Shown: positions 1 to 64,000 of the stretch, in pieces | How the letters are laid out: each line of letters opens with the position of its first letter | Numbering within the stretch: the stretch's first letter is position 1 | Assembly (NCBI GenBank): GCA_027623325.1 | Contig: JAQBXY010000012.1 | Span: 20,500-84,499 of the forward strand | Reading direction: 5' to 3' | Length of the DNA stretch: 64,000 bases | Origin: Gemmatimonadota bacterium | Lineage (GTDB): Bacteria; Gemmatimonadota; Gemmatimonadetes; Longimicrobiales; Gaopeijiaceae | Program-made: the position numbers and the translations under genes | The notes under the pieces: model-generated | Database searches by the model: none | Told to the model about the DNA's origin: nothing | What the model saw: only the letters and a program-made list of their open reading frames with translations

Positions 1-302
1 GCCGACAGTATTCGGCCGACGAGGCCTACGAGATGGGCATGGTCAACAAGGTGGTCCCGCTCGCGGAACTCGAAGCGGAAGGTTGGGCATGGGCCCAGGA
101 GATCATGAGCAAGAGCCCGCTCGCCATTCGGCTGCTCAAGAGCGCGTTTAATGCTGATGTGGACGGCCAGGCAGGTCTCCAGGAGCTGGCTGGCAACGCG
201 ACGATGCTCTTCTACATGACGGAGCAGGGGCAGGAGGGGAAGCGCGCCTACCTGGAGAAGCGTCCGCCCAACTTCCGGCAATACCCGTGGCTTCCCTGGT
301 GA
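1..302 (+). CDS. menB: 1,4-dihydroxy-2-naphthoyl-CoA synthase, C-terminal part (truncated by window edge)
   Basis: Frame 3 reads [24 protein letters not shown]...[17 protein letters not shown], typical MenB C-terminus; followed by menA and menE. Confidence 0.88.
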
Positions 303-985
303 CCCGACCCAACTCGGTTCCGGCTCGGAGGACGGGTCCAGCTCTCCTCGTGGTCGGATTCCTCGTCGCCACAACAGTCGCCGCATGTGGGCAGACTTCC
401 TACTTGTACGATCCGACGCCGGAGATGCTCGCCGCACAGGCGCCGGATTCGTTCGTGGTCGCCGTCGAAACCAGTGAAGGCACCTTCACGGTGATGATGC
501 ACCGCTCCTGGTCGCCGCTCGGCGTCGATCGGGTCTATCACTTGATGATCAACAACTTCTACGCGGGCGCGAGGTTGTACCGCGTCGTGGACGGCTTCGT
601 GGCCCAATGGGGCTTTTCCGGTAACCCCGTACTGGACTCGGTGTGGAGGGATCACTCGCTCCCCGACGAGCCGACGGTCTCGAGCAATGTCAGGGGCGTG
701 GTCAGCTTTGCACGTGGCGGCCCGGAGACGCGTTCGTACACGCTCTTCGTGAATCTTGCCGACAACGTGCGCCTGGATGCCGCGGAGAGCGGTGGGATCG
801 TTGGATATCCGCCGATAGGTATCATCCGAGAGGGTCTTGGGGTGATCGACGGATTCTATTCTGCCTATTCCGACCGCACGCCGAGTCAAGACTCGATCCG
901 CATGCTCGGCAACGAGTACCTCAGGCGCGAGTACCCTCAGCTCGACTCGATCGTCGGTACGCGCCTCGTGACTTCGTGGCGTTGA
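287..985 (+). CDS. cyclophilin-type peptidyl-prolyl cis-trans isomerase, putative lipoprotein
   Basis: Signal/lipobox-like [53 protein letters not shown] cyclophilin-like core; overlaps the menB end by 16 nt. Confidence 0.8.
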
Positions 986-997
986 GATGATCCCGGG

Positions 998-1897
998 GTG
1001 ACGACGGACGTAGCCATTTCGGCTGGGCGAGCGTGGATCCTGGCTGCTCGCCCCAAGACGCTGACGGCTGCGGTCGCGCCTGTCTTGGCAGGCACGGGGT
1101 TGGCTTCGTTTCACGATGCCCTCGCCTGGCGCCCGGCAGTCGCGGCTCTCCTCGGCGCTGTGTTGATCCAGATCGGGACCAACTTCGCCAACGACTATTA
1201 TGACTTCGTCCGCGGAGGCGACACCCAAGAGCGTGTGGGCCCGATTCGGGTCACGCAGGCGGGACTCCTCGCCCCTCGGACGGTTTGGTGGGGGATGGTC
1301 GTGGCCCTCACCGCGGCGGTACTGGTGGGGAGCTACCTGGTGTGGGTCGCGGGCTGGCCGATCGTGTGGATCGGGTTGGCGTCGGTCGCGTGTGCGGTCC
1401 TCTACACGGGCGGTCCATTTCCACTCGCGTATCACGGCCTCGGGGATGTCTTCGTTTTCGTCTTCTTCGGCCTGATCGCGGTCGGCGGCACGTTCTTCGT
1501 TCAGGCCCGGGCGTGGTCTCCGGATGCCCTCCTGGCAGGGATCGGGCTTGGAGCGCTCAGCACGGCGATTCTGGTCGTCAACAACCTCAGGGACATCGAA
1601 ACCGATGCGAGGGCGGGGAAGCGGACACTTGCCGTCCGGTTGGGCCCCGCGGCCACGAAGGTCGAGTACGTCGGTGCGTTCGCCGTGGCGGCTATGGTGC
1701 CGGTCGTCGGCGTTCTTGCCTTCGAGTGGCCGCTGCTCTCCCTGCTCGCCCTCGGTGTTCTGCCCCTCTGCGTCGCGCCGGTGCGAACGGTGGTCGGTTC
1801 CTCCGACCCGCGGGAGTTGATCGCCGCATTGGGTGGCACGGCGAGGGTCGTTGCGCTGTACGGAGCACTCCTGGCGATTGGACTCGGATTCGGCTGA
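998..1897 (+). CDS. menA: 1,4-dihydroxy-2-naphthoate polyprenyltransferase
   Basis: GTG start; NFANDYYDFVRGGDTQERVGPIRVTQAG and NNLRDIETDARAGKRTLAVRLG UbiA/MenA motifs. Confidence 0.9.
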   Translation: MTTDVAISAGRAWILAARPKTLTAAVAPVLAGTGLASFHDALAWRPAVAALLGAVLIQIGTNFANDYYDFVRGGDTQERVGPIRVTQAGLLAPRTVWWGMVVALTAAVLVGSYLVWVAGWPIVWIGLASVACAVLYTGGPFPLAYHGLGDVFVFVFFGLIAVGGTFFVQARAWSPDALLAGIGLGALSTAILVVNNLRDIETDARAGKRTLAVRLGPAATKVEYVGAFAVAAMVPVVGVLAFEWPLLSLLALGVLPLCVAPVRTVVGSSDPRELIAALGGTARVVALYGALLAIGLGFG

Positions 1898-3246
1898 TGG
1901 TCGTGGATGTCCTCTCCGAGGCCGGAGGTCGCCGCGACGCCATCGCCTTGATCACTTCAGAGGCCTCGTTGAGCTACGGCGTGCTCCAGGAGGTCGTCGA
2001 CGCCCGGGCCGAGACGCTCAGGAGTGCCGGCATGCGGGCGGGGCGGATCGAGCCGGTCGAGGTGGAGTCGGATCGCGACGGAATCGTCGAGCTCCTCGCG
2101 CTCTGGCGGATCGGCGCGGTGCCCGTTCCACTCAACCCGGCGCTGACGAAACGAGAACGAGACGACGCACGGACCCGCCTCGCGGACCCAACCGTCCCGG
2201 CGGGCACCCAGGTCGTTGTGTGGACGTCGGGCACGTCCGGTCGACCTCGTGGTGTCGCCTTGTCATGGGCGAATCTGAAGGAGAGCGCTCAAGGGACGGC
2301 TGACCGGCTGGCACTGACTTCGGATGACGTCTGGCTCGCTTCGCTCTCGATGGCGCACGTAGGCGGCCTCGCGCTCGTGGTCCGCTCGTTGATGGTGGGT
2401 GGGGGGCTTGTCGCGGCGGGTGTGTTCCGAACAGAGGTCGTGTCGAGTCTACTCGATGGCGACGGATTTCCGGGAGGGCCGGCCGGCAGGATCACCCACC
2501 TGTCGCTCGTGCCTACGCAGCTTCTTCGGCTCCTCGATCATCGGGCCGGGACTCCTCCTCCGGATACGTTCCGCTGCGCGCTCATCGGTGGTGCGCATGC
2601 CCCGGCTTCTCTCGTCGATCGGGCTCACGGCGACGGCTGGCCGCTTGGGTTGACCTACGGGGCCACCGAGATGTCGTCACAAATCGCGACGGCACCCCCC
2701 GCGTTGACCCGGAGCAAACCCGGCACCGTGGGGCTCCCGATGCCGGGCGTCGAGCTCGACGTTGAGCCGGACGGATCGATCCGCACACGTGGCCCGACGC
2801 GAGCGCTCGGTTACCTGGGCGACGTGGGTCCTCCGCTCGCTGAGGCCGGCGGGTGGTACCGGACGGGCGACCTCGGCCACATGGATGCGGATGGGCACCT
2901 CTGGATCACCGGACGCCGAGTGGATCGTATCGTGTCCGGCGGAGTCACCATCGATGCCGTTGAAGTCGAGGAGGCCCTTCGGAGCCACGCGTCCGTTGTG
3001 GATGTTTGTGTCGTCGGTCTGCCCGACGAAGAGTGGGGCGAGCGCGTCGCGGCTTGGATCGAGCCCGCGAACGACTTCGACCGCGGCCGGCTCGAGGCCT
3101 ATCTGCGTGGGCTCGTCAGCCCTGCGAAGTTGCCCCGGGTCTGGCGAACGGAGGGCCAGCTTCCCCGGAACGTGAACGGCAAGGTAAATCGCGCGGAGGT
3201 CCGAGCGGTTCTAGGAGGACGTGGTCAGGCGGACCGACTCGGGTGA
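1897..3246 (+). CDS. menE: o-succinylbenzoate--CoA ligase (AMP-binding enzyme)
   Basis: VVWTSGTSGRPRGV AMP-binding motif; GWYRTGDLGHMDADGHLWITGRRVDRIVSGG; TGATG stop/start overlap with menA. Confidence 0.88.
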   Translation: MVVDVLSEAGGRRDAIALITSEASLSYGVLQEVVDARAETLRSAGMRAGRIEPVEVESDRDGIVELLALWRIGAVPVPLNPALTKRERDDARTRLADPTVPAGTQVVVWTSGTSGRPRGVALSWANLKESAQGTADRLALTSDDVWLASLSMAHVGGLALVVRSLMVGGGLVAAGVFRTEVVSSLLDGDGFPGGPAGRITHLSLVPTQLLRLLDHRAGTPPPDTFRCALIGGAHAPASLVDRAHGDGWPLGLTYGATEMSSQIATAPPALTRSKPGTVGLPMPGVELDVEPDGSIRTRGPTRALGYLGDVGPPLAEAGGWYRTGDLGHMDADGHLWITGRRVDRIVSGGVTIDAVEVEEALRSHASVVDVCVVGLPDEEWGERVAAWIEPANDFDRGRLEAYLRGLVSPAKLPRVWRTEGQLPRNVNGKVNRAEVRAVLGGRGQADRLG

Positions 3247-3324
3247 ACCGCGGCGGGGACCATCCCTGGGATTTGGTGACCGGTCCGGAAAGGAATGGCC
3301 CCGCGCCGCGGTAGACTTTCTCGT

Positions 3325-4035
3325 TCAGCCGCCCCCAAGTCCCACCGCGAACCCGAGCCGAAAGCGGACGAGATTGGCCTCACTCCGATTCGGGTACAGG
3401 GTCACGCTGCCATCCGAGTTGTCGACGATATCACCCTCGGTCAGGTAGTTGGCAACTCCGTTGATGTGCCGTTCGACGCCGAAGTCCAGGTAGACGGGAT
3501 GTGCCCCATCGCCCCCGAGCTTGAAACGCACCCCGCCCCCGAACTTCCAGGCAAAGACGAGGTCCGAGTAGTTGGTGGTCTGGCTATAGGATCCGTAGCC
3601 GTCATTGTCGTCGAGCGCCGACGACGTGAAGAAGTAGGACATTCCGACGGTGGAGTGCACGTAGGGCTGGACGCCACCGGTCGCGAGGACCACCTCCGGC
3701 CCGACGCCTAGGTAGGCAATACTATTCGTCGTAGTAAGGTCCGAGCCGACCCTGCAGCTGAAGTTGCAGTATTGCAGGCGTTCGTGGCCGTACACGATCA
3801 TGCCCAAGTTGCCGCGGACACGCACGTGACCGTTGGCGGCTACGGGACCGGCCGCGGTCAGGTCCACTCCGAAGCCCTTGTTGACGAGGAGTCCGAGATC
3901 TCCGACGGCATCGGCTGCCACGAAGCTCAGCCCCAGGGCGCCGCCGAGGCCCTGCGGCCTCTGTGCTTGTAGATCACCAGCCAGGGCGACCAGGCTCACC
4001 AACACCGCGATCGATTCCACCGCACCGCGTCTCAT
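3325..4035 (-). CDS. outer-membrane beta-barrel-like secreted protein
   Basis: Signal peptide; alternating-residue strands, C-terminal RFRLGFAVGLGGG. Confidence 0.6.
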   Translation of the reverse strand: MRRGAVESIAVLVSLVALAGDLQAQRPQGLGGALGLSFVAADAVGDLGLLVNKGFGVDLTAAGPVAANGHVRVRGNLGMIVYGHERLQYCNFSCRVGSDLTTTNSIAYLGVGPEVVLATGGVQPYVHSTVGMSYFFTSSALDDNDGYGSYSQTTNYSDLVFAWKFGGGVRFKLGGDGAHPVYLDFGVERHINGVANYLTEGDIVDNSDGSVTLYPNRSEANLVRFRLGFAVGLGGG

Positions 4036-4281
4036 GATTTGCTCCCGATGAAGGTCATACTTCGCTGAGTGCAGGAGACGTGCCGCAGCGCGGTTCTAAG
4101 AGTAAGGTGTTGGTGAGAAATGACTTATGTGGGTTGGTCGGGTGTGCACGCCTGGGCTAATGTGTCCACCCGGGAGGACGATCGAGGTCCTCCTTCGGAC
4201 CCGCGGCCGGGGATCGGCCTCCCATCGCCCTCTCCGAGGCGGAGTGGCGCCGGGCCCCACGCGAGTTCATGTTCGCCGGCC

Positions 4282-4512
4282 ATGGATCCGAAGACACCGC
4301 AGTCGCATCTGATTCCGCGCACCCGCGACGGATGGATCGCCACGATCTCGTTCGTAGCGCTCTTCATGCTCGCGATGCCTCCGGTCACCCATACCGTCCT
4401 CAACCGCGTGGAGCCCTGGGTCGGGGGATTGCCCTTCTTCTACGCAGCCCTGCTGCTGGTCTACGTCGGTCTGATCGGCATCCTGGTGTGGACTTTGCGG
4501 CGAGGCGTTTGA
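4282..4512 (+). CDS. DUF3311-like small membrane protein
   Basis: Two predicted TM segments, immediately 5' of an SSS transporter (typical DUF3311 context). Confidence 0.65.
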   Translation: MDPKTPQSHLIPRTRDGWIATISFVALFMLAMPPVTHTVLNRVEPWVGGLPFFYAALLLVYVGLIGILVWTLRRGV

Positions 4513-4513
4513 C

Positions 4514-6004
4514 GTGGAAGCCTGGGTCGTCTCCACGGGCCTGATCTTCGTCTATCTGCTGATCACGATCGTTCTCGGGGCGGTTGCAAATCGGCACATG
4601 ACGGTCGACATGGAGGACTTTCTCCTCTACGGCCGACGAGCCGGCTTCGTAGTCCTGTACCTGACGGTCGTCGCGACCTTCCACTCCGCCTTTGCGTTTC
4701 TGGGCTCCGGCGGCTTCTTCTACACCCACGGCATCGGATTCTGGGCCGCGGGGACGTGGACGTTGCTGGTCGGCGCGATCACCTATGTGTTGGGACCCCG
4801 CATCTGGGCTCTGGGCAAGACGTTCGGATACATCACGCCAGCAGACATGCTCGCGGACTATTACGAGTCCGAGGCGGTTCGTGTCTCGGTGGCGATCGTC
4901 TCGGTTCTGTTCACCATTCTCTACATCCAGGTCCAGGCTCAGGGGCTCGGATACATCATCAACATTGCCTCGGGCGGCAGGATCTCGTTCGAGGTCGGCA
5001 CCCTGATTCTCCTGACGGTTGCCGCGGCGTATCTGATGGCGGGCGGTTTGCGGGCGGTGTACTGGACTGATGTGATCCAGGGCGTCTGGATGTACGTCGC
5101 GGTTTGGGTCGGGGCGCTCTTTCTCGCTTTCAAGCTCTTCGGCGGCCCGTTCGAACTCTGGCGTCGCGTCGCAGCCGAGCGCCCTGATCTGCTCACGCTA
5201 CCGGGCCCGAACGGCTTCTTCACCCCGGGCATGTGGCTCGGAATGACGATCACGCTCTCCTTCGGCATCGTCTTCCAACCGCACATGATGATCCGCTACT
5301 ACACAGCGGTGGACGCGAAGACTCTGAAGATTCTGGGTGCGACGACGCCGATCTATCTCATGACGTTGTACATCCCGGCCGCCCTCGTGGGGCTCGGGGG
5401 AGCCATCATCATGCCTGATCTGGCCGTTCCCGATCGGATTTTCCCCGAACTCCTCTTCGCATATGCCCCGCCGGTGGTGACCGGGGTCATTCTCGCGGGC
5501 GCAACCGCCGCCGCCATGTCGACGCTCGACTCGATTCTGCACGCGAACATGTGCGTCCTCACGCGCGACGTGTATCAACGATACTTCGCGCCCGAACGGT
5601 CGCAGCAGCACTACGTGTGGGTCGGGCGCGCGATCGTGATGGCGCTTCTCGTGGTCGGGTACTTCCTGTCGATTCGTACCTTCGACTTTCTCGTCGTGTT
5701 GGTCACGCTGTCCGGGTCGGGCGCGCTCCAGCTTGGGCCGATGATCGTCGGCGTCTGCTTTCCCGGCGGCCGGACGTTCACGCGCGCCGGGGTCCTCGTC
5801 GGCCTGTTTGCAGGCCTGGCGGTCCTCTACTTAACGCTACTGGTGATCCCGCATCCGCTCGGACTACACGGGGGCGTGTGGGCGCTCTTGGTGAATACGG
5901 CGGTTGTCGTGGTGGTGTCGGCGGTGACGCGGCCACCTTCGGCTGATACCATCGAACGGATCCACGGAGCGATTGAGCGCGAGGTCTACGGCTCACCATC
6001 ATGA
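4514..6004 (+). CDS. sodium:solute symporter family transporter
   Basis: SSS-type multi-TM protein; ATAAAMSTLDSILHANMCVLTRDVY motif. Confidence 0.88.
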   Translation: MEAWVVSTGLIFVYLLITIVLGAVANRHMTVDMEDFLLYGRRAGFVVLYLTVVATFHSAFAFLGSGGFFYTHGIGFWAAGTWTLLVGAITYVLGPRIWALGKTFGYITPADMLADYYESEAVRVSVAIVSVLFTILYIQVQAQGLGYIINIASGGRISFEVGTLILLTVAAAYLMAGGLRAVYWTDVIQGVWMYVAVWVGALFLAFKLFGGPFELWRRVAAERPDLLTLPGPNGFFTPGMWLGMTITLSFGIVFQPHMMIRYYTAVDAKTLKILGATTPIYLMTLYIPAALVGLGGAIIMPDLAVPDRIFPELLFAYAPPVVTGVILAGATAAAMSTLDSILHANMCVLTRDVYQRYFAPERSQQHYVWVGRAIVMALLVVGYFLSIRTFDFLVVLVTLSGSGALQLGPMIVGVCFPGGRTFTRAGVLVGLFAGLAVLYLTLLVIPHPLGLHGGVWALLVNTAVVVVVSAVTRPPSADTIERIHGAIEREVYGSPS

Positions 6005-6017
6005 GAAAGAAGCCAGC

Positions 6018-6956
6018 ATGACAAGACATCTGATCATCGTCGCCCGTCACGCGGTCCGACGCGCTGCATCATTCGCCGTGGTGGGTGCGCTGTTCAGTTC
6101 GGCCCTCGTAGGCACCGGGTCGGCCCAGGTCCAGCAACCCGCTCCTCCGCAGGTCGGTCCGGCCAACGGGTCGCTGGTCATCGTCGGTGGGGCTATGCGC
6201 TCCCCGGAGATCTACCAGCGCTTCATTGAGCTCGCAGGCGGCCCCGACGCCCACATCGTCCTGGTCCCCACGGCGGGAGGTGCCGAGAGCTACGACGAGT
6301 TCTATGGTGGGATGAATGCCTGGCGGGCTGCGGGCGCCCGCAACCTGACGCTGCTGCACACCACCGATCCCGCCGCGGCCGACACCGATGCCTTCATTGA
6401 GCCTCTGAAAACCGCCGGCGGCGTCTTCTTTTTCGGGGGGCGACAGTGGCGGCTAGTCGACGCGTACGGCGACACCAAGGCCGAGGTTGCGTTCCGCGAA
6501 GTGCTCGAGCGTGGTGGTGTCATTGGAGGATCGTCGGCAGGGGCGTCGATTCAGGGCTCCTTCCTCGTGCGCGGCGACACCCGTTCGAACACCGTCATGA
6601 TGGGTGATCACCAACGTGGATTCGGCTACCTGAAGAATGTCGGAATCGACCAGCACGTGCTGCGCCGCAATCGTCAATTCGACATGATCGAGGTAATCGA
6701 AGCTCATCCGGAACTCCTCGGCATCGGACTCGACGAAGACACGGCGATTGTGGTTCAGGGAGACCGTTTCCGAGTTATCGGCTCCTCGTATGCTCTGATT
6801 TTCGACAACCAGTCGACCACCGGCCGGAACGGTCAGTTCTACTTCCTGGCTCCGGGTGACGGCTACGATCTGGCGACTCGCTCGGCGACGCGCCCGACAC
6901 AGACGCAGAGCGCGGTGGAAGGGGTTCAGAAGAAGCCATGGGCCGGTGGCCGATGA
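6018..6956 (+). CDS. secreted cyanophycinase-like peptidase (S51 family)
   Basis: Signal peptide; GGVIGGSSAGASIQG nucleophile motif and FFGGRQWRLVDAY. Confidence 0.82.
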   Translation: MTRHLIIVARHAVRRAASFAVVGALFSSALVGTGSAQVQQPAPPQVGPANGSLVIVGGAMRSPEIYQRFIELAGGPDAHIVLVPTAGGAESYDEFYGGMNAWRAAGARNLTLLHTTDPAAADTDAFIEPLKTAGGVFFFGGRQWRLVDAYGDTKAEVAFREVLERGGVIGGSSAGASIQGSFLVRGDTRSNTVMMGDHQRGFGYLKNVGIDQHVLRRNRQFDMIEVIEAHPELLGIGLDEDTAIVVQGDRFRVIGSSYALIFDNQSTTGRNGQFYFLAPGDGYDLATRSATRPTQTQSAVEGVQKKPWAGGR

Positions 6957-7915
6957 GGGCGTTTGCCCGACTAGGTGCACTCGCGATCGTTTTCGCGGGA
7001 TGTGGCGAGGGCCCGCCCGAGTCGATCCCGACGGACGAAGCAGCGCACGCCGTGGGCGTCCGCCGTTTTCATGAAGCGCGCGTAGCGGAGCTGGCCGCAC
7101 CGGATTCGTGGCTTTCACTCATCGCGCTGCATTGGCTCCCCGAGGGGGAGACGACCCTGGGCTCAGATCCTGCGAGTGACCTGGTCCTTCCGGCCGCCAA
7201 GGCCGCGCCTGTCGTCGGGCGTGTTGTACGCGCGGGCTCTTCTGTCCGCTTCGTCGCCGAGCCGGGCGTGCGGGTCACTATGGGAATCGACTCCACGCTG
7301 AGCCTCACCGCTGGATCCGGTGCGTTCCCGCCCGACGATACCCGTGATCCGATCATTACCGACGAGGCGCTCGGCGAGGCGGGACCCGGAAAGTCGATCG
7401 TCTTTCGCCACGGGCCCATCAACTGGATCCTGGTGAGTCGTGGGGGAGAATTCGCTTTAAGGGTTCGCGACAACGAACACCCTGCCTATGCCGACTTCAC
7501 CGGAATCGAGCGGTATCCGATCGCGGCGGAGTGGCGCGTGACGGCCCGTTGGGTCCCGCATGAGAAGACCGTTCTGGTACCCGACGTGCTCGGCGGTTCA
7601 TCCGAGACCGATTCACCGGCCCACCTCGAATTCTGGGTCGATGGCGAGCGTCATCAACTGGATGTGACGGGAAGTCCCGACGCCGAGCGCTTCATGATGG
7701 TATTCGCGGATGGCACGACCGGCCGGGGGAGTTACGGAGGAGGTCGGTACGTCTGGTTCGATGCGCCCGACGCCGACCGTCGGGTCGTGATCGACTTTAA
7801 CCGCGCGTATAATCCGCCCTGCGTCTGGACGGGATACGCGACCTGCCCGCTTCCCACGAGGGACAACCGACTCGATCTCGCGATCGAGGCCGGTGAAATG
7901 GATTGGAAGCACTGA
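6953..7915 (+). CDS. DUF1684 family lipoprotein
   Basis: Lipobox VFAGCGEG; RRVVIDFNRAYNPPCVWTGYATCPLPTRDNRLDLAIEAGE typical DUF1684 C-terminus; ATGA overlap with upstream gene. Confidence 0.85.
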   Translation: MRAFARLGALAIVFAGCGEGPPESIPTDEAAHAVGVRRFHEARVAELAAPDSWLSLIALHWLPEGETTLGSDPASDLVLPAAKAAPVVGRVVRAGSSVRFVAEPGVRVTMGIDSTLSLTAGSGAFPPDDTRDPIITDEALGEAGPGKSIVFRHGPINWILVSRGGEFALRVRDNEHPAYADFTGIERYPIAAEWRVTARWVPHEKTVLVPDVLGGSSETDSPAHLEFWVDGERHQLDVTGSPDAERFMMVFADGTTGRGSYGGGRYVWFDAPDADRRVVIDFNRAYNPPCVWTGYATCPLPTRDNRLDLAIEAGEMDWKH

Positions 7916-7934
7916 GTCTCTCATCCGAAGGGCC

Positions 7935-8261
7935 ATGACCGAACACACCTCATCTGGCTCGGGCGCGGCTGCGCCCTTGTTACCCGCAGAAGTGGTCGCG
8001 CATCGCGCAGAGTATTGGAGACGGAATCTCAGGTACGTCTCGGTCCTCCTGGGGGTCTGGTTTCTGGTTTCGTATGGTTTCGGGATCATCCTTGCGGATA
8101 CGCTGAATGCCTTTCGGCTACCGGGTACGAACTACCCGCTGGGCTTCTGGTTCGCTCAGCAGGGAGCGATCTACGTGTTCGTGATCCTGATCTTCGTCTA
8201 CGTCGCGCTCATGAACCGACTCGACCGTGAGTTCGACGTCGACGAGCAGGAGGACGCGTGA
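7935..8261 (+). CDS. DUF4212 small subunit of sodium:solute symporter
   Basis: YWRRNLRYVSVLLGVWFLVSYGFGIILAD...GFWFAQQGAIYVFVILIFVYVALMNRLDREFDV. Confidence 0.85.
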   Translation: MTEHTSSGSGAAAPLLPAEVVAHRAEYWRRNLRYVSVLLGVWFLVSYGFGIILADTLNAFRLPGTNYPLGFWFAQQGAIYVFVILIFVYVALMNRLDREFDVDEQEDA

Positions 8262-9961
8262 ACGTTCAGTCGTGGACCTTTCTCTTGGTCGCCGCGTCCT
8301 TCGCTCTGTACATCGGCATCGCCATCTGGTCTCGCGCGTCGACGACGAAGGATTTCTACGTGGCGGGCACCGGCGTGTCGCCGCTCGCCAACGGAATGGC
8401 GACCGCGGCTGATTGGATGAGCGCGGCCTCCTTCATATCCATGGCGGGGCTCATCTCGTTCATGGGCTACGACGGCTCGGTCTATCTCATGGGTTGGACC
8501 GGCGGCTACGTGCTCCTCGCGCTTCTCCTCGCACCGTACCTCAGAAAATACGGAGCGTTCACGGTCCCGGACTTCGTGGGCGACCGGTACTACTCGAAGC
8601 TAGCACGCGTCGTGGCGGTGGTGTGCGCGATCTTCATTTCGTTCACCTACGTCGCCGGCCAGATGAGGGGAGTCGGGATCGTGTTCGGGCGATTCCTCGA
8701 GGTGGACATCAACACGGGTGTCTTCATCGGGATGGCGATCGTCTTCTTCTACGCCGTGCTCGGGGGCATGAAGGGGATCACGTATACCCAGGTGGCCCAG
8801 TACTGTGTGCTGATCTTCGCGTATATGGTGCCGGCCATCTACTTGTCGATTCTGATCACCGGGAATCCGATTCCGCAGCTCGGGCTCGGCGGGGTCGATC
8901 AGGCTTCGGGTGTGGCCCTGCTCGAACGGCTGAACGGGCTCCATCTGGAGCTGGGCTTCGGACCCTATACGAGTGGGACCAAGTCCACCCTCGACGTCTT
9001 CTTCATCACGGCAGCGCTGATGGTCGGTACGGCGGGGCTGCCTCACGTCATCATCAGGTTCTACACGGTCCCGAGAGTACGGGATGCCCGGATTTCTGCT
9101 GGCTGGGCGCTTCTCTTCATCTCGCTGCTGTATACGACGGCACCGGCGGTCGCGGTGTTCGCGCGCACGAACCTCATCAACAGCGTCAACAACGTGCCCT
9201 ATGCGTCCGTCCCGAATTGGTTCACCAACTGGGAAGCCACCGGGCTCGTCGAATTCGATGACGTGAACGGTGACGGGCGGATCCAGTTCGTCGGCCCTGA
9301 GTCTTCGGTGACCAACGAGTTACGGGTCGACAACGACATCATGGTCCTAGCCAACCCCGAAATCGCGGGCCTGCCGGACTGGGTCGTCGGACTCGTCGCC
9401 GCAGGTGGGCTGGCCGCGGCTCTCTCCACGGCAGCCGGTCTATTGCTGGTGATCTCTTCTGCGGTAAGCCACGATCTACTCAAACGAGTTCTCGTGCCCG
9501 AGATAACCGAAAAAGGTGAGCTACTAGCGGCGCGCGTGGCGGCGGGGGTCGCCGTGCTGGTCGCCGGATACTTCGGCATGCATCCGCCGGGCTTCGTTGC
9601 TCAAGTCGTGGCGTTTGCGTTTGGACTCGCCGCCTCGTCCTTCTTCCCGGTAATCCTGCTCGGGATCTTCTCGAAGCGTACGACTCGCGAAGGGGCGATC
9701 CTGGGCATGATCTCCGGGATCTCCTTCACCGCGGCCTATATCGTCTACTTCAAGTTCATCCGCCCCGATCTGAACTCCGCGGCGCACTGGTGGTTCGGCA
9801 TCAGTCCGGAGGGAATCGGGACGTTGGGTATGCTGATCAACTTCGCCATCACCGCGACCGTGTCGCGCGTCACGCCGGCGCCCCCCGTCCACGTTCAGGT
9901 CCTCGTCGATCTGATTCGTGTCCCCAGAGGCGCCGGCGAGGCGCATGAGTTGAGCGCTTAG
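8258..9961 (+). CDS. sodium:solute symporter (ActP-like, VC_2705-type subunit)
   Basis: Long SSS protein overlapping the DUF4212 gene by 4 nt (GTGA); AAALSTAAGLLLVISSAVSHDLLKR. Confidence 0.88.
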   Translation: MNVQSWTFLLVAASFALYIGIAIWSRASTTKDFYVAGTGVSPLANGMATAADWMSAASFISMAGLISFMGYDGSVYLMGWTGGYVLLALLLAPYLRKYGAFTVPDFVGDRYYSKLARVVAVVCAIFISFTYVAGQMRGVGIVFGRFLEVDINTGVFIGMAIVFFYAVLGGMKGITYTQVAQYCVLIFAYMVPAIYLSILITGNPIPQLGLGGVDQASGVALLERLNGLHLELGFGPYTSGTKSTLDVFFITAALMVGTAGLPHVIIRFYTVPRVRDARISAGWALLFISLLYTTAPAVAVFARTNLINSVNNVPYASVPNWFTNWEATGLVEFDDVNGDGRIQFVGPESSVTNELRVDNDIMVLANPEIAGLPDWVVGLVAAGGLAAALSTAAGLLLVISSAVSHDLLKRVLVPEITEKGELLAARVAAGVAVLVAGYFGMHPPGFVAQVVAFAFGLAASSFFPVILLGIFSKRTTREGAILGMISGISFTAAYIVYFKFIRPDLNSAAHWWFGISPEGIGTLGMLINFAITATVSRVTPAPPVHVQVLVDLIRVPRGAGEAHELSA

Positions 9962-10602
9962 GCGGCGGCGTTCTCGGGGTTCTGAAACCGGAAGACCGCG
10001 GTGGCTCCGAGCGAGCCGACGACGGGTCCGACGACATAGATCCATACGTTCCCGAACGACCCGTTTCCGCCCAGTGTGTCGACGATGATCGGACCGATTC
10101 CAACGGCCGGATTGAAGGCGCCTCCCGAGACGCCCCCGACGGCGAAGGCACCGGCCATGACCGTGAATCCGATGGCGAGGCCGTAGTACGAGTTACCTTC
10201 CGTGGCCTTCGCGGTTGCGACGTTCAGAATCACCAACACCAGCGCGAAGGTCACCAGCATTTCAGCCAACAAGGCCTCGACCACGCCGTAGTCGGCGCCG
10301 GGCGCGGGGGCGAAGGTGCTGCCGGTGATGAGCTGGACCGCTCCTGCCGCCAGCCAGGCGCCCAAGATCTGCGATGCGATGTAGGGTAGGATGTCGCCCT
10401 TGGCCAGCGCCCCGCGGAGGTAGACGCCGACCGTCACCGCTGGGTTGTAGTGGGCGCCCGAGATGTGCCCTCCCATATAGACCATGACCATGAGCATCGA
10501 ACCGATCGCCAAGGGGGCGACGGCGCTCTCTCCGACCACGACCATCCCGATGGTGAAGACCAGGAAGAAGGTGCCAATCAGCTCGGTGACGTAACGATTC
10601 AC
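9958..10602 (-). CDS. MIP/aquaporin family channel
   Basis: Two NPA motifs (HYNPAVTVGVYL and FNPAVGIGPIIV). Confidence 0.9.
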   Translation of the reverse strand: MNRYVTELIGTFFLVFTIGMVVVGESAVAPLAIGSMLMVMVYMGGHISGAHYNPAVTVGVYLRGALAKGDILPYIASQILGAWLAAGAVQLITGSTFAPAPGADYGVVEALLAEMLVTFALVLVILNVATAKATEGNSYYGLAIGFTVMAGAFAVGGVSGGAFNPAVGIGPIIVDTLGGNGSFGNVWIYVVGPVVGSLGATAVFRFQNPENAAA

Positions 10603-10765
10603 GGGGGCTCCTCGTCAGTGTGAGTGTTCGACCGCGGTTGTTCTTCGAACCGGGCCGAGCGAAGATGTTCGCCGCCAAACAGTGGGGCTTCGACAACCGT
10701 AGCGACAGGTTGCGGCATCTACTGCTGTAGTCGAAGACCGATCAACCCTGCCGGAGCAGCCAACG

Positions 10766-11971
10766 ATGTCACGCCTACGACCCACCCGAGCGGCGTCCGC
10801 CGCAGCCATCTTCGCCTCCTTCTCCGTTCTCGCCTGCGGTACGATTGGCGATGCGAGTGAGGGGGAGCAGGTGGCCCAGGGGTCTCTTGGAGCTCCCACT
10901 GCGACGTTCCCAGAGGACTTCGGGACCATTCAGTCGGTCCGAGAAATGTCCGACGGACGAGTCCTCGTGGCCGACCCGTTGGCAGGTTCGCTCTTCTTGG
11001 TCGATATGAACGCGGGCACCCGTTCGGTCATCGGCACGGAAGGGCAGGGCCCGGGGGAATACCGGCAACCCGACGCGGTATGGGCGCTACCCGGAGACTC
11101 CACGCTCCTGGTGGATCTCGGCAATGGCCGGATGATCTCACTCGGGCCCGACCTCACATTCGGTCCGACTTCGCCGCTCTCCTCCGGTGACCCGCGCTCG
11201 GGCATGGTCATCGCCATACCACAGGGTGTGGACGCGGCCGGGAATGTCTATTCGCGCTCCATGGGGGGGATGGGTGGTGCGCTCGCCGACTCCGGAGCCG
11301 TCCTGCGCATCGTACGCGGCAGCATGGCATTGGACACGGTAGCCAGCTTCAAGCTGGAGGGTCGGACCCAGGCGACCTCAGGGGGGGCGAATGATCGAAG
11401 CGTTCAGATCCAGGCCATACCGCTCTCCACGCAGGATAGCTGGGGTGTCGCCGCGGATGGCTCCGTCGCCATCGCTCGGTCGAGTGACTACCACGTGGAA
11501 TGGTTCGGCGCGGACGGCACCATTACGCGGGGAGCACCATTCCCCGTGGACCGCATTTCGATTGGAACGGCCGAGAAAGAAGAGTGGGTGCGTTCCCAGG
11601 GGCAGTCCGGCGGTGGGCTCGGCATAAGCGTCGAGGTCAACAACGGTGCCATGAGCATGAGCTTCCAGCGCGGTGGCGGCGGCGGAGGAGGCCGTGAGAT
11701 CGACCAGTATCAGTGGCCGGAGTCCAAACCCCCGTTCGATGCGACCCGCCTCCAGGTGGATGCGGGCGACCGTGTGTGGGTTCGCCGCCACGTGGCTGCC
11801 GGAGCCGACGCCACCTTCGACGTCTTCAATCGGGCGGGTGAGTACGTGACCACGTACACACTGCCGAACAACAAGCGAGTCATTGGCTTCGGCGCCCGCT
11901 CGGTTTACGTGGTCGCGTACGACGAATTCGACCTGAACTACCTCGAGCGCTACACAATGCCGAGCATGTAA
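10766..11971 (+). CDS. putative secreted 6-bladed beta-propeller-like protein
   Basis: Lipobox VLACGT; repeated propeller-like strands (QSVREMSDGRVLVADPLAGSLFLVD, QGPGEYRQPDAVWALPGDSTLLVDLGNGRM). Confidence 0.6.
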   Translation: MSRLRPTRAASAAAIFASFSVLACGTIGDASEGEQVAQGSLGAPTATFPEDFGTIQSVREMSDGRVLVADPLAGSLFLVDMNAGTRSVIGTEGQGPGEYRQPDAVWALPGDSTLLVDLGNGRMISLGPDLTFGPTSPLSSGDPRSGMVIAIPQGVDAAGNVYSRSMGGMGGALADSGAVLRIVRGSMALDTVASFKLEGRTQATSGGANDRSVQIQAIPLSTQDSWGVAADGSVAIARSSDYHVEWFGADGTITRGAPFPVDRISIGTAEKEEWVRSQGQSGGGLGISVEVNNGAMSMSFQRGGGGGGGREIDQYQWPESKPPFDATRLQVDAGDRVWVRRHVAAGADATFDVFNRAGEYVTTYTLPNNKRVIGFGARSVYVVAYDEFDLNYLERYTMPSM

Positions 11972-11981
11972 CGGAGACCGA

Positions 11982-13241
11982 TCAGCGGACCTCTCTTCCC
12001 GCGATATACACCGCTTCCAGGCTGCGTGTCGCCTCGATGTCGGCGAGCGGATCTTCACCGAGGACGAGAAAATCTGCCCATTTCCCCACCTCGAGCGTGC
12101 CGATATCGGTCGCCTCGAGGCAGGAGGCCGCGACGGCCGTGGCGCTTCGGAGCGCCTCGGCCGTCGTCATTCCCGCCTCGACCATCATCCATAATTCCAT
12201 GTGTTCGAAGTAACCGGGGAAGCGCCCTGCGGGACCGGCATCCGTTCCCATCGCGACCGGGAGTCCCGCGTCCGACACCGTCTTCAAGTTCGCCATCGCT
12301 TGGACGAGCGCGATTCGGTATCCGGCCGCCGCAGGACTGGCTGCCATCCGCGCCATGAAGTCGGGTTGTGAAACTCGAGCGACCTCGCCCGCGTTCGCGT
12401 GAGCCGTGAAGAACGGATCATCGAAAAACGAGGGGCGACTGCCGTACACGAAGGTGCTGACTTCCCGAGTGAGCGTGGGTACGTAACAGACGCCGGAGTC
12501 GCGAAGCTGCCCGAGAAACGCCTCGTCCACATCGGTATCTCGCACCGAGTGCGCGATCATGCCGGACCCCATGTCGAGCAGGCGCTTCGCGTCTTCGAGG
12601 TAGAAAAGATGTGTCGCGACGCGGATTCCGTATTGTGCTCCCACATCGAGCACGGCCTGCACCGCACTCCATGGCATCTTCTCGGCGGTCTGCAGGTTGT
12701 CGTCGACGCGCAGCTTCAGCCAGTCGACGTCTGCGGCTGCCAACGTCCGGGCCGAGGCACCTGCGGCTTCGGGATCGGCGTCGGCAATGACGAGACCGGC
12801 TGCGAACAACCGAGCCCGCGCGTCCGTGGGAGTGGCGCTGTTGCGCGCCTCGATGACCGGATCATCGTCGCCGAGGCTGTTGACCGTGGTTACGCCGTAG
12901 CGCGCGAATAGCTCGAGGTCCCCTCGGATACGATCGATCTCGCCTGTGACGCCATCGGGTGCCCAAAGACCGCTCACATGACCGTGAGCGTTGATCAGTC
13001 CGGGGATCACGAACTTGCCATCGAGAGCAATAACTTCGGCGCCCCGGGGTGGTGCGGCCGCCGAGCCTAGCGACGTGATTCTTCCTTCTTGGACAAGAAT
13101 CGTCGCGTTTTGTACGACCGGGGCTCCCGTCCCGTCCCAAACGGTGGCGCCCGTATAGGCGGTCGTGGGGACCGTCGGGGAACAGGCGGCGTACAGGGCC
13201 ACCGAGCCGAGTGCAGGGATCATCAGCAGTCTGAGTTTCAT
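11982..13241 (-). CDS. amidohydrolase (imidazolonepropionase-like) lipoprotein
   Basis: DGKFVIPGLINAHGHVSG and MGTDAGPAGRFPGYFEHMELWMMVEAGMT; GKWADFLVLGEDPL. Confidence 0.85.
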   Translation of the reverse strand: MKLRLLMIPALGSVALYAACSPTVPTTAYTGATVWDGTGAPVVQNATILVQEGRITSLGSAAAPPRGAEVIALDGKFVIPGLINAHGHVSGLWAPDGVTGEIDRIRGDLELFARYGVTTVNSLGDDDPVIEARNSATPTDARARLFAAGLVIADADPEAAGASARTLAAADVDWLKLRVDDNLQTAEKMPWSAVQAVLDVGAQYGIRVATHLFYLEDAKRLLDMGSGMIAHSVRDTDVDEAFLGQLRDSGVCYVPTLTREVSTFVYGSRPSFFDDPFFTAHANAGEVARVSQPDFMARMAASPAAAGYRIALVQAMANLKTVSDAGLPVAMGTDAGPAGRFPGYFEHMELWMMVEAGMTTAEALRSATAVAASCLEATDIGTLEVGKWADFLVLGEDPLADIEATRSLEAVYIAGREVR

Positions 13242-13419
13242 GGTTCACCTTACGTTGGACCGGACCCCCCGGAAATGGGGGGGTATACGATTCCGCTAGC
13301 CGGCCAGGAATATCGGCCCTAGTATTTGCTTGGGCACGTGTGCGAAGGTCCCGATGAATCGGGACCGGCGGGTGCGTTCGCTCAACCATGACCGCACGGA
13401 AGGCGAGGCCGAAATCGGA

Positions 13420-15870
13420 ATGAAGACCCTCACAGCGACGCTCGCGGCGATGGGCGCGATGCTCGTGTATTCGAGCGCCGGAACGCCGAGCCTACAGCGG
13501 GCTCTGGTCGGCTCGATCCGTGCCGTCGAGGCTGAAGTGGCAGGGGCCCCTCTCACCGACGACGACCTGATCCTCGAATACTGCGTTCGCTGCCACTCCG
13601 ATCGTCGCATGAGGGGGAATCTCTCGCTGGAGGATTTTTCCGCAGCGACGCCCCATGAGCAGGCCGAAATCGCCGAGAAGATGATCGTAAAACTCCGTGC
13701 GGGCATGATGCCTCCGCCCGGTGTGGCGCGGCCGGCAGGGGATTCTCTATTGCGATTGGTAGAGGGGCTCGAATCACGAATCGACGCTGTGGCGCATGCG
13801 TCGCCCGATCCCGGAGGGCGGACCTTCCAACGTCTGAATCAGGCGGAGTACCAGCGGTCCATCTACGATCTGCTCGGATTGCAGATCGACGCCAGCGAGT
13901 ACCTGCCTGCCGACACGAAGAGCGAGAACTTCGACAACATTGCCGACGCCCAGATGTTGTCCCCGACGCTCCTCGACGCCTATCTGAACGCCGCGGGCGA
14001 CATCAGTCGACTAGCGATCGGTGATCCGGACGCCGTTCCCAGCGCGAAGACCTATGTAGTCTCGGCGTATGGCTCGCAGACGGAGCGAGTCGAAGGCGCC
14101 CCGTTCGGGACCCGGGGAGGGAGTTCGGTCATCCACAACTTCCCCGCGGACGGTGACTACGTCTTCACCATCGTCTTCGAGCATACGACGACTGGCGCGG
14201 GCTTCGCGGGCCAACTCGCGAGGGACGAACAGGTGGAGGTCTCGATCGACGGCGAGCGGGTAGCCTTGATCGGGGTCGACTCCTGGATGACGTATTCCGA
14301 CGAGTGGGGCATCACGATGCGGAGCGAACCGATTTCGGTCGGCGCGGGGCCGCGACGGGTTACGGCCGCCTTCCTCAGGACGGCGGAGGGCCCAGCCGAC
14401 GACCTCATGTCGCCGCACGACTGGTCGCTTGCGGACCGTCATACCGGGATGGACGGGTACGGGCTCACGCTTCTCCCGCACCTGCGCGAATTCGTGATCC
14501 GTGGCCCGTATGATGTGACCGGGGTGTCGGATTACTCCGTGCGGGACCGGATTTTCACCTGTAAGCCAGAGGCGGGGGGCGACGGTCGAGCCTGTGCCCG
14601 TGACATCGTGACGAGGCTTGCCACAGCTGCGTACCGGCGGCCCTTGGAGGACCGTGACGTCAACGGACTGATGGGCTTCTACGACCTGGGCGTCGAGGAG
14701 GGGGGCTTCGAAATTGGGATCCGAACGGCACTCCAGGCGCTTCTGGCGAGCCCGCACTTCGTATTTCGATTCGAAGAATCCCCCTCGGGCGTTCGCCCCG
14801 GCGCTACCTATCGTCTGGGGGATGTCGATCTCGCTTCACGGATTTCGTTCTTCCTCTGGGGCCTGCCACCGGACGAGACGCTACGAGAGTTGGCCAACGG
14901 CGGTCGACTCTCGGAGGAGTCCGTACTCGAGGCGCAGGTTCTCCGCATGCTCGATGATGAGCGCGCGGAGGCGCTCGGTTCGCGGTTTGCGGCCCAGTGG
15001 CTCCGTCTTCAGGATCTCGACAAGGTGCACCCGGACTCCTACTGGTATCCGGACTTCGACAAGCAGCTCGCGAACTCCATGCGTCGTGAGACGGAGCTCT
15101 TCTTCACGCAGCTCGTACGCGAGGATCGGAGCGTATTCGAGCTTTATACCGCGAACTACACGTATGCCAATGAACGTCTCGCGCGTCACTATGGCATCGA
15201 CGGTGTCACGGGGGATGACTTCCAACGGGTGGTCTATCCCGATGCGACTCGCCGGGGACTTCTAGGGCACGGGAGTGTGCTGACGCTCACCTCGCACGGT
15301 GACCGGACATCGCCGGTGCTTCGAGGCAAGTGGGTGATGGAGGTGTTGATGGGCACCCCGCCGCCGCCGCCGCCCCCCGGTGTGCCCGACCTCGAGGAGA
15401 CCGAGGGTACCTCGGACGGGCGCATGCTCACCACCCGAGAACGAATGGAGCAGCATCGAGCCAATCCGACGTGCAACTCGTGCCACCGCTTCATCGACCC
15501 GATCGGGCTGGCGCTCGACAACTACGACGTGACGGGCCGGTGGCGGATCCGTGAAAACGGAATGCGGATCGATACGAGTGGCGAGCTTTATGACGGCACC
15601 CCGGTGACGAGCCCGATTGCGCTGGCGGAGGCACTCCTCAAGAGGCCGGAACCGCTGGTTCGAACCTTTACGCAGAATCTCATGGCGTACGCTCTGGGAC
15701 GTCGGGTCGAATACTCCGACCAACCGACCGTGCGGGCGATCGTGGCCGGGGCCGAGGCGCGCGACTATCGGATGTCCGCGTTCGTCCTGGGCGTCGTGAA
15801 GAGTGACGCGTTTCAGATGCAGCGAGCACTGGGGATCGTGGACGATGCACGCCCAGAATCGGATCGATGA
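13420..15870 (+). CDS. DUF1592-type multidomain protein (DUF1587/1592/1588/1585-like) with two CxxCH motifs, array copy 1
   Basis: YCVRCHSDRRMRGN and NPTCNSCHRFIDPIGLALDNYD; RTFQRLNQAEYQRSIYDLLGL; GTPPPPPPPGVPDLEET. Confidence 0.88.
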   Translation: MKTLTATLAAMGAMLVYSSAGTPSLQRALVGSIRAVEAEVAGAPLTDDDLILEYCVRCHSDRRMRGNLSLEDFSAATPHEQAEIAEKMIVKLRAGMMPPPGVARPAGDSLLRLVEGLESRIDAVAHASPDPGGRTFQRLNQAEYQRSIYDLLGLQIDASEYLPADTKSENFDNIADAQMLSPTLLDAYLNAAGDISRLAIGDPDAVPSAKTYVVSAYGSQTERVEGAPFGTRGGSSVIHNFPADGDYVFTIVFEHTTTGAGFAGQLARDEQVEVSIDGERVALIGVDSWMTYSDEWGITMRSEPISVGAGPRRVTAAFLRTAEGPADDLMSPHDWSLADRHTGMDGYGLTLLPHLREFVIRGPYDVTGVSDYSVRDRIFTCKPEAGGDGRACARDIVTRLATAAYRRPLEDRDVNGLMGFYDLGVEEGGFEIGIRTALQALLASPHFVFRFEESPSGVRPGATYRLGDVDLASRISFFLWGLPPDETLRELANGGRLSEESVLEAQVLRMLDDERAEALGSRFAAQWLRLQDLDKVHPDSYWYPDFDKQLANSMRRETELFFTQLVREDRSVFELYTANYTYANERLARHYGIDGVTGDDFQRVVYPDATRRGLLGHGSVLTLTSHGDRTSPVLRGKWVMEVLMGTPPPPPPPGVPDLEETEGTSDGRMLTTRERMEQHRANPTCNSCHRFIDPIGLALDNYDVTGRWRIRENGMRIDTSGELYDGTPVTSPIALAEALLKRPEPLVRTFTQNLMAYALGRRVEYSDQPTVRAIVAGAEARDYRMSAFVLGVVKSDAFQMQRALGIVDDARPESDR

Positions 15871-15894
15871 ATCGACAAGGACCAGCGGAGAACT

Positions 15895-17307
15895 ATGAGC
15901 TACATCACTGGTAGACATCTCGAGCGGCGCACGTTCCTCAAAGGAATGGGTGCTTCGGTCGCCCTTCCATTTCTGGACGCCATGGTACCCGCGGGCCGTC
16001 TCTCGGCCGCAAAGTCGGCAGAGGTGGGAGCCACACGGCTCGTGGCCATCGAGATGGTTCATGGAGCGGCGGGCTGCAACGAATGGGGTGCCACGCAGAA
16101 CCTCTGGGCTCCGGCCGACGTCGGTCCCGGCTTCGACCTGACGCCGAGCGCGCTCAGCCCGCTCGAGTCATGGCGGAAGCACCTGACCATCGTGAGCAAC
16201 ACCGACGCGCGTATGGCGGAGGCGTTCGAGGCGCATGAGATCGGCGGAGACCACTTCCGTTCGAGCGCGGTGTTCTTGACCCAGTCGCATCCGAAACAAA
16301 CACGTGGATCCGACGTGTACGCCGGAACGTCCTTCGATCAGATCTACGCGGGCCGTTTCGGGCAGGACACACCGATTCCCTCCATGCAGCTCTGTATCGA
16401 ACCGGTAGACCAGTCCGGCGGATGCGCCTACGGATATTCCTGCGTCTACACGGACTCGATCAGTTGGGCGTCCCCGACGGAGCCCCTTCCGATGATACGC
16501 GACCCCAGGATCGTGTTCGACATGTTATTCGGTGCGGGCGGCACCGCCGAGGAACGGTCGAGGCGCCGCCGAACCAACAGCAGCATTCTGGACTGGATCA
16601 CCGGCGAGGTCGCGCACCTGAAGCGGGAGCTGGGGCCGAACGATCTCGCTCGTTTGGACCGATATCTGGACAACGTGAGAGAGATCGAGCGCCGCATCGG
16701 TGGGATCGAAGCGCAGAATCGGACCGGTGAAGAGCGAGAGCTGCCGGGTGCTCCGGCCGGTGTCCCGGATTCCTTCGAAGATCACATGGAGTTGATGTTC
16801 GACTTGCAGGCGCTCGCCTTTGCGTCCGACGTGACGAGGGTCTTTTCGTTCAAGACGAGCCGTGATGCTTCGGGTCGTGTGTACCCCCTCAGCGGTACCG
16901 ATCGGGCGTTTCATCCCGCTTCGCACCACGGAGGAAGGGAGGAGGCGATCCTGGATTTCAACAAGATCAACCAGTACCACGTGAGCATGCTCCCCTACTT
17001 CCTCCAAAAGCTGCAAGACCTGGAGGAAGGAGACTCGAACCTGCTCGACAAGACGATGATTCTCTATGGGTCGCCGATGGCCGACGGCAATCTCCACAAC
17101 CATCGGAGGTGCCCATTTGTCATTATAGGTGGAGCCAACGGTCAGCTCGCCGGGAACACGCACCTGAAGGCGCCCGACGGGACCCCGATGGCCAACGTCA
17201 TGCTGAGCCTTTTGCACAAGCTCGGGGTTGATGATCTGGACAGTTTCGGAGACAGCACCGGCGACTACTCGCTCGACATGCCGACCTCGGTGATGCCGGC
17301 GGGCTAA
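15895..17307 (+). CDS. DUF1552 Tat-exported protein, array copy 1
   Basis: Twin-arginine ERRTFLKGMGASVALPFLDAMVP; SNTDARMAEAFEAHEIGGDHFRSSAVFLT. Confidence 0.88.
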   Translation: MSYITGRHLERRTFLKGMGASVALPFLDAMVPAGRLSAAKSAEVGATRLVAIEMVHGAAGCNEWGATQNLWAPADVGPGFDLTPSALSPLESWRKHLTIVSNTDARMAEAFEAHEIGGDHFRSSAVFLTQSHPKQTRGSDVYAGTSFDQIYAGRFGQDTPIPSMQLCIEPVDQSGGCAYGYSCVYTDSISWASPTEPLPMIRDPRIVFDMLFGAGGTAEERSRRRRTNSSILDWITGEVAHLKRELGPNDLARLDRYLDNVREIERRIGGIEAQNRTGEERELPGAPAGVPDSFEDHMELMFDLQALAFASDVTRVFSFKTSRDASGRVYPLSGTDRAFHPASHHGGREEAILDFNKINQYHVSMLPYFLQKLQDLEEGDSNLLDKTMILYGSPMADGNLHNHRRCPFVIIGGANGQLAGNTHLKAPDGTPMANVMLSLLHKLGVDDLDSFGDSTGDYSLDMPTSVMPAG

Positions 17308-17320
17308 CGGACACGAAGAG

Positions 17321-19786
17321 ATGACAGGAATGAAGACGGTCACGGTGGCGTTGGCCGCCGTTGGCGGCTTGCTCGTATACCTCGCGCAGCCGGCCGGTCT
17401 GGATTGGTCCCCGACGCCGAAGGTCGGGGCCGCGGCTTCGGTCGTGGTCGAAGCTGTGGCGCTCGACGACAATGATGTGATCCAGGAGTACTGCGTACGC
17501 TGTCACTCCGACCGTCGCCTTCGAGGCAACATGTCGCTCGAAGGCTTCGACGCCGAGAGCCCAGAACTGCACGGTGACCTGGCCGAGAAGATGATCGTCA
17601 AGCTGCGCGCGGGCATGATGCCGCCCCCGGGGGTCACCCGGCCCGTCGGCGACACACTCGACATCCTCGTGGCCGCCCTCGAGCGGCGAATGGATCGCGC
17701 GGCCGAGAGAGCGCCGAATCCGGGTGGGCGCACGTTCCAGCGGCTGAATCAGAGTGAGTACGCCGCGTCGATACGGGAGCTGCTCGGGCTCGAGATCAGT
17801 GGCGCCGACTACCTGCCGCCCGATACGAAGAGCGCGAACTTCGACAACATCGCCGACGTCCAGATGTTGTCGCCGACGCTGCTCGACGCCTATTTGAACG
17901 CCGCGGCCGCGATTAGCCGGCTGGCCGTGGGGGACCCGAGCGCTACATCGACGGAGACGCAGTACAGGATCCCCCGGTGGGCCTCTCAGACGGAGCGGGT
18001 CGAGGGGGCGCCGTATGGGACCCGAGGTGGTGTGTCCGTGGTCCACACGTTCCCTGCTGACGGCGACTACGTATTCCGATTCTCCTTCCACCACGAGACC
18101 ACTGGGACCGCAGTCGGGAACGGGAGTTCGGCGCTGAACACGACGCCCGAGAATCCGGAGCGGGTCGAGGTCTCGATCGACGGCGTCCGAGTGGCACTCC
18201 TCGACGTCGATCGTTGGATGCACGTCTCGAATCCGAACAGCGTCGAGATGCGCACCGACGCGATCGCGGTGCCCGCGGGATCCCATCGAGTGACTGCGGC
18301 GTTCATCGAGCAGGCCTCGGGACCGCTGCAGGACCTCATCTCGCCCCACGATTGGTCACTGGCGAGCACGGCCATTGCGGGGACATACGGGATCATGTCG
18401 CTACCGCATATGCGCGACTTCGTCGTCGTCGGTCCCCAGAACGTGACCGGGGTTTCGGACACTCCGATCCGCGCCGCGATCTTCACATGCCGTCCCACGA
18501 CGCCAAATGAGGAGCGGCCGTGTGCGACCTCGATCATCGAGCGGCTGGCAGCCAAGGCATTCCGGAGAAGACTCACCGCAGACGACCGAAGTGCCCTTCT
18601 GCGTTTTTACGACTACGGAGTCGAGCAAGGAGGCTTCGAGATCGGAATACGAACCGCCCTGGAGGCGATGCTCGCCAGTCCGCATTTCGTATTCCGATTC
18701 GAGGAAGCGCCCGCGGGGGCCCAACCAGGTCGCTCATACCCGATCAACGACGAAGACCTCGCGTCACGACTCTCATTCTTCCTGTGGGGCTTGCCTCCGG
18801 ACGAGGAGTTGCTCGACCTGGCGGCGCGAGACGCGCTCTCGGGCGACGATGAGCTCGAGCGACAGGTCCGCCGGATGCTGGCCGATCCTCGCTCGGAAGC
18901 GCTGGGGCCGCGATTCGCCGCCCAATGGCTGAGGCTTCAGGATTTGGACAAGGTGCACCCGGACGTGCGGCTCGAGCCCGACTTCCATCAACAGCTGGCC
19001 GACGCCATGCTCCGGGAGACCGAGCTCTTCTTCACGAGTGCGGTCCGTGAAGACCGACCGATGTTTGAGTTGTACACGGCCGACTACACCTATCTGAACG
19101 AGCGCCTGGCCCGACACTACGGAATCGAGGGAGTAACCGGCGACGAGTTTCGCCGCGTCGAATACCCGAATGAAAACCGCCGCGGCGTACTCGGGCACGC
19201 GAGCATCCTCACGCTGACTTCACACGCCGGCCGCACGTCGCCGGTACTGCGGGGCAAGTGGGTCATGGAGGTGATGATGGGGACGCCGCCGCCGCCGCCG
19301 CCGCCCGGGGTGCCTGCGCTCGAGGAGACCGAGGAAGCGGACGCAGGCCGGGTGCTCACCACGCGGGAACGCATGGAGATCCACCGAGAGAATCCTACGT
19401 GCAACGCGTGCCACCGCTTCATGGATCCGATCGGACTCGCTCTGGACAGCTACGACATCACCGGGAAGTGGCGGATACGTGAAAACGGGAATCCGCTCGA
19501 CACGCAGGGCGAACTGTACGACGGGACGCCGATTACGAGTCCGATTGCGCTGCAACAGGCTCTACTCCAACGCCCGATCCCTCTGGTCCGGACCTTCACG
19601 ACCAATCTGATGGCCTATGCGTTGGGCCGGAGAGTCGAGTACTACGATCAGCCGACGATTCGGCGGATCGTGCAGGACGCTGAGCGTGAGGGGTATCGCA
19701 TGTCGGCGTTCTTTGTGGGTGTGGTGAAGAGCGACGCGTTCCGAATGCAGAGTGTGCCCGCGGTCGTTCAAGACCCGATGAACTGA
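17321..19786 (+). CDS. DUF1592-type multidomain protein with two CxxCH motifs, array copy 2
   Basis: YCVRCHSDRRLRGN and NPTCNACHRFMDPIGLALDSYD; clearly paralogous to 13420..15870. Confidence 0.88.
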   Translation: MTGMKTVTVALAAVGGLLVYLAQPAGLDWSPTPKVGAAASVVVEAVALDDNDVIQEYCVRCHSDRRLRGNMSLEGFDAESPELHGDLAEKMIVKLRAGMMPPPGVTRPVGDTLDILVAALERRMDRAAERAPNPGGRTFQRLNQSEYAASIRELLGLEISGADYLPPDTKSANFDNIADVQMLSPTLLDAYLNAAAAISRLAVGDPSATSTETQYRIPRWASQTERVEGAPYGTRGGVSVVHTFPADGDYVFRFSFHHETTGTAVGNGSSALNTTPENPERVEVSIDGVRVALLDVDRWMHVSNPNSVEMRTDAIAVPAGSHRVTAAFIEQASGPLQDLISPHDWSLASTAIAGTYGIMSLPHMRDFVVVGPQNVTGVSDTPIRAAIFTCRPTTPNEERPCATSIIERLAAKAFRRRLTADDRSALLRFYDYGVEQGGFEIGIRTALEAMLASPHFVFRFEEAPAGAQPGRSYPINDEDLASRLSFFLWGLPPDEELLDLAARDALSGDDELERQVRRMLADPRSEALGPRFAAQWLRLQDLDKVHPDVRLEPDFHQQLADAMLRETELFFTSAVREDRPMFELYTADYTYLNERLARHYGIEGVTGDEFRRVEYPNENRRGVLGHASILTLTSHAGRTSPVLRGKWVMEVMMGTPPPPPPPGVPALEETEEADAGRVLTTRERMEIHRENPTCNACHRFMDPIGLALDSYDITGKWRIRENGNPLDTQGELYDGTPITSPIALQQALLQRPIPLVRTFTTNLMAYALGRRVEYYDQPTIRRIVQDAEREGYRMSAFFVGVVKSDAFRMQSVPAVVQDPMN

Positions 19787-19820
19787 CGAAGCCTCCTACG
19801 GGGCCTGGAGATCGAAGGAC

Positions 19821-21236
19821 ATGGAATTCATCACTGGAAAGCAGTTGCCGCGGCGCACCTTCCTGCGGGGAATGGGCGCGAGCGTGGCCCTACCTCTCTT
19901 GGACGCGATGGTCCCAGCAGGTCGCTTGTGCGCTTCGGGTGCGCTCGACGAGCTGGACCCAACGCGCCTCGTTGCCATCGAGCTCGTCCACGGGGCAGCC
20001 GGGAGCAACGAATGGGGCGCGACTCAGAATCTCTGGTCTCCGGCCGACGTCGGCGCGGACTTCGATCTCACGCCCAGCGCGTTGTTACCGCTCGATCCGT
20101 GGCGAAAGCACCTCACCATCATCAGCAATACTGACGTGCGAATGGCTGAGGCCTTCCAGCCTCCCGAAATTGGGGGCGATCACTTCCGGTCGAGCGCCGT
20201 TTTCCTGACGCAGCAACATCCCAAGCAGACCGAGAGTTCCGACGTATACGTCGGTGCCTCACTCGATCAGATCTATGCGGGGCGCTTCGGCCAGAACACT
20301 CCGATCCCGTCGATGCAGCTCTGTATCGAGAACGTGGACCAAGCGGGCGGCTGTGCGTACGGATATTCCTGCGTCTACACCGACTCGATCAGCTGGGCGT
20401 CGCCGACCGAGCCGCTTCCGATGATCCGAGATCCGCGTGTCGCGTTCGATCTACTCTTCGGCGCCGGTGGAACACCGGAAGAGCGGGCGCGCCGACGCAG
20501 GACGAGCAGCAGCATCTTGGACTGGATCATCGAAGATATGGCGCGCATGCGTCGGGAGCTGGGTCCGAACGACTACGCACGACTCGACCGCTATCTCGAT
20601 AACGTCCGTGAGATCGAACGGCGCATTCAAGGCGTAGAAGCCCAAAATAGAAGTGGGGATGAGCGCGAACTTCCCGGCGCGCCGGCGGGTGTTCCTGATT
20701 CCTTCACGGAACACATGCATCTGATGTTCGACCTCCAGGCGCTTGCGTTCGCTTCCGATATGACTCGGGTCTTCTCGTTCAAGACGGGGCGGGACGCTTC
20801 GTCTCGTGTCTATCCGGAGAGCGGCACGGAAACGCCCTTCCACCCGGCGTCGCATCACGGGGGTCGTGAGGCAGCGATCCTCGACTTCGCCGTCATCAAC
20901 AAGTTCCACGTCAGCATGCTTCCGTATTTCATGCAGAAGCTGCAGGACATCGACGAGGGGGGCACCGACCTCCTCGAGAAGACGATGATCATCTTCGGAT
21001 CGCCGATGGCTGACGGCAACGTTCACAACCATAGACGTGCGCCCCTGATCGTTCTGGGGGGTGCCAACGGGAAGCTCGAGGGTAACCTCCATCTGAAGGC
21101 CCCGGATGGCACTCCGATGGCGAACGCCATGCTGTCTCTCCTCCACAAGCTCGGCCACGACGATCTGGAGAGTTTCGGAGACAGTACCGGCGAGTTTTCG
21201 CTCGCTATGCCAACCACCACATCGCCGGCCGGTTGA
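19821..21236 (+). CDS. DUF1552 Tat-exported protein, array copy 2
   Basis: PRRTFLRGMGASVALPLLDAMVPAGR; paralogous to 15895..17307. Confidence 0.88.
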   Translation: MEFITGKQLPRRTFLRGMGASVALPLLDAMVPAGRLCASGALDELDPTRLVAIELVHGAAGSNEWGATQNLWSPADVGADFDLTPSALLPLDPWRKHLTIISNTDVRMAEAFQPPEIGGDHFRSSAVFLTQQHPKQTESSDVYVGASLDQIYAGRFGQNTPIPSMQLCIENVDQAGGCAYGYSCVYTDSISWASPTEPLPMIRDPRVAFDLLFGAGGTPEERARRRRTSSSILDWIIEDMARMRRELGPNDYARLDRYLDNVREIERRIQGVEAQNRSGDERELPGAPAGVPDSFTEHMHLMFDLQALAFASDMTRVFSFKTGRDASSRVYPESGTETPFHPASHHGGREAAILDFAVINKFHVSMLPYFMQKLQDIDEGGTDLLEKTMIIFGSPMADGNVHNHRRAPLIVLGGANGKLEGNLHLKAPDGTPMANAMLSLLHKLGHDDLESFGDSTGEFSLAMPTTTSPAG

Positions 21237-21260
21237 GCCGACGGATACCGAGTGCAGAGA

Positions 21261-23147
21261 ATGAGTAACCGACTTTGTGCGAACGCCGGTGTGGCGCTGC
21301 TTGTGACGATGCTCATGACCGCGTCCTCACCTCCGGAGTCTCCGGTGTCGGACGCCGCCATGCGCAACGATGTCGAGCGGGTGAGGTCCCTGCTCCTGGG
21401 AGGCGCAGATGCAAACGCGGCTCAGGGAGATGGCATGACCGCGCTGCATTGGGCAGCTGAAAACAGCAATGCCGAGTTGGCCGACATGCTCGTGTACGCC
21501 GGAGCGAACGTCGCAGGGGTTACCCGGCTCGGTGAGTTCACGCCGCTCCATCTCGCGGCCAAGAAGAGCGCAGCGGGAGTGGTCGATGTGCTTCTCGCGG
21601 CGGGGGCCGATCCGGAGGCCGTCACATCGACGGGAGGAGTCGCGCCGCTTTACTTTGCTTCAGGTGCCGGAAGTGTGCCCATCGTCCGGGCGCTCATCGC
21701 ACACGGTGCGAGCGTCGATGTGCGTGAGGCCGCGTGGGGTCAGACGCCTCTCATGTTTGCCGCCGCCGCGGGCCGTGTGGACGTCTTGAACGCCCTCTTG
21801 AGCGCGGGCGCCGACCCGTCCATCAACGCTCGGGTGATGGACATGGACCAGCGGGAGAAAGAGGATCGAGCTGATCGTCAGCGTCAGGAACAAATCGCCA
21901 CCGAGATCAGGGCTGCGCAGGAAGGTACCCCTGCCGCGAGGGGTGGCAGGGGAGGAGGTCAACGCGGCGGACCGCCCCAAGCGGGTCAAGGCCGCGGTGG
22001 CGCGCCGCCTGCGACGGCGGGGCAGGGAGCGCCGGCTGGAGGAGCGCGGGTAGGAGACGCCCGGCCGGCGGGGCCGAGCCGTGAAGAGCTGGATCTCCAA
22101 CTGCGCGATCGGGTGCCGTCGTCTCGGTTCTCGCACGCTCAGCTGATCGGCGGCTACGGCGGACTGACGGCGCTGCACCTTGCGGCTCGCGACGGGCAGA
22201 TCGGTGCGGCGATGGCGCTTCTCGACGGCGGCGCCGACATCGACCAGGTGACGACAGGAGATCACACGACCCCGTTGCTCATGGCCACGATCAACGGACA
22301 TTTCGATCTGGCCCAGATGCTCTTCGAGCGTGGCGCGGACCCGAATATCACGAGTGACGCGAACGCGACGCCGCTCTACACGACGCTCAATACCCAATGG
22401 ATTCCGAAGTCGCGGCATCCCCAGCCATCAGACTACATGCAGCAGGAGGTCACGTATCTCGACCTCATGAAGACCTTCCTTGACGCGGGGGTCGACGTCA
22501 ACGCCCGCCTCACGAAACAACTCTGGTTTACGACGTTCGGGGACGATTATCTCCGCATCGATCGCATGGGAGCGACCGCATTTTGGCGAGCCGCCTACGC
22601 GCTCGATCTTCCCGCCATGAGGCTTCTGATCGAGTACGGCGCCGACCCGAACATCCCGACCATGAAGACCGCCGGCCGAAATTTTGGCCAGGATGCGGGT
22701 GGCCCGCCTCGAGGTGGTGGTGATGAGTCGGGAGGCGAGGATCCTTCTGGCCTACCGCCGGTGCCCGTTGGGGGACCCGGTGCATGGCCCATTCACGCGG
22801 CTTCTGGTATCGGCTACGGGGAGGGCTTCGCGGCCAATATCCACCGGGTCGTTCCCGATGGCTGGCTACCGGCGATCAGGTATCTGATCGAGGAACTGGG
22901 AGCCGACGTAAACGCTCGCGATCACAATGGCTACACGGCAATGCATCATGCGGCCGCGCGGGGTGACGACGCATTGATCCGGTATCTCGTGGAGCGGGGC
23001 GGCGACGTCACGGTTGTCGGACGGCGGGGACAAACGACGGTGGATATGGCGAACGGCCCGGTCCAGCGAATCAGCCCATTCCCGTCCACGATTTCACTGC
23101 TCGAGAGCCTTGGCGCAAAGAACAACCACAATTGCGTGGCGTGCTAG
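21261..23147 (+). CDS. secreted ankyrin-repeat protein with C-terminal CVAC, array copy 2
   Basis: Multiple ANK repeats (GMTALHWAAENSNAELADMLVYAGANV etc.); Gly/Arg/Pro-rich linker; ends GAKNNHNCVAC*. Confidence 0.85.
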   Translation: MSNRLCANAGVALLVTMLMTASSPPESPVSDAAMRNDVERVRSLLLGGADANAAQGDGMTALHWAAENSNAELADMLVYAGANVAGVTRLGEFTPLHLAAKKSAAGVVDVLLAAGADPEAVTSTGGVAPLYFASGAGSVPIVRALIAHGASVDVREAAWGQTPLMFAAAAGRVDVLNALLSAGADPSINARVMDMDQREKEDRADRQRQEQIATEIRAAQEGTPAARGGRGGGQRGGPPQAGQGRGGAPPATAGQGAPAGGARVGDARPAGPSREELDLQLRDRVPSSRFSHAQLIGGYGGLTALHLAARDGQIGAAMALLDGGADIDQVTTGDHTTPLLMATINGHFDLAQMLFERGADPNITSDANATPLYTTLNTQWIPKSRHPQPSDYMQQEVTYLDLMKTFLDAGVDVNARLTKQLWFTTFGDDYLRIDRMGATAFWRAAYALDLPAMRLLIEYGADPNIPTMKTAGRNFGQDAGGPPRGGGDESGGEDPSGLPPVPVGGPGAWPIHAASGIGYGEGFAANIHRVVPDGWLPAIRYLIEELGADVNARDHNGYTAMHHAAARGDDALIRYLVERGGDVTVVGRRGQTTVDMANGPVQRISPFPSTISLLESLGAKNNHNCVAC

Positions 23148-23551
23148 GGTAGCCCCACGGCCACGGGCGGTTGGTCGGCCGTCCCCTGCGTGGCGAGGGT
23201 CGCCAGAATCTCGTCGAACATCGCTCGCACCTCGCCGTTGAGGCTGATCGTGAGCGTGATCTCGTCGTACTCTTCCTGTGTCATTTCCTGCTCGGCGAGC
23301 ACTTTGGCCACTTGGGCGACCAGCTCCTCACGAGCCCGCCGGCGCCCGTCCTCATCATGGACCCGGCCCACCTTCCCATGGAAATCGTCTCGAGCTGTCG
23401 TCAGGCCGACGTGAGCTTTCGCGAACTGTGTCAGTCGCTCTCGGTCCAGCTCTGCCTCTTGGGCCTGCACCGTGCTCGGAAGCAGCGCGCCCATCACCGC
23501 AGCAAGCGCGAGGATGGTTCCCCCAGCCACGACTGGTCTAAAACTCTTCAT
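23144..23551 (-). CDS. secreted DUF4168-like small protein
   Basis: Signal peptide; FAKAHVGLTTARDDF...VAQVAKVLAEQEMTQEEYDEITLTI; stop overlaps the ankyrin gene stop (CTAG). Confidence 0.6.
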   Translation of the reverse strand: MKSFRPVVAGGTILALAAVMGALLPSTVQAQEAELDRERLTQFAKAHVGLTTARDDFHGKVGRVHDEDGRRRAREELVAQVAKVLAEQEMTQEEYDEITLTISLNGEVRAMFDEILATLATQGTADQPPVAVGLP

Positions 23552-23686
23552 CGACCTTCCTTGGAAATGCGACCCGCGTTCTTGAGCGGATCCCGGTACT
23601 CTTCGCGGGTATCACAGTTGCCAGAGGTTCGATGCACTTCATACAGTTCACCGAACCGAGAATGACCCCACGATCAGGGTACCATC

Positions 23687-23932
23687 ATACCTATCTACGA
23701 ATATTCCTGCCAAGGTTGTGGACACGCATTTGAGGCGCTCGTGCGTGGTGCGGAGAAACCGCTCTGCCCGAAATGCGACAGCGGCGATTTGGAACGACAC
23801 TTTTCTCTCCCCACGGTCCAGTCGAGCGGGACCCGTGCCATGTCGATGCGGGCGGCCAAGAAGCGCGATCAAAGGCAGGGCAACGAGCGCATGCATACAC
23901 AAAGGGAATACGAGCTCAATCACGACGACTGA
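23687..23932 (+). CDS. FmdB family zinc-ribbon protein (non-canonical start)
   Basis: ATA CCT ATC TAC GAA TAT... = (M)PIYEYSCQGCGHAFEALVRGAEKPLCPKCDSGDLERHF...; no ATG/GTG/TTG between the in-frame upstream TGA (23663) and PIYEY. Confidence 0.7.
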   Translation: MPIYEYSCQGCGHAFEALVRGAEKPLCPKCDSGDLERHFSLPTVQSSGTRAMSMRAAKKRDQRQGNERMHTQREYELNHDD

Positions 23933-24004
23933 GCCCTGATTTCTCTAGCCGGCGTTTCATGGGGCTCGTATACTGATGATCCGGGCACGCACAACCTCAA
24001 CGAA

Positions 24005-24021
24005 ACCCCTCACTGAGGGGT
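24005..24021. promoter_or_regulatory. inverted repeat ACCCCTCA-C-TGAGGGGT upstream of array copy 3
   Basis: Perfect 8-bp arms, 1-nt centre, 48 nt before the ATG at 24070. Confidence 0.35.
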
Positions 24022-24069
24022 CTATTGGGATGTGGACCTCCGAACACCAGACGACGGGATCAGCATAGG

Positions 24070-26514
24070 ATGAAGACGCTCAGCGCGGCCATGGCAGCCT
24101 TCGGGACCGTCCTGGTCTATGCCGGTGCGGCCAGCGGGCCGATACCCTTGATCTCGTCGCCCACCCCCCGGGCGTCGACCTCCTCGACGGAGATCACCTG
24201 GAGTGCCGAGTCGGACAACGCGGTCATCCAGGAGTATTGTGTACGCTGCCACAGCGATCGCCGGTTGCGGGGCAATTTGTCGCTGGAAGCGTTCGATGCC
24301 GATGCGCCGCACGAGAACGGTGACCTCACCGAGAAGATAATCGTCAAGCTGAGGGCCGGCATGATGCCACCCCCCGGCGTGGCCCGACCCGCGGGGGATA
24401 CACTCCTCCTTCTGGTCGAGTCTCTCGAACGACGGGTCGACGAGGTCGCGAGACGGAACCCGAACCCGGGTAATCGGACGTTCCAGCGCCTCAATCAGGC
24501 CGAATACGCACGCTCGGTGCGGGACCTTCTGGGGCTGGAGATCGACCCGAGCAGTCTGCTCCCGCTGGACACGAAGAGTGCCAACTTCGACAACATTGCC
24601 GATGTCCAAATGCTGTCGCCGACGCTGCTCGACGCATACCTCAACGCGGCTGCGACCATCAGTCGGTTGGCGGTCGGAGACCCCGACGCGAGTCCGAGTT
24701 CTACGACCTACACGAACTCGGGCTATGCGTCGCAATGGGAACGTGCCGATGGAGCCCCCTTCGGGACCCGCGGCGGAATTTCCGTGACACACAATTTCGT
24801 GGCCGATGGAGAGTATGAATTCCACCTGGCGTTCGAGCATACGACCACGGGTGGATATTACGGGGGTGTGACGCGGGGCGAGCAGATCGAGATTTCGATC
24901 GATGGCGATCGAGTCGCGTTGATCGAAATGGACCGGTGGATGAGCGTCGCTGACCCCAACGGCGTCAACCAGCGGTCTGAGCCCATTTTCGTGCGCGCCG
25001 GGCCTCACCGCGTCAGCGCCGTGTTCTTGAAGGCGAGCGATGGGCCGATCGACGACGTTCTTTCGCCGCACGATTGGTCTCTCTCCGATCGCCAGATCGG
25101 TGTCAGCGGGTACGGGATTACTTCTTTCGCGCACCTCAAGGACATGGTTGTCGCGGGTCCCGCCAACGCCACTGGCGTCTCGGAAACGCCGAGTCGGCAA
25201 CGAATCTTCACCTGCCGTCCCACGAGCGCCGCCGAGGAGCGACCCTGCGCGCGACAGATCGTTTCGCAGCTGGGACCGCGGGCCTTCCGTCGACCTCTCA
25301 CAGACGACGACGAAGCCGCCCTGATGCGCTTTTATGAGTACGGCGTAGAAGAAGGCGGTTTCGAAATCGGAGTGCGGACCGTGGTCGAGGCCATGCTCGC
25401 CAGCCCCGACTTCGTGTTCCGCTTCGAAGAGGCGCCGAGGGGTGTCGAGGTCGGGCAAAACTATCGCATCAGGGACGTCGACCTCGCGTCGCGCCTCTCT
25501 TTCTTCATTTGGGGTCTCCCTCCGGACCAGCAGCTGATGGAAGTGGCCACTTCGGGCCGACTTTCTCGCGAGGATGTCCTGGAGCAACAGGTCGCGCGAA
25601 TGATCGCGGATCCGCGGTCTGAGGCACTCTCGACCCGGTTTGCGGCGCAGTGGTTGCGTCTCGACGACCTGGACAAGGTCCACCCGGATCGTCTGATGTT
25701 CCCGGACTTCCACCAGAAGCTCGCCGCCGACCTACGTCGGGAAACGGAGACCTTCTTTGGGAGTCTCGTGCGCGAGGATGCCAACGTCTTCGATCTCTAC
25801 ACGGCCGACTACTCGTACATGAACGAGCGAGTCGCGAAGCACTACGGCATCGACGGAGTCGTCGGCGACGAGTTTCGCCGCGTCGCGTACCCGGACGAGA
25901 CCCGACGAGGATTGATCGGCCACGCCAGCATTCTGACGTTGACTTCGCACGCCGGACGCACCTCGCCCGTCCTCCGGGGCAAGTGGATCATGGAGGTTAT
26001 CATGGGCACGCCACCGCCACCGCCTCCCCCGGGAGTGCCGACGCTCGAGGAAACCTCGGACGTTTCGGACGGACGGATGCTGACGACGCGGGAGCGCATG
26101 GAGCAGCATCGGGAGAACCCGACCTGCAACGCCTGCCACAGGTTCATGGACCCCATCGGGCTCGCGCTCGATCGCTACGACGTGACGGGTCAGTGGCGCA
26201 TCCGCGAGAACGGGATGCCGCTGGATACGAACGGCGAATTGTACGACGGTACGCCTATTACGAGCCCCGCGGAGTTGAATGCGGCGCTCGTCGCGAGGCC
26301 GATCCCACTCGTGAGGACGTTCACGCAGAATCTCATGGCCTACGCGCTGGGTCGCCGTGTCGAGTACTACGATCAACCGACGATTCGCGCGATCGTGCGG
26401 GAGGCTGAGAAGAACGACTATCGGATGTCGTCGTTCATTCTGAACGTTGTAAAGAGTGACGCATTCCAAATGCAGAGGGCAGGGGCGGTCGCGGACGCGA
26501 CGTCCCAACACTGA
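24070..26514 (+). CDS. DUF1592-type multidomain protein with two CxxCH motifs, array copy 3
   Basis: YCVRCHSDRRLRGN and NPTCNACHRFMDPIGLALDRYD; paralogous to copies 1 and 2. Confidence 0.88.
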   Translation: MKTLSAAMAAFGTVLVYAGAASGPIPLISSPTPRASTSSTEITWSAESDNAVIQEYCVRCHSDRRLRGNLSLEAFDADAPHENGDLTEKIIVKLRAGMMPPPGVARPAGDTLLLLVESLERRVDEVARRNPNPGNRTFQRLNQAEYARSVRDLLGLEIDPSSLLPLDTKSANFDNIADVQMLSPTLLDAYLNAAATISRLAVGDPDASPSSTTYTNSGYASQWERADGAPFGTRGGISVTHNFVADGEYEFHLAFEHTTTGGYYGGVTRGEQIEISIDGDRVALIEMDRWMSVADPNGVNQRSEPIFVRAGPHRVSAVFLKASDGPIDDVLSPHDWSLSDRQIGVSGYGITSFAHLKDMVVAGPANATGVSETPSRQRIFTCRPTSAAEERPCARQIVSQLGPRAFRRPLTDDDEAALMRFYEYGVEEGGFEIGVRTVVEAMLASPDFVFRFEEAPRGVEVGQNYRIRDVDLASRLSFFIWGLPPDQQLMEVATSGRLSREDVLEQQVARMIADPRSEALSTRFAAQWLRLDDLDKVHPDRLMFPDFHQKLAADLRRETETFFGSLVREDANVFDLYTADYSYMNERVAKHYGIDGVVGDEFRRVAYPDETRRGLIGHASILTLTSHAGRTSPVLRGKWIMEVIMGTPPPPPPPGVPTLEETSDVSDGRMLTTRERMEQHRENPTCNACHRFMDPIGLALDRYDVTGQWRIRENGMPLDTNGELYDGTPITSPAELNAALVARPIPLVRTFTQNLMAYALGRRVEYYDQPTIRAIVREAEKNDYRMSSFILNVVKSDAFQMQRAGAVADATSQH

Positions 26515-26562
26515 GACTGACGGTACGAGATCCAGGCGACCAGCCTGAGGAGATCGACGGAC

Positions 26563-27978
26563 ATGCACTTTATTACCGGAAAGCACCTCGAGCGACGGAC
26601 CTTCATTCGGGGAATGGGAGCCTCACTGGCGCTGCCGTTCTTGGACGCGATGGTGCCTGCGGGGAGGCTCTCGGCTGCCAAGGCCGCCGAGGTCGATCCG
26701 ACTCGCCTCGTAGCGATCGAGATGGTGCATGGTGCCGCGGGTAGCAACGAGTGGGGCGCTACCCAGAACCTGTGGGCACCCGCCGCGGTCGGCCGTGACT
26801 TCGATCTGTCGCCCAGCGCGCTCCTCCCCCTCGATCCGTGGCGTAAGTATCTGACCATCGTGAGTAACACCGATGTTCGGATGGCTGAAGCGTTCCAGGC
26901 CCCGGAGATCGGGGGTGACCACTTTCGCTCCAGCGCGGTGTTCCTGACCCAACAGCATCCCAAGCAGACCGAGGGTTCGGATGTCTATGTAGGCACGTCG
27001 CTCGATCAGCTGTACGCGCAGCGTTTCGGTCAGGACACTCCGGTTCCCTCCATGCAGTTGTGTATTGAGAACATCAATCAGTCCGGGGGCTGTGCCTACG
27101 GATACACCTGCGTGTACACCGATTCGATTTCCTGGGCGTCGCCGACGGAGCCGCTCCCCGTCATCCGCGATCCGCGGGTGGCTTTCGAGCAGTTGTTCGG
27201 TGCAGGTGGCACCGCGGATGAGCGCGCGCTTCGTCGGCGGACGTCCGCGTCCATCCTCGACTGGGTGTCGGGCCGCGTCGCTGAGTTGCAGCGGGAACTC
27301 GGACCGAACGATCGAGATCGTCTGGACCGTTACCTGCAGAATGTCCGGGAGTTGGAGCGCCGAATTCAGATGGTGGAGGCGCAGAATGCGAGTGGTGAGG
27401 AGCGAGAGTTGCCGTCCGCTCCCGCCGGCGTTCCAGATTCGTTCGAAGAGCACGTGCGGCTCATGTTCGACCTTCAGGCGTTGGCCTTCGCGTCGGATAC
27501 GACCCGTGTATTCTCCTTCAAGATGGGTCGCGATTCGTCCGCCCGGGTCTTCCCCGAGAGCGGAACGGACAAGCCGTTCCATCCGGCCTCGCACCATGGC
27601 GGGCGTGAAGAGGCAGTGCTCGACTTCTACCTGCTCAACAAGTACCACGTGAGTATGCTTCCGTACTTCCTGGAGAAGCTCGACAGCCTCCAGGAAGGTG
27701 ATGCGACGCTGCTCGACAAGACCCTGATCATGTACGGTTCGCCCATGGCGGACGGCAACCTGCACAATCATCGCCGGGCCCCGTTGTTCTTGGCGGGAGG
27801 GGCGAACGGGCACCTGGAGGGCAATCTTCACTTGAAGGCGCCCGACGGTACACCCATGGCCAACGTCATGCTGTCGGTCATGCACAAGCTTGGTCTCGAC
27901 GACGTCGAGAGCTTCGGGGATAGCACCGGCGACTTTCCGTTGACGATGCCGAACACGTCTGCAACGCCCGCCGGCTGA
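26563..27978 (+). CDS. DUF1552 Tat-exported protein, array copy 3
   Basis: ERRTFIRGMGASLALPFLDAMVPAGR; paralogous to copies 1 and 2. Confidence 0.88.
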   Translation: MHFITGKHLERRTFIRGMGASLALPFLDAMVPAGRLSAAKAAEVDPTRLVAIEMVHGAAGSNEWGATQNLWAPAAVGRDFDLSPSALLPLDPWRKYLTIVSNTDVRMAEAFQAPEIGGDHFRSSAVFLTQQHPKQTEGSDVYVGTSLDQLYAQRFGQDTPVPSMQLCIENINQSGGCAYGYTCVYTDSISWASPTEPLPVIRDPRVAFEQLFGAGGTADERALRRRTSASILDWVSGRVAELQRELGPNDRDRLDRYLQNVRELERRIQMVEAQNASGEERELPSAPAGVPDSFEEHVRLMFDLQALAFASDTTRVFSFKMGRDSSARVFPESGTDKPFHPASHHGGREEAVLDFYLLNKYHVSMLPYFLEKLDSLQEGDATLLDKTLIMYGSPMADGNLHNHRRAPLFLAGGANGHLEGNLHLKAPDGTPMANVMLSVMHKLGLDDVESFGDSTGDFPLTMPNTSATPAG

Positions 27979-27989
27979 GGGGAAACAAG

Positions 27990-29843
27990 ATGAGGCGCAA
28001 CGAGAATTCCCTGCGAGTCAACGTGATCCCGGCACTCTTCGCTACCATGCTCCTCTGGGCTTCGATCCCCAGTGAATCTCCGGTGGCAGATGCCGCCATG
28101 CGGGGTGACGTGGCGGTAGTGCGGGCGTTACTGCAGTCGGGATCCGACGTGAACGCTGCGCAGGGCGACGGAATGACGGCTCTGCATTGGGCAGCTGAAA
28201 CGGGCGATGACGAACTCGCGCGTATGGTCGTGCACGCCGGTGCGAACCTCGAGGCTGTGACGCGTCTAGGAGACTACACGCCGCTTCACCTCGCTGCGCG
28301 CGGTGGCCGCGCCGTCGTGGTGAAGACGCTTCTCGACGGGGGCGCCGACGCATCCGCGCAGACGTCGACCGGGGCGGTCACGCCGCTTCATTTTGGGGCC
28401 GCGTCCGGGAGTCTCGATGTGGTGAACGCTTTGTTGGCGCGGGGAGCCGCGGTCGACGCGCGTGAAACCTCGCGGGGACAGACCCCCTTGATGTTCGCTT
28501 CGGCTTCGGGGCGGGCGACCGTGGTTCGGGCGCTCCTGGCGGCGGGTGCCGATGCGAATCTGCAGACGCTCGTGGTGGATATCCCGGCTCGAGAGCGCGA
28601 GGATCGTGCTGCTGGACAGGTGCGCGACAGGGTCATCCAAGCGTTCCGCGGCGAGATCCCGTCGGGCACCTCATGGCAGCCCACGCCGGCCCAAGTCCAG
28701 ACGGCCGTGCGGACCGCGAACAGTGCGCGCGTTCAGGGTGCGACACCGGGGCCATCGCAGCGACGCGACGAGCCCGCTCCGGACCCCGATCTCGGCGACG
28801 TGCCCGTGAGTTCCGCGGGGCGTGCTCCGGGCGCGTATAGCAACTCCTACTCGGATCTGGTCTATGCGGAAGGCGGCCTGTCCGCGCTCCACTATGCCGT
28901 TCGTGAGGGAGAGGCCGCGACCGCATTCGCGCTGCTCGACGGGGGTGCGGATATTGATCTCGTAACGGCGGGCGACCACACGAGCCCGATGCTCATGGCG
29001 GCTGTGAACGGGCACTTCGACCTTGTGGTGGGCCTCCTCGAGCGCGGGGGCGATCCCAATATCGGTAGTCACGCGGGGACGACACCGCTGTATGCGGTCA
29101 TCAACACCTACTGGGCGCCGAAGGCGCGGTACCCGCAGCAGCAGGCGTACCAGCAGCAGGCCGCTACTCATCTGGACGTAATGACGGCGCTCCTTGATGG
29201 GGGCGCCGATCCGAACGTACGTCTGACGAAGCACCTCTGGTTCATGGAGTACACCTTCGCTCAGTTGGACGTGGACACACGAGGCTCCACGCCGTTCTGG
29301 CGTGCCGCGTACGCCCTCGACCTTCCGGCCATGCGCCTCTTGATGGCACATGGCGCTGACCCGTCGATTCCCACGATGAAGGCTCCGGCGCGACGTTTCA
29401 ATCCCGATGGGCCTGGCCTAAGGGATGACGTGATGGACCCCTCCGGGCTTCCGCCGGTGGACCAGGGCGGACCGGATGTCTACCCGATCCACGCGGCGAC
29501 CGGGCATGCCTACGGGACAGGCTTTGCCGGCGTGTCGCACCGGCATGCGCCTGACGCGTGGCTACCTGCGCTTCGATACCTCGTCGAGGAGCTCGGGGCG
29601 GATGTGAACGCACGTGATGCGAACGGATTCGCTCCCATTCATTGGGCCGCCTCACGGGGAGACAACGAAATGATCCGTTACCTCGTCGAGAAGGGAGCCG
29701 ACGCCACCGTCGTGAGCCGTCGGGGGAACACCACGGCCGATATGGCGAATGGGCCGGTGCAGCGCATCAGTCCGTTTCCTGAGACGATTGCGCTGCTCGA
29801 GAGCCTCGGATCCAAGAACAACAACAACTGCGTGTCGTGCTGA
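27990..29843 (+). CDS. secreted ankyrin-repeat protein with C-terminal CVSC, array copy 3
   Basis: ANK repeats (GMTALHWAAETGDDELARMVVHAGANL etc.); ends GSKNNNNCVSC*; paralogous to 21261..23147. Confidence 0.85.
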   Translation: MRRNENSLRVNVIPALFATMLLWASIPSESPVADAAMRGDVAVVRALLQSGSDVNAAQGDGMTALHWAAETGDDELARMVVHAGANLEAVTRLGDYTPLHLAARGGRAVVVKTLLDGGADASAQTSTGAVTPLHFGAASGSLDVVNALLARGAAVDARETSRGQTPLMFASASGRATVVRALLAAGADANLQTLVVDIPAREREDRAAGQVRDRVIQAFRGEIPSGTSWQPTPAQVQTAVRTANSARVQGATPGPSQRRDEPAPDPDLGDVPVSSAGRAPGAYSNSYSDLVYAEGGLSALHYAVREGEAATAFALLDGGADIDLVTAGDHTSPMLMAAVNGHFDLVVGLLERGGDPNIGSHAGTTPLYAVINTYWAPKARYPQQQAYQQQAATHLDVMTALLDGGADPNVRLTKHLWFMEYTFAQLDVDTRGSTPFWRAAYALDLPAMRLLMAHGADPSIPTMKAPARRFNPDGPGLRDDVMDPSGLPPVDQGGPDVYPIHAATGHAYGTGFAGVSHRHAPDAWLPALRYLVEELGADVNARDANGFAPIHWAASRGDNEMIRYLVEKGADATVVSRRGNTTADMANGPVQRISPFPETIALLESLGSKNNNNCVSC

Positions 29844-29858
29844 TGGATTGAGGCCGGC

Positions 29859-30590
29859 CTAGCCTCCCGAACGCTCCATTGCACGAAGCACATTGAGATG
29901 GTAGGTCGCCTGAGCGAGGCCTGACTCCGCCTCGTGGTATCCGATCCTACCGTCTCCGTCGGCGTCGCGGCCGTAGGCCATGGCTCGAACGAGATCCGAG
30001 AGCCTGTCGACTAGTCGGTGCGCCTGCTGGGGCGTGGTGGCGCGTTGCACGCTGCGGGCCAGAGCGATCGCCGCCTCGGCGTGCTGGAGCGCGCCCGACG
30101 CCCCCCCCTTCGCTAGATCGACGTGAAGGCGCACGGCCGGTGGGATCTCCGACTCGGCTGCTACGGCGTCGAGGTGGAAGAGCATCGCCTGGGCCGAGCG
30201 CCTTACGCCGTACCCGAGGCCGAATCCGTTCCCGACCTCCGCCGGATCGATGGCGTGGAGGACGTGGGACATGCTCCGGATCATGTTGCCGAGATCCGTA
30301 GTGTCGCGGCCGGCTAACCGAACGTGGTCGGCGGCGATCGCGGCCTCGGCCATGCCTGTCTCGATGAGGCCCCAACCACCGGGCGTGTCGCCGAAGGCGT
30401 CCGTCAGAAAGGCCAGACGGTCTGCAATCTCGGCGGGGATGGGCACACCCCGGAGTCTCGCGTCGAGCATCGACGGCTCTTGAGAGGTTGTCGAGTCGGG
30501 CTCTTGGACTGGATCCGGGAGTTGTGACGCGGCCGCCAACGGTGCCAGAAACGGAAGCGTCCAGAAGATCAGGCGAACAGGGTTTGGCAT
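29859..30590 (-). CDS. secreted protein with EF-hand-like C-terminal motif, paralog A
   Basis: Signal peptide; DADGDGRIGYHEAESGLAQATYHLNVL; similar to the neighbouring ORF. Confidence 0.6.
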   Translation of the reverse strand: MPNPVRLIFWTLPFLAPLAAASQLPDPVQEPDSTTSQEPSMLDARLRGVPIPAEIADRLAFLTDAFGDTPGGWGLIETGMAEAAIAADHVRLAGRDTTDLGNMIRSMSHVLHAIDPAEVGNGFGLGYGVRRSAQAMLFHLDAVAAESEIPPAVRLHVDLAKGGASGALQHAEAAIALARSVQRATTPQQAHRLVDRLSDLVRAMAYGRDADGDGRIGYHEAESGLAQATYHLNVLRAMERSGG

Positions 30591-30611
30591 GATCAGCCCG
30601 CAAATGGTGGG

Positions 30612-31274
30612 TCAGCCTCCGAGTCCCTCACCCCGCTTGAGGAGACCCAGGTGTTGGGTCGCCTGTGCCAGACCACCTTCACTCTCCTGCCACCCCGTCC
30701 GTCCGTCGCCGTCCGCGTCGACCCCTTCGAGGATCGTGCGGGTCAGCGTCGTCAACTCGGTCAGCATCTCTGCTGCGGCCGAAGCTTCGGTCGCTCTCTG
30801 GACCCGCTTCGCTACCCTCACGGCGGCCTCGGCGTTGCTGAGGGCGTGGGCCGCAGCCGTTGCGACGTGAATCGCGTGGGTCTTTACACCCTCGGAGGCT
30901 CCATCCGATGCGGCTGCAAGTTCGATATGCCGTGCAGCGCCCGTCGCGGCAGCGACGACACCGTAGCCGAGGCCCGGTCCGGCAGCGACTTCCGCGGGGT
31001 CCAAGGCGTGTAGTACATGCGCCATGTGCCGCTTCATGGCTTCCAGGTCGGCAGGGTCCCGACCGGCGAGAGTGGCGTGCTGATGGGCGATCTCCGCCTC
31101 GGCGACCGCGGTCGGCAGCAGCCCCCGACTCTCAGGAGTATTCCGGAAAGAATCGGCGACATGACCGACGTGGGTGTGGACCGGGTTCGTCTCCTGGGCG
31201 CTGACGGGGCCGACGAGGAACAGGCTGGTCAGCGCGAGCCCGAAAGCGCTGCGATGGATGGTCGTGGAAGGCAT
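30612..31274 (-). CDS. secreted protein with EF-hand-like C-terminal motif, paralog B
   Basis: Signal peptide (SVSAQE); DADGDGRTGWQESEGGLAQATQHLGLL; shares AGRDPADLEAMKRHMAHVLHALDPAEV block with paralog A. Confidence 0.6.
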   Translation of the reverse strand: MPSTTIHRSAFGLALTSLFLVGPVSAQETNPVHTHVGHVADSFRNTPESRGLLPTAVAEAEIAHQHATLAGRDPADLEAMKRHMAHVLHALDPAEVAAGPGLGYGVVAAATGAARHIELAAASDGASEGVKTHAIHVATAAAHALSNAEAAVRVAKRVQRATEASAAAEMLTELTTLTRTILEGVDADGDGRTGWQESEGGLAQATQHLGLLKRGEGLGG

Positions 31275-31322
31275 GATGAGCGACTCCGGTTTCGGTCGTA
31301 CGGGCGTGGGGCCGAGTGGAAG

Positions 31323-31688
31323 TCAGTTGATCTGAACGGCCGTTGAGTCACTCACGGTGCCGTTCTGTGCTTCTGCCGTACCGACGATATCGAAACTGCC
31401 GGCAACCGGATAGGCGTGCTCGAAGTTTCCGGATGCCTCTACGGCCAGGCCATTAAACGTCAGCGAGTCCACGACGCCATCTCCCCAATTCATGATGATA
31501 CCAAGCAAGCCCGTGCCGGTCGCTTGGTACGAGACGATCACGACCTCGTCGACCAGTGCGATCTGAGGATTCGCGGTGACGGCCATGGAGAGGGGACGCG
31601 TGCCAGTGATCGAATCGTCCAGGCACGCGACCGCTCCGGTACCGGCTACCAGAAGCAACGCGAAAATCCGTGTGCGTCGCATGATCAC
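31323..31688 (-). CDS. small putative lipoprotein with Ig/PKD-like strands
   Basis: Lipobox GAVACLDD; short beta-rich sequence. Confidence 0.5.
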   Translation of the reverse strand: MIMRRTRIFALLLVAGTGAVACLDDSITGTRPLSMAVTANPQIALVDEVVIVSYQATGTGLLGIIMNWGDGVVDSLTFNGLAVEASGNFEHAYPVAGSFDIVGTAEAQNGTVSDSTAVQIN

Positions 31689-32191
31689 CGCCCGAAAAGG
31701 AAGGAGAGGAGGGCGATGTCGAAGGAGAAGTCGTCAACAGGCGGGCCGTCGTCCGGAGGAGATCCGATCCCGAACCCTTCGATAATCCCGAACACGATGC
31801 CGACGGCCAACGCCGAGGCGCCGGCGATCGCGAAGCCCGTTCCGACCTTGTCGAGTTCGCGTTTCTCCAGGCTCAGGATCTCACCGGTAGGTACTCGGAT
31901 GGTCTGCATGAGATCGACCGTGAGGAATCCGTCCCGGCGTTCTCCCACCGACACGTTCAAGAGCAGGTCGTCATCCTCCACCCCCGCCATCGTCCCCGTT
32001 ATGGTCCCGGACACGGCCCCGATTGGCGTTATCTGGGCCAACTGGGAAGCACCCTGTCGGGTCACCAGAATGCGAACCGCTTGACCCGCGGGGGCGGCGG
32101 TCACATCGGTCGCCGTGTACCGATAGCACCCCGATGCCAGGGAGGCCGCCATGATACATATCAGACCCTTCCACATTCCAGTTCTGTTCAT
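31685..32191 (-). CDS. putative lipoprotein, unknown function
   Basis: Lipobox SLASGCYRY; 4-nt overlap with downstream ORF. Confidence 0.5.
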   Translation of the reverse strand: MNRTGMWKGLICIMAASLASGCYRYTATDVTAAPAGQAVRILVTRQGASQLAQITPIGAVSGTITGTMAGVEDDDLLLNVSVGERRDGFLTVDLMQTIRVPTGEILSLEKRELDKVGTGFAIAGASALAVGIVFGIIEGFGIGSPPDDGPPVDDFSFDIALLSFLFGR

Positions 32192-32327
32192 TCGCTCGCC
32201 AATTGTGAAAGAAGCCGCGCTTCCCCCATACCTTCTCGATGATGCAATAAGATCTCGGTACTCGATGTACGCAACGGCCTCGCCGAAGGATCCCTGGGTG
32301 CGGGTCCCCAACCCGTATCGAGGTTCC

Positions 32328-33530
32328 CTAGCGCAGAATCCGGAAGACTCGATCGGATAGGGCCAATGTCACGGGCACGCCAAAGGCGAGGAGGCCCAAG
32401 CCAGCCGTCCGTGCCCTGTCATCCCCGTGGATCACGAGCAGGTAGCCGGCGGTCAGCGTCATTCCGGCCGCGAGGGAGGTCGGGGAGAGGCGCCCTCGGC
32501 TTCGAGTCGTCTCTCCGCCCCAACCGGCGACCATCCCGCCAGTGAATGCGGGAAAGGCGACACTCAGCACTCCGATTGCGGCGGTATTGAAGCCGTTGCA
32601 ACGCGTGCGCAGGCCGAGCGAACCCACTTCGGGCGACCAGAGGCACTCTTGGGCCAGGAGTAGTGCGGCCCCCACCCCAATCGCATTGGTCACGAACGTT
32701 GTCCCGAGCACCTTGCTCCAGGGGTAGGCAGATTCCTCACCCTCCCACGCGAGCCCCGTCACGAAACGGCTGGCGTCGGCTCGTCGGACGAGCTCGCCCC
32801 GCTGCGTCTCGATGAGTAAGACGCCCTGTCCGGAGGACGTTCCGTACTGGAGTCCGGCCTGCCCGGGCGACAGCATCTCGATGCGCTCGATGTCGTTGAG
32901 TGGCAGTTGCGAGTAGATGTAGCTCGGGTTCGCGATCTGAATGCCATCGAGCACGACGGTGACCTCGCGGCAGGCGCTCCCTCCACCCGAGCGAATCGCT
33001 CGGTACTGGACGCACGTGGTAGAGCGTCCCGTGCTCGATGCCATGGTCCCGGGCATCCGGGTCTGGAGCAGCTCCGTGAGACCTATGCCCGATCGGACAG
33101 CCGCCTCGATCTGCGGTCGTCGGATCTCATTGATCCCATGCCCCGAGGAAACACGGCGCTCCTCCAGTTCGGAGCGACCCTCGATCACGAAGGGAGCCAG
33201 CTCAATCGCGGCCAGCGACATACGAATCAGAAGCGAGAGCTCGTCTCCGGCCTCCACAAGAACCACTTCCTCGTGGTCCCCGAATCCGAGGTGGCTCAGC
33301 GCGAGCCGGACCGGCCCTGCGGGCACCTCGTATACCGCGAAGAATCCCTCGGAGTCGGTCGCGGTGGGATTCGCGCCGGACAGAGTGACCAGAACCCCGG
33401 ATAGCGGGCTGCCTTGAGCGGCGTCCACGACCCGTCCCGAAACGATGCCAACCTCTTGGGAGAGTAACGGAGTCGAGTCCAGCGGCCCGAAGAGCACCGC
33501 CACCACCAGGGTCCACGTGAGTCGCTTCAA
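32328..33530 (-). CDS. carboxypeptidase-regulatory-like + TonB plug-like domain protein with C-terminal TM region, no receptor barrel
   Basis: GIVSGRVVDAAQGSPLSGVLVTLSG... and LTELLQTRMPG...CREVTVVLDGIQIANPSYIYSQLPLNDIERIEMLSPGQAGLQYGTSSGQGVLLIETQ; hydrophobic C-terminus instead of ~600-aa barrel. Confidence 0.7.
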   Translation of the reverse strand: MKRLTWTLVVAVLFGPLDSTPLLSQEVGIVSGRVVDAAQGSPLSGVLVTLSGANPTATDSEGFFAVYEVPAGPVRLALSHLGFGDHEEVVLVEAGDELSLLIRMSLAAIELAPFVIEGRSELEERRVSSGHGINEIRRPQIEAAVRSGIGLTELLQTRMPGTMASSTGRSTTCVQYRAIRSGGGSACREVTVVLDGIQIANPSYIYSQLPLNDIERIEMLSPGQAGLQYGTSSGQGVLLIETQRGELVRRADASRFVTGLAWEGEESAYPWSKVLGTTFVTNAIGVGAALLLAQECLWSPEVGSLGLRTRCNGFNTAAIGVLSVAFPAFTGGMVAGWGGETTRSRGRLSPTSLAAGMTLTAGYLLVIHGDDRARTAGLGLLAFGVPVTLALSDRVFRILR

Positions 33531-33715
33531 GGGTATCCTTTCGACCGTATACTCTCTCCACCACCGTCCGATCTGCGGACTTCGTCCCTAGCCGCAGTTG
33601 GATTCACATACGACGAAACCACGTTTCGGTGTCCGGCCTTCGTCCAACCCGACACCTCCGAACCTATGGAACGACAATTGACGGCCCCCTCAAGGACGCA
33701 GCAAGGTGGCGACCG

Positions 33716-34315
33716 TTACGAGTCCGGCGCGTTCGTTTCCCGGAATCGGGCGGCCTTCGAGCGATTTCCGCACCGCGACATCGAGCACCATCGGCGTTGA
33801 CCACCCTTGCTCGTGTCCACGAACCAATGACGGCAGGTCGCACCAGCGCACTGCCGGAGCCGGCTCCGGCTCGAATGCTCGAGCACTTCGGCTGCGGACA
33901 GGGCAAGAGAGGCCAAGAGCGCGAGGGGGGACGTAGCAGTCCCGAAATGCTCGACGGTGAGGACCGAGTCGGTCAGCGTCAGGCGAGTCGAAAGAGAATC
34001 GGCACTGAGGCACCGATTGATCGTCGCGAGAGTCATGGAGTCGACGGCGGCTCCCGACGACACCGCGGTGAACATTCGATTGATCGCATCGCGTAGTCGC
34101 ATCGCCTCCATGACAAGGACGTGTCGATCGGGGAGGGATTTCGGAAACCCCGAAGGACTCCGATCAAGACCGTGCCGCTCGAACCAGGACTGTAGGCCTT
34201 CAGGTGTTCCGATGGCGTCGATGGGGCGAGGCCCGTCGACCATCCGTGTGTTGACGAAGTGGAGGGCGAGCGATTCATCCCCTGATCCACTCGGCATTCG
34301 AAAGCGCGTAACCAT
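33716..34315 (-). CDS. CGNR zinc-finger (ABATE domain) putative transcriptional regulator
   Basis: RLRQCAGATCRHWFVDTSKGGQRRWCSMSRCGNRSKAARFR. Confidence 0.88.
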   Translation of the reverse strand: MVTRFRMPSGSGDESLALHFVNTRMVDGPRPIDAIGTPEGLQSWFERHGLDRSPSGFPKSLPDRHVLVMEAMRLRDAINRMFTAVSSGAAVDSMTLATINRCLSADSLSTRLTLTDSVLTVEHFGTATSPLALLASLALSAAEVLEHSSRSRLRQCAGATCRHWFVDTSKGGQRRWCSMSRCGNRSKAARFRETNAPDS

Positions 34316-34331
34316 ATATCAACAAAATAAA

Positions 34332-34351
34332 GGTGATTTCATGAAATCACC
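34332..34351. promoter_or_regulatory. perfect 20-nt palindrome GGTGATTTCATGAAATCACC, putative operator
   Basis: Exact self-complement; 17 nt upstream of the CGNR start and 10 nt downstream of a minus-strand TATAAT (34367..34362). Confidence 0.6.
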
Positions 34352-34371
34352 AGTGCAAAAGATTATAGCAG

Positions 34372-34677
34372 TTACGGCCAACCGTACGTGGTGAGATCGA
34401 TACGCCCTCGGTCGTCGAAGTGCACACCCTCGGCTTCGAGCATGGCTCGCTGAATGACTTCGAAGGTCGCGCCGCCCCGTCGCGCACTGACCTCGCCGCG
34501 CGCATTCACCACGCGGTGCCACGGAACGTCGTTTTGGTCAGGCAGCGCGGCCATCGCATAGCCGACCTGCCGTGCGTGGCCGGCGAGCCCCGCCTGGTGG
34601 GCGACGGCACCGTACGTCGTGACTTGGCCGGGAGGAATTCGGCGGACGACGTCATAGAATCGCGAATAGGTCGACAT
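34372..34677 (-). CDS. alkyltransferase-like protein (MGMT family, PWHR)
   Basis: FYDVVRRIPPGQVTTYGAVAHQAG...QNDVPWHRVVNARGEVS; Trp replaces catalytic Cys. Confidence 0.85.
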   Translation of the reverse strand: MSTYSRFYDVVRRIPPGQVTTYGAVAHQAGLAGHARQVGYAMAALPDQNDVPWHRVVNARGEVSARRGGATFEVIQRAMLEAEGVHFDDRGRIDLTTYGWP

Positions 34678-34740
34678 CGGCGCTATCGTGCTACTTTGCC
34701 TGCTCCGTCGCAAACGGCACCTCAACCACTGCGGAAGAAC

Positions 34741-35274
34741 ATGAGTACCCAAGACCCGAGATATCCAATCGGCCCCTTCAAGTCCGTGGGTCGTGAGTTA
34801 TCCGGACATGAGCGTCTGGCGCACATCGCTGCGATCGAAGCCCACCCCCGCAACATGAGGGCCGCTGTGGCCGGGCTCTCCGACACCCAGCTCGACACGA
34901 CGTACCGGGATGGGGGCTGGACGTTGCGACAGGTTGTGCACCACGTGGTGGACTCCCACGTGAACTCCTATGTCCGGTTCAAGCTGGCTGTCACGCAGGA
35001 CCGGCCGACGATTGGTACCTATCAAGAGGCCGCGTGGGCCGAGTTGCCCGACGCGAAATCGGCACCGATCGAGGGGTCTCTCGCGATTCTCGATGCGTTA
35101 CACGCCCGGTGGGTTCGCTTCTTGAACGCTCTGTCCACGAGCGATTTCCGCCGCATCTTGATCCATCCCGAGGTGGGCGAAATCCCCGTCGACGTGCTTC
35201 TGGAGATCTATGGCTGGCACTGCCCCCACCACGAGGGACACATCACGTCGCTCCGCCAGCGCATGGAGTGGTGA
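34741..35274 (+). CDS. YfiT-like/DinB family putative metal-dependent hydrolase
   Basis: YPIGPFKS; GGWTLRQVVHHVVDSHVNSYVRFKLA; YGWHCPHHEGHI. Confidence 0.85.
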   Translation: MSTQDPRYPIGPFKSVGRELSGHERLAHIAAIEAHPRNMRAAVAGLSDTQLDTTYRDGGWTLRQVVHHVVDSHVNSYVRFKLAVTQDRPTIGTYQEAAWAELPDAKSAPIEGSLAILDALHARWVRFLNALSTSDFRRILIHPEVGEIPVDVLLEIYGWHCPHHEGHITSLRQRMEW

Positions 35275-35281
35275 TTCGAAG

Positions 35282-36562
35282 ATGAGCACTCTACTGGACG
35301 AGTACCGAGCGCGAGACCTTTTACACGACGCGACCGAAGGCGTGGCCGATCACCTGGGAGGGGCTCCGCGGACGGTGTATATCGGCTTTGACCCGACGGC
35401 TGAGAGTCTTCATCTGGGGAATCTTGTTCCGATCATGGGGCTGGTGCACGCCCAGCGCGCCGGGCATACACCCATCGCGCTCGTTGGGGGAGGGACCGGA
35501 CTCATTGGCGACCCATCGGGAAAAACGGCCGAGCGGCAGCTGCTGACCAAAGACGTAGCCGCCGCGAATGCAGAGTTGATCCGGGCCCAACTCGAGCACT
35601 TTCTCGACTTCGGAGTGAAGTCGAATGCCGCGCGCATGCGCAACAACCATGATTGGCTCGGCGGCCTCGCGCTCGTCGACTTTCTGCGCGACATGGGTAA
35701 GCACTTTTCGGTCAACCAGTTGCTCGCGAAGGAGTCGGTGAAGCGCCGCCTGCAGAACGAGGAGACCGGGATTTCCTACACCGAGTTCTCGTACGCCTTG
35801 CTCCAATCGTATGACTTCCTTGAGCTGTACCGACAGGAAGGGTGCACGGTTCAGATGGGAGGGAGCGATCAGTGGGGCAACATCACGGCCGGCATCGATC
35901 TGGTGCGCAGGGTCGAAGGGGGTCGGGCCTTCGGTGTGGTCTTCCCGCTCATCACCAAGGCGGCGGGCACGAAGTTCGGAAAGTCGGAGGGGGGCTCCAT
36001 CTGGCTCGATCCGGAGATGACCTCACCGTTCCGGTTCTATCAATACTGGATCAACGTGGAGGACGCCGACGCCGTCCGGTACCTGAAACTCTTCACGTTG
36101 CTGCCGCCTCCGGACATCGCGGAGCTCGCCGCCGCCGTGGAGAACGAGCCACAGCGGAGGGCGGCTCAGCGGGCTCTGGCCGACGACGTTACTTCGCGGC
36201 TGCACGGTGAAACGGGGCTCGCCGCGGCGCAGCGTGCCACTCGAGCCCTCTTCAGCGGAGAAATCGAGGGGCTCACAGCGGATGAGATTGCCGACGTGTT
36301 CGCGGATGTTCCGTCCTCCGAAATCCGTGCCGATGACCTCAGTGGTGAGGGGACATCGCTCGTCGATTTGCTCGTATCCACCGCGCTCGCGACGTCGAAA
36401 GGGGATGCCCGCCGCGTGATCGAAGGCGGAGGTGTCTATCTGAACAACGTGCGCGCAGACGACCCCGGCGCTTCCGTGCGGCCCGAGCAGGCCATCGAGG
36501 GCCGCTACATCCTTCTTCGGAAGGGGAAGAAGAGCTATCACATGGTCGCCGTCGTGCGGTAG
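35282..36562 (+). CDS. tyrS: tyrosyl-tRNA synthetase
   Basis: YIGFDPTAESLHLGNL, QMGGSDQWGNI, KFGKSEGG; S4 domain C-terminus. Confidence 0.95.
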   Translation: MSTLLDEYRARDLLHDATEGVADHLGGAPRTVYIGFDPTAESLHLGNLVPIMGLVHAQRAGHTPIALVGGGTGLIGDPSGKTAERQLLTKDVAAANAELIRAQLEHFLDFGVKSNAARMRNNHDWLGGLALVDFLRDMGKHFSVNQLLAKESVKRRLQNEETGISYTEFSYALLQSYDFLELYRQEGCTVQMGGSDQWGNITAGIDLVRRVEGGRAFGVVFPLITKAAGTKFGKSEGGSIWLDPEMTSPFRFYQYWINVEDADAVRYLKLFTLLPPPDIAELAAAVENEPQRRAAQRALADDVTSRLHGETGLAAAQRATRALFSGEIEGLTADEIADVFADVPSSEIRADDLSGEGTSLVDLLVSTALATSKGDARRVIEGGGVYLNNVRADDPGASVRPEQAIEGRYILLRKGKKSYHMVAVVR

Positions 36563-36593
36563 TCACCGGCGTTCGCGGGAGGGCACCGGGCAC

Positions 36594-36636
36594 AAAAAAA
36601 GAGAGGGTCCGGGGATTCCCCGGACCCTCTCTTTTG
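36594..36636. terminator. bidirectional intrinsic terminator
   Basis: AAAAAAA-GAGAGGGTCCGGGG-ATT-CCCCGGACCCTCTC-TTTT between convergent tyrS and the next gene. Confidence 0.85.
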
Positions 36637-36651
36637 CGAAGACCGAGCCGT

Positions 36652-38058
36652 TTAGAAGCCGATCGTCCAGCCCACGTTCAATCCCCAATCCAGTCCCAAC
36701 TGCGGACCCTCGTAGTCGTGGTGCATGGAGTAGACCGCCTCGACGGAGAGCCGGTTACCCGCGAAGCGAGAACCATCAGGAATCAGGAAGTTCAGGCCGA
36801 TGGGGAGCATGGCGCGCTGACCCGCGAGCATGGCGCCCACATTGCCCGGATCTTCGGCCAGGTTGAGCCCCGGATCGGCACCCGACAGATGGTCCCAGCT
36901 TTGCCAACGCACACCCGCCGACCCGCTGATGTGATGATTGAACGCGTAGGCCATCCAGGCGTTGCCCTCGAAGGAGCGGATGGGAACCAGCACCGCGTGC
37001 ACCCCATGATCCTCACCGTCGACGATCAGGCGGGAGAATACGGTCGCGAGTTGGCCGTGGACGGCGGCGTTGCCGATGTAGTCCTTTCCCGCACCTTCAT
37101 GAGGTGTGTCTACGACGAGTTCTCGGGTCGCGTGGTCGTAGGTCGCGGTCGTCTCCAGGTCGCGCACGTTCGAGCCGTGGCCGGTCTCGGTCATCGCGTA
37201 GCATCCGGGAAGCGCCGCTGACCCGATCCGCTGCAGATACGCCTCATGGTGGCGTCGAGTGCCGAGTTGATGGACGCTGCCGCCGAAGAGCCCGAACTGT
37301 ACTCCGAACTTCACGAGGACGCTGAGGTCTCCGAAGGCGAGCGTCTCGAACACGGCGACGGATGCCGCGGGGTCAGCCGAGCCGCCGTACTCTACCGGAT
37401 ACGCGAGTCGACCCAGGCCCTCGTCCGCCAGGCGCTGCACGGCTCCCAAAACCTGTTCGCGGTATTCCGCGTGGGGCAGGCCGCGCGCGATGGTCGTCCG
37501 ATTCGCGCGCACGAGCTTAAGCGCCCGCTCCCGAAGCTTCCGATGGTCCTTTTCGAGGAAATCCTGGAGCAGCACGATATCGACCAAGCTGCCGGCCGCA
37601 GGCTCCGTCCCTATGTCGGTGGGTACGCCGAGCATTCTGCGGGCGGCTTCTCCACCCAACACACCGAGCGTTGCTTCCAGTTCGTGGAGTCGTCCGATCG
37701 CGACCGGATCCTCCCAAGGCCCGTCACCGCCCACGGAAGTCCAGGCCGCTAAGCCCAGGGCGGCAAGAGAGTCCGCAGAGCCGGTGTGCGCGGCGGGGTC
37801 GACGGCGGCGCGAATCCGTTGTTGCACGGCTCGGAGTGCTTCCGGGGTGGGCGGCGCGTCCGGGTCCATCCAGGCCTTGATCGCTGCGCGTCCGGCCTCG
37901 GAAAAATCCTCCTGTGCGTCGACATGTCCACGGAGCGCCGCGAGTTCACTGGGAGACAACACCCCGTCGCGCCATATCGACAACACCAGGGGCATGAGCG
38001 GAATCACATCGGGGCAATCGTCGGGCCACGTGGGACCGTGAGATGGGGCTGCGGTCAT
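36652..38058 (-). CDS. chimeric ORF: acyl-CoA oxidase/dehydrogenase N-terminal portion fused in frame to C-terminus of an outer-membrane (phenol MetA-pathway/transporter-like) beta-barrel
   Basis: LPGCYAMTETGHGSNVRDLETTATYD...HEGAGKDYIGNAAVHG...GEDHGVHAVLVPIR followed directly by SFEGNAWMAYAFNHHISGSAGVRWQSWDHLSGADPGLN...GPQLGLDWGLNVGWTIGF*. Start chosen at 38058; the ORF-track extension to 38706 overlaps purE. Confidence 0.7.
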   Translation of the reverse strand: MTAAPSHGPTWPDDCPDVIPLMPLVLSIWRDGVLSPSELAALRGHVDAQEDFSEAGRAAIKAWMDPDAPPTPEALRAVQQRIRAAVDPAAHTGSADSLAALGLAAWTSVGGDGPWEDPVAIGRLHELEATLGVLGGEAARRMLGVPTDIGTEPAAGSLVDIVLLQDFLEKDHRKLRERALKLVRANRTTIARGLPHAEYREQVLGAVQRLADEGLGRLAYPVEYGGSADPAASVAVFETLAFGDLSVLVKFGVQFGLFGGSVHQLGTRRHHEAYLQRIGSAALPGCYAMTETGHGSNVRDLETTATYDHATRELVVDTPHEGAGKDYIGNAAVHGQLATVFSRLIVDGEDHGVHAVLVPIRSFEGNAWMAYAFNHHISGSAGVRWQSWDHLSGADPGLNLAEDPGNVGAMLAGQRAMLPIGLNFLIPDGSRFAGNRLSVEAVYSMHHDYEGPQLGLDWGLNVGWTIGF

Positions 38059-38157
38059 GCGCGGGCTGCAGAAGGCTATTGACCGCGTGCCGGACTTCCG
38101 GCAACGTGGCGGCCCTGTCCGTGGGTTCAACAGTACACATCCGCAAGGCGATGCACG

Positions 38158-38649
38158 ATGGCACAACCCCTGGTCGGCGTTCTCATGGGCTCCAAGTCGG
38201 ATTGGGAGACGATGTCTCACGCCGTGTCGACACTCGACGCGCTCGGGATCCCGAATGAAGTAAGGGTCATGTCCGCTCATCGGACACCCGACGTCGCGAT
38301 TGAATACTCCGCGACGGCTGAGGACCGGGGTCTCGAAGTGATCATCGCGGCAGCCGGCGGTGCGGCGCACCTCGCGGGTGTGATTGCCGCGAAGACGACC
38401 ATCCCCGTACTCGGCGTACCGATGAAGGGCTGGGCGCTTGACGGTCTGGATTCCCTCCTCTCCACGGTGCAGATGCCGCGCGGCGTCCCCGTCGGCACCC
38501 TGGCCATCGGTAAGGCAGGCGCAGTGAACGCCGCGCTGCTCGCCGGGCAGATCCTCGGACTCAAGCATCCGCAGATCCGCGACGCTGTGAAGGCGGACCG
38601 CGAAGAAAGGCGCCAACAGGTACTCGCCGAGTCCGATCCGAGGAGCTGA
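38158..38649 (+). CDS. purE: 5-(carboxyamino)imidazole ribonucleotide mutase
   Basis: [48 protein letters not shown]. Confidence 0.95.
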
Positions 38650-38712
38650 CGAGCCCGCAGGTTGGCGGATTCGAAACTTCGATCGCTGGCCCCACGTATT
38701 TCTCATACAAAG

Positions 38713-38728
38713 TCGGAATTGATTCCGA
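38713..38728. promoter_or_regulatory. inverted repeat TCGGAAT-TG-ATTCCGA, putative PadR operator
   Basis: 7-bp perfect arms, 28 nt upstream of the PadR start codon. Confidence 0.35.
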
Positions 38729-38756
38729 TCGTGACGAATATGCGTGGGGAGTGGGC

Positions 38757-39089
38757 ATGGGTAGAGAAGGGTACCTCGGCGAATTCGAACAGATGCTTCT
38801 GCTCGCCGTCCTGCGACTGGAGGAAGACGCCTACGGCGTCCGTCTCATGGATGAGTTGGAGGCACGGGTCGGTCGCAGGGTTTCGAGAGGTTCCGTCTAC
38901 GTCACCTTAGACCGCCTCGAAGAGAAGGGCTGGCTCGCGTCCGAGATGTCGGACGCGCGGCCGGAACGGGGCGGCCGCCCGCGCCGCATCGTGAGCATCA
39001 CACCAGAGGGTCTTGATGCGCTGCGGAAGTCACGGGCGGCGCTACTCAATCTGTGGGCCGGACTCGAGGGAGCCCTGGACCTGCCATGA
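38757..39089 (+). CDS. PadR family transcriptional regulator
   Basis: MLLLAVLRLEEDAYGVRLMDELEARVGRRVSRGSVYVTLDRLEEKGWL. Confidence 0.88.
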   Translation: MGREGYLGEFEQMLLLAVLRLEEDAYGVRLMDELEARVGRRVSRGSVYVTLDRLEEKGWLASEMSDARPERGGRPRRIVSITPEGLDALRKSRAALLNLWAGLEGALDLP

Positions 39090-41797
39090 GCTCCTCTCCC
39101 CGGCCACCGCGCATCGGCACGTGGCTCATGGAGTCCGTTCTGCCTCCGACGGACCGAGGGGCCGCGGTGCTCGGAGATTTGCACGAAGAATTCGTCTCGA
39201 GGGCTTCACGTGGGCTTCATCGCGCTCGGATCTGGTACGTCCGAGAGGCGTTGGGTGTCGCGGTTCGCTACGTGGGGCAGTCGCAGAACTATCAACGAGG
39301 GCGTTCACGTCTGGACGTGGACGGCCGGGGAACATGGGAGGGGTTCATGGATGCTGTTGTGATGAATGTCCGGTTTGCCGTTCGGCGGCTCGCGAAGAGC
39401 CCGATGTTCACCATGGTTGCGATCACCTCGCTGGGCCTCGGGATCGGGGCGAATACGGCCATGTTCAGCTTGGTCAACGCGGTCATCATTCGGGACCAAC
39501 CCTTCGAGGACCCCGCAGCCCTCATGGACATCTATGAGGCCGGCGAGGGATTCTCTCACGGGACGCTTTCCTATCCCGACTATGTCGACATCAAGGAAGG
39601 ATCGACCGATGTCTTCGAGGACGCCGGAGGCATGCAGCTCGTCCTTCTTCAGATGGACGCAGAGAACGGCGTCGAGATGGTTCCGGCCGAGGCGGTGACC
39701 GGCAACTACTTCTCGATTCTCGGCATTCATGCAGCCCTGGGCCGTCTCTTCACGGCCGCGGACGACGTAGCACGTGGAGCCCATCCGGTCGTCGTTCTTG
39801 GGCACGGGTATTGGACGCGACGATTCGGGTCCGACCCCCTCATCGTAGGCTCGGAGCTGAGGATCGCCGGTCGGCCGTACACGGTCATTGGCGTCGCTCC
39901 GAAGGATTTCGCAGGCACGGTGCGTGGAGTCGAGCCAGTGGCCTTTGTCCCCATCACGATGTATGACGAGCTACAAGGCATGGGGGGCAACACGCTCGAG
40001 GCGCGCGGGAATCAGAGCTTCTTCGCGAAGGCACGCCTCCGGCCCGGGGCCACGGCTGCGCAGGCGGAGGCGGTCGCCGATCGAACATCTGCCTCACTGC
40101 GGGAGGCGTATCCGACGTACTGGCAGCAAACGAAGGCCTTCGTGCTGGTACCTACGGCGGAAGTGATCATGAATCCCATGGTCGATCGAGTGCTCGTTCC
40201 GGCTGCCAGCATGATCATGGTGGTGGTCGGCCTCGTCCTTTTGATCGCGTGCGCCAACCTGGCCAGCTTTCTCCTCGCTCGTGCAGCGGACAGGCGCAAG
40301 GAAATCGCCGTCCGGCTTGCGATCGGCGCACAGCGCCGGACCCTTGTCGGCCAGCTTCTCACCGAGTCGATCCTGTTGTCCATGCTGGGTGGCCTCGCCG
40401 GGGTCGCGCTTGCGGTGCAGTCCTTGAGGGCGCTCGTGGCTGCGGACCTTCCGTTGCCTCTGCCGGTCACGCTCGACTTGAGTCTGGATCCGGTCGTGTT
40501 GGGCTTCAGCCTATTCGTGTCGGTCGCTGCAGGTGTTCTCTTCGGGCTCGCTCCTGCCCTGCAGAGCGCCAACGCCGACGTCGCGTCCACGCTCAGGGAT
40601 GAGAGCGCGGGCGGTGGGCGAGCCCGTGGCGCGGCTCTGCGCAACCTCCTGGTCGTAGGACAGGTGGCCGTCTCGGTCGTGCTGCTCGTGGGGGCCGGCC
40701 TCTTTCTCAGGAGCCTAGAGGCATCGCGGGACATCGATCCAGGGTTCGGGAGTGCGCCGACCGCGATTCTCAAGATCACGATTCCGGCGGATCGGTACTC
40801 CGAGTCGGAGGGTCTCGTCTACCTGACGTCCCTGACCGAACGCATCGGGTTGCTCTCCGGGGTCGAGGCGGTCGGCATCATCGACAACCTTCATCTCGAA
40901 CAGCTCAACACTCAGAACGCACGGGTCATGGTCGACGGGATCGATCCCCCGGCTGGTAGCGACTTCCATCGGGTGGATTTCGCGACGGCGGATGAGGGCT
41001 TCTTTGCGGCAGCGGGAATTCCTGTGATCGCCGGTCGGGGGTTCGATCCGTCGGACCGGCCCGACACCGAGCGCGTGGTGCTCGTGAACGAGGAGTTCAC
41101 GCGGAGATTCTTGCCGGGCGCTTCAGCTGTCGGGCGCAGCATCGTCGTGAACGACGAAGCGGTTCAGGTAATCGGCGTCACAGCAGATCACAAAGTGCGA
41201 CAGCTCGGAGAGGCGCCTCGCCCCTTCGTTTACCTCAACCGCAACGATTCGTATTGGGCGAGTGTGACCCTTCTCGCCCGCACGACCGACGACGCTGACC
41301 GGCTGGCGCTCGATATGATGGTCGCGGCCCGCGCACTCGATCCCGAAATCATGGTGGTCCAGACGACGACCATGCGACGGCATCTTGCCGTAGTGCTCCT
41401 TGGACGGGAACTGGGCGCGATGGTCGTGGGCGGATTCGCGCTACTGGCGCTCCTGCTCGCGAGTATCGGACTCTACGGTGTCGTGAGCTTCGCGGTCGCG
41501 AGGCGCGCAAAAGAGGTAGGGATTCGTCTTTCGCTGGGCGCGGATCCGCGGTCGGTGGTTCGCATGCTCACCGGTGCCGGTATGAAGCTCGTCGCCCTCG
41601 GTGGCGCGATCGGGCTGGTGGTAGCCGCAGCGGTCGCTCGCCTTCTCTCCAGCCTCCTCTACGGCATTCCGCCACTCGATCCGGTGACCTTTGTCGGCGT
41701 GCCCGTGGTGCTCGGATTGGTTGCGTTGGCTGCCTCGTGGATTCCGGCGCACCGTGCGACGCGCATCGACCCTGTTTCCGCGCTCAGGGCGGAGTGA
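39086..41797 (+). CDS. FtsX/MacB-like ABC permease (ADOP type)
   Basis: N-terminal ADOP leader domain then two MacB_PCD/FtsX halves (LIACANLASFLLARAADRRKEIAVRLAIGA; YGVVSFAVARRAKEVGIRLSLGA); ATGA overlap with padR. Confidence 0.88.
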   Translation: MSSSPRPPRIGTWLMESVLPPTDRGAAVLGDLHEEFVSRASRGLHRARIWYVREALGVAVRYVGQSQNYQRGRSRLDVDGRGTWEGFMDAVVMNVRFAVRRLAKSPMFTMVAITSLGLGIGANTAMFSLVNAVIIRDQPFEDPAALMDIYEAGEGFSHGTLSYPDYVDIKEGSTDVFEDAGGMQLVLLQMDAENGVEMVPAEAVTGNYFSILGIHAALGRLFTAADDVARGAHPVVVLGHGYWTRRFGSDPLIVGSELRIAGRPYTVIGVAPKDFAGTVRGVEPVAFVPITMYDELQGMGGNTLEARGNQSFFAKARLRPGATAAQAEAVADRTSASLREAYPTYWQQTKAFVLVPTAEVIMNPMVDRVLVPAASMIMVVVGLVLLIACANLASFLLARAADRRKEIAVRLAIGAQRRTLVGQLLTESILLSMLGGLAGVALAVQSLRALVAADLPLPLPVTLDLSLDPVVLGFSLFVSVAAGVLFGLAPALQSANADVASTLRDESAGGGRARGAALRNLLVVGQVAVSVVLLVGAGLFLRSLEASRDIDPGFGSAPTAILKITIPADRYSESEGLVYLTSLTERIGLLSGVEAVGIIDNLHLEQLNTQNARVMVDGIDPPAGSDFHRVDFATADEGFFAAAGIPVIAGRGFDPSDRPDTERVVLVNEEFTRRFLPGASAVGRSIVVNDEAVQVIGVTADHKVRQLGEAPRPFVYLNRNDSYWASVTLLARTTDDADRLALDMMVAARALDPEIMVVQTTTMRRHLAVVLLGRELGAMVVGGFALLALLLASIGLYGVVSFAVARRAKEVGIRLSLGADPRSVVRMLTGAGMKLVALGGAIGLVVAAAVARLLSSLLYGIPPLDPVTFVGVPVVLGLVALAASWIPAHRATRIDPVSALRAE

Positions 41798-41879
41798 CAC
41801 CTCCGCTCTGAAACCCCTGGGCGCGCCGCCCCGTAGTGCTTTTTGATTTTGTCATAATAATCGGAGCGCGGAGCGTCGC

Positions 41880-42221
41880 ATGGGGAAGGGCAGCCACTTG
41901 GGAGACCTGGAGGAACTGATCCTCCTCACGGTGTTGCGACTGGGTGAAGATGCGCACGGGGGGCGGGTTCGAGACGAGCTGAAGGAACTGGCTGGACGAT
42001 CGGTTTCCGTTAGCACGGTATACGTCACCCTCATGCGCCTCGAAGAGAAGGGCTACGCCCGCTCCTGGAAGGGTGAGCCGACCTCTGAACGTGGTGGTAA
42101 GGCGAAGCGCCACTACGAGGTGAGTCCCGAAGGCGCCGAGGTCCTCGAAGCCGTCCGACGGGTGCGAGACCGCATATGGCAGGGCATCGAGGCTATATCG
42201 ACCGAGGCAGCCGGTGCCTGA
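41880..42221 (+). CDS. PadR family transcriptional regulator
   Basis: ILLTVLRLGEDAHGGRVRDELKELAGRSVSVSTVYVTLMRLEEKGYARS. Confidence 0.88.
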   Translation: MGKGSHLGDLEELILLTVLRLGEDAHGGRVRDELKELAGRSVSVSTVYVTLMRLEEKGYARSWKGEPTSERGGKAKRHYEVSPEGAEVLEAVRRVRDRIWQGIEAISTEAAGA

Positions 42222-44949
42222 GTCCGGCCCTCCCCGTTTGGCGAGCTGGGTGCTCGAACGACGCCTGCCCGCGGAAATCGGAGAGGCCGTCTCGGGCGAT
42301 CTGGAACACGAATACAGACGTCGCACCGTGCCCGGCCGCGCGCGCCTCCTGGCGGACCTCTGGTTCTGGGCACAAGTCATCGCGCTCCGGAGTGGCAGCC
42401 TCCGTCGCGCGGCACGTCGTCTCTCGGCTGCGCGACCCTCATACGAACGCAATCATCCCGGCCGAGCGGCGCGGGTGGACTCGGACCTTTGGAGCAAGAT
42501 CCTCATGAATCCGCACGACCTGAAGTATGCGTTTCGGAGACTCATCCGGACCCCCGGATTCACTGCGGTTGCGGTCCTTTCCCTTGCCCTCGGGATCGGA
42601 GCCAACACGGCGATGTTCAGCGTGGTGAACGCTGTTCTGCTCCGGGGGCTACCGGTGTCGAATCCCTCGGAGTTGGTCGAAGTCTACACGTCGGACTCGG
42701 ATGGCTACGTCTACGCGACCTCGTCACTCCCCGACTACCTCGACCTGAAGCCTGGCCTCGACGGCATCTTCAATGGGGTCGTGGGGACGCGCAACTTCAT
42801 CACCCGTGTGGAAGCCGAGGGGGGTGATGAGCTCGTGATGGGAGAGCTCGTCTCCGGGGACTATTTCGAGGTGCTGGGCGTACCCATGGCGCTCGGCCGC
42901 GGTTTTCTGAGCGAAGAAGATGCGACGCCGGGCACGCACCCCGTGGTCATTCTCGGGCACGCAGAGTGGGTGACCCGATACGGCAGCGATCCCGGCGTGA
43001 TCGGACGGACCGTACGGCTCAGCCAACTGCTCTACACTGTGGTTGGCGTGGCGCACGAGGACTTCACCGGGTCCATGCCGGTCCTCGTGGCGGGATACTA
43101 TGTGCCCCTCATGATGACGGACGTCGTCATGGGACGTGACTCGAACGGCCAGATCGAACGGCGCAGTTCGAGGAGCATGTTCATGAAGGCCCGGCTCGCG
43201 CCGGGGATCTCTGTCGAGCAGGCGAATGCCGCGCTGGCCGCGTTCTCGAATGCGCTCGCCGAGGAGTATCCCGAGTCGAACGAGAACCGAGTCATGACGG
43301 CGATGCCACGGGGTGACGTGTCCATCCACCCTTTCGTCGATCGGGTGTTGACGCCAGTCGCTGGCCTCTTGCTCGGTGTCGTGGGGCTCGTTCTGCTCAT
43401 CGCGTGTGCCAACCTGGCGAGCTTCCTCTTGGCGAGGGCCGAGGATCGCCGCAAGGAGATCGCCGTTCGCCTCGCTCTGGGAGCGGGTCGCTGGACGCTG
43501 ATCCGTCAGCTTCTCACCGAGACGATGATGCTGGCGCTGATGGGTGGGGTGGCTGGGTTGTGGATCGCCAACTGGACCGTCGAATTGATGATGGCCTTCC
43601 AACCGCCACTTCCGGTTCCGGTGGACTTCGATGTCTCGCTCGACGCCAACGTACTCATGTTCACGCTCGGGGTCTCGACGCTTGCCGGGCTCATGTTCGG
43701 GCTGGCACCCGCGCTTCAGGCGACCAATCCGGATGTGGCGCCCACGCTCAAGGGAGATGCCGGTCGCACTGGAAAGCGGGGCCGCTTCAATCTTCGCAAC
43801 ATCCTCGTCATTGCCCAGGTGGGTTTTTCCTTCGTGCTCCTCATCGGAGCTGGACTGTTCGTGCGCAGCCTGCAGAAGGCCCAGCAGATCGATCCCGGCT
43901 TCGACACGGGCCCCGCCGCGATGATTTGGCCTGACACGGATCTGTCCGGGGGCATGGGGGAAGACGAGCGGCGTCTGTTCTTCGCAGCGTTCGAGGAGCG
44001 GCTCCTCGCCGATCCCGCCATCGATCGGGTGACGATGGCTGATCGGCTCCCGCTCGGAGCCGCGATTCAGACGAACTCCTTCATCCTGCCCGGCGTCCCG
44101 TCTGATACCCCGGACGGCGACCACGATATTGATGTCGCAACAGTCACGCCGTCGTATTTCGAAACGATGGGGGTGGCGATCGTGCGTGGGGAGCCGTTCG
44201 ATGCGGCGACGGTGGAGGGCGAGCCAGTGATCATCGTCAGTGAAGCGTTCGTCAGCCGCTATTACCCCGGAGAAAATGTCGTCGGCCGCACCATCGACAG
44301 GGGCGAGCAGTCGGTGCGCATCGTCGGTGTCGCGAGCGACACCAAGGTCCGCACCCTCGGAGAGGCGCCCCGCCCTTACGTGTACGACCTTCAGGGCCAG
44401 GGGGAGTTCATTGGGATGCAGGTCGTCGTGAAGGGCTCGGGCACCAGCGCCGAGCTTCTTTCCGCGGCCCGCCGAGTTCTTCGCGAGGTCGACCCGAACA
44501 TGGCCGTCATCGAAGCGAAGACGATGAATGAGCACCTGTCGCTTCTGCTGTTTCCTCCCCGCATGGCCGCGCTGCTACTTACGGTCTTCGGAGGACTCGC
44601 TCTGTTGCTCGCCGCGATCGGAATCTACGGGGTTGTGAGCTACGCAGTCTCCAAGCGGACCCGCGAGTTGGGAATCCGCATGTCGCTCGGGGCGTCGGCC
44701 AACGACGTCGTCCAGATGGCGATCGGCGGAGGCATGCGGCTCGTCGTGATCGGCGCGCTCGTGGGCCTGGTTCTGGCGGCGGGTGTGACGTGGGCCCTCT
44801 CGGGCTTCCTGTATGGGATCGGACCCAACGACATCGTTACCTTCGTGACTATTCCCGTTCTCTTGTCGGGTGTGGCACTCGTCGCGGCCTGGGTTCCAGC
44901 GCGACGAGCCAGCCTGGTCGATCCGGTACGAGCGTTGCGCTCGGAGTGA
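42214..44949 (+). CDS. FtsX/MacB-like ABC permease (ADOP type)
   Basis: LIACANLASFLLARAEDRRKEIAVRLALGAG; YGVVSYAVSKRTRELGIRMSLGAS; 8-nt overlap with padR. Confidence 0.88.
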   Translation: MPESGPPRLASWVLERRLPAEIGEAVSGDLEHEYRRRTVPGRARLLADLWFWAQVIALRSGSLRRAARRLSAARPSYERNHPGRAARVDSDLWSKILMNPHDLKYAFRRLIRTPGFTAVAVLSLALGIGANTAMFSVVNAVLLRGLPVSNPSELVEVYTSDSDGYVYATSSLPDYLDLKPGLDGIFNGVVGTRNFITRVEAEGGDELVMGELVSGDYFEVLGVPMALGRGFLSEEDATPGTHPVVILGHAEWVTRYGSDPGVIGRTVRLSQLLYTVVGVAHEDFTGSMPVLVAGYYVPLMMTDVVMGRDSNGQIERRSSRSMFMKARLAPGISVEQANAALAAFSNALAEEYPESNENRVMTAMPRGDVSIHPFVDRVLTPVAGLLLGVVGLVLLIACANLASFLLARAEDRRKEIAVRLALGAGRWTLIRQLLTETMMLALMGGVAGLWIANWTVELMMAFQPPLPVPVDFDVSLDANVLMFTLGVSTLAGLMFGLAPALQATNPDVAPTLKGDAGRTGKRGRFNLRNILVIAQVGFSFVLLIGAGLFVRSLQKAQQIDPGFDTGPAAMIWPDTDLSGGMGEDERRLFFAAFEERLLADPAIDRVTMADRLPLGAAIQTNSFILPGVPSDTPDGDHDIDVATVTPSYFETMGVAIVRGEPFDAATVEGEPVIIVSEAFVSRYYPGENVVGRTIDRGEQSVRIVGVASDTKVRTLGEAPRPYVYDLQGQGEFIGMQVVVKGSGTSAELLSAARRVLREVDPNMAVIEAKTMNEHLSLLLFPPRMAALLLTVFGGLALLLAAIGIYGVVSYAVSKRTRELGIRMSLGASANDVVQMAIGGGMRLVVIGALVGLVLAAGVTWALSGFLYGIGPNDIVTFVTIPVLLSGVALVAAWVPARRASLVDPVRALRSE

Positions 44950-45159
44950 GCCCGCCACCGGCTGCTAGCAGCCTTGCCAGGGTAGTTCGACGCTGAGTGA
45001 AATCGGTCCCTAGCGGGCTAGCGCTTCCGCCCGGGGCTGCTTGCTCGTATCGTCTTTCCCTAGCAGCCGCCCCGGTCGGACGGGGCGGCGCTTCATTTCC
45101 GCCATGGACCCAGGCTCGACCGGGCCGGCCGGCGCTCACAGGACCCCGAGGTAGTTCCC

Positions 45160-45645
45160 ATGTTGGAGGAGATCCAGGCCAAGCTCGAGACCGAGATCTT
45201 GAGCCTCATGCATGAGTTGAACATCGATCTCCCCGAGAGAATCAAGATCGCGAGGGAGCACGGGGATCTAAAGGAGAATTCGGAGTTCAAGGCGGCGAAG
45301 GAGCGCCAGGCGTTCGTCGAGGCGAGGTTGAATCACCTTTCGTCACGCATGTCCGAGTTGTCCAAGATCGACGTGACGGATATGGCGTACGACCGTGTAG
45401 GCTTCGGGTCGAGGGTGAAGGTTCGCGACTTGGGGATGGACGAGGTCTTCACCTTCACGATCACTGCCGGGGACTTCATCGACCTCGACGCGGGGCAGGT
45501 GTCCATGGCCTCGCCGATCGGGCGCGGGCTCCTGGGAGCCGAGCAGGGCGCCCAGGTCTCGATTCAGTTGCCGGCTGGAGCCCGCCAGTACGAGATCCTC
45601 GAGCTGGTCACCCTTCCGCAGCAGCTGGAGGATAAGAAGAGCTGA
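45160..45645 (+). CDS. greA: transcription elongation factor GreA
   Basis: PERIKIAREHGDLKENSEFKAAKERQAFVEARLNHLSSRM; SPIGRGLLGAEQG. Confidence 0.93.
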   Translation: MLEEIQAKLETEILSLMHELNIDLPERIKIAREHGDLKENSEFKAAKERQAFVEARLNHLSSRMSELSKIDVTDMAYDRVGFGSRVKVRDLGMDEVFTFTITAGDFIDLDAGQVSMASPIGRGLLGAEQGAQVSIQLPAGARQYEILELVTLPQQLEDKKS

Positions 45646-45667
45646 GCGGGCCGGAGGCCGCCTTCTT

Positions 45668-46216
45668 TTGAACAAGTTCGGGCCTTCCATCGAACTGCGC
45701 GGTCTTCGCAAAAGCTTCCGCGAGGGTGACCGCCTGCACGCGGTTCTGGACGAGGCGTCGGCGGTAGTCTCCCCGGGTGAGCGCGTCGCCATTCTCGGCC
45801 CTTCGGGATCCGGCAAGTCGACGTTGCTGAACCTCATCAGCGGCATCGAGCTGCCCGACGCGGGGACGATTCGCGTCGGAGACCGTGATATCACGGCGCT
45901 GTCCGAGCGCGAGCGGACATTATTCCGTCGCCTGCATGTCGGATTCGTCTTCCAGTTCTTCAACCTGCTTCCGACGCTCACCGTGATGGAGAATCTCCTG
46001 CTTCCGATGTAGCTCGCCTCCCAGGAGCACGACGGTGAAGACCGTGCGCGCGAATTACTCGATGCGATCGGCATGCGTGACCGGGCGACCACCTTCCCTG
46101 ACCGGCTGTCGGGCGGGGAGCAGCAACGCGTTGCCGTCGCTCGCGCCCTCGTCCACCGCCCGGGGTTGCTGCTTGCGGACGAGCCCACCGGCAATTTGGA
46201 TCACGAATCGAACCGT
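45668..46216 (+). pseudogene. decayed LolD/MacB-type ABC ATPase: in-frame amber stop and missing C-terminus
   Basis: Walker A LGPSGSGKSTLLNLISG ... [73 protein letters not shown], then homology ends; both halves in the same frame, TAG at 46010..46012. Confidence 0.85.
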
Positions 46217-46269
46217 CAAGGATGGGGGACTCCTGCCAAGACGCCGTCGACTCCTTCAGGCCCGTCCTT

Positions 46270-47550
46270 CTACAGGCCCGTGCGCATGTATCGGCCGATC
46301 GCCTCGACCGCCCGCTCGACGTCCACTTCCATGTTGTAGAAGTGCGGAGAGAACCGGATCCCGGAGCGATCCGACCCACCCCGGGCGGCCGCGACGATGC
46401 CGTCCTCCTCGAGCGCAGCTACGACACGCCGAGGGTCGAGTTCACCGGGTCGGAAGGTCACAACCGCGGCACGCCGCTCGGGCTGCGCGGGAGTCCACAT
46501 GTGCACGCCCTCGATCCGGTTCAGCCCTTCGATCAGCTGAGTAGCAAGATCACGGCTCCGCGCCTCGATCTCGTTCTGGCCAATCGACTGCAAGAACTCG
46601 ATCTGTGTTCCAAAGGTGTGCAGAGCCGGTGTGTCGCGCTGGCCCATACCTTCATGGGTACGCGAGAGCCCACGCTGCCCCGTATATGCGCTGTACATCG
46701 AGGGCCAGAACGCCTCGTGCATCGAGGAGTTCACGTAAAGCACACCCGTTTCCTTGGGACCGCACGGCCACTTGTGCGAACTCCCTGAGAAGAAATCGGG
46801 CTGGATGTCGGAAAGATCGACGTCCAGGAGACCGAACGATTGGGCCCCATCCACCAGCGAGACAATGCCCCGCGAACGAGCGAGGGCGCACAGTTCCTTC
46901 GCCGGGAATAGGTCGCCTGCGGTATTGCTCAGGTGCATGAACGTCAGCACACGAGTGTTCGGCGTGATGGCGCGTTCGAAGGCCTCGAGATAGTACTCGG
47001 CACCGGGATGCGGATTCACCTGCGCGACTTCGCGTACGGTGTAACCGTGGCGCTCACCTTTCGCTTTCCACGCCTGATTGTTGCTCGGGTGATTGTCTGA
47101 AAAGATCAGAACCTCGTCGCCTGGTCCGAGGTCGAGCCCGTTCGAGACCCAGTTGTTGGCTTCGCTCGTGTTGCGCGTGATCAGGATCTCTTCCGGCGTG
47201 ACCCTCAGGTAGGCTGCGAGCAAGTCGCGCGTCCGCTCTTTTGCCGCCCCGATCTCGCTGCGAAAACTTGGGAACGGTGCCCGGTCGAGGCGACTCGTGT
47301 ACTCCGACAACGTTTCCAGCACGCGAGCAGGGGACGGGCAGAGATTCGCGGCGTTGAGGACGCTGACGTCCGGAGGCATCAGGAACTGCGACCGCACCTG
47401 TTGCCAATCCACGGCCCCGGGCTGGAGCGACGCCGACGTCAGCGTCGGGGCGGCAAACCCTTCGAAACTGGGGTGGCCCAGGAGGGCCGTCGACCCGCCC
47501 ATGGCGAAGAGGCGTGTGAAGTCACGGCGATTCATCGACGATCGGCTCAT
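46270..47550 (-). CDS. class V aminotransferase (isopenicillin-N-epimerase-like), Tat signal
   Basis: [78 protein letters not shown]. Confidence 0.87.
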
Positions 47551-47618
47551 GGTGGGTCTCCCGGCTCATGGCTCAGCGGGTGATAGCGTATCCGCCCGGC
47601 GATCGGCCAGCAACGGGG

Positions 47619-48395
47619 CTAGGCCCGCGGACTCGTCAGCTCCGCAACAATGCTCCTGAGCGCGCGCGCGCCTTCGATCAGCCGCGGCCCCGGTCGCCCG
47701 AGAAAGGGTTCCCCCACGCAGAACACCCGGTTGTGCGCGACGAACGGCTGCTGTTGCCAGCGTTCGTTTCGGAGGACCACATCGGGACGGTACTTGTCGG
47801 GATGAACGCCACACCACGAAAGCACGATCGCGTCGGGGGAAAGGGCAGCGACCTCTTCGTCGGTCATCGGACGACTCTTGTGGTCTTCGTGCCCCAGAAG
47901 CGCTCGGCCCCCGGCTGCGCGTACCACATCCGTCGCCCACGACTGCCTGCCTGGCGTGATGACAGGCTTCGGCCACCACTGAATCAGGATGGTCGGCGCA
48001 GCGGCAGAGGGTGGCGGCGCATCGAGCTCCCTCCGCATCTCAGCGATCAAACCTTCGGCTCGCGAACGTACCGCCATCAAGTCACCGATGTGTCGGATGT
48101 CCCGGTAGACATCCTCCAGGGAGATCGGTTCAGGGGCGACGAAGGGAAGACCTGCAGCCTCGAGTCGAGCGACGATCTTTTCGTGACCCGGAACGGTCAG
48201 CGTCGCCAGCACCAGGTCGGGCTCGAGCGCCGCGACGGCTTCGATGTCGATATCGAGGTCGGGACCGACCTTCGGAAGTGACGCCACCACCTCGGCCGGG
48301 TGGTCGGAGTGATCATCGACGCCGACCAGAAAGCCCGCACACCCCAGAGCGCACACGATTTCTGTGTTCGAACAGGCTAGGGAGACAATTCGCAT
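47619..48395 (-). CDS. cobalamin-binding (BtuF-like) periplasmic-binding-fold protein
   Basis: MRIVSLACSNTEIVCALGCAGFLVGVDDHSDHP...LEPDLVLATLTVPGHEKIV. Confidence 0.8.
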   Translation of the reverse strand: MRIVSLACSNTEIVCALGCAGFLVGVDDHSDHPAEVVASLPKVGPDLDIDIEAVAALEPDLVLATLTVPGHEKIVARLEAAGLPFVAPEPISLEDVYRDIRHIGDLMAVRSRAEGLIAEMRRELDAPPPSAAAPTILIQWWPKPVITPGRQSWATDVVRAAGGRALLGHEDHKSRPMTDEEVAALSPDAIVLSWCGVHPDKYRPDVVLRNERWQQQPFVAHNRVFCVGEPFLGRPGPRLIEGARALRSIVAELTSPRA

Positions 48396-48542
48396 GGTTC
48401 TGCGCTACCCTCAGGGGACGAGGCGGTTCATTCGACACTCGGCCCGGTTCTGCACCTCGGGCACCCCGCAGACCCAACGGGGTCCAAGCCTCTCGACCGA
48501 CGTCCTGACCTTGGAGGACCCTTGGCTAGTGTCCCGTCCACC

Positions 48543-49106
48543 ATGCTTGAACTCGGCACCCTTGCGCCGGACTTCTCCCTTCCTGAACCCGCAACCGGGG
48601 CGAGCGTCGCGCTCGCCGACTTCCGTGACGCACCGGCGCTCGTTGTCATGGTTCTGTCGAACCATTGTCCCTTCGTAAAGCACATCGCCGACGAGTTGGC
48701 GATCTTCGCGCGCGAGGTTCAGGCTAGAGGGGCGGCTGTCGTGGCCATCAACGCGAACGATCCCGAGCGCTACCCGGCCGACAGTCCCGCCCGGATGGAG
48801 GACGAAGTGCGACTGCGCGGCTACTCGTTCCCCTACCTGTTCGATGCGAGTCAGGAAGTGGTGAAGGCCTACAGAGCCGCCTGCACGCCGGACTTCTTTC
48901 TCTTCGATGCCGACCGGCGGCTGGCGTACCGTGGTCAATTCGACGGGAGCCGCCCCTCGCTGGATGTGCCCGTGACGGGGCGCGACCTGAGGGCCGCGTG
49001 CGACGCAGTGCTTGCCGGGCAGAAGCCAGCCCCCGAGCAACTACCGAGCATCGGCTGCAATATCAAGTGGAGGGCCGGAAACGCCCCCGAATGGTCCGTC
49101 GGGTAA
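48543..49106 (+). CDS. thioredoxin/AhpC-TSA family protein
   Basis: APDFSLPEPATGASVALADFRDAPALVVMVLSNHCPFVKHIADEL. Confidence 0.85.
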   Translation: MLELGTLAPDFSLPEPATGASVALADFRDAPALVVMVLSNHCPFVKHIADELAIFAREVQARGAAVVAINANDPERYPADSPARMEDEVRLRGYSFPYLFDASQEVVKAYRAACTPDFFLFDADRRLAYRGQFDGSRPSLDVPVTGRDLRAACDAVLAGQKPAPEQLPSIGCNIKWRAGNAPEWSVG

Positions 49107-49140
49107 AAAAAGACGCCACCGGTAAGAATCCGGTGGCGTC
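49105..49140 (-). terminator. intrinsic terminator oriented for minus-strand transcript
   Basis: Minus strand reads GACGCCACCGG-ATTCTTA-CCGGTGGCGTC-TTTTTTT (11-bp stem followed by U-tract). Confidence 0.85.
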
Positions 49141-49207
49141 AAACCGTCTCAGCCCAGCGCGATGGCCGGGTACGGCGCGAACAGCGACTACAAGGTGCGG
49201 TCCGGCT

Positions 49208-49270
49208 TTAGAAGCCGTTCCGGAGATCGCTTGCCCGTGCCGGGCTGGACAGGGTACTAGGGCTAGACAA
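49208..49270 (-). other. putative 20-codon ORF behind extreme Shine-Dalgarno AGGAGGTGATCC, or ncRNA leader
   Basis: AGGAGGTGATCC at 49283..49272, TTG 7 nt after AGGAGG; (M)SSPSTLSSPARASDLRNGF*. Confidence 0.4.
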
Positions 49271-49532
49271 GGGATCACCTCCTGGATTCGGGTGAAACAA
49301 TGGGCTCAGCACCAGCGGGTTCAGGACCCGCAGTCCTCAATCGGTGCCCTCTGGGGCGGCCGGTCGAGGCCCAGATCGAATCAACGACTCCGATCGAAGG
49401 CATCATACGACCGTCGGTGGGACTGAGGCAAGCCTTGTGTACGATTCAGCTAGGGAGGCTCGATGAGGGCACCGCATGCGGTGTCAGAGCAGTTTCCCTG
49501 GTACCGTCGGTCGTGGTAGGGCCGGGGCCCGA

Positions 49533-50207
49533 TCAGGCGTCGCGATAGGCCCGGTGTAGAAGCCAGCCCGTGAAGACGAGGGCGATCGAGATCCATACGA
49601 TTCCCCACACCGTCGCGGTGCCGATTCCGGTGACTTCAGCGAGCATGTAGGCGTCGGAGTGGAGTTCCGGCCGGTCGAGAACGTCGCTCTTGATGTCGAG
49701 GATCGCGTAGAGGGCACTGGTCAATCCCAGCGTCAGCAAGAGCCGACGGTTCATCGTCGCTCCGATCTTTCGCGACGCAACGATCATCGTGAGGCCAAAG
49801 ACGACGCCGAAGACGAATCCGAAGGCGCTCCGGATGACGAAGACTGTGAGCAGGATCACCGTCACCCCGATCAAGCCGTTCACCCAGTCCGGTCGAACCC
49901 ATCGTGCACGGGACGCGGAGAACATCAGGCCACCCCAGGCGAGGCTTCCCAGGTAGCCAGCGCTCAACGCGAGCAACGCGTTTCCGGACGAGAAGTATGT
50001 CGCCCCCCCCTGATAGGGATCCAAGGTGATCCGATCGACGGTACCACCGGATATCACCACGGCGATCGCGTGACTCACTTCGTGGAGAAGTACCACGAAG
50101 ATCTTCAGCGGATATACGGCCGGAGTGTCCCACAGCAGCCACAACGCGGCGAAGAAGAGACCGAAACCGAACAGAAAGCGCAGCTTTCCTTTGGTAGAGT
50201 CAGGCAT
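49533..50207 (-). CDS. M50B-like membrane peptidase family protein
   Basis: VVLLHEVSHAIAVVISGGTVDRITLDPYQGGATYFSSGN plus multiple TM segments. Confidence 0.8.
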   Translation of the reverse strand: MPDSTKGKLRFLFGFGLFFAALWLLWDTPAVYPLKIFVVLLHEVSHAIAVVISGGTVDRITLDPYQGGATYFSSGNALLALSAGYLGSLAWGGLMFSASRARWVRPDWVNGLIGVTVILLTVFVIRSAFGFVFGVVFGLTMIVASRKIGATMNRRLLLTLGLTSALYAILDIKSDVLDRPELHSDAYMLAEVTGIGTATVWGIVWISIALVFTGWLLHRAYRDA

Positions 50208-50296
50208 TCAGGCTCGTTCGAGAGGGTTCATGTCTGAGATACCGCTTCCCACCCTACGGTTGCCCACGGTCGACGGTTCCATCGGGCTGTCAGGGT

Positions 50297-51337
50297 TCAC
50301 CGTCCTGCGCCGTGTTGGATCGGGTACGGCGAGGCGAACTGATCCGAGTGGTCGACCAACTCCGTTCGAGCGAGGCTCACACCCTGGGCGGGGTTCGACA
50401 GCGCGGCCATCGCCGCCTCGGCGGACTGTGCGGGTGAGGCGCCGTAGCGAAAACCGAACGTCGCTGCCCACAGGTAGACTTGATCCTCCCAACGGCGCTC
50501 TAGTTCTGCTCGCTCGCCGGCTGGCACCACGAGACCTCGTCGATCAGCCTCCGCGAGACCCGCCTGTCGCTGCTCATCCGCCGCTCCGCCCGTGGACGCC
50601 AGCCACGTCTCGAGGATCGCGGCCGGATCGGCGACCCGGTCCGCTACACTTCTCGCGACCACACTTCTCGCCTCCTCGAATGGAACGATCTCCCTCTGTT
50701 CAAGGCGGAGAATGTGATATCCGTATTGCGTCTCGGTCACCGGGCTGATTTCGCCGGCCTCCAGGGCCAGCGCGGCGGCCCAGAACTCACGCACCCAAGA
50801 ACCGTCGCGACCGGGCGTGAGGAGCCCTTGTCTTCCTTCCGCGCCGGGCTCTTCCGAGAGTTCGGCCGCAGTTTCCGCGAAGTCTGCTCCCGCACGCAGC
50901 GCCACCATCGCACGCGCGGCTTTGTCCGCCGCTTCCTTCCGGTGATCGTCGGATCGCCATCGCTCACTGAAGAAGAGGATGTGACGAACGGTGAGCTGCC
51001 ACTGGGGGTTGGTCATGTACTGAGCTTCGAGCACGTCCTCGTCGACGTCGTGGACCTCGAGCGTCAGATCCGCCGCCAAGATCTCGAGCAAACGATCCGC
51101 CGTCCACGTAGACGTGAGCGGGCTCCCGAACTCGAGCGTTGACGAATCCGAGACGGCGAGGGCGAAGGCCGTGAGGTACCCGAGGGTCCGTCGACGGTCC
51201 TGGGTGAGCCCGAGCAGCTGATCCTCCGTATAGGAGATCGCGCCTACGGTGAGCGCGGGGGTCTCGGCCTGGCCACAGGCGGAGAGCCATAGCGGCATCA
51301 CGAGAACGAGGGTCGAGGGCAGGGTTCGGCGTTGCAT
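50297..51337 (-). CDS. parvulin-type peptidyl-prolyl isomerase (SurA/PrsA-like) lipoprotein
   Basis: Lipobox LSACGQ; LTVRHILFFSERW...LRAGADFAETAAELSEEPGAEGRQGLLTPG...VTETQYGYHILRLEQRE. Confidence 0.85.
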   Translation of the reverse strand: MQRRTLPSTLVLVMPLWLSACGQAETPALTVGAISYTEDQLLGLTQDRRRTLGYLTAFALAVSDSSTLEFGSPLTSTWTADRLLEILAADLTLEVHDVDEDVLEAQYMTNPQWQLTVRHILFFSERWRSDDHRKEAADKAARAMVALRAGADFAETAAELSEEPGAEGRQGLLTPGRDGSWVREFWAAALALEAGEISPVTETQYGYHILRLEQREIVPFEEARSVVARSVADRVADPAAILETWLASTGGAADEQRQAGLAEADRRGLVVPAGERAELERRWEDQVYLWAATFGFRYGASPAQSAEAAMAALSNPAQGVSLARTELVDHSDQFASPYPIQHGAGR

Positions 51338-51434
51338 TCTCAGAAAGTGGTCAGGAACTCCGGATGCGCGCCAGCGGTTCGGCCCCAGAGTCTCGCCGGT
51401 TGGCGGCCGGGCCGACAACAACCACTTTTCTGCG

Positions 51435-52166
51435 GTGTCCATACTGAGCCTACTTCAGATCGAGCCGTCGGGCGGGTTGGCCGAGGCGCTCTCGGCGAGT
51501 CCGCTCGTCGCCATGGCCGCCATGTTCGGCGCCGGCCTCCTGACGAGCCTGACGCCGTGCGTCTATCCGATGATCCCCATCACGACTGCGGTGATCGCGG
51601 GCACTACGAGGGATGATCAGCCTAGGTCCCGCACGATTGGGCTGACGCTGACGTATGCCGTCGGCCTGGCGCTGGTCTACGCCATACTCGGGGCGATCGC
51701 GGGGCTCACCGGGCAGCTATTCGGAACCGTGAGCGCCAATCCATGGGCTCTGTTTGCGATCGGCAACCTTCTCCTGGTTTTCGCACTCGCGATGCTCGAC
51801 GTACTCCCGGTGCCCATCCCCCGGCGATTGCTCCAGCGGGCGAGCGAGACGGACGGGGGATCGTACGGCGCGGTCTTTCTCATGGGAGCGATGTCGGGTG
51901 TGGTCGCGGCACCCTGCGGGGCGCCAGCGTTCGCCGTGGTGCTGACATGGGTCGCGGCGACGCAGTCGGGGCTGATGGGCTTCGTCTACCTCTTCGTCTT
52001 CTCTTTGGGCATGACCGCGATCCTCGTCGGCGTGGGGCTGTTTTCGGGAACTCTGGCGCTGCTACCGCGTTCGGGAGCATGGATGGTATGGGTCAAACGC
52101 GTCGCGGCGGTGATCATGATCGCGATGGCGGAGTACTACTTCATGACCGCGGGGTACAATCTGTGA
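51435..52166 (+). CDS. DsbD/CcdA-like transmembrane thiol-disulfide transporter
   Basis: AGLLTSLTPCVYPMIPITTAVI; SGVVAAPCGAPAFAVVLTWV (paired Cys in TM helices). Confidence 0.85.
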   Translation: MSILSLLQIEPSGGLAEALSASPLVAMAAMFGAGLLTSLTPCVYPMIPITTAVIAGTTRDDQPRSRTIGLTLTYAVGLALVYAILGAIAGLTGQLFGTVSANPWALFAIGNLLLVFALAMLDVLPVPIPRRLLQRASETDGGSYGAVFLMGAMSGVVAAPCGAPAFAVVLTWVAATQSGLMGFVYLFVFSLGMTAILVGVGLFSGTLALLPRSGAWMVWVKRVAAVIMIAMAEYYFMTAGYNL

Positions 52167-52195
52167 AATCCCAGGCGACAAGAGTGGGGAAGCCC

Positions 52196-52732
52196 ATGAG
52201 CAGTACGAGTCAAAAGCGGACGCTGGCGCTACTCGCGGTGTGGGCGCTTTGCCTATCGCTCCCAATGGCGGCGGAGGCCCAGTCGGGTGGCGAAGGCTCG
52301 GTATCACTGGCCATCGGTACGGTCGGACCTTCAGCCGCGCTCGAAGACCTGGAAGGATCCGCCGTGGACCTACTCGACTACGTGGAGGCCGGCAAGCCGG
52401 CGCTGATCGAGTTCTGGGCGACGTGGTGTGAACAGTGTGAGGCGCTCCAACCGCAGCTCGACCAGATTCAGGCGCAGTACGGTGACCGGGTGAACGTCAT
52501 CGCGGTGGCCGTGGGCGTGTCGCAGAGCGTGCGTCGCGTGAAACGGCACCTCGAAGGCCACGATCCGGGCTACCCCTATCTGTGGGATGCGCGCGGAGGG
52601 GCCGTTCGGGCGTACAACGCGACCACGACCTCGATCGTCGTCATGCTCGACGCGGAGGGCAACGTCGCCTACACCGGCGTCGGTCCCCAACAGCGGCTCA
52701 TGGCCGCTTTGGAAGCGCTCATCGGCGGCTGA
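52196..52732 (+). CDS. TlpA-like thioredoxin fold protein
   Basis: PALIEFWATWCEQCEALQPQLDQIQAQYGDRVNVIAVAVG; adjacent to the DsbD-like gene. Confidence 0.85.
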   Translation: MSSTSQKRTLALLAVWALCLSLPMAAEAQSGGEGSVSLAIGTVGPSAALEDLEGSAVDLLDYVEAGKPALIEFWATWCEQCEALQPQLDQIQAQYGDRVNVIAVAVGVSQSVRRVKRHLEGHDPGYPYLWDARGGAVRAYNATTTSIVVMLDAEGNVAYTGVGPQQRLMAALEALIGG

Positions 52733-52818
52733 CCGCGCTAGGAGGGAACCGAAAGGCCCAGTGCGGATACGTCCGCACCGGGCCCTTGGTCTTACGAAGC
52801 AGCTAAGGTTCTAGTGCT

Positions 52819-53406
52819 TCAGTTTCCCTCGGGTTCGGGCGTTACGCGATCCACGATCTCGGCCAGTTCTTCGTAGGCCATCGGATCGTTCTGATTGAAC
52901 GCCGCGATGGTCCCCGCGATCCGGCCGTCGGGCCCGACCACGATCACCGCTCGACTGTCGACCGAGTTGTTGTCACGAAGTCCGCCCCCAAAAGCCGCGA
53001 AAGTGCGCCCTTCATTCTCGGCGTCACTCGCGAACACAAAGGGGAAGTCTGCGTCGTGAAGCCAGGAGCCCAATTCCTCAGCGGAGTCATTGGAGATCCC
53101 CATCACCACGACATTTTGTCCTGCATTAAAAAGGCTCGCGTACTGATCACGGTACGCCGTCATTTGGACTGTTCAGCCACGCGTTCGAACGCGGAAGAAG
53201 AACGCGAGGACGACCGTTTCGCCGCGGTAATCACTCAGGGTCACGGGCCGATTGAGGGTCCCGTACCGAGTAGCACCCGGAAGAGCGAAGTCGGGAGCCA
53301 TCTCACCCACGGCGAGCAGTCCGCTCGCCTCCTGAGCGCCAGCGTCAAACGGTGCGACCATCGCGAACGTTCCCGCGAGAAGACCGAGGCAGATCGCTTT
53401 ACGCAT
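52819..53406 (-). CDS. peroxiredoxin with in-frame UGA at the peroxidatic Cys position (candidate selenoprotein)
   Basis: Continuous frame MRKAICLGLLAG...VGEMAPDFALPGATRYGTLNRPVTLSDYRGETVVLAFFFRVRTRG-UGA-TVQMTAYRDQYASLFNAGQNVVVMGISNDSAEEL...; UGA at 53175..53173; SD AGGAGA before ATG 53406. Confidence 0.75.
53138..53157 (-). promoter_or_regulatory. hairpin downstream of UGA, candidate SECIS
   Basis: GCGUAC-CGUGAUCA-GUACGC, stem begins 15 nt after UGA; loop contains GUG. Confidence 0.45.
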
Positions 53407-53540
53407 CTGTCTTTCTCCTGGAGGTTCGGAAGGGTCCAACTCCGCAATATCGGGTTCGGCCCGAGTGCGGGCTAGCCCTCCTCTGGCTGCGGGTCCATCG
53501 AGCATTTGCGAGAGGCGGGGTTCGAGGCAGAGATTGTGTC

Positions 53541-53942
53541 ATGCTTTCGTCACTTCGCGTCTCCCGTTTTTCGATCGTGATCAGTGGGGTGCTCCTCCTC
53601 GGAGCGGTCCCCACGGAGTCCGCTCCCGCAGCGGGACGAAAGATCGCCTTGATCATCGCGATCTCGGACTACGGTACTCCACCGGCGCACCCGGAAACGG
53701 GTGAGCCGCTCCGGCCCTACCGCGACCTCAACGCGAAGAACGACGTACCGCTCGTGCGAGGCGCGCTGGAGGCTCAGGGCTTCACCTCCGAGAATATTCG
53801 GGTCATCGAGGACGCCGACGCGGATGCGGAGGGCATTCGGGACGCCTTCCGATGGCTCGTTCGAGAAACCGGTTCAGGCGACGTTGTGGTTCTGCACTAC
53901 TCCGGGGATAGGCGTGGACGGGGGCGGTACGCTAATGGCTAG
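53541..53942 (+). pseudogene. truncated caspase-like (peptidase C14/metacaspase) fragment
   Basis: Signal peptide then KIALIIAISDYGTPP...YRDLNAKNDVPLVRGALEAQGF...DVVVLHYSG, ending before the expected catalytic HG; tail DRRGRGRYANG* unrelated. Confidence 0.7.
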
Positions 53943-55507
53943 AACACCGTCACGGGCATGGTCATGAGCGCCGCATAGAGGTCGATGGCATACCACAGAT
54001 TCGCTATACGGAGATTTTCGTCGGGGGCATGCTGGTTGTTGTCGTGATTCGCCACCGGAACGACGATCGCGGGCTTGCCGGCCACCTCCGTGAACAGGTA
54101 GAGCGGCAGAGTCCCCCCCATTCCTGGCGCCACGACCAAAGCGCCGTCGCCGAACGCACGATCCGCTGCCGAGTTCGCCGCCGCCAAAACTTGTTGCGCG
54201 AAGGGGTCGGCCATGGACGTCCGCGCCGCGATCGACCCATCGCGACCACCGGTCACCTTCGCGATCCGTGGGTAGCGCAGGCGCGTCTCGATATCGGGGT
54301 CTTCCTCGACGACATGGAAGCCCTGGCGTTCGATATGATCGACGATCAGCGTCCGGAGCTGCTCGGACGTGTTGCCCTTCACCATGCGAATTCCCAGCGC
54401 GGCCACCGCCATGTTGGGGATCACGTTTCGAGCGAGCGAGCCGGTGTTCCCGCTCGTGATGCCACGGACGTTCAGGGCCGGCACGAGCAGTCGCTCGGGG
54501 AGTCTCTGGGGCGCGCCCTCGGTCCAGACGAGTCCCAGCTCCCGCTTGAGCTCCTCGTCCCAATCGGGCATGCGTTCTAGGGCGTCCCGCTCTTCGGCTC
54601 CCATCGGCTCCACCGTTTCGTACCATCCCTCGATGAGGACGTTGCCGTCATCGTCTTTCATCGATGTGAGAAGGCGCGCGAGGATATTCCCGGTGTCTGG
54701 AGCCCAGTTGCCGTAATGACCCGAGTGGAGATTCCGCGTCGCTCCGTAGACTGTGACCTCCATCCCGACCGAGCCACGCACGCCGAACGTGACCTGGGGA
54801 CGACCGCTCGGATGTGCAGGCCCATCGAAGAAGAGCCAGATATCAATGTCGTCCAGCGTCTCCGAGGCCATTTCCATGTAGGTGTCGAGATTGGCTGAAC
54901 CTGCCTCTTCTTCGCCGTCGAACATGAAAACGAGGTTCGACGTCGGCACGACCCCGCTCTCCTGAAACGACCTCAGCACCGGCAGAATCGCCGAGATCGG
55001 AGCCTTGTCGTCGCCGGCGGACCGGGCGTAGAGCCGCCACTCCGGATCGACTTCGTCCCCGTCGGCGGGTAGGTCGATGGGGGTGCCACCGGCCTCCATG
55101 GCCGCTGTGTAGAGGGTCGGATCGAACGGATCGTGCGTCCAATTCGAAGGATCGACGGGTTGGCCGTCGTAGTGCACGTAGATCCCGAGTGTCCGCGTGG
55201 CCCCCGGTACCTTCAGGAACCCCAGGATCAACGGCGAAACCCCCTCGATCTCGAGCAACTCGGTCTCTACCCCGACCCCTCGCATCTGGTCGCGGATGTA
55301 GAGCGCCGCCTCCCGAATCTCCGGGGTGTGCGCCCGGTTGGGGTAGCTGAGCAACTCTGCGAAGTCGCGCACCAGCGATGCCTCGTTGGCTTCCCGGTAA
55401 GCCCGCGCGGCGTCGGGGCCGGACTGCGCCAGAAGCGGTCCGATGGGGAGAAGAACGCCGAGGGTGATCGCGACGAGCGCTACGGTGGGGAAGGGACACG
55501 TCTTCAT
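53939..55507 (-). CDS. M20 family dipeptidase/peptidase
   Basis: LGIYVHYDGQPVDPSNWTHDPFDPTLY; LVFMFDGEEEAGSANLDTYM; signal peptide. Confidence 0.88.
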   Translation of the reverse strand: MKTCPFPTVALVAITLGVLLPIGPLLAQSGPDAARAYREANEASLVRDFAELLSYPNRAHTPEIREAALYIRDQMRGVGVETELLEIEGVSPLILGFLKVPGATRTLGIYVHYDGQPVDPSNWTHDPFDPTLYTAAMEAGGTPIDLPADGDEVDPEWRLYARSAGDDKAPISAILPVLRSFQESGVVPTSNLVFMFDGEEEAGSANLDTYMEMASETLDDIDIWLFFDGPAHPSGRPQVTFGVRGSVGMEVTVYGATRNLHSGHYGNWAPDTGNILARLLTSMKDDDGNVLIEGWYETVEPMGAEERDALERMPDWDEELKRELGLVWTEGAPQRLPERLLVPALNVRGITSGNTGSLARNVIPNMAVAALGIRMVKGNTSEQLRTLIVDHIERQGFHVVEEDPDIETRLRYPRIAKVTGGRDGSIAARTSMADPFAQQVLAAANSAADRAFGDGALVVAPGMGGTLPLYLFTEVAGKPAIVVPVANHDNNQHAPDENLRIANLWYAIDLYAALMTMPVTVF

Positions 55508-56265
55508 CGGGGTCCGGTCGCCTTCTTCGACGCGGCTCGCTTCGCCTTTACCGGTGTCGCCTTCTTCCGAGCCTCGGCCCTCTCTTTCGCGGCCTTTTCC
55601 TTGCGCGCGGCTTCCCGGCCGCGATCGATCTCTTTCTTGGCAGCCGCCGCACCCTTCTTCACCCCGTCGGCGAGTGCGGCGGCTTGGCGGACCACCTTGC
55701 GGGCCGCTTTCTCGGCAGCCTTTCGGCGTGCCGGTGCCGCCTTCTTCGCCGCGGTGGCCGCTTTCTTGGCGGCTGTTGCGGTCTTCTTGGCGGCTGCGCT
55801 CACCGTGGTTGCGGTGGACCTCACGGTTTGGGCGGCTTCGACCGCCTTGTCGCCCACCTTCTTGGCGGTTCGGCCCGCCGCCTTCTTGGCTGAGCGGGCA
55901 AGCACGGCTCTCTCTCTGGCGCGTCGTGCCTTTTCCCGGTCACGCACCCTTTGAGCGTTCCGCTTCTCGGCCGCTTTCGCCCTCGCCGCCTTGTCCTTCA
56001 CCTTCTTGGCGGCGGCCTTCTCCCTCGCGCGTTCTCGGTCGGCCTTCGTTTTGGCCTTCGCGCGCTCTGCCTTGGCCTTCGCGGCCGCCTTGCGTGCGGC
56101 TTCCGCTCTCGCTGCCTTCTCCTTTACGTCCTTCGCCTTGGCGCGCTCCTTCGCGACACGTGCGTCGGCGTCCTTCTTCGCTCGAACGGTCGCCGCTTCG
56201 GCCGCGCTCGTACGCGCCCGTTCCCGATTGAGCTTCTTGGTGGTCTTATCCGCTGCGCTGGCCAT
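55504..56265 (-). CDS. Ala/Lys/Arg-rich histone H1-like low-complexity protein
   Basis: KAAAKAKAERAKAKTKADRERAREKAAAKKVKDKAARAKAAEKR...AAKKTATAAKKAATAAKKAAPARRKAAEKAARK. Confidence 0.65.
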   Translation of the reverse strand: MASAADKTTKKLNRERARTSAAEAATVRAKKDADARVAKERAKAKDVKEKAARAEAARKAAAKAKAERAKAKTKADRERAREKAAAKKVKDKAARAKAAEKRNAQRVRDREKARRARERAVLARSAKKAAGRTAKKVGDKAVEAAQTVRSTATTVSAAAKKTATAAKKAATAAKKAAPARRKAAEKAARKVVRQAAALADGVKKGAAAAKKEIDRGREAARKEKAAKERAEARKKATPVKAKRAASKKATGPR

Positions 56266-56500
56266 GGGATTCTCCGAGGAACGAGAAGGCACTCCACCAT
56301 AAAACTACTTCGGGTGACGGCCCTTGGGCACTGGCGCAGTCAAGGCGCCAGGCTCACCTCGGGGTGCTCGCCGTTCGCCGAGACTGCGTGAGCGGATGAT
56401 GACTGTGGCATCCAGGGTTATCTTCCGACATCTTGGGGAGCCCCCCCAAGGCCTCACGACGATCGTGCACGTCTTGGAGGGTACTCACATATTCTGGCAA

Positions 56501-56953
56501 ATGGGCGATCCAACACTCCTGGTCATCGAAGACGCGCGTGATCACGCGATCCTCGTACGGGTGGCAGCCCGGCGGGCTCTGCCTGGCCTCGATGTCCGAG
56601 TCGCCGGGGACGGTCGAGAGGGAATCGCTTACCTCGCCGGGACTCCGCCGTTTCAGGATCGGCGGTCTCATCCGATCCCGAACCTGATCGTACTCGACTT
56701 GCTCATGCCGGATGTGGACGGCTTCGCGGTGCTCGAGTGGATGCTGGCGAATCGGGGCGGGTATCAGGTCCCGGTGGTGGTGCTGACGTCCTCGGAGAAT
56801 CCCGAGCACGAAGAGCGGTCCCTGGCGCTCGGCGCCAAGGCCTTTTACCGAAAGCCGACCGATCTCGATGCCCTGGGCGATGTCGTCCGTAGCATCGTTG
56901 AAGAGTGGGTCGGTGGAGCGCCGATCACCGCCCCACTTCGTTCGGCCGGGTAA
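56501..56953 (+). CDS. single-domain response regulator (REC)
   Basis: LLVIEDARDHAILVRVA...NLIVLDLLMPDVDGFAVLEWM...VVVLTSSENPEHEERSLALGAKAFYRKP. Confidence 0.87.
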   Translation: MGDPTLLVIEDARDHAILVRVAARRALPGLDVRVAGDGREGIAYLAGTPPFQDRRSHPIPNLIVLDLLMPDVDGFAVLEWMLANRGGYQVPVVVLTSSENPEHEERSLALGAKAFYRKPTDLDALGDVVRSIVEEWVGGAPITAPLRSAG

Positions 56954-57077
56954 ATTCCTCCGGCACGAAGTCACGGATGTTCACGTAGGCGACTACCGCC
57001 CACGCGGCCAACGCCAACGCAATGAGCACCAGCCCCGTTTTCAGATTGATCCGTGCGTTTCGGATCCACCCGAGCAC
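56925..57077 (-). CDS. small single-TM protein
   Basis: GTG start; LGWIRNARINLKTGLVLIALALAAWAVVAYVNIRDFVPEEFTRPNEVGR; directly follows the M14 gene. Confidence 0.5.
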   Translation of the reverse strand: MLGWIRNARINLKTGLVLIALALAAWAVVAYVNIRDFVPEEFTRPNEVGR

Positions 57078-57079
57078 GG

Positions 57080-59788
57080 TTAGGGCTCCGTCGCCGGCCG
57101 CGGGTCGCTCTTCAGGAGCGCGTTGAAGAGAAGCTTGTAGGTGCCGTGAGTCTGGCCGCGATGCTGGACGCGGAATCCGTACATGAGAATGCGGCCGGAC
57201 CCATACTCCACGTCCAGAATCGCACCCTTGCCCGCAAGTCGATCCGACCCGTGGAGCATCCCACTCATCAGGACCCGGTCGGGATCGCTGGCCCACCGTC
57301 CGACCGCCTCGACTCTCCCAGCCTCGCCACCGAACCCGGTGGGCTCGTAGGCCCGACCGTTCGCCCACTTCGCGGCGACTTCGGCGGGACTACCCATCGA
57401 CAACGGGTGGTCCGGGTCCAGTTCGACCCGCAGGATCGAACTGGGAAGAAAGAAGTCCTCGGCGGCGACGCCCTCGAGTGCGTCTCGGACCGGGACGTCG
57501 AACCGTTGGAGGACGAGCTCGTCCGCTCGGTCGAAGGTCACGAGGGTCCCGCCCTTACGCACGAACTGCTTGAGATTGTCGACCCCGTCCTCCCCGATTC
57601 CACCTCGGAACTCCGGAGGCGTCTCGTCCCCGGTATCCCCTTCGATGAGGTGGTTCAGGGATATCTCAGCGGGGAGAATGATGACGTCGAAGCGGTCTTC
57701 GAGGTGGGGAGTCTGTACCGCGGTATTGGTGAGCGTCTCGTACGCGAAATCGAAGTCTTCGAGAACCAGGCGGGTCCACCCCTCATCCATGGAAGCGGCC
57801 CAACCCTGATAGAGCCCGATTCGGGCCTTGGTCTGGGCGGCGACGTCGGATATCCCCTGCGGGTCGGCGGTGACGGTGATCCCGATTTCGGACGCCAATT
57901 CAGACAGAGCGGCGCGCGCGAGACGGTCTGCCGCGGGCACCAGGAATACGGGTCCACCCTCGGTTCGTGCTTTCGAGACTGAGATCCCGGCGTCCAAGAG
58001 CCGGGCCGCTACCTGATGGCTTCGCGTGACCTCCGCGCTGATCGCGTACCATTGGTTCGCCTCGGGAACCGGAGGGGCCACGATGCGCGCGGACATCGCA
58101 GGAACCATTGCACCGATCTCGTCGGCATCGATCCGCACCGCCTCGACGCCCATCTGAAGGGGCATCGTATAGGCCGCCCCATCGTAGGAGCGAACGTAGG
58201 GCCCGTTCGGCCATTCGCGTTGCAGCCTACGATTGCGGGGTTCGAGAAGATCCAGGACTGCGGCCCGGCCGGGCTGCGCTCCGAGCACGATCCACGAACC
58301 AGCCGGGAACAGCCGCTCACTTCCTTCGATAGCCTCCTCGACCTCGTCGACTTCGGCCTCCTCCAGGGAATCCGCCTCGGCTTCGGTCTCCCCTGAAGTC
58401 GCGAGCGTCCCTTCCTCGGGAGTATCCCAGACGTCGGTTTGAGGAATCGCTGAGAAGGCCGCAGTGGCTTGGTGAACCTCGAGGCCCTGGAGGATCAACT
58501 TGTCCACGAGTTCGGCTGCCGCGAGCGGATCCGCTTGGTCGATCGGGATGACGTAGGCGCCCGGGCCTTCGGTCTCACCGCGAGCGATCGTCTCCGACGC
58601 CATCTGCCAGCGTCCCATGAGGTAGTGCTCCCGGAAGCGGGCGCTCTGCTCCAGAAACGAGATGGCAGCGATCATCTGATAGTCGACGATGTCACCGAGC
58701 GTCCACTCACCCCCCATCCAAGGGTCTACGAACGCCATCTGAAAGCCGTACTCGCTCAGGCCTCGCCCGGGCGCCGCCCCGCGCTCGAGCGCCGAGAGAG
58801 CCACGGTGTCCGGGCTCGCGATCCGCGCGCTGGCCGTTTCCGTGAGCAGCGCGACGATATTGTGATAGCGGCCGGTAAGCGCTCCCTCCTGGCCCCAGAT
58901 GCGATACATCGATCCGGTCACTACGCCCTGTTTCCCCGCAGACTGCAGGTCCGCCACCATACCGCCACCGATGAATCGCAGCTGCTGCCACTGCAGCGGA
59001 TGGACATCCGGGTTCATCGGGTCGGGGTAGGGTGGCACGAAAATACGCGGCCCGCTGCTGCCCATCTGATGCTGGTCGAGGTAGAGCTGCGGGTACGCTT
59101 GGCGGTACATCAACTCCATCCAGTAACGCGTCTCGACCAGGTTCGCTTGGAAGAAGTCGCGATTGTCGTCATGGCCGGAGTAGTAGTGGTAGAGCCACGG
59201 CATCCGAGCCCGTTCGTACTCGGTATTCACGTTCTGACGGTACCAGTCCGTGACCATGATCTGGCCGTCTGGGTTGGCCGAGGGCACGAGTACGGTCACG
59301 ACGTTGTCCAGAATTTCCCGAGTCACGTCGTCTGAGCGTGTCACCAACTCGTACACGAGCTGGACGCTCGTCTGGGACGACCCGATCTCGGTCGAATGGA
59401 TGTTGTGGTTGATAAAGGCGGTAGCGGGAATACTGCTCGCGATCCGCTCGGCTTCGGCCCGCGACACGCGACCCTCGGCGATCTGCCTTGAGGCGCTCCG
59501 GATTTCTTCGAGGCGCCTGAGATTGTTCGGCGAAGATATGGTTACTGAAACGAAGTCGTTCCCCAGCGTCGTCGGACCCACGGTCGTGATCTGGACTCGA
59601 TCGGATGCCGCTTCGAGCACGTGGAAATACTCGAGGATCTCGTCCCAGCGGGCGAGCTGTTTGTCGGCGCCCATGGGGTACCCGAAATGCTCTTCAGGCG
59701 TCGGGATCTGTCGGGCCGCGGCGGGTGGAGCGGCGAGCAGAAACGACAGGGCCAGGGCAGCTAGGCGAAGGGCGGAGGCTGCGTGCAC
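57080..59788 (-). CDS. secreted M14 zinc carboxypeptidase
   Basis: ATAFINHNIHSTEIGSSQTSVQLVYEL; VTVLVPSANPDGQIMVTDWYRQNVNTEYERARMPWLYHYYSGHDDNRDFFQ. Confidence 0.88.
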   Translation of the reverse strand: MHAASALRLAALALSFLLAAPPAAARQIPTPEEHFGYPMGADKQLARWDEILEYFHVLEAASDRVQITTVGPTTLGNDFVSVTISSPNNLRRLEEIRSASRQIAEGRVSRAEAERIASSIPATAFINHNIHSTEIGSSQTSVQLVYELVTRSDDVTREILDNVVTVLVPSANPDGQIMVTDWYRQNVNTEYERARMPWLYHYYSGHDDNRDFFQANLVETRYWMELMYRQAYPQLYLDQHQMGSSGPRIFVPPYPDPMNPDVHPLQWQQLRFIGGGMVADLQSAGKQGVVTGSMYRIWGQEGALTGRYHNIVALLTETASARIASPDTVALSALERGAAPGRGLSEYGFQMAFVDPWMGGEWTLGDIVDYQMIAAISFLEQSARFREHYLMGRWQMASETIARGETEGPGAYVIPIDQADPLAAAELVDKLILQGLEVHQATAAFSAIPQTDVWDTPEEGTLATSGETEAEADSLEEAEVDEVEEAIEGSERLFPAGSWIVLGAQPGRAAVLDLLEPRNRRLQREWPNGPYVRSYDGAAYTMPLQMGVEAVRIDADEIGAMVPAMSARIVAPPVPEANQWYAISAEVTRSHQVAARLLDAGISVSKARTEGGPVFLVPAADRLARAALSELASEIGITVTADPQGISDVAAQTKARIGLYQGWAASMDEGWTRLVLEDFDFAYETLTNTAVQTPHLEDRFDVIILPAEISLNHLIEGDTGDETPPEFRGGIGEDGVDNLKQFVRKGGTLVTFDRADELVLQRFDVPVRDALEGVAAEDFFLPSSILRVELDPDHPLSMGSPAEVAAKWANGRAYEPTGFGGEAGRVEAVGRWASDPDRVLMSGMLHGSDRLAGKGAILDVEYGSGRILMYGFRVQHRGQTHGTYKLLFNALLKSDPRPATEP

Positions 59789-59893
59789 GGTACTCTCCCG
59801 AAGCGGTCGGAAACCAGGATGCTGCCCGCGAATGTACCGGTGGTGCCCCCGGCGGGGCGAGAGCCGCGCCCTCGCCCCGAACCGGGAGATTCC

Positions 59894-60739
59894 CTAGAGC
59901 TTGATGACCAGGGAAAGGGTCAGCAAGCTGTCCACCTTCTGACTCGGATTCTGGACCGTTCCCGTCATCGTGTTGCCGGCGTCGAAGAGCGGGATGCTGG
60001 TCTTGGCGGGGTCGTTGTCGAAAAGCATCTGGTACGACGTCTTGAACGCCAGACCTTCGGTCAATGCAATCGCGATCGATGCGACCCAATCGAGGCGAAG
60101 ATCCTCGGTGTCGCGGAGGTTCTCGTCGAGGACGAGGGTCGTGGTCAGATCGGTCGTGGTATTCAGCGCACGCGAACCCTCGATCGTCGCCCGTACACCT
60201 CCGAAACCTTCGTTGTCTAGAGGATCTGGCTCGACGTCCTTCTCGATGGTGTAGGTGCCACCGAGGTCGGTCTTGAATCGACCGCCTTCCCCCTCGACCC
60301 AGGTCTTTCCCATCCCCGCAACGAGCGAAACGCGGTGACTGACACCAGAAAAGGTGTTTCGCTCCCATCCGGCCCCACCGAATGCGAAGGCCCCTCCCAC
60401 CGCTTGATCGTAGCGGCTTCGAGCAAAGTAGTTCTCCGCGGAGCGCTTCGAATCGACCACTTCGTTCACCACCCAGACCGTGGTCGTGCCTACCGCCGTC
60501 CTGGTCGTAATGCTCGAGGAGGCCCGAATTCCGCCAAGCTCCAGCTTGAAGCCTCTTGCCTCATTGGAGCCTACGAGGGAGGTCTTGAGTCCGAGCGTAT
60601 TGGAAGACGAGTTCCCGGCCGTTGCCACATAGCTGAACTCGGTCGCGTTCTCCCACACGAAGGGGTCGGCCTGGGCGTGCACGGAGGCTGGGACGAGCGC
60701 CGCCACCACCACCATTCCAGTATATGCTGCTTTGGACAT
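59894..60739 (-). CDS. DUF481 (YdiY-like) outer-membrane protein
   Basis: FVWENATEFSYVATAGNSSSNTLGLKTSLVG...LKTSYQMLFDNDPAKTSIPLFD; SD and ATG at 60739. Confidence 0.75.
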   Translation of the reverse strand: MSKAAYTGMVVVAALVPASVHAQADPFVWENATEFSYVATAGNSSSNTLGLKTSLVGSNEARGFKLELGGIRASSSITTRTAVGTTTVWVVNEVVDSKRSAENYFARSRYDQAVGGAFAFGGAGWERNTFSGVSHRVSLVAGMGKTWVEGEGGRFKTDLGGTYTIEKDVEPDPLDNEGFGGVRATIEGSRALNTTTDLTTTLVLDENLRDTEDLRLDWVASIAIALTEGLAFKTSYQMLFDNDPAKTSIPLFDAGNTMTGTVQNPSQKVDSLLTLSLVIKL

Positions 60740-60839
60740 TTTCTTCTCCTGGTCTTTCTGAAACGAGGTATCGGGTCGTCGACCCGAGCGATCAGAACGA
60801 CGAATACGCCTGGGACGGCCGCAGGGGTCCGCCGAATCG

Positions 60840-63434
60840 TCAGTGCGTGGCTCGAGCCGCGACGCGCCGGTCCAGCGCCCGTCGGACCGCGACGCGGAGC
60901 GCAGACACGCTGAACGGCTTCTGGAGCAGCCGGTCCATATCCTCGTCGAGCGCCTCCTGCAAGAAGGGATTGTCGACGTAGCCGGACATGAAGAGGACCG
61001 CGGCTTCCGGCATGAGGACGGCGAGCCTTTGGGCGAGTTTGGGGCCGCCCAGTCGAGGCATGACGACGTCGGTGAGAACAAGGTCAACGGGCCCCGTCGT
61101 CGACCGAAGGAATTCGAGGGCCTCCTGACCGTCTTTCGCTGAAACGACCACATATCCGGCCTCTCGAAGCGCCCGCGCCACGAAATCGCGCACCAGGTCC
61201 TCGTCCTCGACGACCAGGACCGTTTCATAACCGGACACCCCTGCACGGGGGGCGTCGGCCGGGGGCACGGCGTCGGAGGTACCCGCCGAGAGGGGGAACC
61301 AGATTTCGATCCGCGTGCCCTGGTCGGGTTGGCTCTGAACGGTGATGGATCCTCCGCCACGCGAAACGATTCCGTACACGGTGGAGAGTCCGAGCCCGGT
61401 ACCTTCACCCATCGGCTTCGTGGTGAAGAACGGCTCGAACATGCGGAGTCGTACAGCGTCGTCCATGCCGGACCCCGTGTCAGTAACCGTAAGGGTCACG
61501 CCTGGGGTGCCTGTCCCGGTTGGCGTATCGATTCCGGCCACGGGAGCGGCGCGGGTCGCGAGGGTGACGAGGCCTCCGGCCGGCATCGAGTCGCGCGCGT
61601 TGAGCACGAGGTTGAGCACCACCTGCTCCAGGTCCCCCGGGTCAATCGAAATCTGGAAGGGGCCCGCCTCCAGGTCGGTCTGCAGGGTGGTAGACTCGCC
61701 GATCACCCTCGCCAACATCTGATCGAGCGCTCGCAACGATTCGTTCAGATCAAGCGACTGTTCGACGCGCGGCCCTTTCCGGCTGAAGGCGAGGAGTCTG
61801 CGAGTCAGCGAGGCCGCCCGACTCGTGGCCTTCGTGATCTGAGACAAGTCCGCACGGAGGGGATGCCCGGCCTGCAAATCGTCGTCGAGAAGTTCTGCGT
61901 TGCCTCCGATGACCGTGAGCAAATTGTTGAAGTCGTGGGCGATACCCCCGGCGAGCTTCCCGAGCGCTTCCATCTTCTGTGTCTGCCGCAACTCCTCTTC
62001 CGTCCGGCGTTCGGCAGTGATGTCCTGCACCACCATCTCGAACAGCGGCTCTTCGGAAGGGTCGCCGATCACTTTGCCAGCGATCCGTACCGTGATTGTC
62101 GTTCCGTCCGCTCGCAGCCAGTCGACTTCGTGCTTACGGACCTGTGCGTTCTCGATCCATTCCGTCACCAGGCGGGTCCGCACCGACGGATCGAGATAGA
62201 GCGCGTCCGGGCCGACTTCGATCAGATGCTCGGATGACTCGTACCCGAGCATCGCGACGAGCGCCGGATTGACCTCGACGAAGCTGTCGCGTGTAGCGAC
62301 GTAGAGTCCGAACACCGCGTTGTCGAAGATTGACTGAAACCGCTCACGAACGGCTCGCTCCGCGCCTTCAGCCTTCTGTTGCTCTCCCAGCGAGTAGTTG
62401 AATTGATCGATCACCGCCAAGAACTCGGTCGGCGTGCCCGAGGGCGGCGGAATGACATCCCCGACCGCGGCTCTGCGGGTGCGATCGGCCAGCTCGGCCA
62501 GAGCGCCGGCGATGCGTCGATAGGCTCGCCACGCGAGCAGCACTCCCACGACCAAGACCAAGAGCGTCGCGGCTACGTGTCGCAACGCCTCTGCCCGGGC
62601 CGGGCCATAGACGATGTCTGACGGTACCCCGACGTAGACCAACCAACCGATTTCATTCTCGACCTGACCCCACGTGCGCTCCACCCCCGTGAGATCGGGT
62701 CCGTCGGCGAACGAACGTCCCGGCCCCACAACCCGATCTGCTCCTGTCTTGGCAGGCAGGGGCTGACCGAGCCAAGTCTCGGCGTCGTGCGAGCGCGCCA
62801 CGACGACGTCATCGCCCGTCGCGATCGTGATGAGGTGGCCCTCGGGGCGCTGGACCCCCGAAAAGAGGCGGTTCAACTCGAGCAGGGGAACCGTGCCGAC
62901 GATTGCTCCCAAGACAACGTCGTCCGGGCCCCAAAGCGGAGCCACGAGCGGAAGCACCCAACTCTTCGTGAAGTCGCCCATCACGGGTGGCCCCACCATA
63001 AAGCGAGGTTGGCGGCTGAAGTCACCGAACCAAGGCCATTCGGTCCCGGATGCGCCGGCCGGGGCGTCTTGGGCGGAGCAGAGGATTTCCCCATCGGGGG
63101 CGATCGTAAGCGCGTTCGCAAGGAACGGAAGCGTGCGCACCAGCCCCCGCATCTCCTCGGTGCACCGATCTCGGCCCGAGACCACACCCTCACGGGACTG
63201 TGCCGCGTGTGCGATCATCAGCTCCTCGGACTGAGCAAGGAACTGCCTCAGACTCAGCGAGGTCGCGTCCGCGAAGGCCAGGGCATCCGTCCATGCCCGT
63301 TCTCTCGCCCCTTCGTACGCGTTGAAACTCCACCAGGCCTGCAAGGCGAGCATCGGAACGACAAGCGCCACGACCAAAGCGACAATTTGGCTACGTAGCG
63401 AGTGGGTGCTCCGAAGCTTGGGTCCTTCCGGCAC
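60840..63434 (-). CDS. hybrid sensor histidine kinase (extracytoplasmic sensor, PAS, HisKA, HATPase, REC)
   Basis: LGKLAGGIAHDFNNLLTVIGGNAELL; MGEGTGLGLSTVYGIVSRGGG; LVVEDEDLVRDFVARALREAGYVVV...VDLVLTDVVMPRLGG. Confidence 0.92.
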   Translation of the reverse strand: MPEGPKLRSTHSLRSQIVALVVALVVPMLALQAWWSFNAYEGARERAWTDALAFADATSLSLRQFLAQSEELMIAHAAQSREGVVSGRDRCTEEMRGLVRTLPFLANALTIAPDGEILCSAQDAPAGASGTEWPWFGDFSRQPRFMVGPPVMGDFTKSWVLPLVAPLWGPDDVVLGAIVGTVPLLELNRLFSGVQRPEGHLITIATGDDVVVARSHDAETWLGQPLPAKTGADRVVGPGRSFADGPDLTGVERTWGQVENEIGWLVYVGVPSDIVYGPARAEALRHVAATLLVLVVGVLLAWRAYRRIAGALAELADRTRRAAVGDVIPPPSGTPTEFLAVIDQFNYSLGEQQKAEGAERAVRERFQSIFDNAVFGLYVATRDSFVEVNPALVAMLGYESSEHLIEVGPDALYLDPSVRTRLVTEWIENAQVRKHEVDWLRADGTTITVRIAGKVIGDPSEEPLFEMVVQDITAERRTEEELRQTQKMEALGKLAGGIAHDFNNLLTVIGGNAELLDDDLQAGHPLRADLSQITKATSRAASLTRRLLAFSRKGPRVEQSLDLNESLRALDQMLARVIGESTTLQTDLEAGPFQISIDPGDLEQVVLNLVLNARDSMPAGGLVTLATRAAPVAGIDTPTGTGTPGVTLTVTDTGSGMDDAVRLRMFEPFFTTKPMGEGTGLGLSTVYGIVSRGGGSITVQSQPDQGTRIEIWFPLSAGTSDAVPPADAPRAGVSGYETVLVVEDEDLVRDFVARALREAGYVVVSAKDGQEALEFLRSTTGPVDLVLTDVVMPRLGGPKLAQRLAVLMPEAAVLFMSGYVDNPFLQEALDEDMDRLLQKPFSVSALRVAVRRALDRRVAARATH

Positions 63435-63543
63435 GGCACGGCCCCCTGAATTCCGCGAAGGGTTTGGTCGTCCCGGAGAAGCTAGGGCTACGGCCCGTCG
63501 CCTACCAGCAGGCTCCGGTCCCGGCTATCTTTGCCCCCGTTAC

Positions 63544-63584
63544 GGGGCCATAGCTCAGTTGGGAGAGCGCCTGGTTTGCAAGCC
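63544..63584 (+). pseudogene. tRNA-Ala(UGC) 5' half only
   Basis: GGGGCCATAGCTCAGTTGGGAGAGCGCCTGGTTTGCAAGCC matches the tRNA-Ala acceptor/D/anticodon 5' region; no matching anticodon 3' strand, T arm or acceptor 3' strand follows. Confidence 0.75.
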
Positions 63585-63594
63585 CGACCCAGAC

Positions 63595-63634
63595 CCTCGG
63601 GATTTCACAGAACTTGTGGAATCTCGGGGGTTTT
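63595..63634 (+). terminator. intrinsic terminator-like hairpin after the tRNA fragment
   Basis: CCTCGGGATTTCACA-GAACT-TGTGGAATCTCGGGG, 15 bp with G-U pairs, followed by GTTTTC. Confidence 0.6.
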
Positions 63635-63688
63635 CTCGTATTCGATGGGGCAGGGGAGAGGGGCGATTCACCGGGTTTGTGAGGCCGA

Positions 63689-63711
63689 ACGTTCACACCA
63701 ACGTTCACACC
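63689..63711. repeat. tandem direct repeat of ACGTTCACACC(A)
   Basis: ACGTTCACACC-A-ACGTTCACACC. Confidence 0.8.
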
Positions 63712-64000
63712 TCTCGGTGACTTCGACGGGCTTCCCTCCTCTGGGCTGCACGATCTGTTCTGTTCCCCTCCAAGCCACCTTTGCCCACCTCAGCCCCGGA
63801 ACCCCCTTTTCGAGAACGCTGATGAAGGGGTGGGACCCATCTGAGGTGTATGTGAGGTGGTGTGGAGAACGACTTCTAGTTGTTCTGAGGGCTCCAGGGA
63901 GAGTTGCTGGGTGGAACCCGGTCTCGCGGTGGAGCCTGAGGGTTAGGCTCCGAGCGGTGTCCGCGTGGCGGTTTCCTGACCCGCGCCGCATCTTGATCGC

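Follow-up and report, generated by a model that had tools for sequence, protein, structure and literature searches.

Organization of the array

The window analyzed here, a 64-kb stretch of Gemmatimonadota DNA, carries at positions 13420 to 29843 an array of three units on one strand. Unit A comprises a DUF1592 gene and a DUF1552 gene, while units B and C each comprise a DUF1592, a DUF1552, and an ankyrin gene. The eight plus-strand genes delineated in a first-pass annotation were all recovered with the same coordinates and with matching Pfam families. Unit A consists of A1 (13420 to 15870), a DUF1592-type (PSCyt/PSD) protein whose two CxxCH motifs lie at residues 55 and 685, and A2 (15895 to 17307), a DUF1552 (HXXSHH) protein with a twin-arginine N terminus. 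In unit B, the DUF1592-type B1 (17321 to 19786), again with two CxxCH motifs, precedes the DUF1552 protein B2 (19821 to 21236), for which an alkaline-phosphatase/sulfatase-superfamily fold is predicted, and B3 (21252 to 23147), a predicted exported ankyrin-repeat protein ending in NNHNCVAC. Unit C has the same order: C1 (24070 to 26514; DUF1592 type, two CxxCH motifs), C2 (26563 to 27978; DUF1552, twin-arginine N terminus), and C3 (27990 to 29843), a predicted exported ankyrin-repeat protein ending in NNNNCVSC. B3 starts at GTG 21252 or ATG 21261. The C1 reading frame opens at 24025, and its paralogues indicate that ATG 24070, not TTG 24025, is most likely the start. Identity within the array is 65 to 67% for DUF1592, 79% for DUF1552, and 54 to 55% for ankyrin proteins; A, B, and C are therefore clearly diverged copies, as previously noted, and not assembly duplicates.

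Between units B and C the array is broken by a minus-strand gene that the first-pass annotation lacks (23144 to 23551), encoding a predicted exported DUF4168-like protein of 135 amino acids (PF13767; E = 2e-4, below the cutoff). Its homologues occur in 19 loci beside triad units, and the antisense position between B and C is conserved. A scan for promoter and terminator signals was no richer than shuffled sequence and is not used here to set operon boundaries. A Pfam scan of the window flanks returned AMP-binding proteins, SSF symporters, a TonB plug fragment, TyrRS, and FtsX permeases with no obvious substrate pathway, and nothing within the window names a substrate for the array proteins.

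DUF1592 proteins

A1, B1, and C1 share the domain order PSD3-PSD5-PSD4-PSCyt3-PSD2, every domain scoring above the Pfam cutoff; PSCyt1 is at or near the cutoff in A1 and C1 and is not called in B1. CxxCH occurs exactly twice in each protein, as YCVRCH near the N terminus and as CNSCH or CNACH near the C terminus, and the two sites fall in the PSCyt1 and PSCyt3 regions. Both motifs, with all their Cys and His residues, are invariant in 41 DUF1592 homologues, as are C387 and C398, extending the earlier observation that every array copy carries the pair. DUF1592 proteins are thus predicted covalent heme binders, and the genome contains Ccm-type cytochrome c assembly genes (CcmC/CcmF type, PF01578) as well as TatC genes.

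The structure model of B1 (mean pLDDT, 80) gave no whole-protein match to solved structures in the fold search, where the best E values were weak (3.5e-3 and above). At this same level, an insert in the protein found local matches to CBM35/36/6-type modules. Fixed differences specific to A, B, or C occupy 18 of 162 columns in this carbohydrate-binding-module (CBM)-like insert and 14 of 590 elsewhere (p = 1.2e-5), a concentration that supports functional differentiation of the copies. Single-sequence and profile searches of the PDB with DUF1592 and DUF1552 proteins found nothing credible.

DUF1552 proteins

A2, B2, and C2 all match PF07586 with E values of about 1e-81 (2.7e-81 for A2 and 4.9e-82 for C2). 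Their N termini read LERRTFLKG, LPRRTFLRG, and LERRTFIRG, and the twin arginines are invariant among 67 homologues, which is consistent with the putative Tat signal assigned to each of them earlier. Also invariant in this set are H341, S344, H345, and H346 of the HxxSHH motif, along with H121, H402, H424, C178, and C184; E54 and D398 are not.

When the B2 model (mean pLDDT, 83.5) was compared to the PDB with Foldseek, all 29 matches with E below 1e-3 belonged to the sulfatase or alkaline-phosphatase superfamily. The best of these, to carrageenan sulfatases, reached E = 2.9e-5, but TM-scores were low, at about 0.4. On this modeling, DUF1552 is predicted to have the alkaline-phosphatase/sulfatase fold class, with which it also shares Asp/His-rich conserved residues. 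It differs from that superfamily in its twin-arginine motif, its invariant CxxxxxC, and its constant position beside DUF1592. Mapped by hand from motif spacing, the invariant His121 apparently falls at the position of the sulfatase catalytic Cys, and His341, 345, 346, 402, and 424 are candidate ligands of the two-metal site, whose possible members E54 and D398 vary; the CxPSR motif is absent. The active site thus appears to be altered, with His replacing the nucleophile, and the His-rich pocket probably binds metal.

Ankyrin proteins

An ankyrin gene lies directly downstream in units B and C, while unit A is without one. A hydrophobic signal is visible at the N termini of the ankyrin proteins, and export is predicted. 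Their C-terminal N-N-x-x-C-x-x-C tail, which went unmentioned in the first-pass annotation, is present in 74 of 75 ankyrin proteins and usually contains their only cysteines; it is missing from the ankyrin partners in Novosphingobium and locus L122. An NCBIfam search returned only ankyrin-effector names, far below the cutoff.

Conservation and age of the triad

The DUF1592-DUF1552-ankyrin triad is not peculiar to the window but recurs as a conserved gene set throughout Gemmatimonadota. Of the 90 Gemmatimonadota DUF1552 genes with enough downstream sequence to tell, 85 have an ankyrin gene directly 3'; of the other five, four are unit A orthologues. In other families of the class, the order holds in 18/18 sampled loci with room. 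The ankyrin linkage first proposed from this one array is real and phylum wide, and divergence of the three proteins runs in step (Mantel r, 0.89 to 0.90).

Synteny of the complete array extends to at least three further genomes (loci L040, L043, and L044). In the tree, the A, B, and C copies group with their respective orthologues in separate clades (SH-aLRT support of 98 for the A2 clade and 99 for the C2 clade), which indicates that the copies are old. These clades, with the phylum-wide triad, also speak against unrelated acquisitions of families that do not co-occur elsewhere, and together with the concentration of divergence in one domain they bear out the suggestion that the copies are retained and functionally differentiated. 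Passive duplication and recent gene conversion were both rejected on the basis of the same clades.

Relatives and neighbors outside the array

SusC/SusD-type genes, which are common in Gemmatimonadota, lie near many triad units, and their background frequency in the phylum may be high. Outside the phylum, the same triad is present on a Novosphingobium plasmid, and on Sphingobium plasmids a DUF1592-DUF1552 pair directly precedes genes for cytochromes c' and b561. The Sphingobium pair adjoins TonB receptors, saponin-type GH78/GH106/GH3 genes, and steroid-ring and acyl-CoA genes, and tomatine degradation has been shown for strains carrying it (PMC10653915). The plasmid cluster and the array have in common the DUF1592-DUF1552 order and linked electron carriers and TonB receptor; the Sphingobium proteins, however, share only 23 to 32% identity with those of the array, have one CxxCH (the N-terminal heme motif is missing), lack an ankyrin partner, and sit in a saponin/steroid catabolic setting. 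The searchable literature yielded no biochemical test of any family member.

Proposed function and alternatives

We tentatively read the locus, at somewhat less than even confidence, as an ancient set of three paralogues of one conserved redox module, exported and heme dependent, that acts on a bulky substrate and has an ankyrin protein as scaffold or maturation partner. Binding of heme and metal, assembly into a complex, the flow of electrons, and the substrate are all inferred. DUF1592 would carry two c-type hemes, one at each end, and recognize the substrate through its CBM-like beta-sandwich insert. DUF1552, folded before Tat export, would offer an alkaline-phosphatase/sulfatase-type fold with a His apparently at the nucleophile position and a His-rich, probably metal-binding pocket; it would either share a catalytic site with DUF1592 or act as its electron donor or acceptor. 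The exported ankyrin protein, with its cysteine-bearing tail, would hold the partners together or mature them. A TonB-type receptor may bring the substrate, a glycoside, polysaccharide, or steroid/terpenoid conjugate, into the periplasm, where the module would oxidize it or reductively activate oxygen against it, exchanging electrons with the respiratory chain via c/b cytochromes. As the copies differ mainly in the recognition domain, A, B, and C probably serve different substrates. That tandem amplification was passive and without functional meaning is hardly credible: copy number does vary widely, from 1 to 13 DUF1552 genes per genome in the family, but the separate clades across genomes, the conserved motifs, the order syntenic in several genomes, and the concentration of divergence in one domain all argue otherwise.

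The role of the ankyrin protein admits a rival that is rather unlikely, namely, that it is not a scaffold but a heme/metal maturation factor, loading or protecting the neighboring hemoprotein via its terminal CxxC. Ankyrin genes adjoin heme-enzyme genes in AnkB-KatB, Leptospira ank-katE, and Cj1386-KatA, with AnkB and Leptospira KatE being periplasmic; Pseudomonas AnkB is required for KatB activity, and Campylobacter Cj1386 traffics heme to KatA (PMC7567364, PMC11442138). Operonic pairing of ankyrin genes with exported or heme enzymes thus has precedent, and the cysteines of the near-invariant tail suit metal, heme, or thiol chemistry more than pure scaffolding. The array differs in that the partners are DUF1592 and DUF1552, not catalase, that heme is predicted from CxxCH only, and that the ankyrin protein has two repeat blocks plus the terminal motif. 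Against a maturation role, unit A and its orthologues have intact heme motifs without an ankyrin gene, although a neighboring ankyrin could act in trans; the Novosphingobium and L122 proteins lack the tail; and CxxC without His is not a c-heme site.

The carrageenan sulfatase matches of DUF1552, the CBM-like insert, the SusC/SusD neighbors, and the proximity of Verrucomicrobia PSCyt genes to sulfatases (PMC5615132) would also suit a mainly hydrolytic system, with DUF1552 an atypical sulfatase/phosphatase-like hydrolase of envelope or algal polysaccharide, DUF1592 a carbohydrate-binding surface partner, and the hemes secondary. We consider this quite improbable given the invariant His at the hand-mapped nucleophile equivalent, the missing CxPSR, the invariance of both CxxCH sites, and the cytochromes c' and b561 beside the Sphingobium relatives. 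Still less probable is that DUF1592 supplies electrons to separate copper/oxygenase enzymes, in the way proposed for Cbp2D/Cbp2E with lytic polysaccharide monooxygenase (LPMO) in Cellvibrio, and is merely docked by DUF1552 and ankyrin. Cbp2D of Cellvibrio japonicus is likewise exported and combines a PSD3 (DUF1587) domain, c-type heme domains, and a CBM (PMC8981238, PMC12542752), but the domain string is different, no DUF1552 or ankyrin partner is reported there, and Cbp2D/Cbp2E are tied to LPMO and cellulose. Here, no LPMO-like gene occurs among the recurrent neighbors scanned, and DUF1552 is the constant partner of DUF1592 in every lineage examined.

The redox-module reading may be carried further, though we regard the following version as doubtful: an unrecognized class of exported heme-coupled oxidoreductases, in which an alkaline-phosphatase-fold protein, repurposed with His for the nucleophile (a metal/redox pocket), works with a diheme PSD protein and with an ankyrin partner whose terminal CxxC is active in redox or metal chemistry. 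Under this version, the tandem copies would have different substrate-recognition domains, and the sphingomonad form would act in steroidal saponin/sapogenin breakdown.

PSCyt/PSD genes are present in many copies in planctomycetes and their relatives, with 41 per genome for two PSCyt/PSD domains in Rhodopirellula (PMC2754498). Planctomycete and Verrucomicrobia PSCyt3-PSD genes pair with a secreted family of unknown function, and this DUF1592-DUF1552 pair has the same Pfam domain string, CxxCH motifs, and adjacent uncharacterized family, with a carbohydrate link suggested there too (PMC5615132). The attribution of the pairing to planctomycete-type genomes was right but too narrow; in Gemmatimonadota, in contrast to those groups, the set has a constant third member, an ankyrin gene, and its copies make up a tandem array of ancient origin. 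The question of function is narrowed by this third component with its near-invariant terminal motif, by the predicted placement of DUF1552 in a catalytic fold class that is already known, with an active site that appears changed, and by the same pair in steroid-saponin gene regions of Sphingobium. As these strains are cultivable and have been assayed, a single deletion experiment there could yield a first function for the pair.

Array architecture and history

A listing of ORFs, counts of motifs, and scans against Pfam bear out the first-pass annotation of a triplicated DUF1592/DUF1552 array with two ankyrin partners. Unit A (13420-17307) is a DUF1592-DUF1552 pair, and units B (17321-23147) and C (24070-29843), also on the + strand, are triads in which an ankyrin gene directly follows. 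All three DUF1592 proteins carry the domain string PSD3-PSD5-PSD4-PSCyt3-PSD2 and two CxxCH motifs each, and all three DUF1552 proteins match PF07586 and bear an N-terminal twin-arginine motif. Intergenic gaps are 13 to 34 bp within A-B and 11 to 48 bp within C. Between B and C lies a gene for an exported, 135-residue DUF4168-like protein (23144-23551, − strand; PF13767 E value of 2e-4, just under cutoff), convergent with the ankyrin gene B3 and overlapping its last bases. With this opposite-strand gene in between, the array is likely transcribed as two units, although a promoter scan was no richer than shuffled sequence. Homologs of the DUF4168-like protein are conserved close to triad units at 19 further loci.

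Downstream of unit C, two tandem paralogous genes (29859-30590 and 30612-31274, − strand) encode exported proteins with D-x-D-x-D-G motifs and no match in the Pfam scan; they are syntenic in relatives (loci L040, L043, L044, L048, L050, and L052). Two adjacent MacB/FtsX-type permease genes are at 39053-41797 and 42214-44949 (+).

The exact array recurs in L040, L043, and L044; parts of it, cut off by contig ends, are present in L039, L041, L048, and L050. A maximum-likelihood tree of 128 DUF1552 proteins places those of A, B, and C with their positional counterparts in separate clades (7, 9, and 10 rows; SH-aLRT supports of 98, 100, and 99, respectively), with A and B as sisters (support of 90) and C branching off earlier. 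On the tree, the absence of ankyrin from unit A is therefore an old trait of the A lineage, most simply explained as loss. DUF1592, DUF1552, and ankyrin proteins diverge in step over 36 complete units (Mantel r of 0.90, 0.89, and 0.89; 0/2,000 permutations as high), which argues against frequent partner swapping; common ancestry alone would yield much of this co-divergence.

The widest gap between paralog and ortholog identity among DUF1592 domains is in region 206-375 (51 to 59% versus 76 to 84%). Columns fixed within but differing between ortholog groups number 18/162 there versus 14/590 elsewhere (Fisher P = 1.2e-5). The structure model (mean pLDDT of 80) predicts a beta-sandwich for this region, with CBM35, CBM36, and CBM6-type modules among its local matches in the PDB; the E values are modest (2e-2 and up). 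We infer that it is a recognition domain.

Distribution of the triad

The 3.35-Mb genome, in which the window lies on contig C41, has six DUF1552 genes. The full triad occurs at two further loci (L007 and L008), and at the sixth DUF1552 locus, L009, the contig stops inside an ankyrin-like frame. DUF1552 is present in 90/126 genomes of the same GTDB family (13 copies at most) and in 148/399 of the phylum sample; the named relatives are Gemmatimonadota MAGs. With gene order determined directly from DNA, ankyrin comes next after 85 of the 90 DUF1552 genes that have at least 1 kb downstream in the named-genome loci; four exceptions, all unit A orthologs, precede the next DUF1592, and the fifth is itself a broken frame. 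Ankyrin also comes next at 21 of the 27 one-per-genome family loci with room downstream, the six exceptions being the most divergent DUF1552 types. In other families of the class, every one of the 18 loci with room shows the order DUF1592-DUF1552-ankyrin.

At L010, L011, L012, L013, L014, and L015, where the family's most divergent forms of DUF1552 are encoded, DUF1552 has a DUF1592 partner and no co-directional ankyrin adjoining. In L083, L090, L094, L095, and L099 (around 5500-9900), SusC-/SusD-type genes lie upstream of DUF1552-ankyrin units that have no recognized adjacent DUF1592; a DUF1592 gene is downstream. DUF1552 is broken into two frames in one MAG (L109, 9962-11428), by frameshift or assembly error.

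The DUF1592-DUF1552 pairing is already known and uncharacterized. What sets this locus apart from the known pair is the ankyrin triad, the motif at the ankyrin terminus, the array of differentiated copies, and an apparently altered DUF1552 active site, mapped by hand. Within the open-access literature searched, where absence is weak evidence, only two papers mention DUF1552, and neither joins it with DUF1592 or ankyrin.

Features of the ankyrin and DUF1552 proteins

The ankyrin protein begins with a hydrophobic signal at its N-terminus and contains two blocks of repeats and a linker that varies. Among the last residues of 74/75 full-length homologs is N-[NS]-x-x-C-x-x-C, and 62 end exactly in CxxC; in 54 of the 75 there is no cysteine outside the motif. 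The corresponding DNA pattern with stop codon is found in 57 of 126 family genomes, and its reversed control gave no match. The motif is encoded by many different synonymous codons; it thus appears to be maintained by selection at the protein level. Because no His follows, the CxxC is not a standard c-heme site; it may serve in a disulfide, metal, or thiol exchange role. The sole homolog without it is at L101 (3848-5869), whose DUF1552 is on a long branch, with a functional shift possible.

A model of the unit B DUF1552 protein from a 67-sequence alignment (mean pLDDT of 83.5) gave 29 structure matches with an E value of <1e-3, all in the sulfatase/alkaline phosphatase superfamily. TM-scores are ~0.4, and therefore this predicted fold class is credible and the superposition loose. 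Invariant residues among the 67 sequences include His121, 341, 345, 346, 402, and 424, Ser344, Cys178, and Cys184. His121 precedes T130 by nine residues, the distance that also separates the catalytic Cys from the Thr of C-x-P-S-R-x(4)-T-G, the sulfatase motif; mapped by hand through this spacing, His121 would occupy the catalytic Cys position.

Occurrence outside the phylum

Plasmid-borne DUF1592-DUF1552 pairs are found in Planctomyces, Chondrinema, Pseudoalteromonas, Novosphingobium, and Sphingobium. An almost unannotated plasmid record of Novosphingobium sp. KACC 22771 has the triad order of the window, an exported ankyrin protein without CxxC tail (L114, 9274-10608) directly following the pair. 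In Sphingobium herbicidovorans MH the order is DUF1592-DUF1552-cytochrome c'-cytochrome b561-SDR, flanked on one side by a 3-ketosteroid 9-alpha-hydroxylase-type oxygenase gene (KshA_C, E value of 7.5e-58) with extradiol-dioxygenase-like and flavoprotein genes, and on the other by a TonB receptor gene and GH78-GH106-GH3 genes; these GH families have been identified as those of saponin hydrolases (PMC10653915). In TomTYG71 and TomTYG65, the same pair is beside acyl-CoA dehydrogenases, hot-dog-fold proteins, a CoA ligase, and a KshA-like oxygenase. The pair is on 12 Sphingobium plasmids; on L121 (8980-39415), L119, and L142, DUF1592-DUF1552-cytochrome c'-cytochrome b561 lies within saponin/steroid catabolic regions. 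S. herbicidovorans and tomatine-soil isolates degrade tomatine (PMC10653915); the main text of that paper mentions neither the DUFs nor the cytochromes. The Sphingobium pair has only 23 to 32% identity to the window proteins, and its context therefore offers a clue to the chemistry and does not prove what the substrate of the window proteins is.

Proposed function

The pattern is solid and the mechanism inferred; a direct test is now possible. The best-supported reading is an exported, heme-dependent redox module, in which a diheme DUF1592 protein would bear a substrate recognition insert and DUF1552 would be a partner of hydrolase ancestry with a metal or redox site. Ccm-type and Tat machinery genes are present in the genome. 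The substrate may be a carbohydrate, as the CBM-like insert, the SusC/SusD neighbors, and PMC5615132 suggest, or a steroid or terpenoid glycoside, to which the Sphingobium gene context points. Within the proposed redox module, the ankyrin protein would be a scaffold or a maturation factor, the two about equally likely. AnkB/KatB, ank-katE, and Cj1386/KatA, in which ankyrin proteins partner heme enzymes, are precedents for an ankyrin protein beside a putative hemoprotein here.
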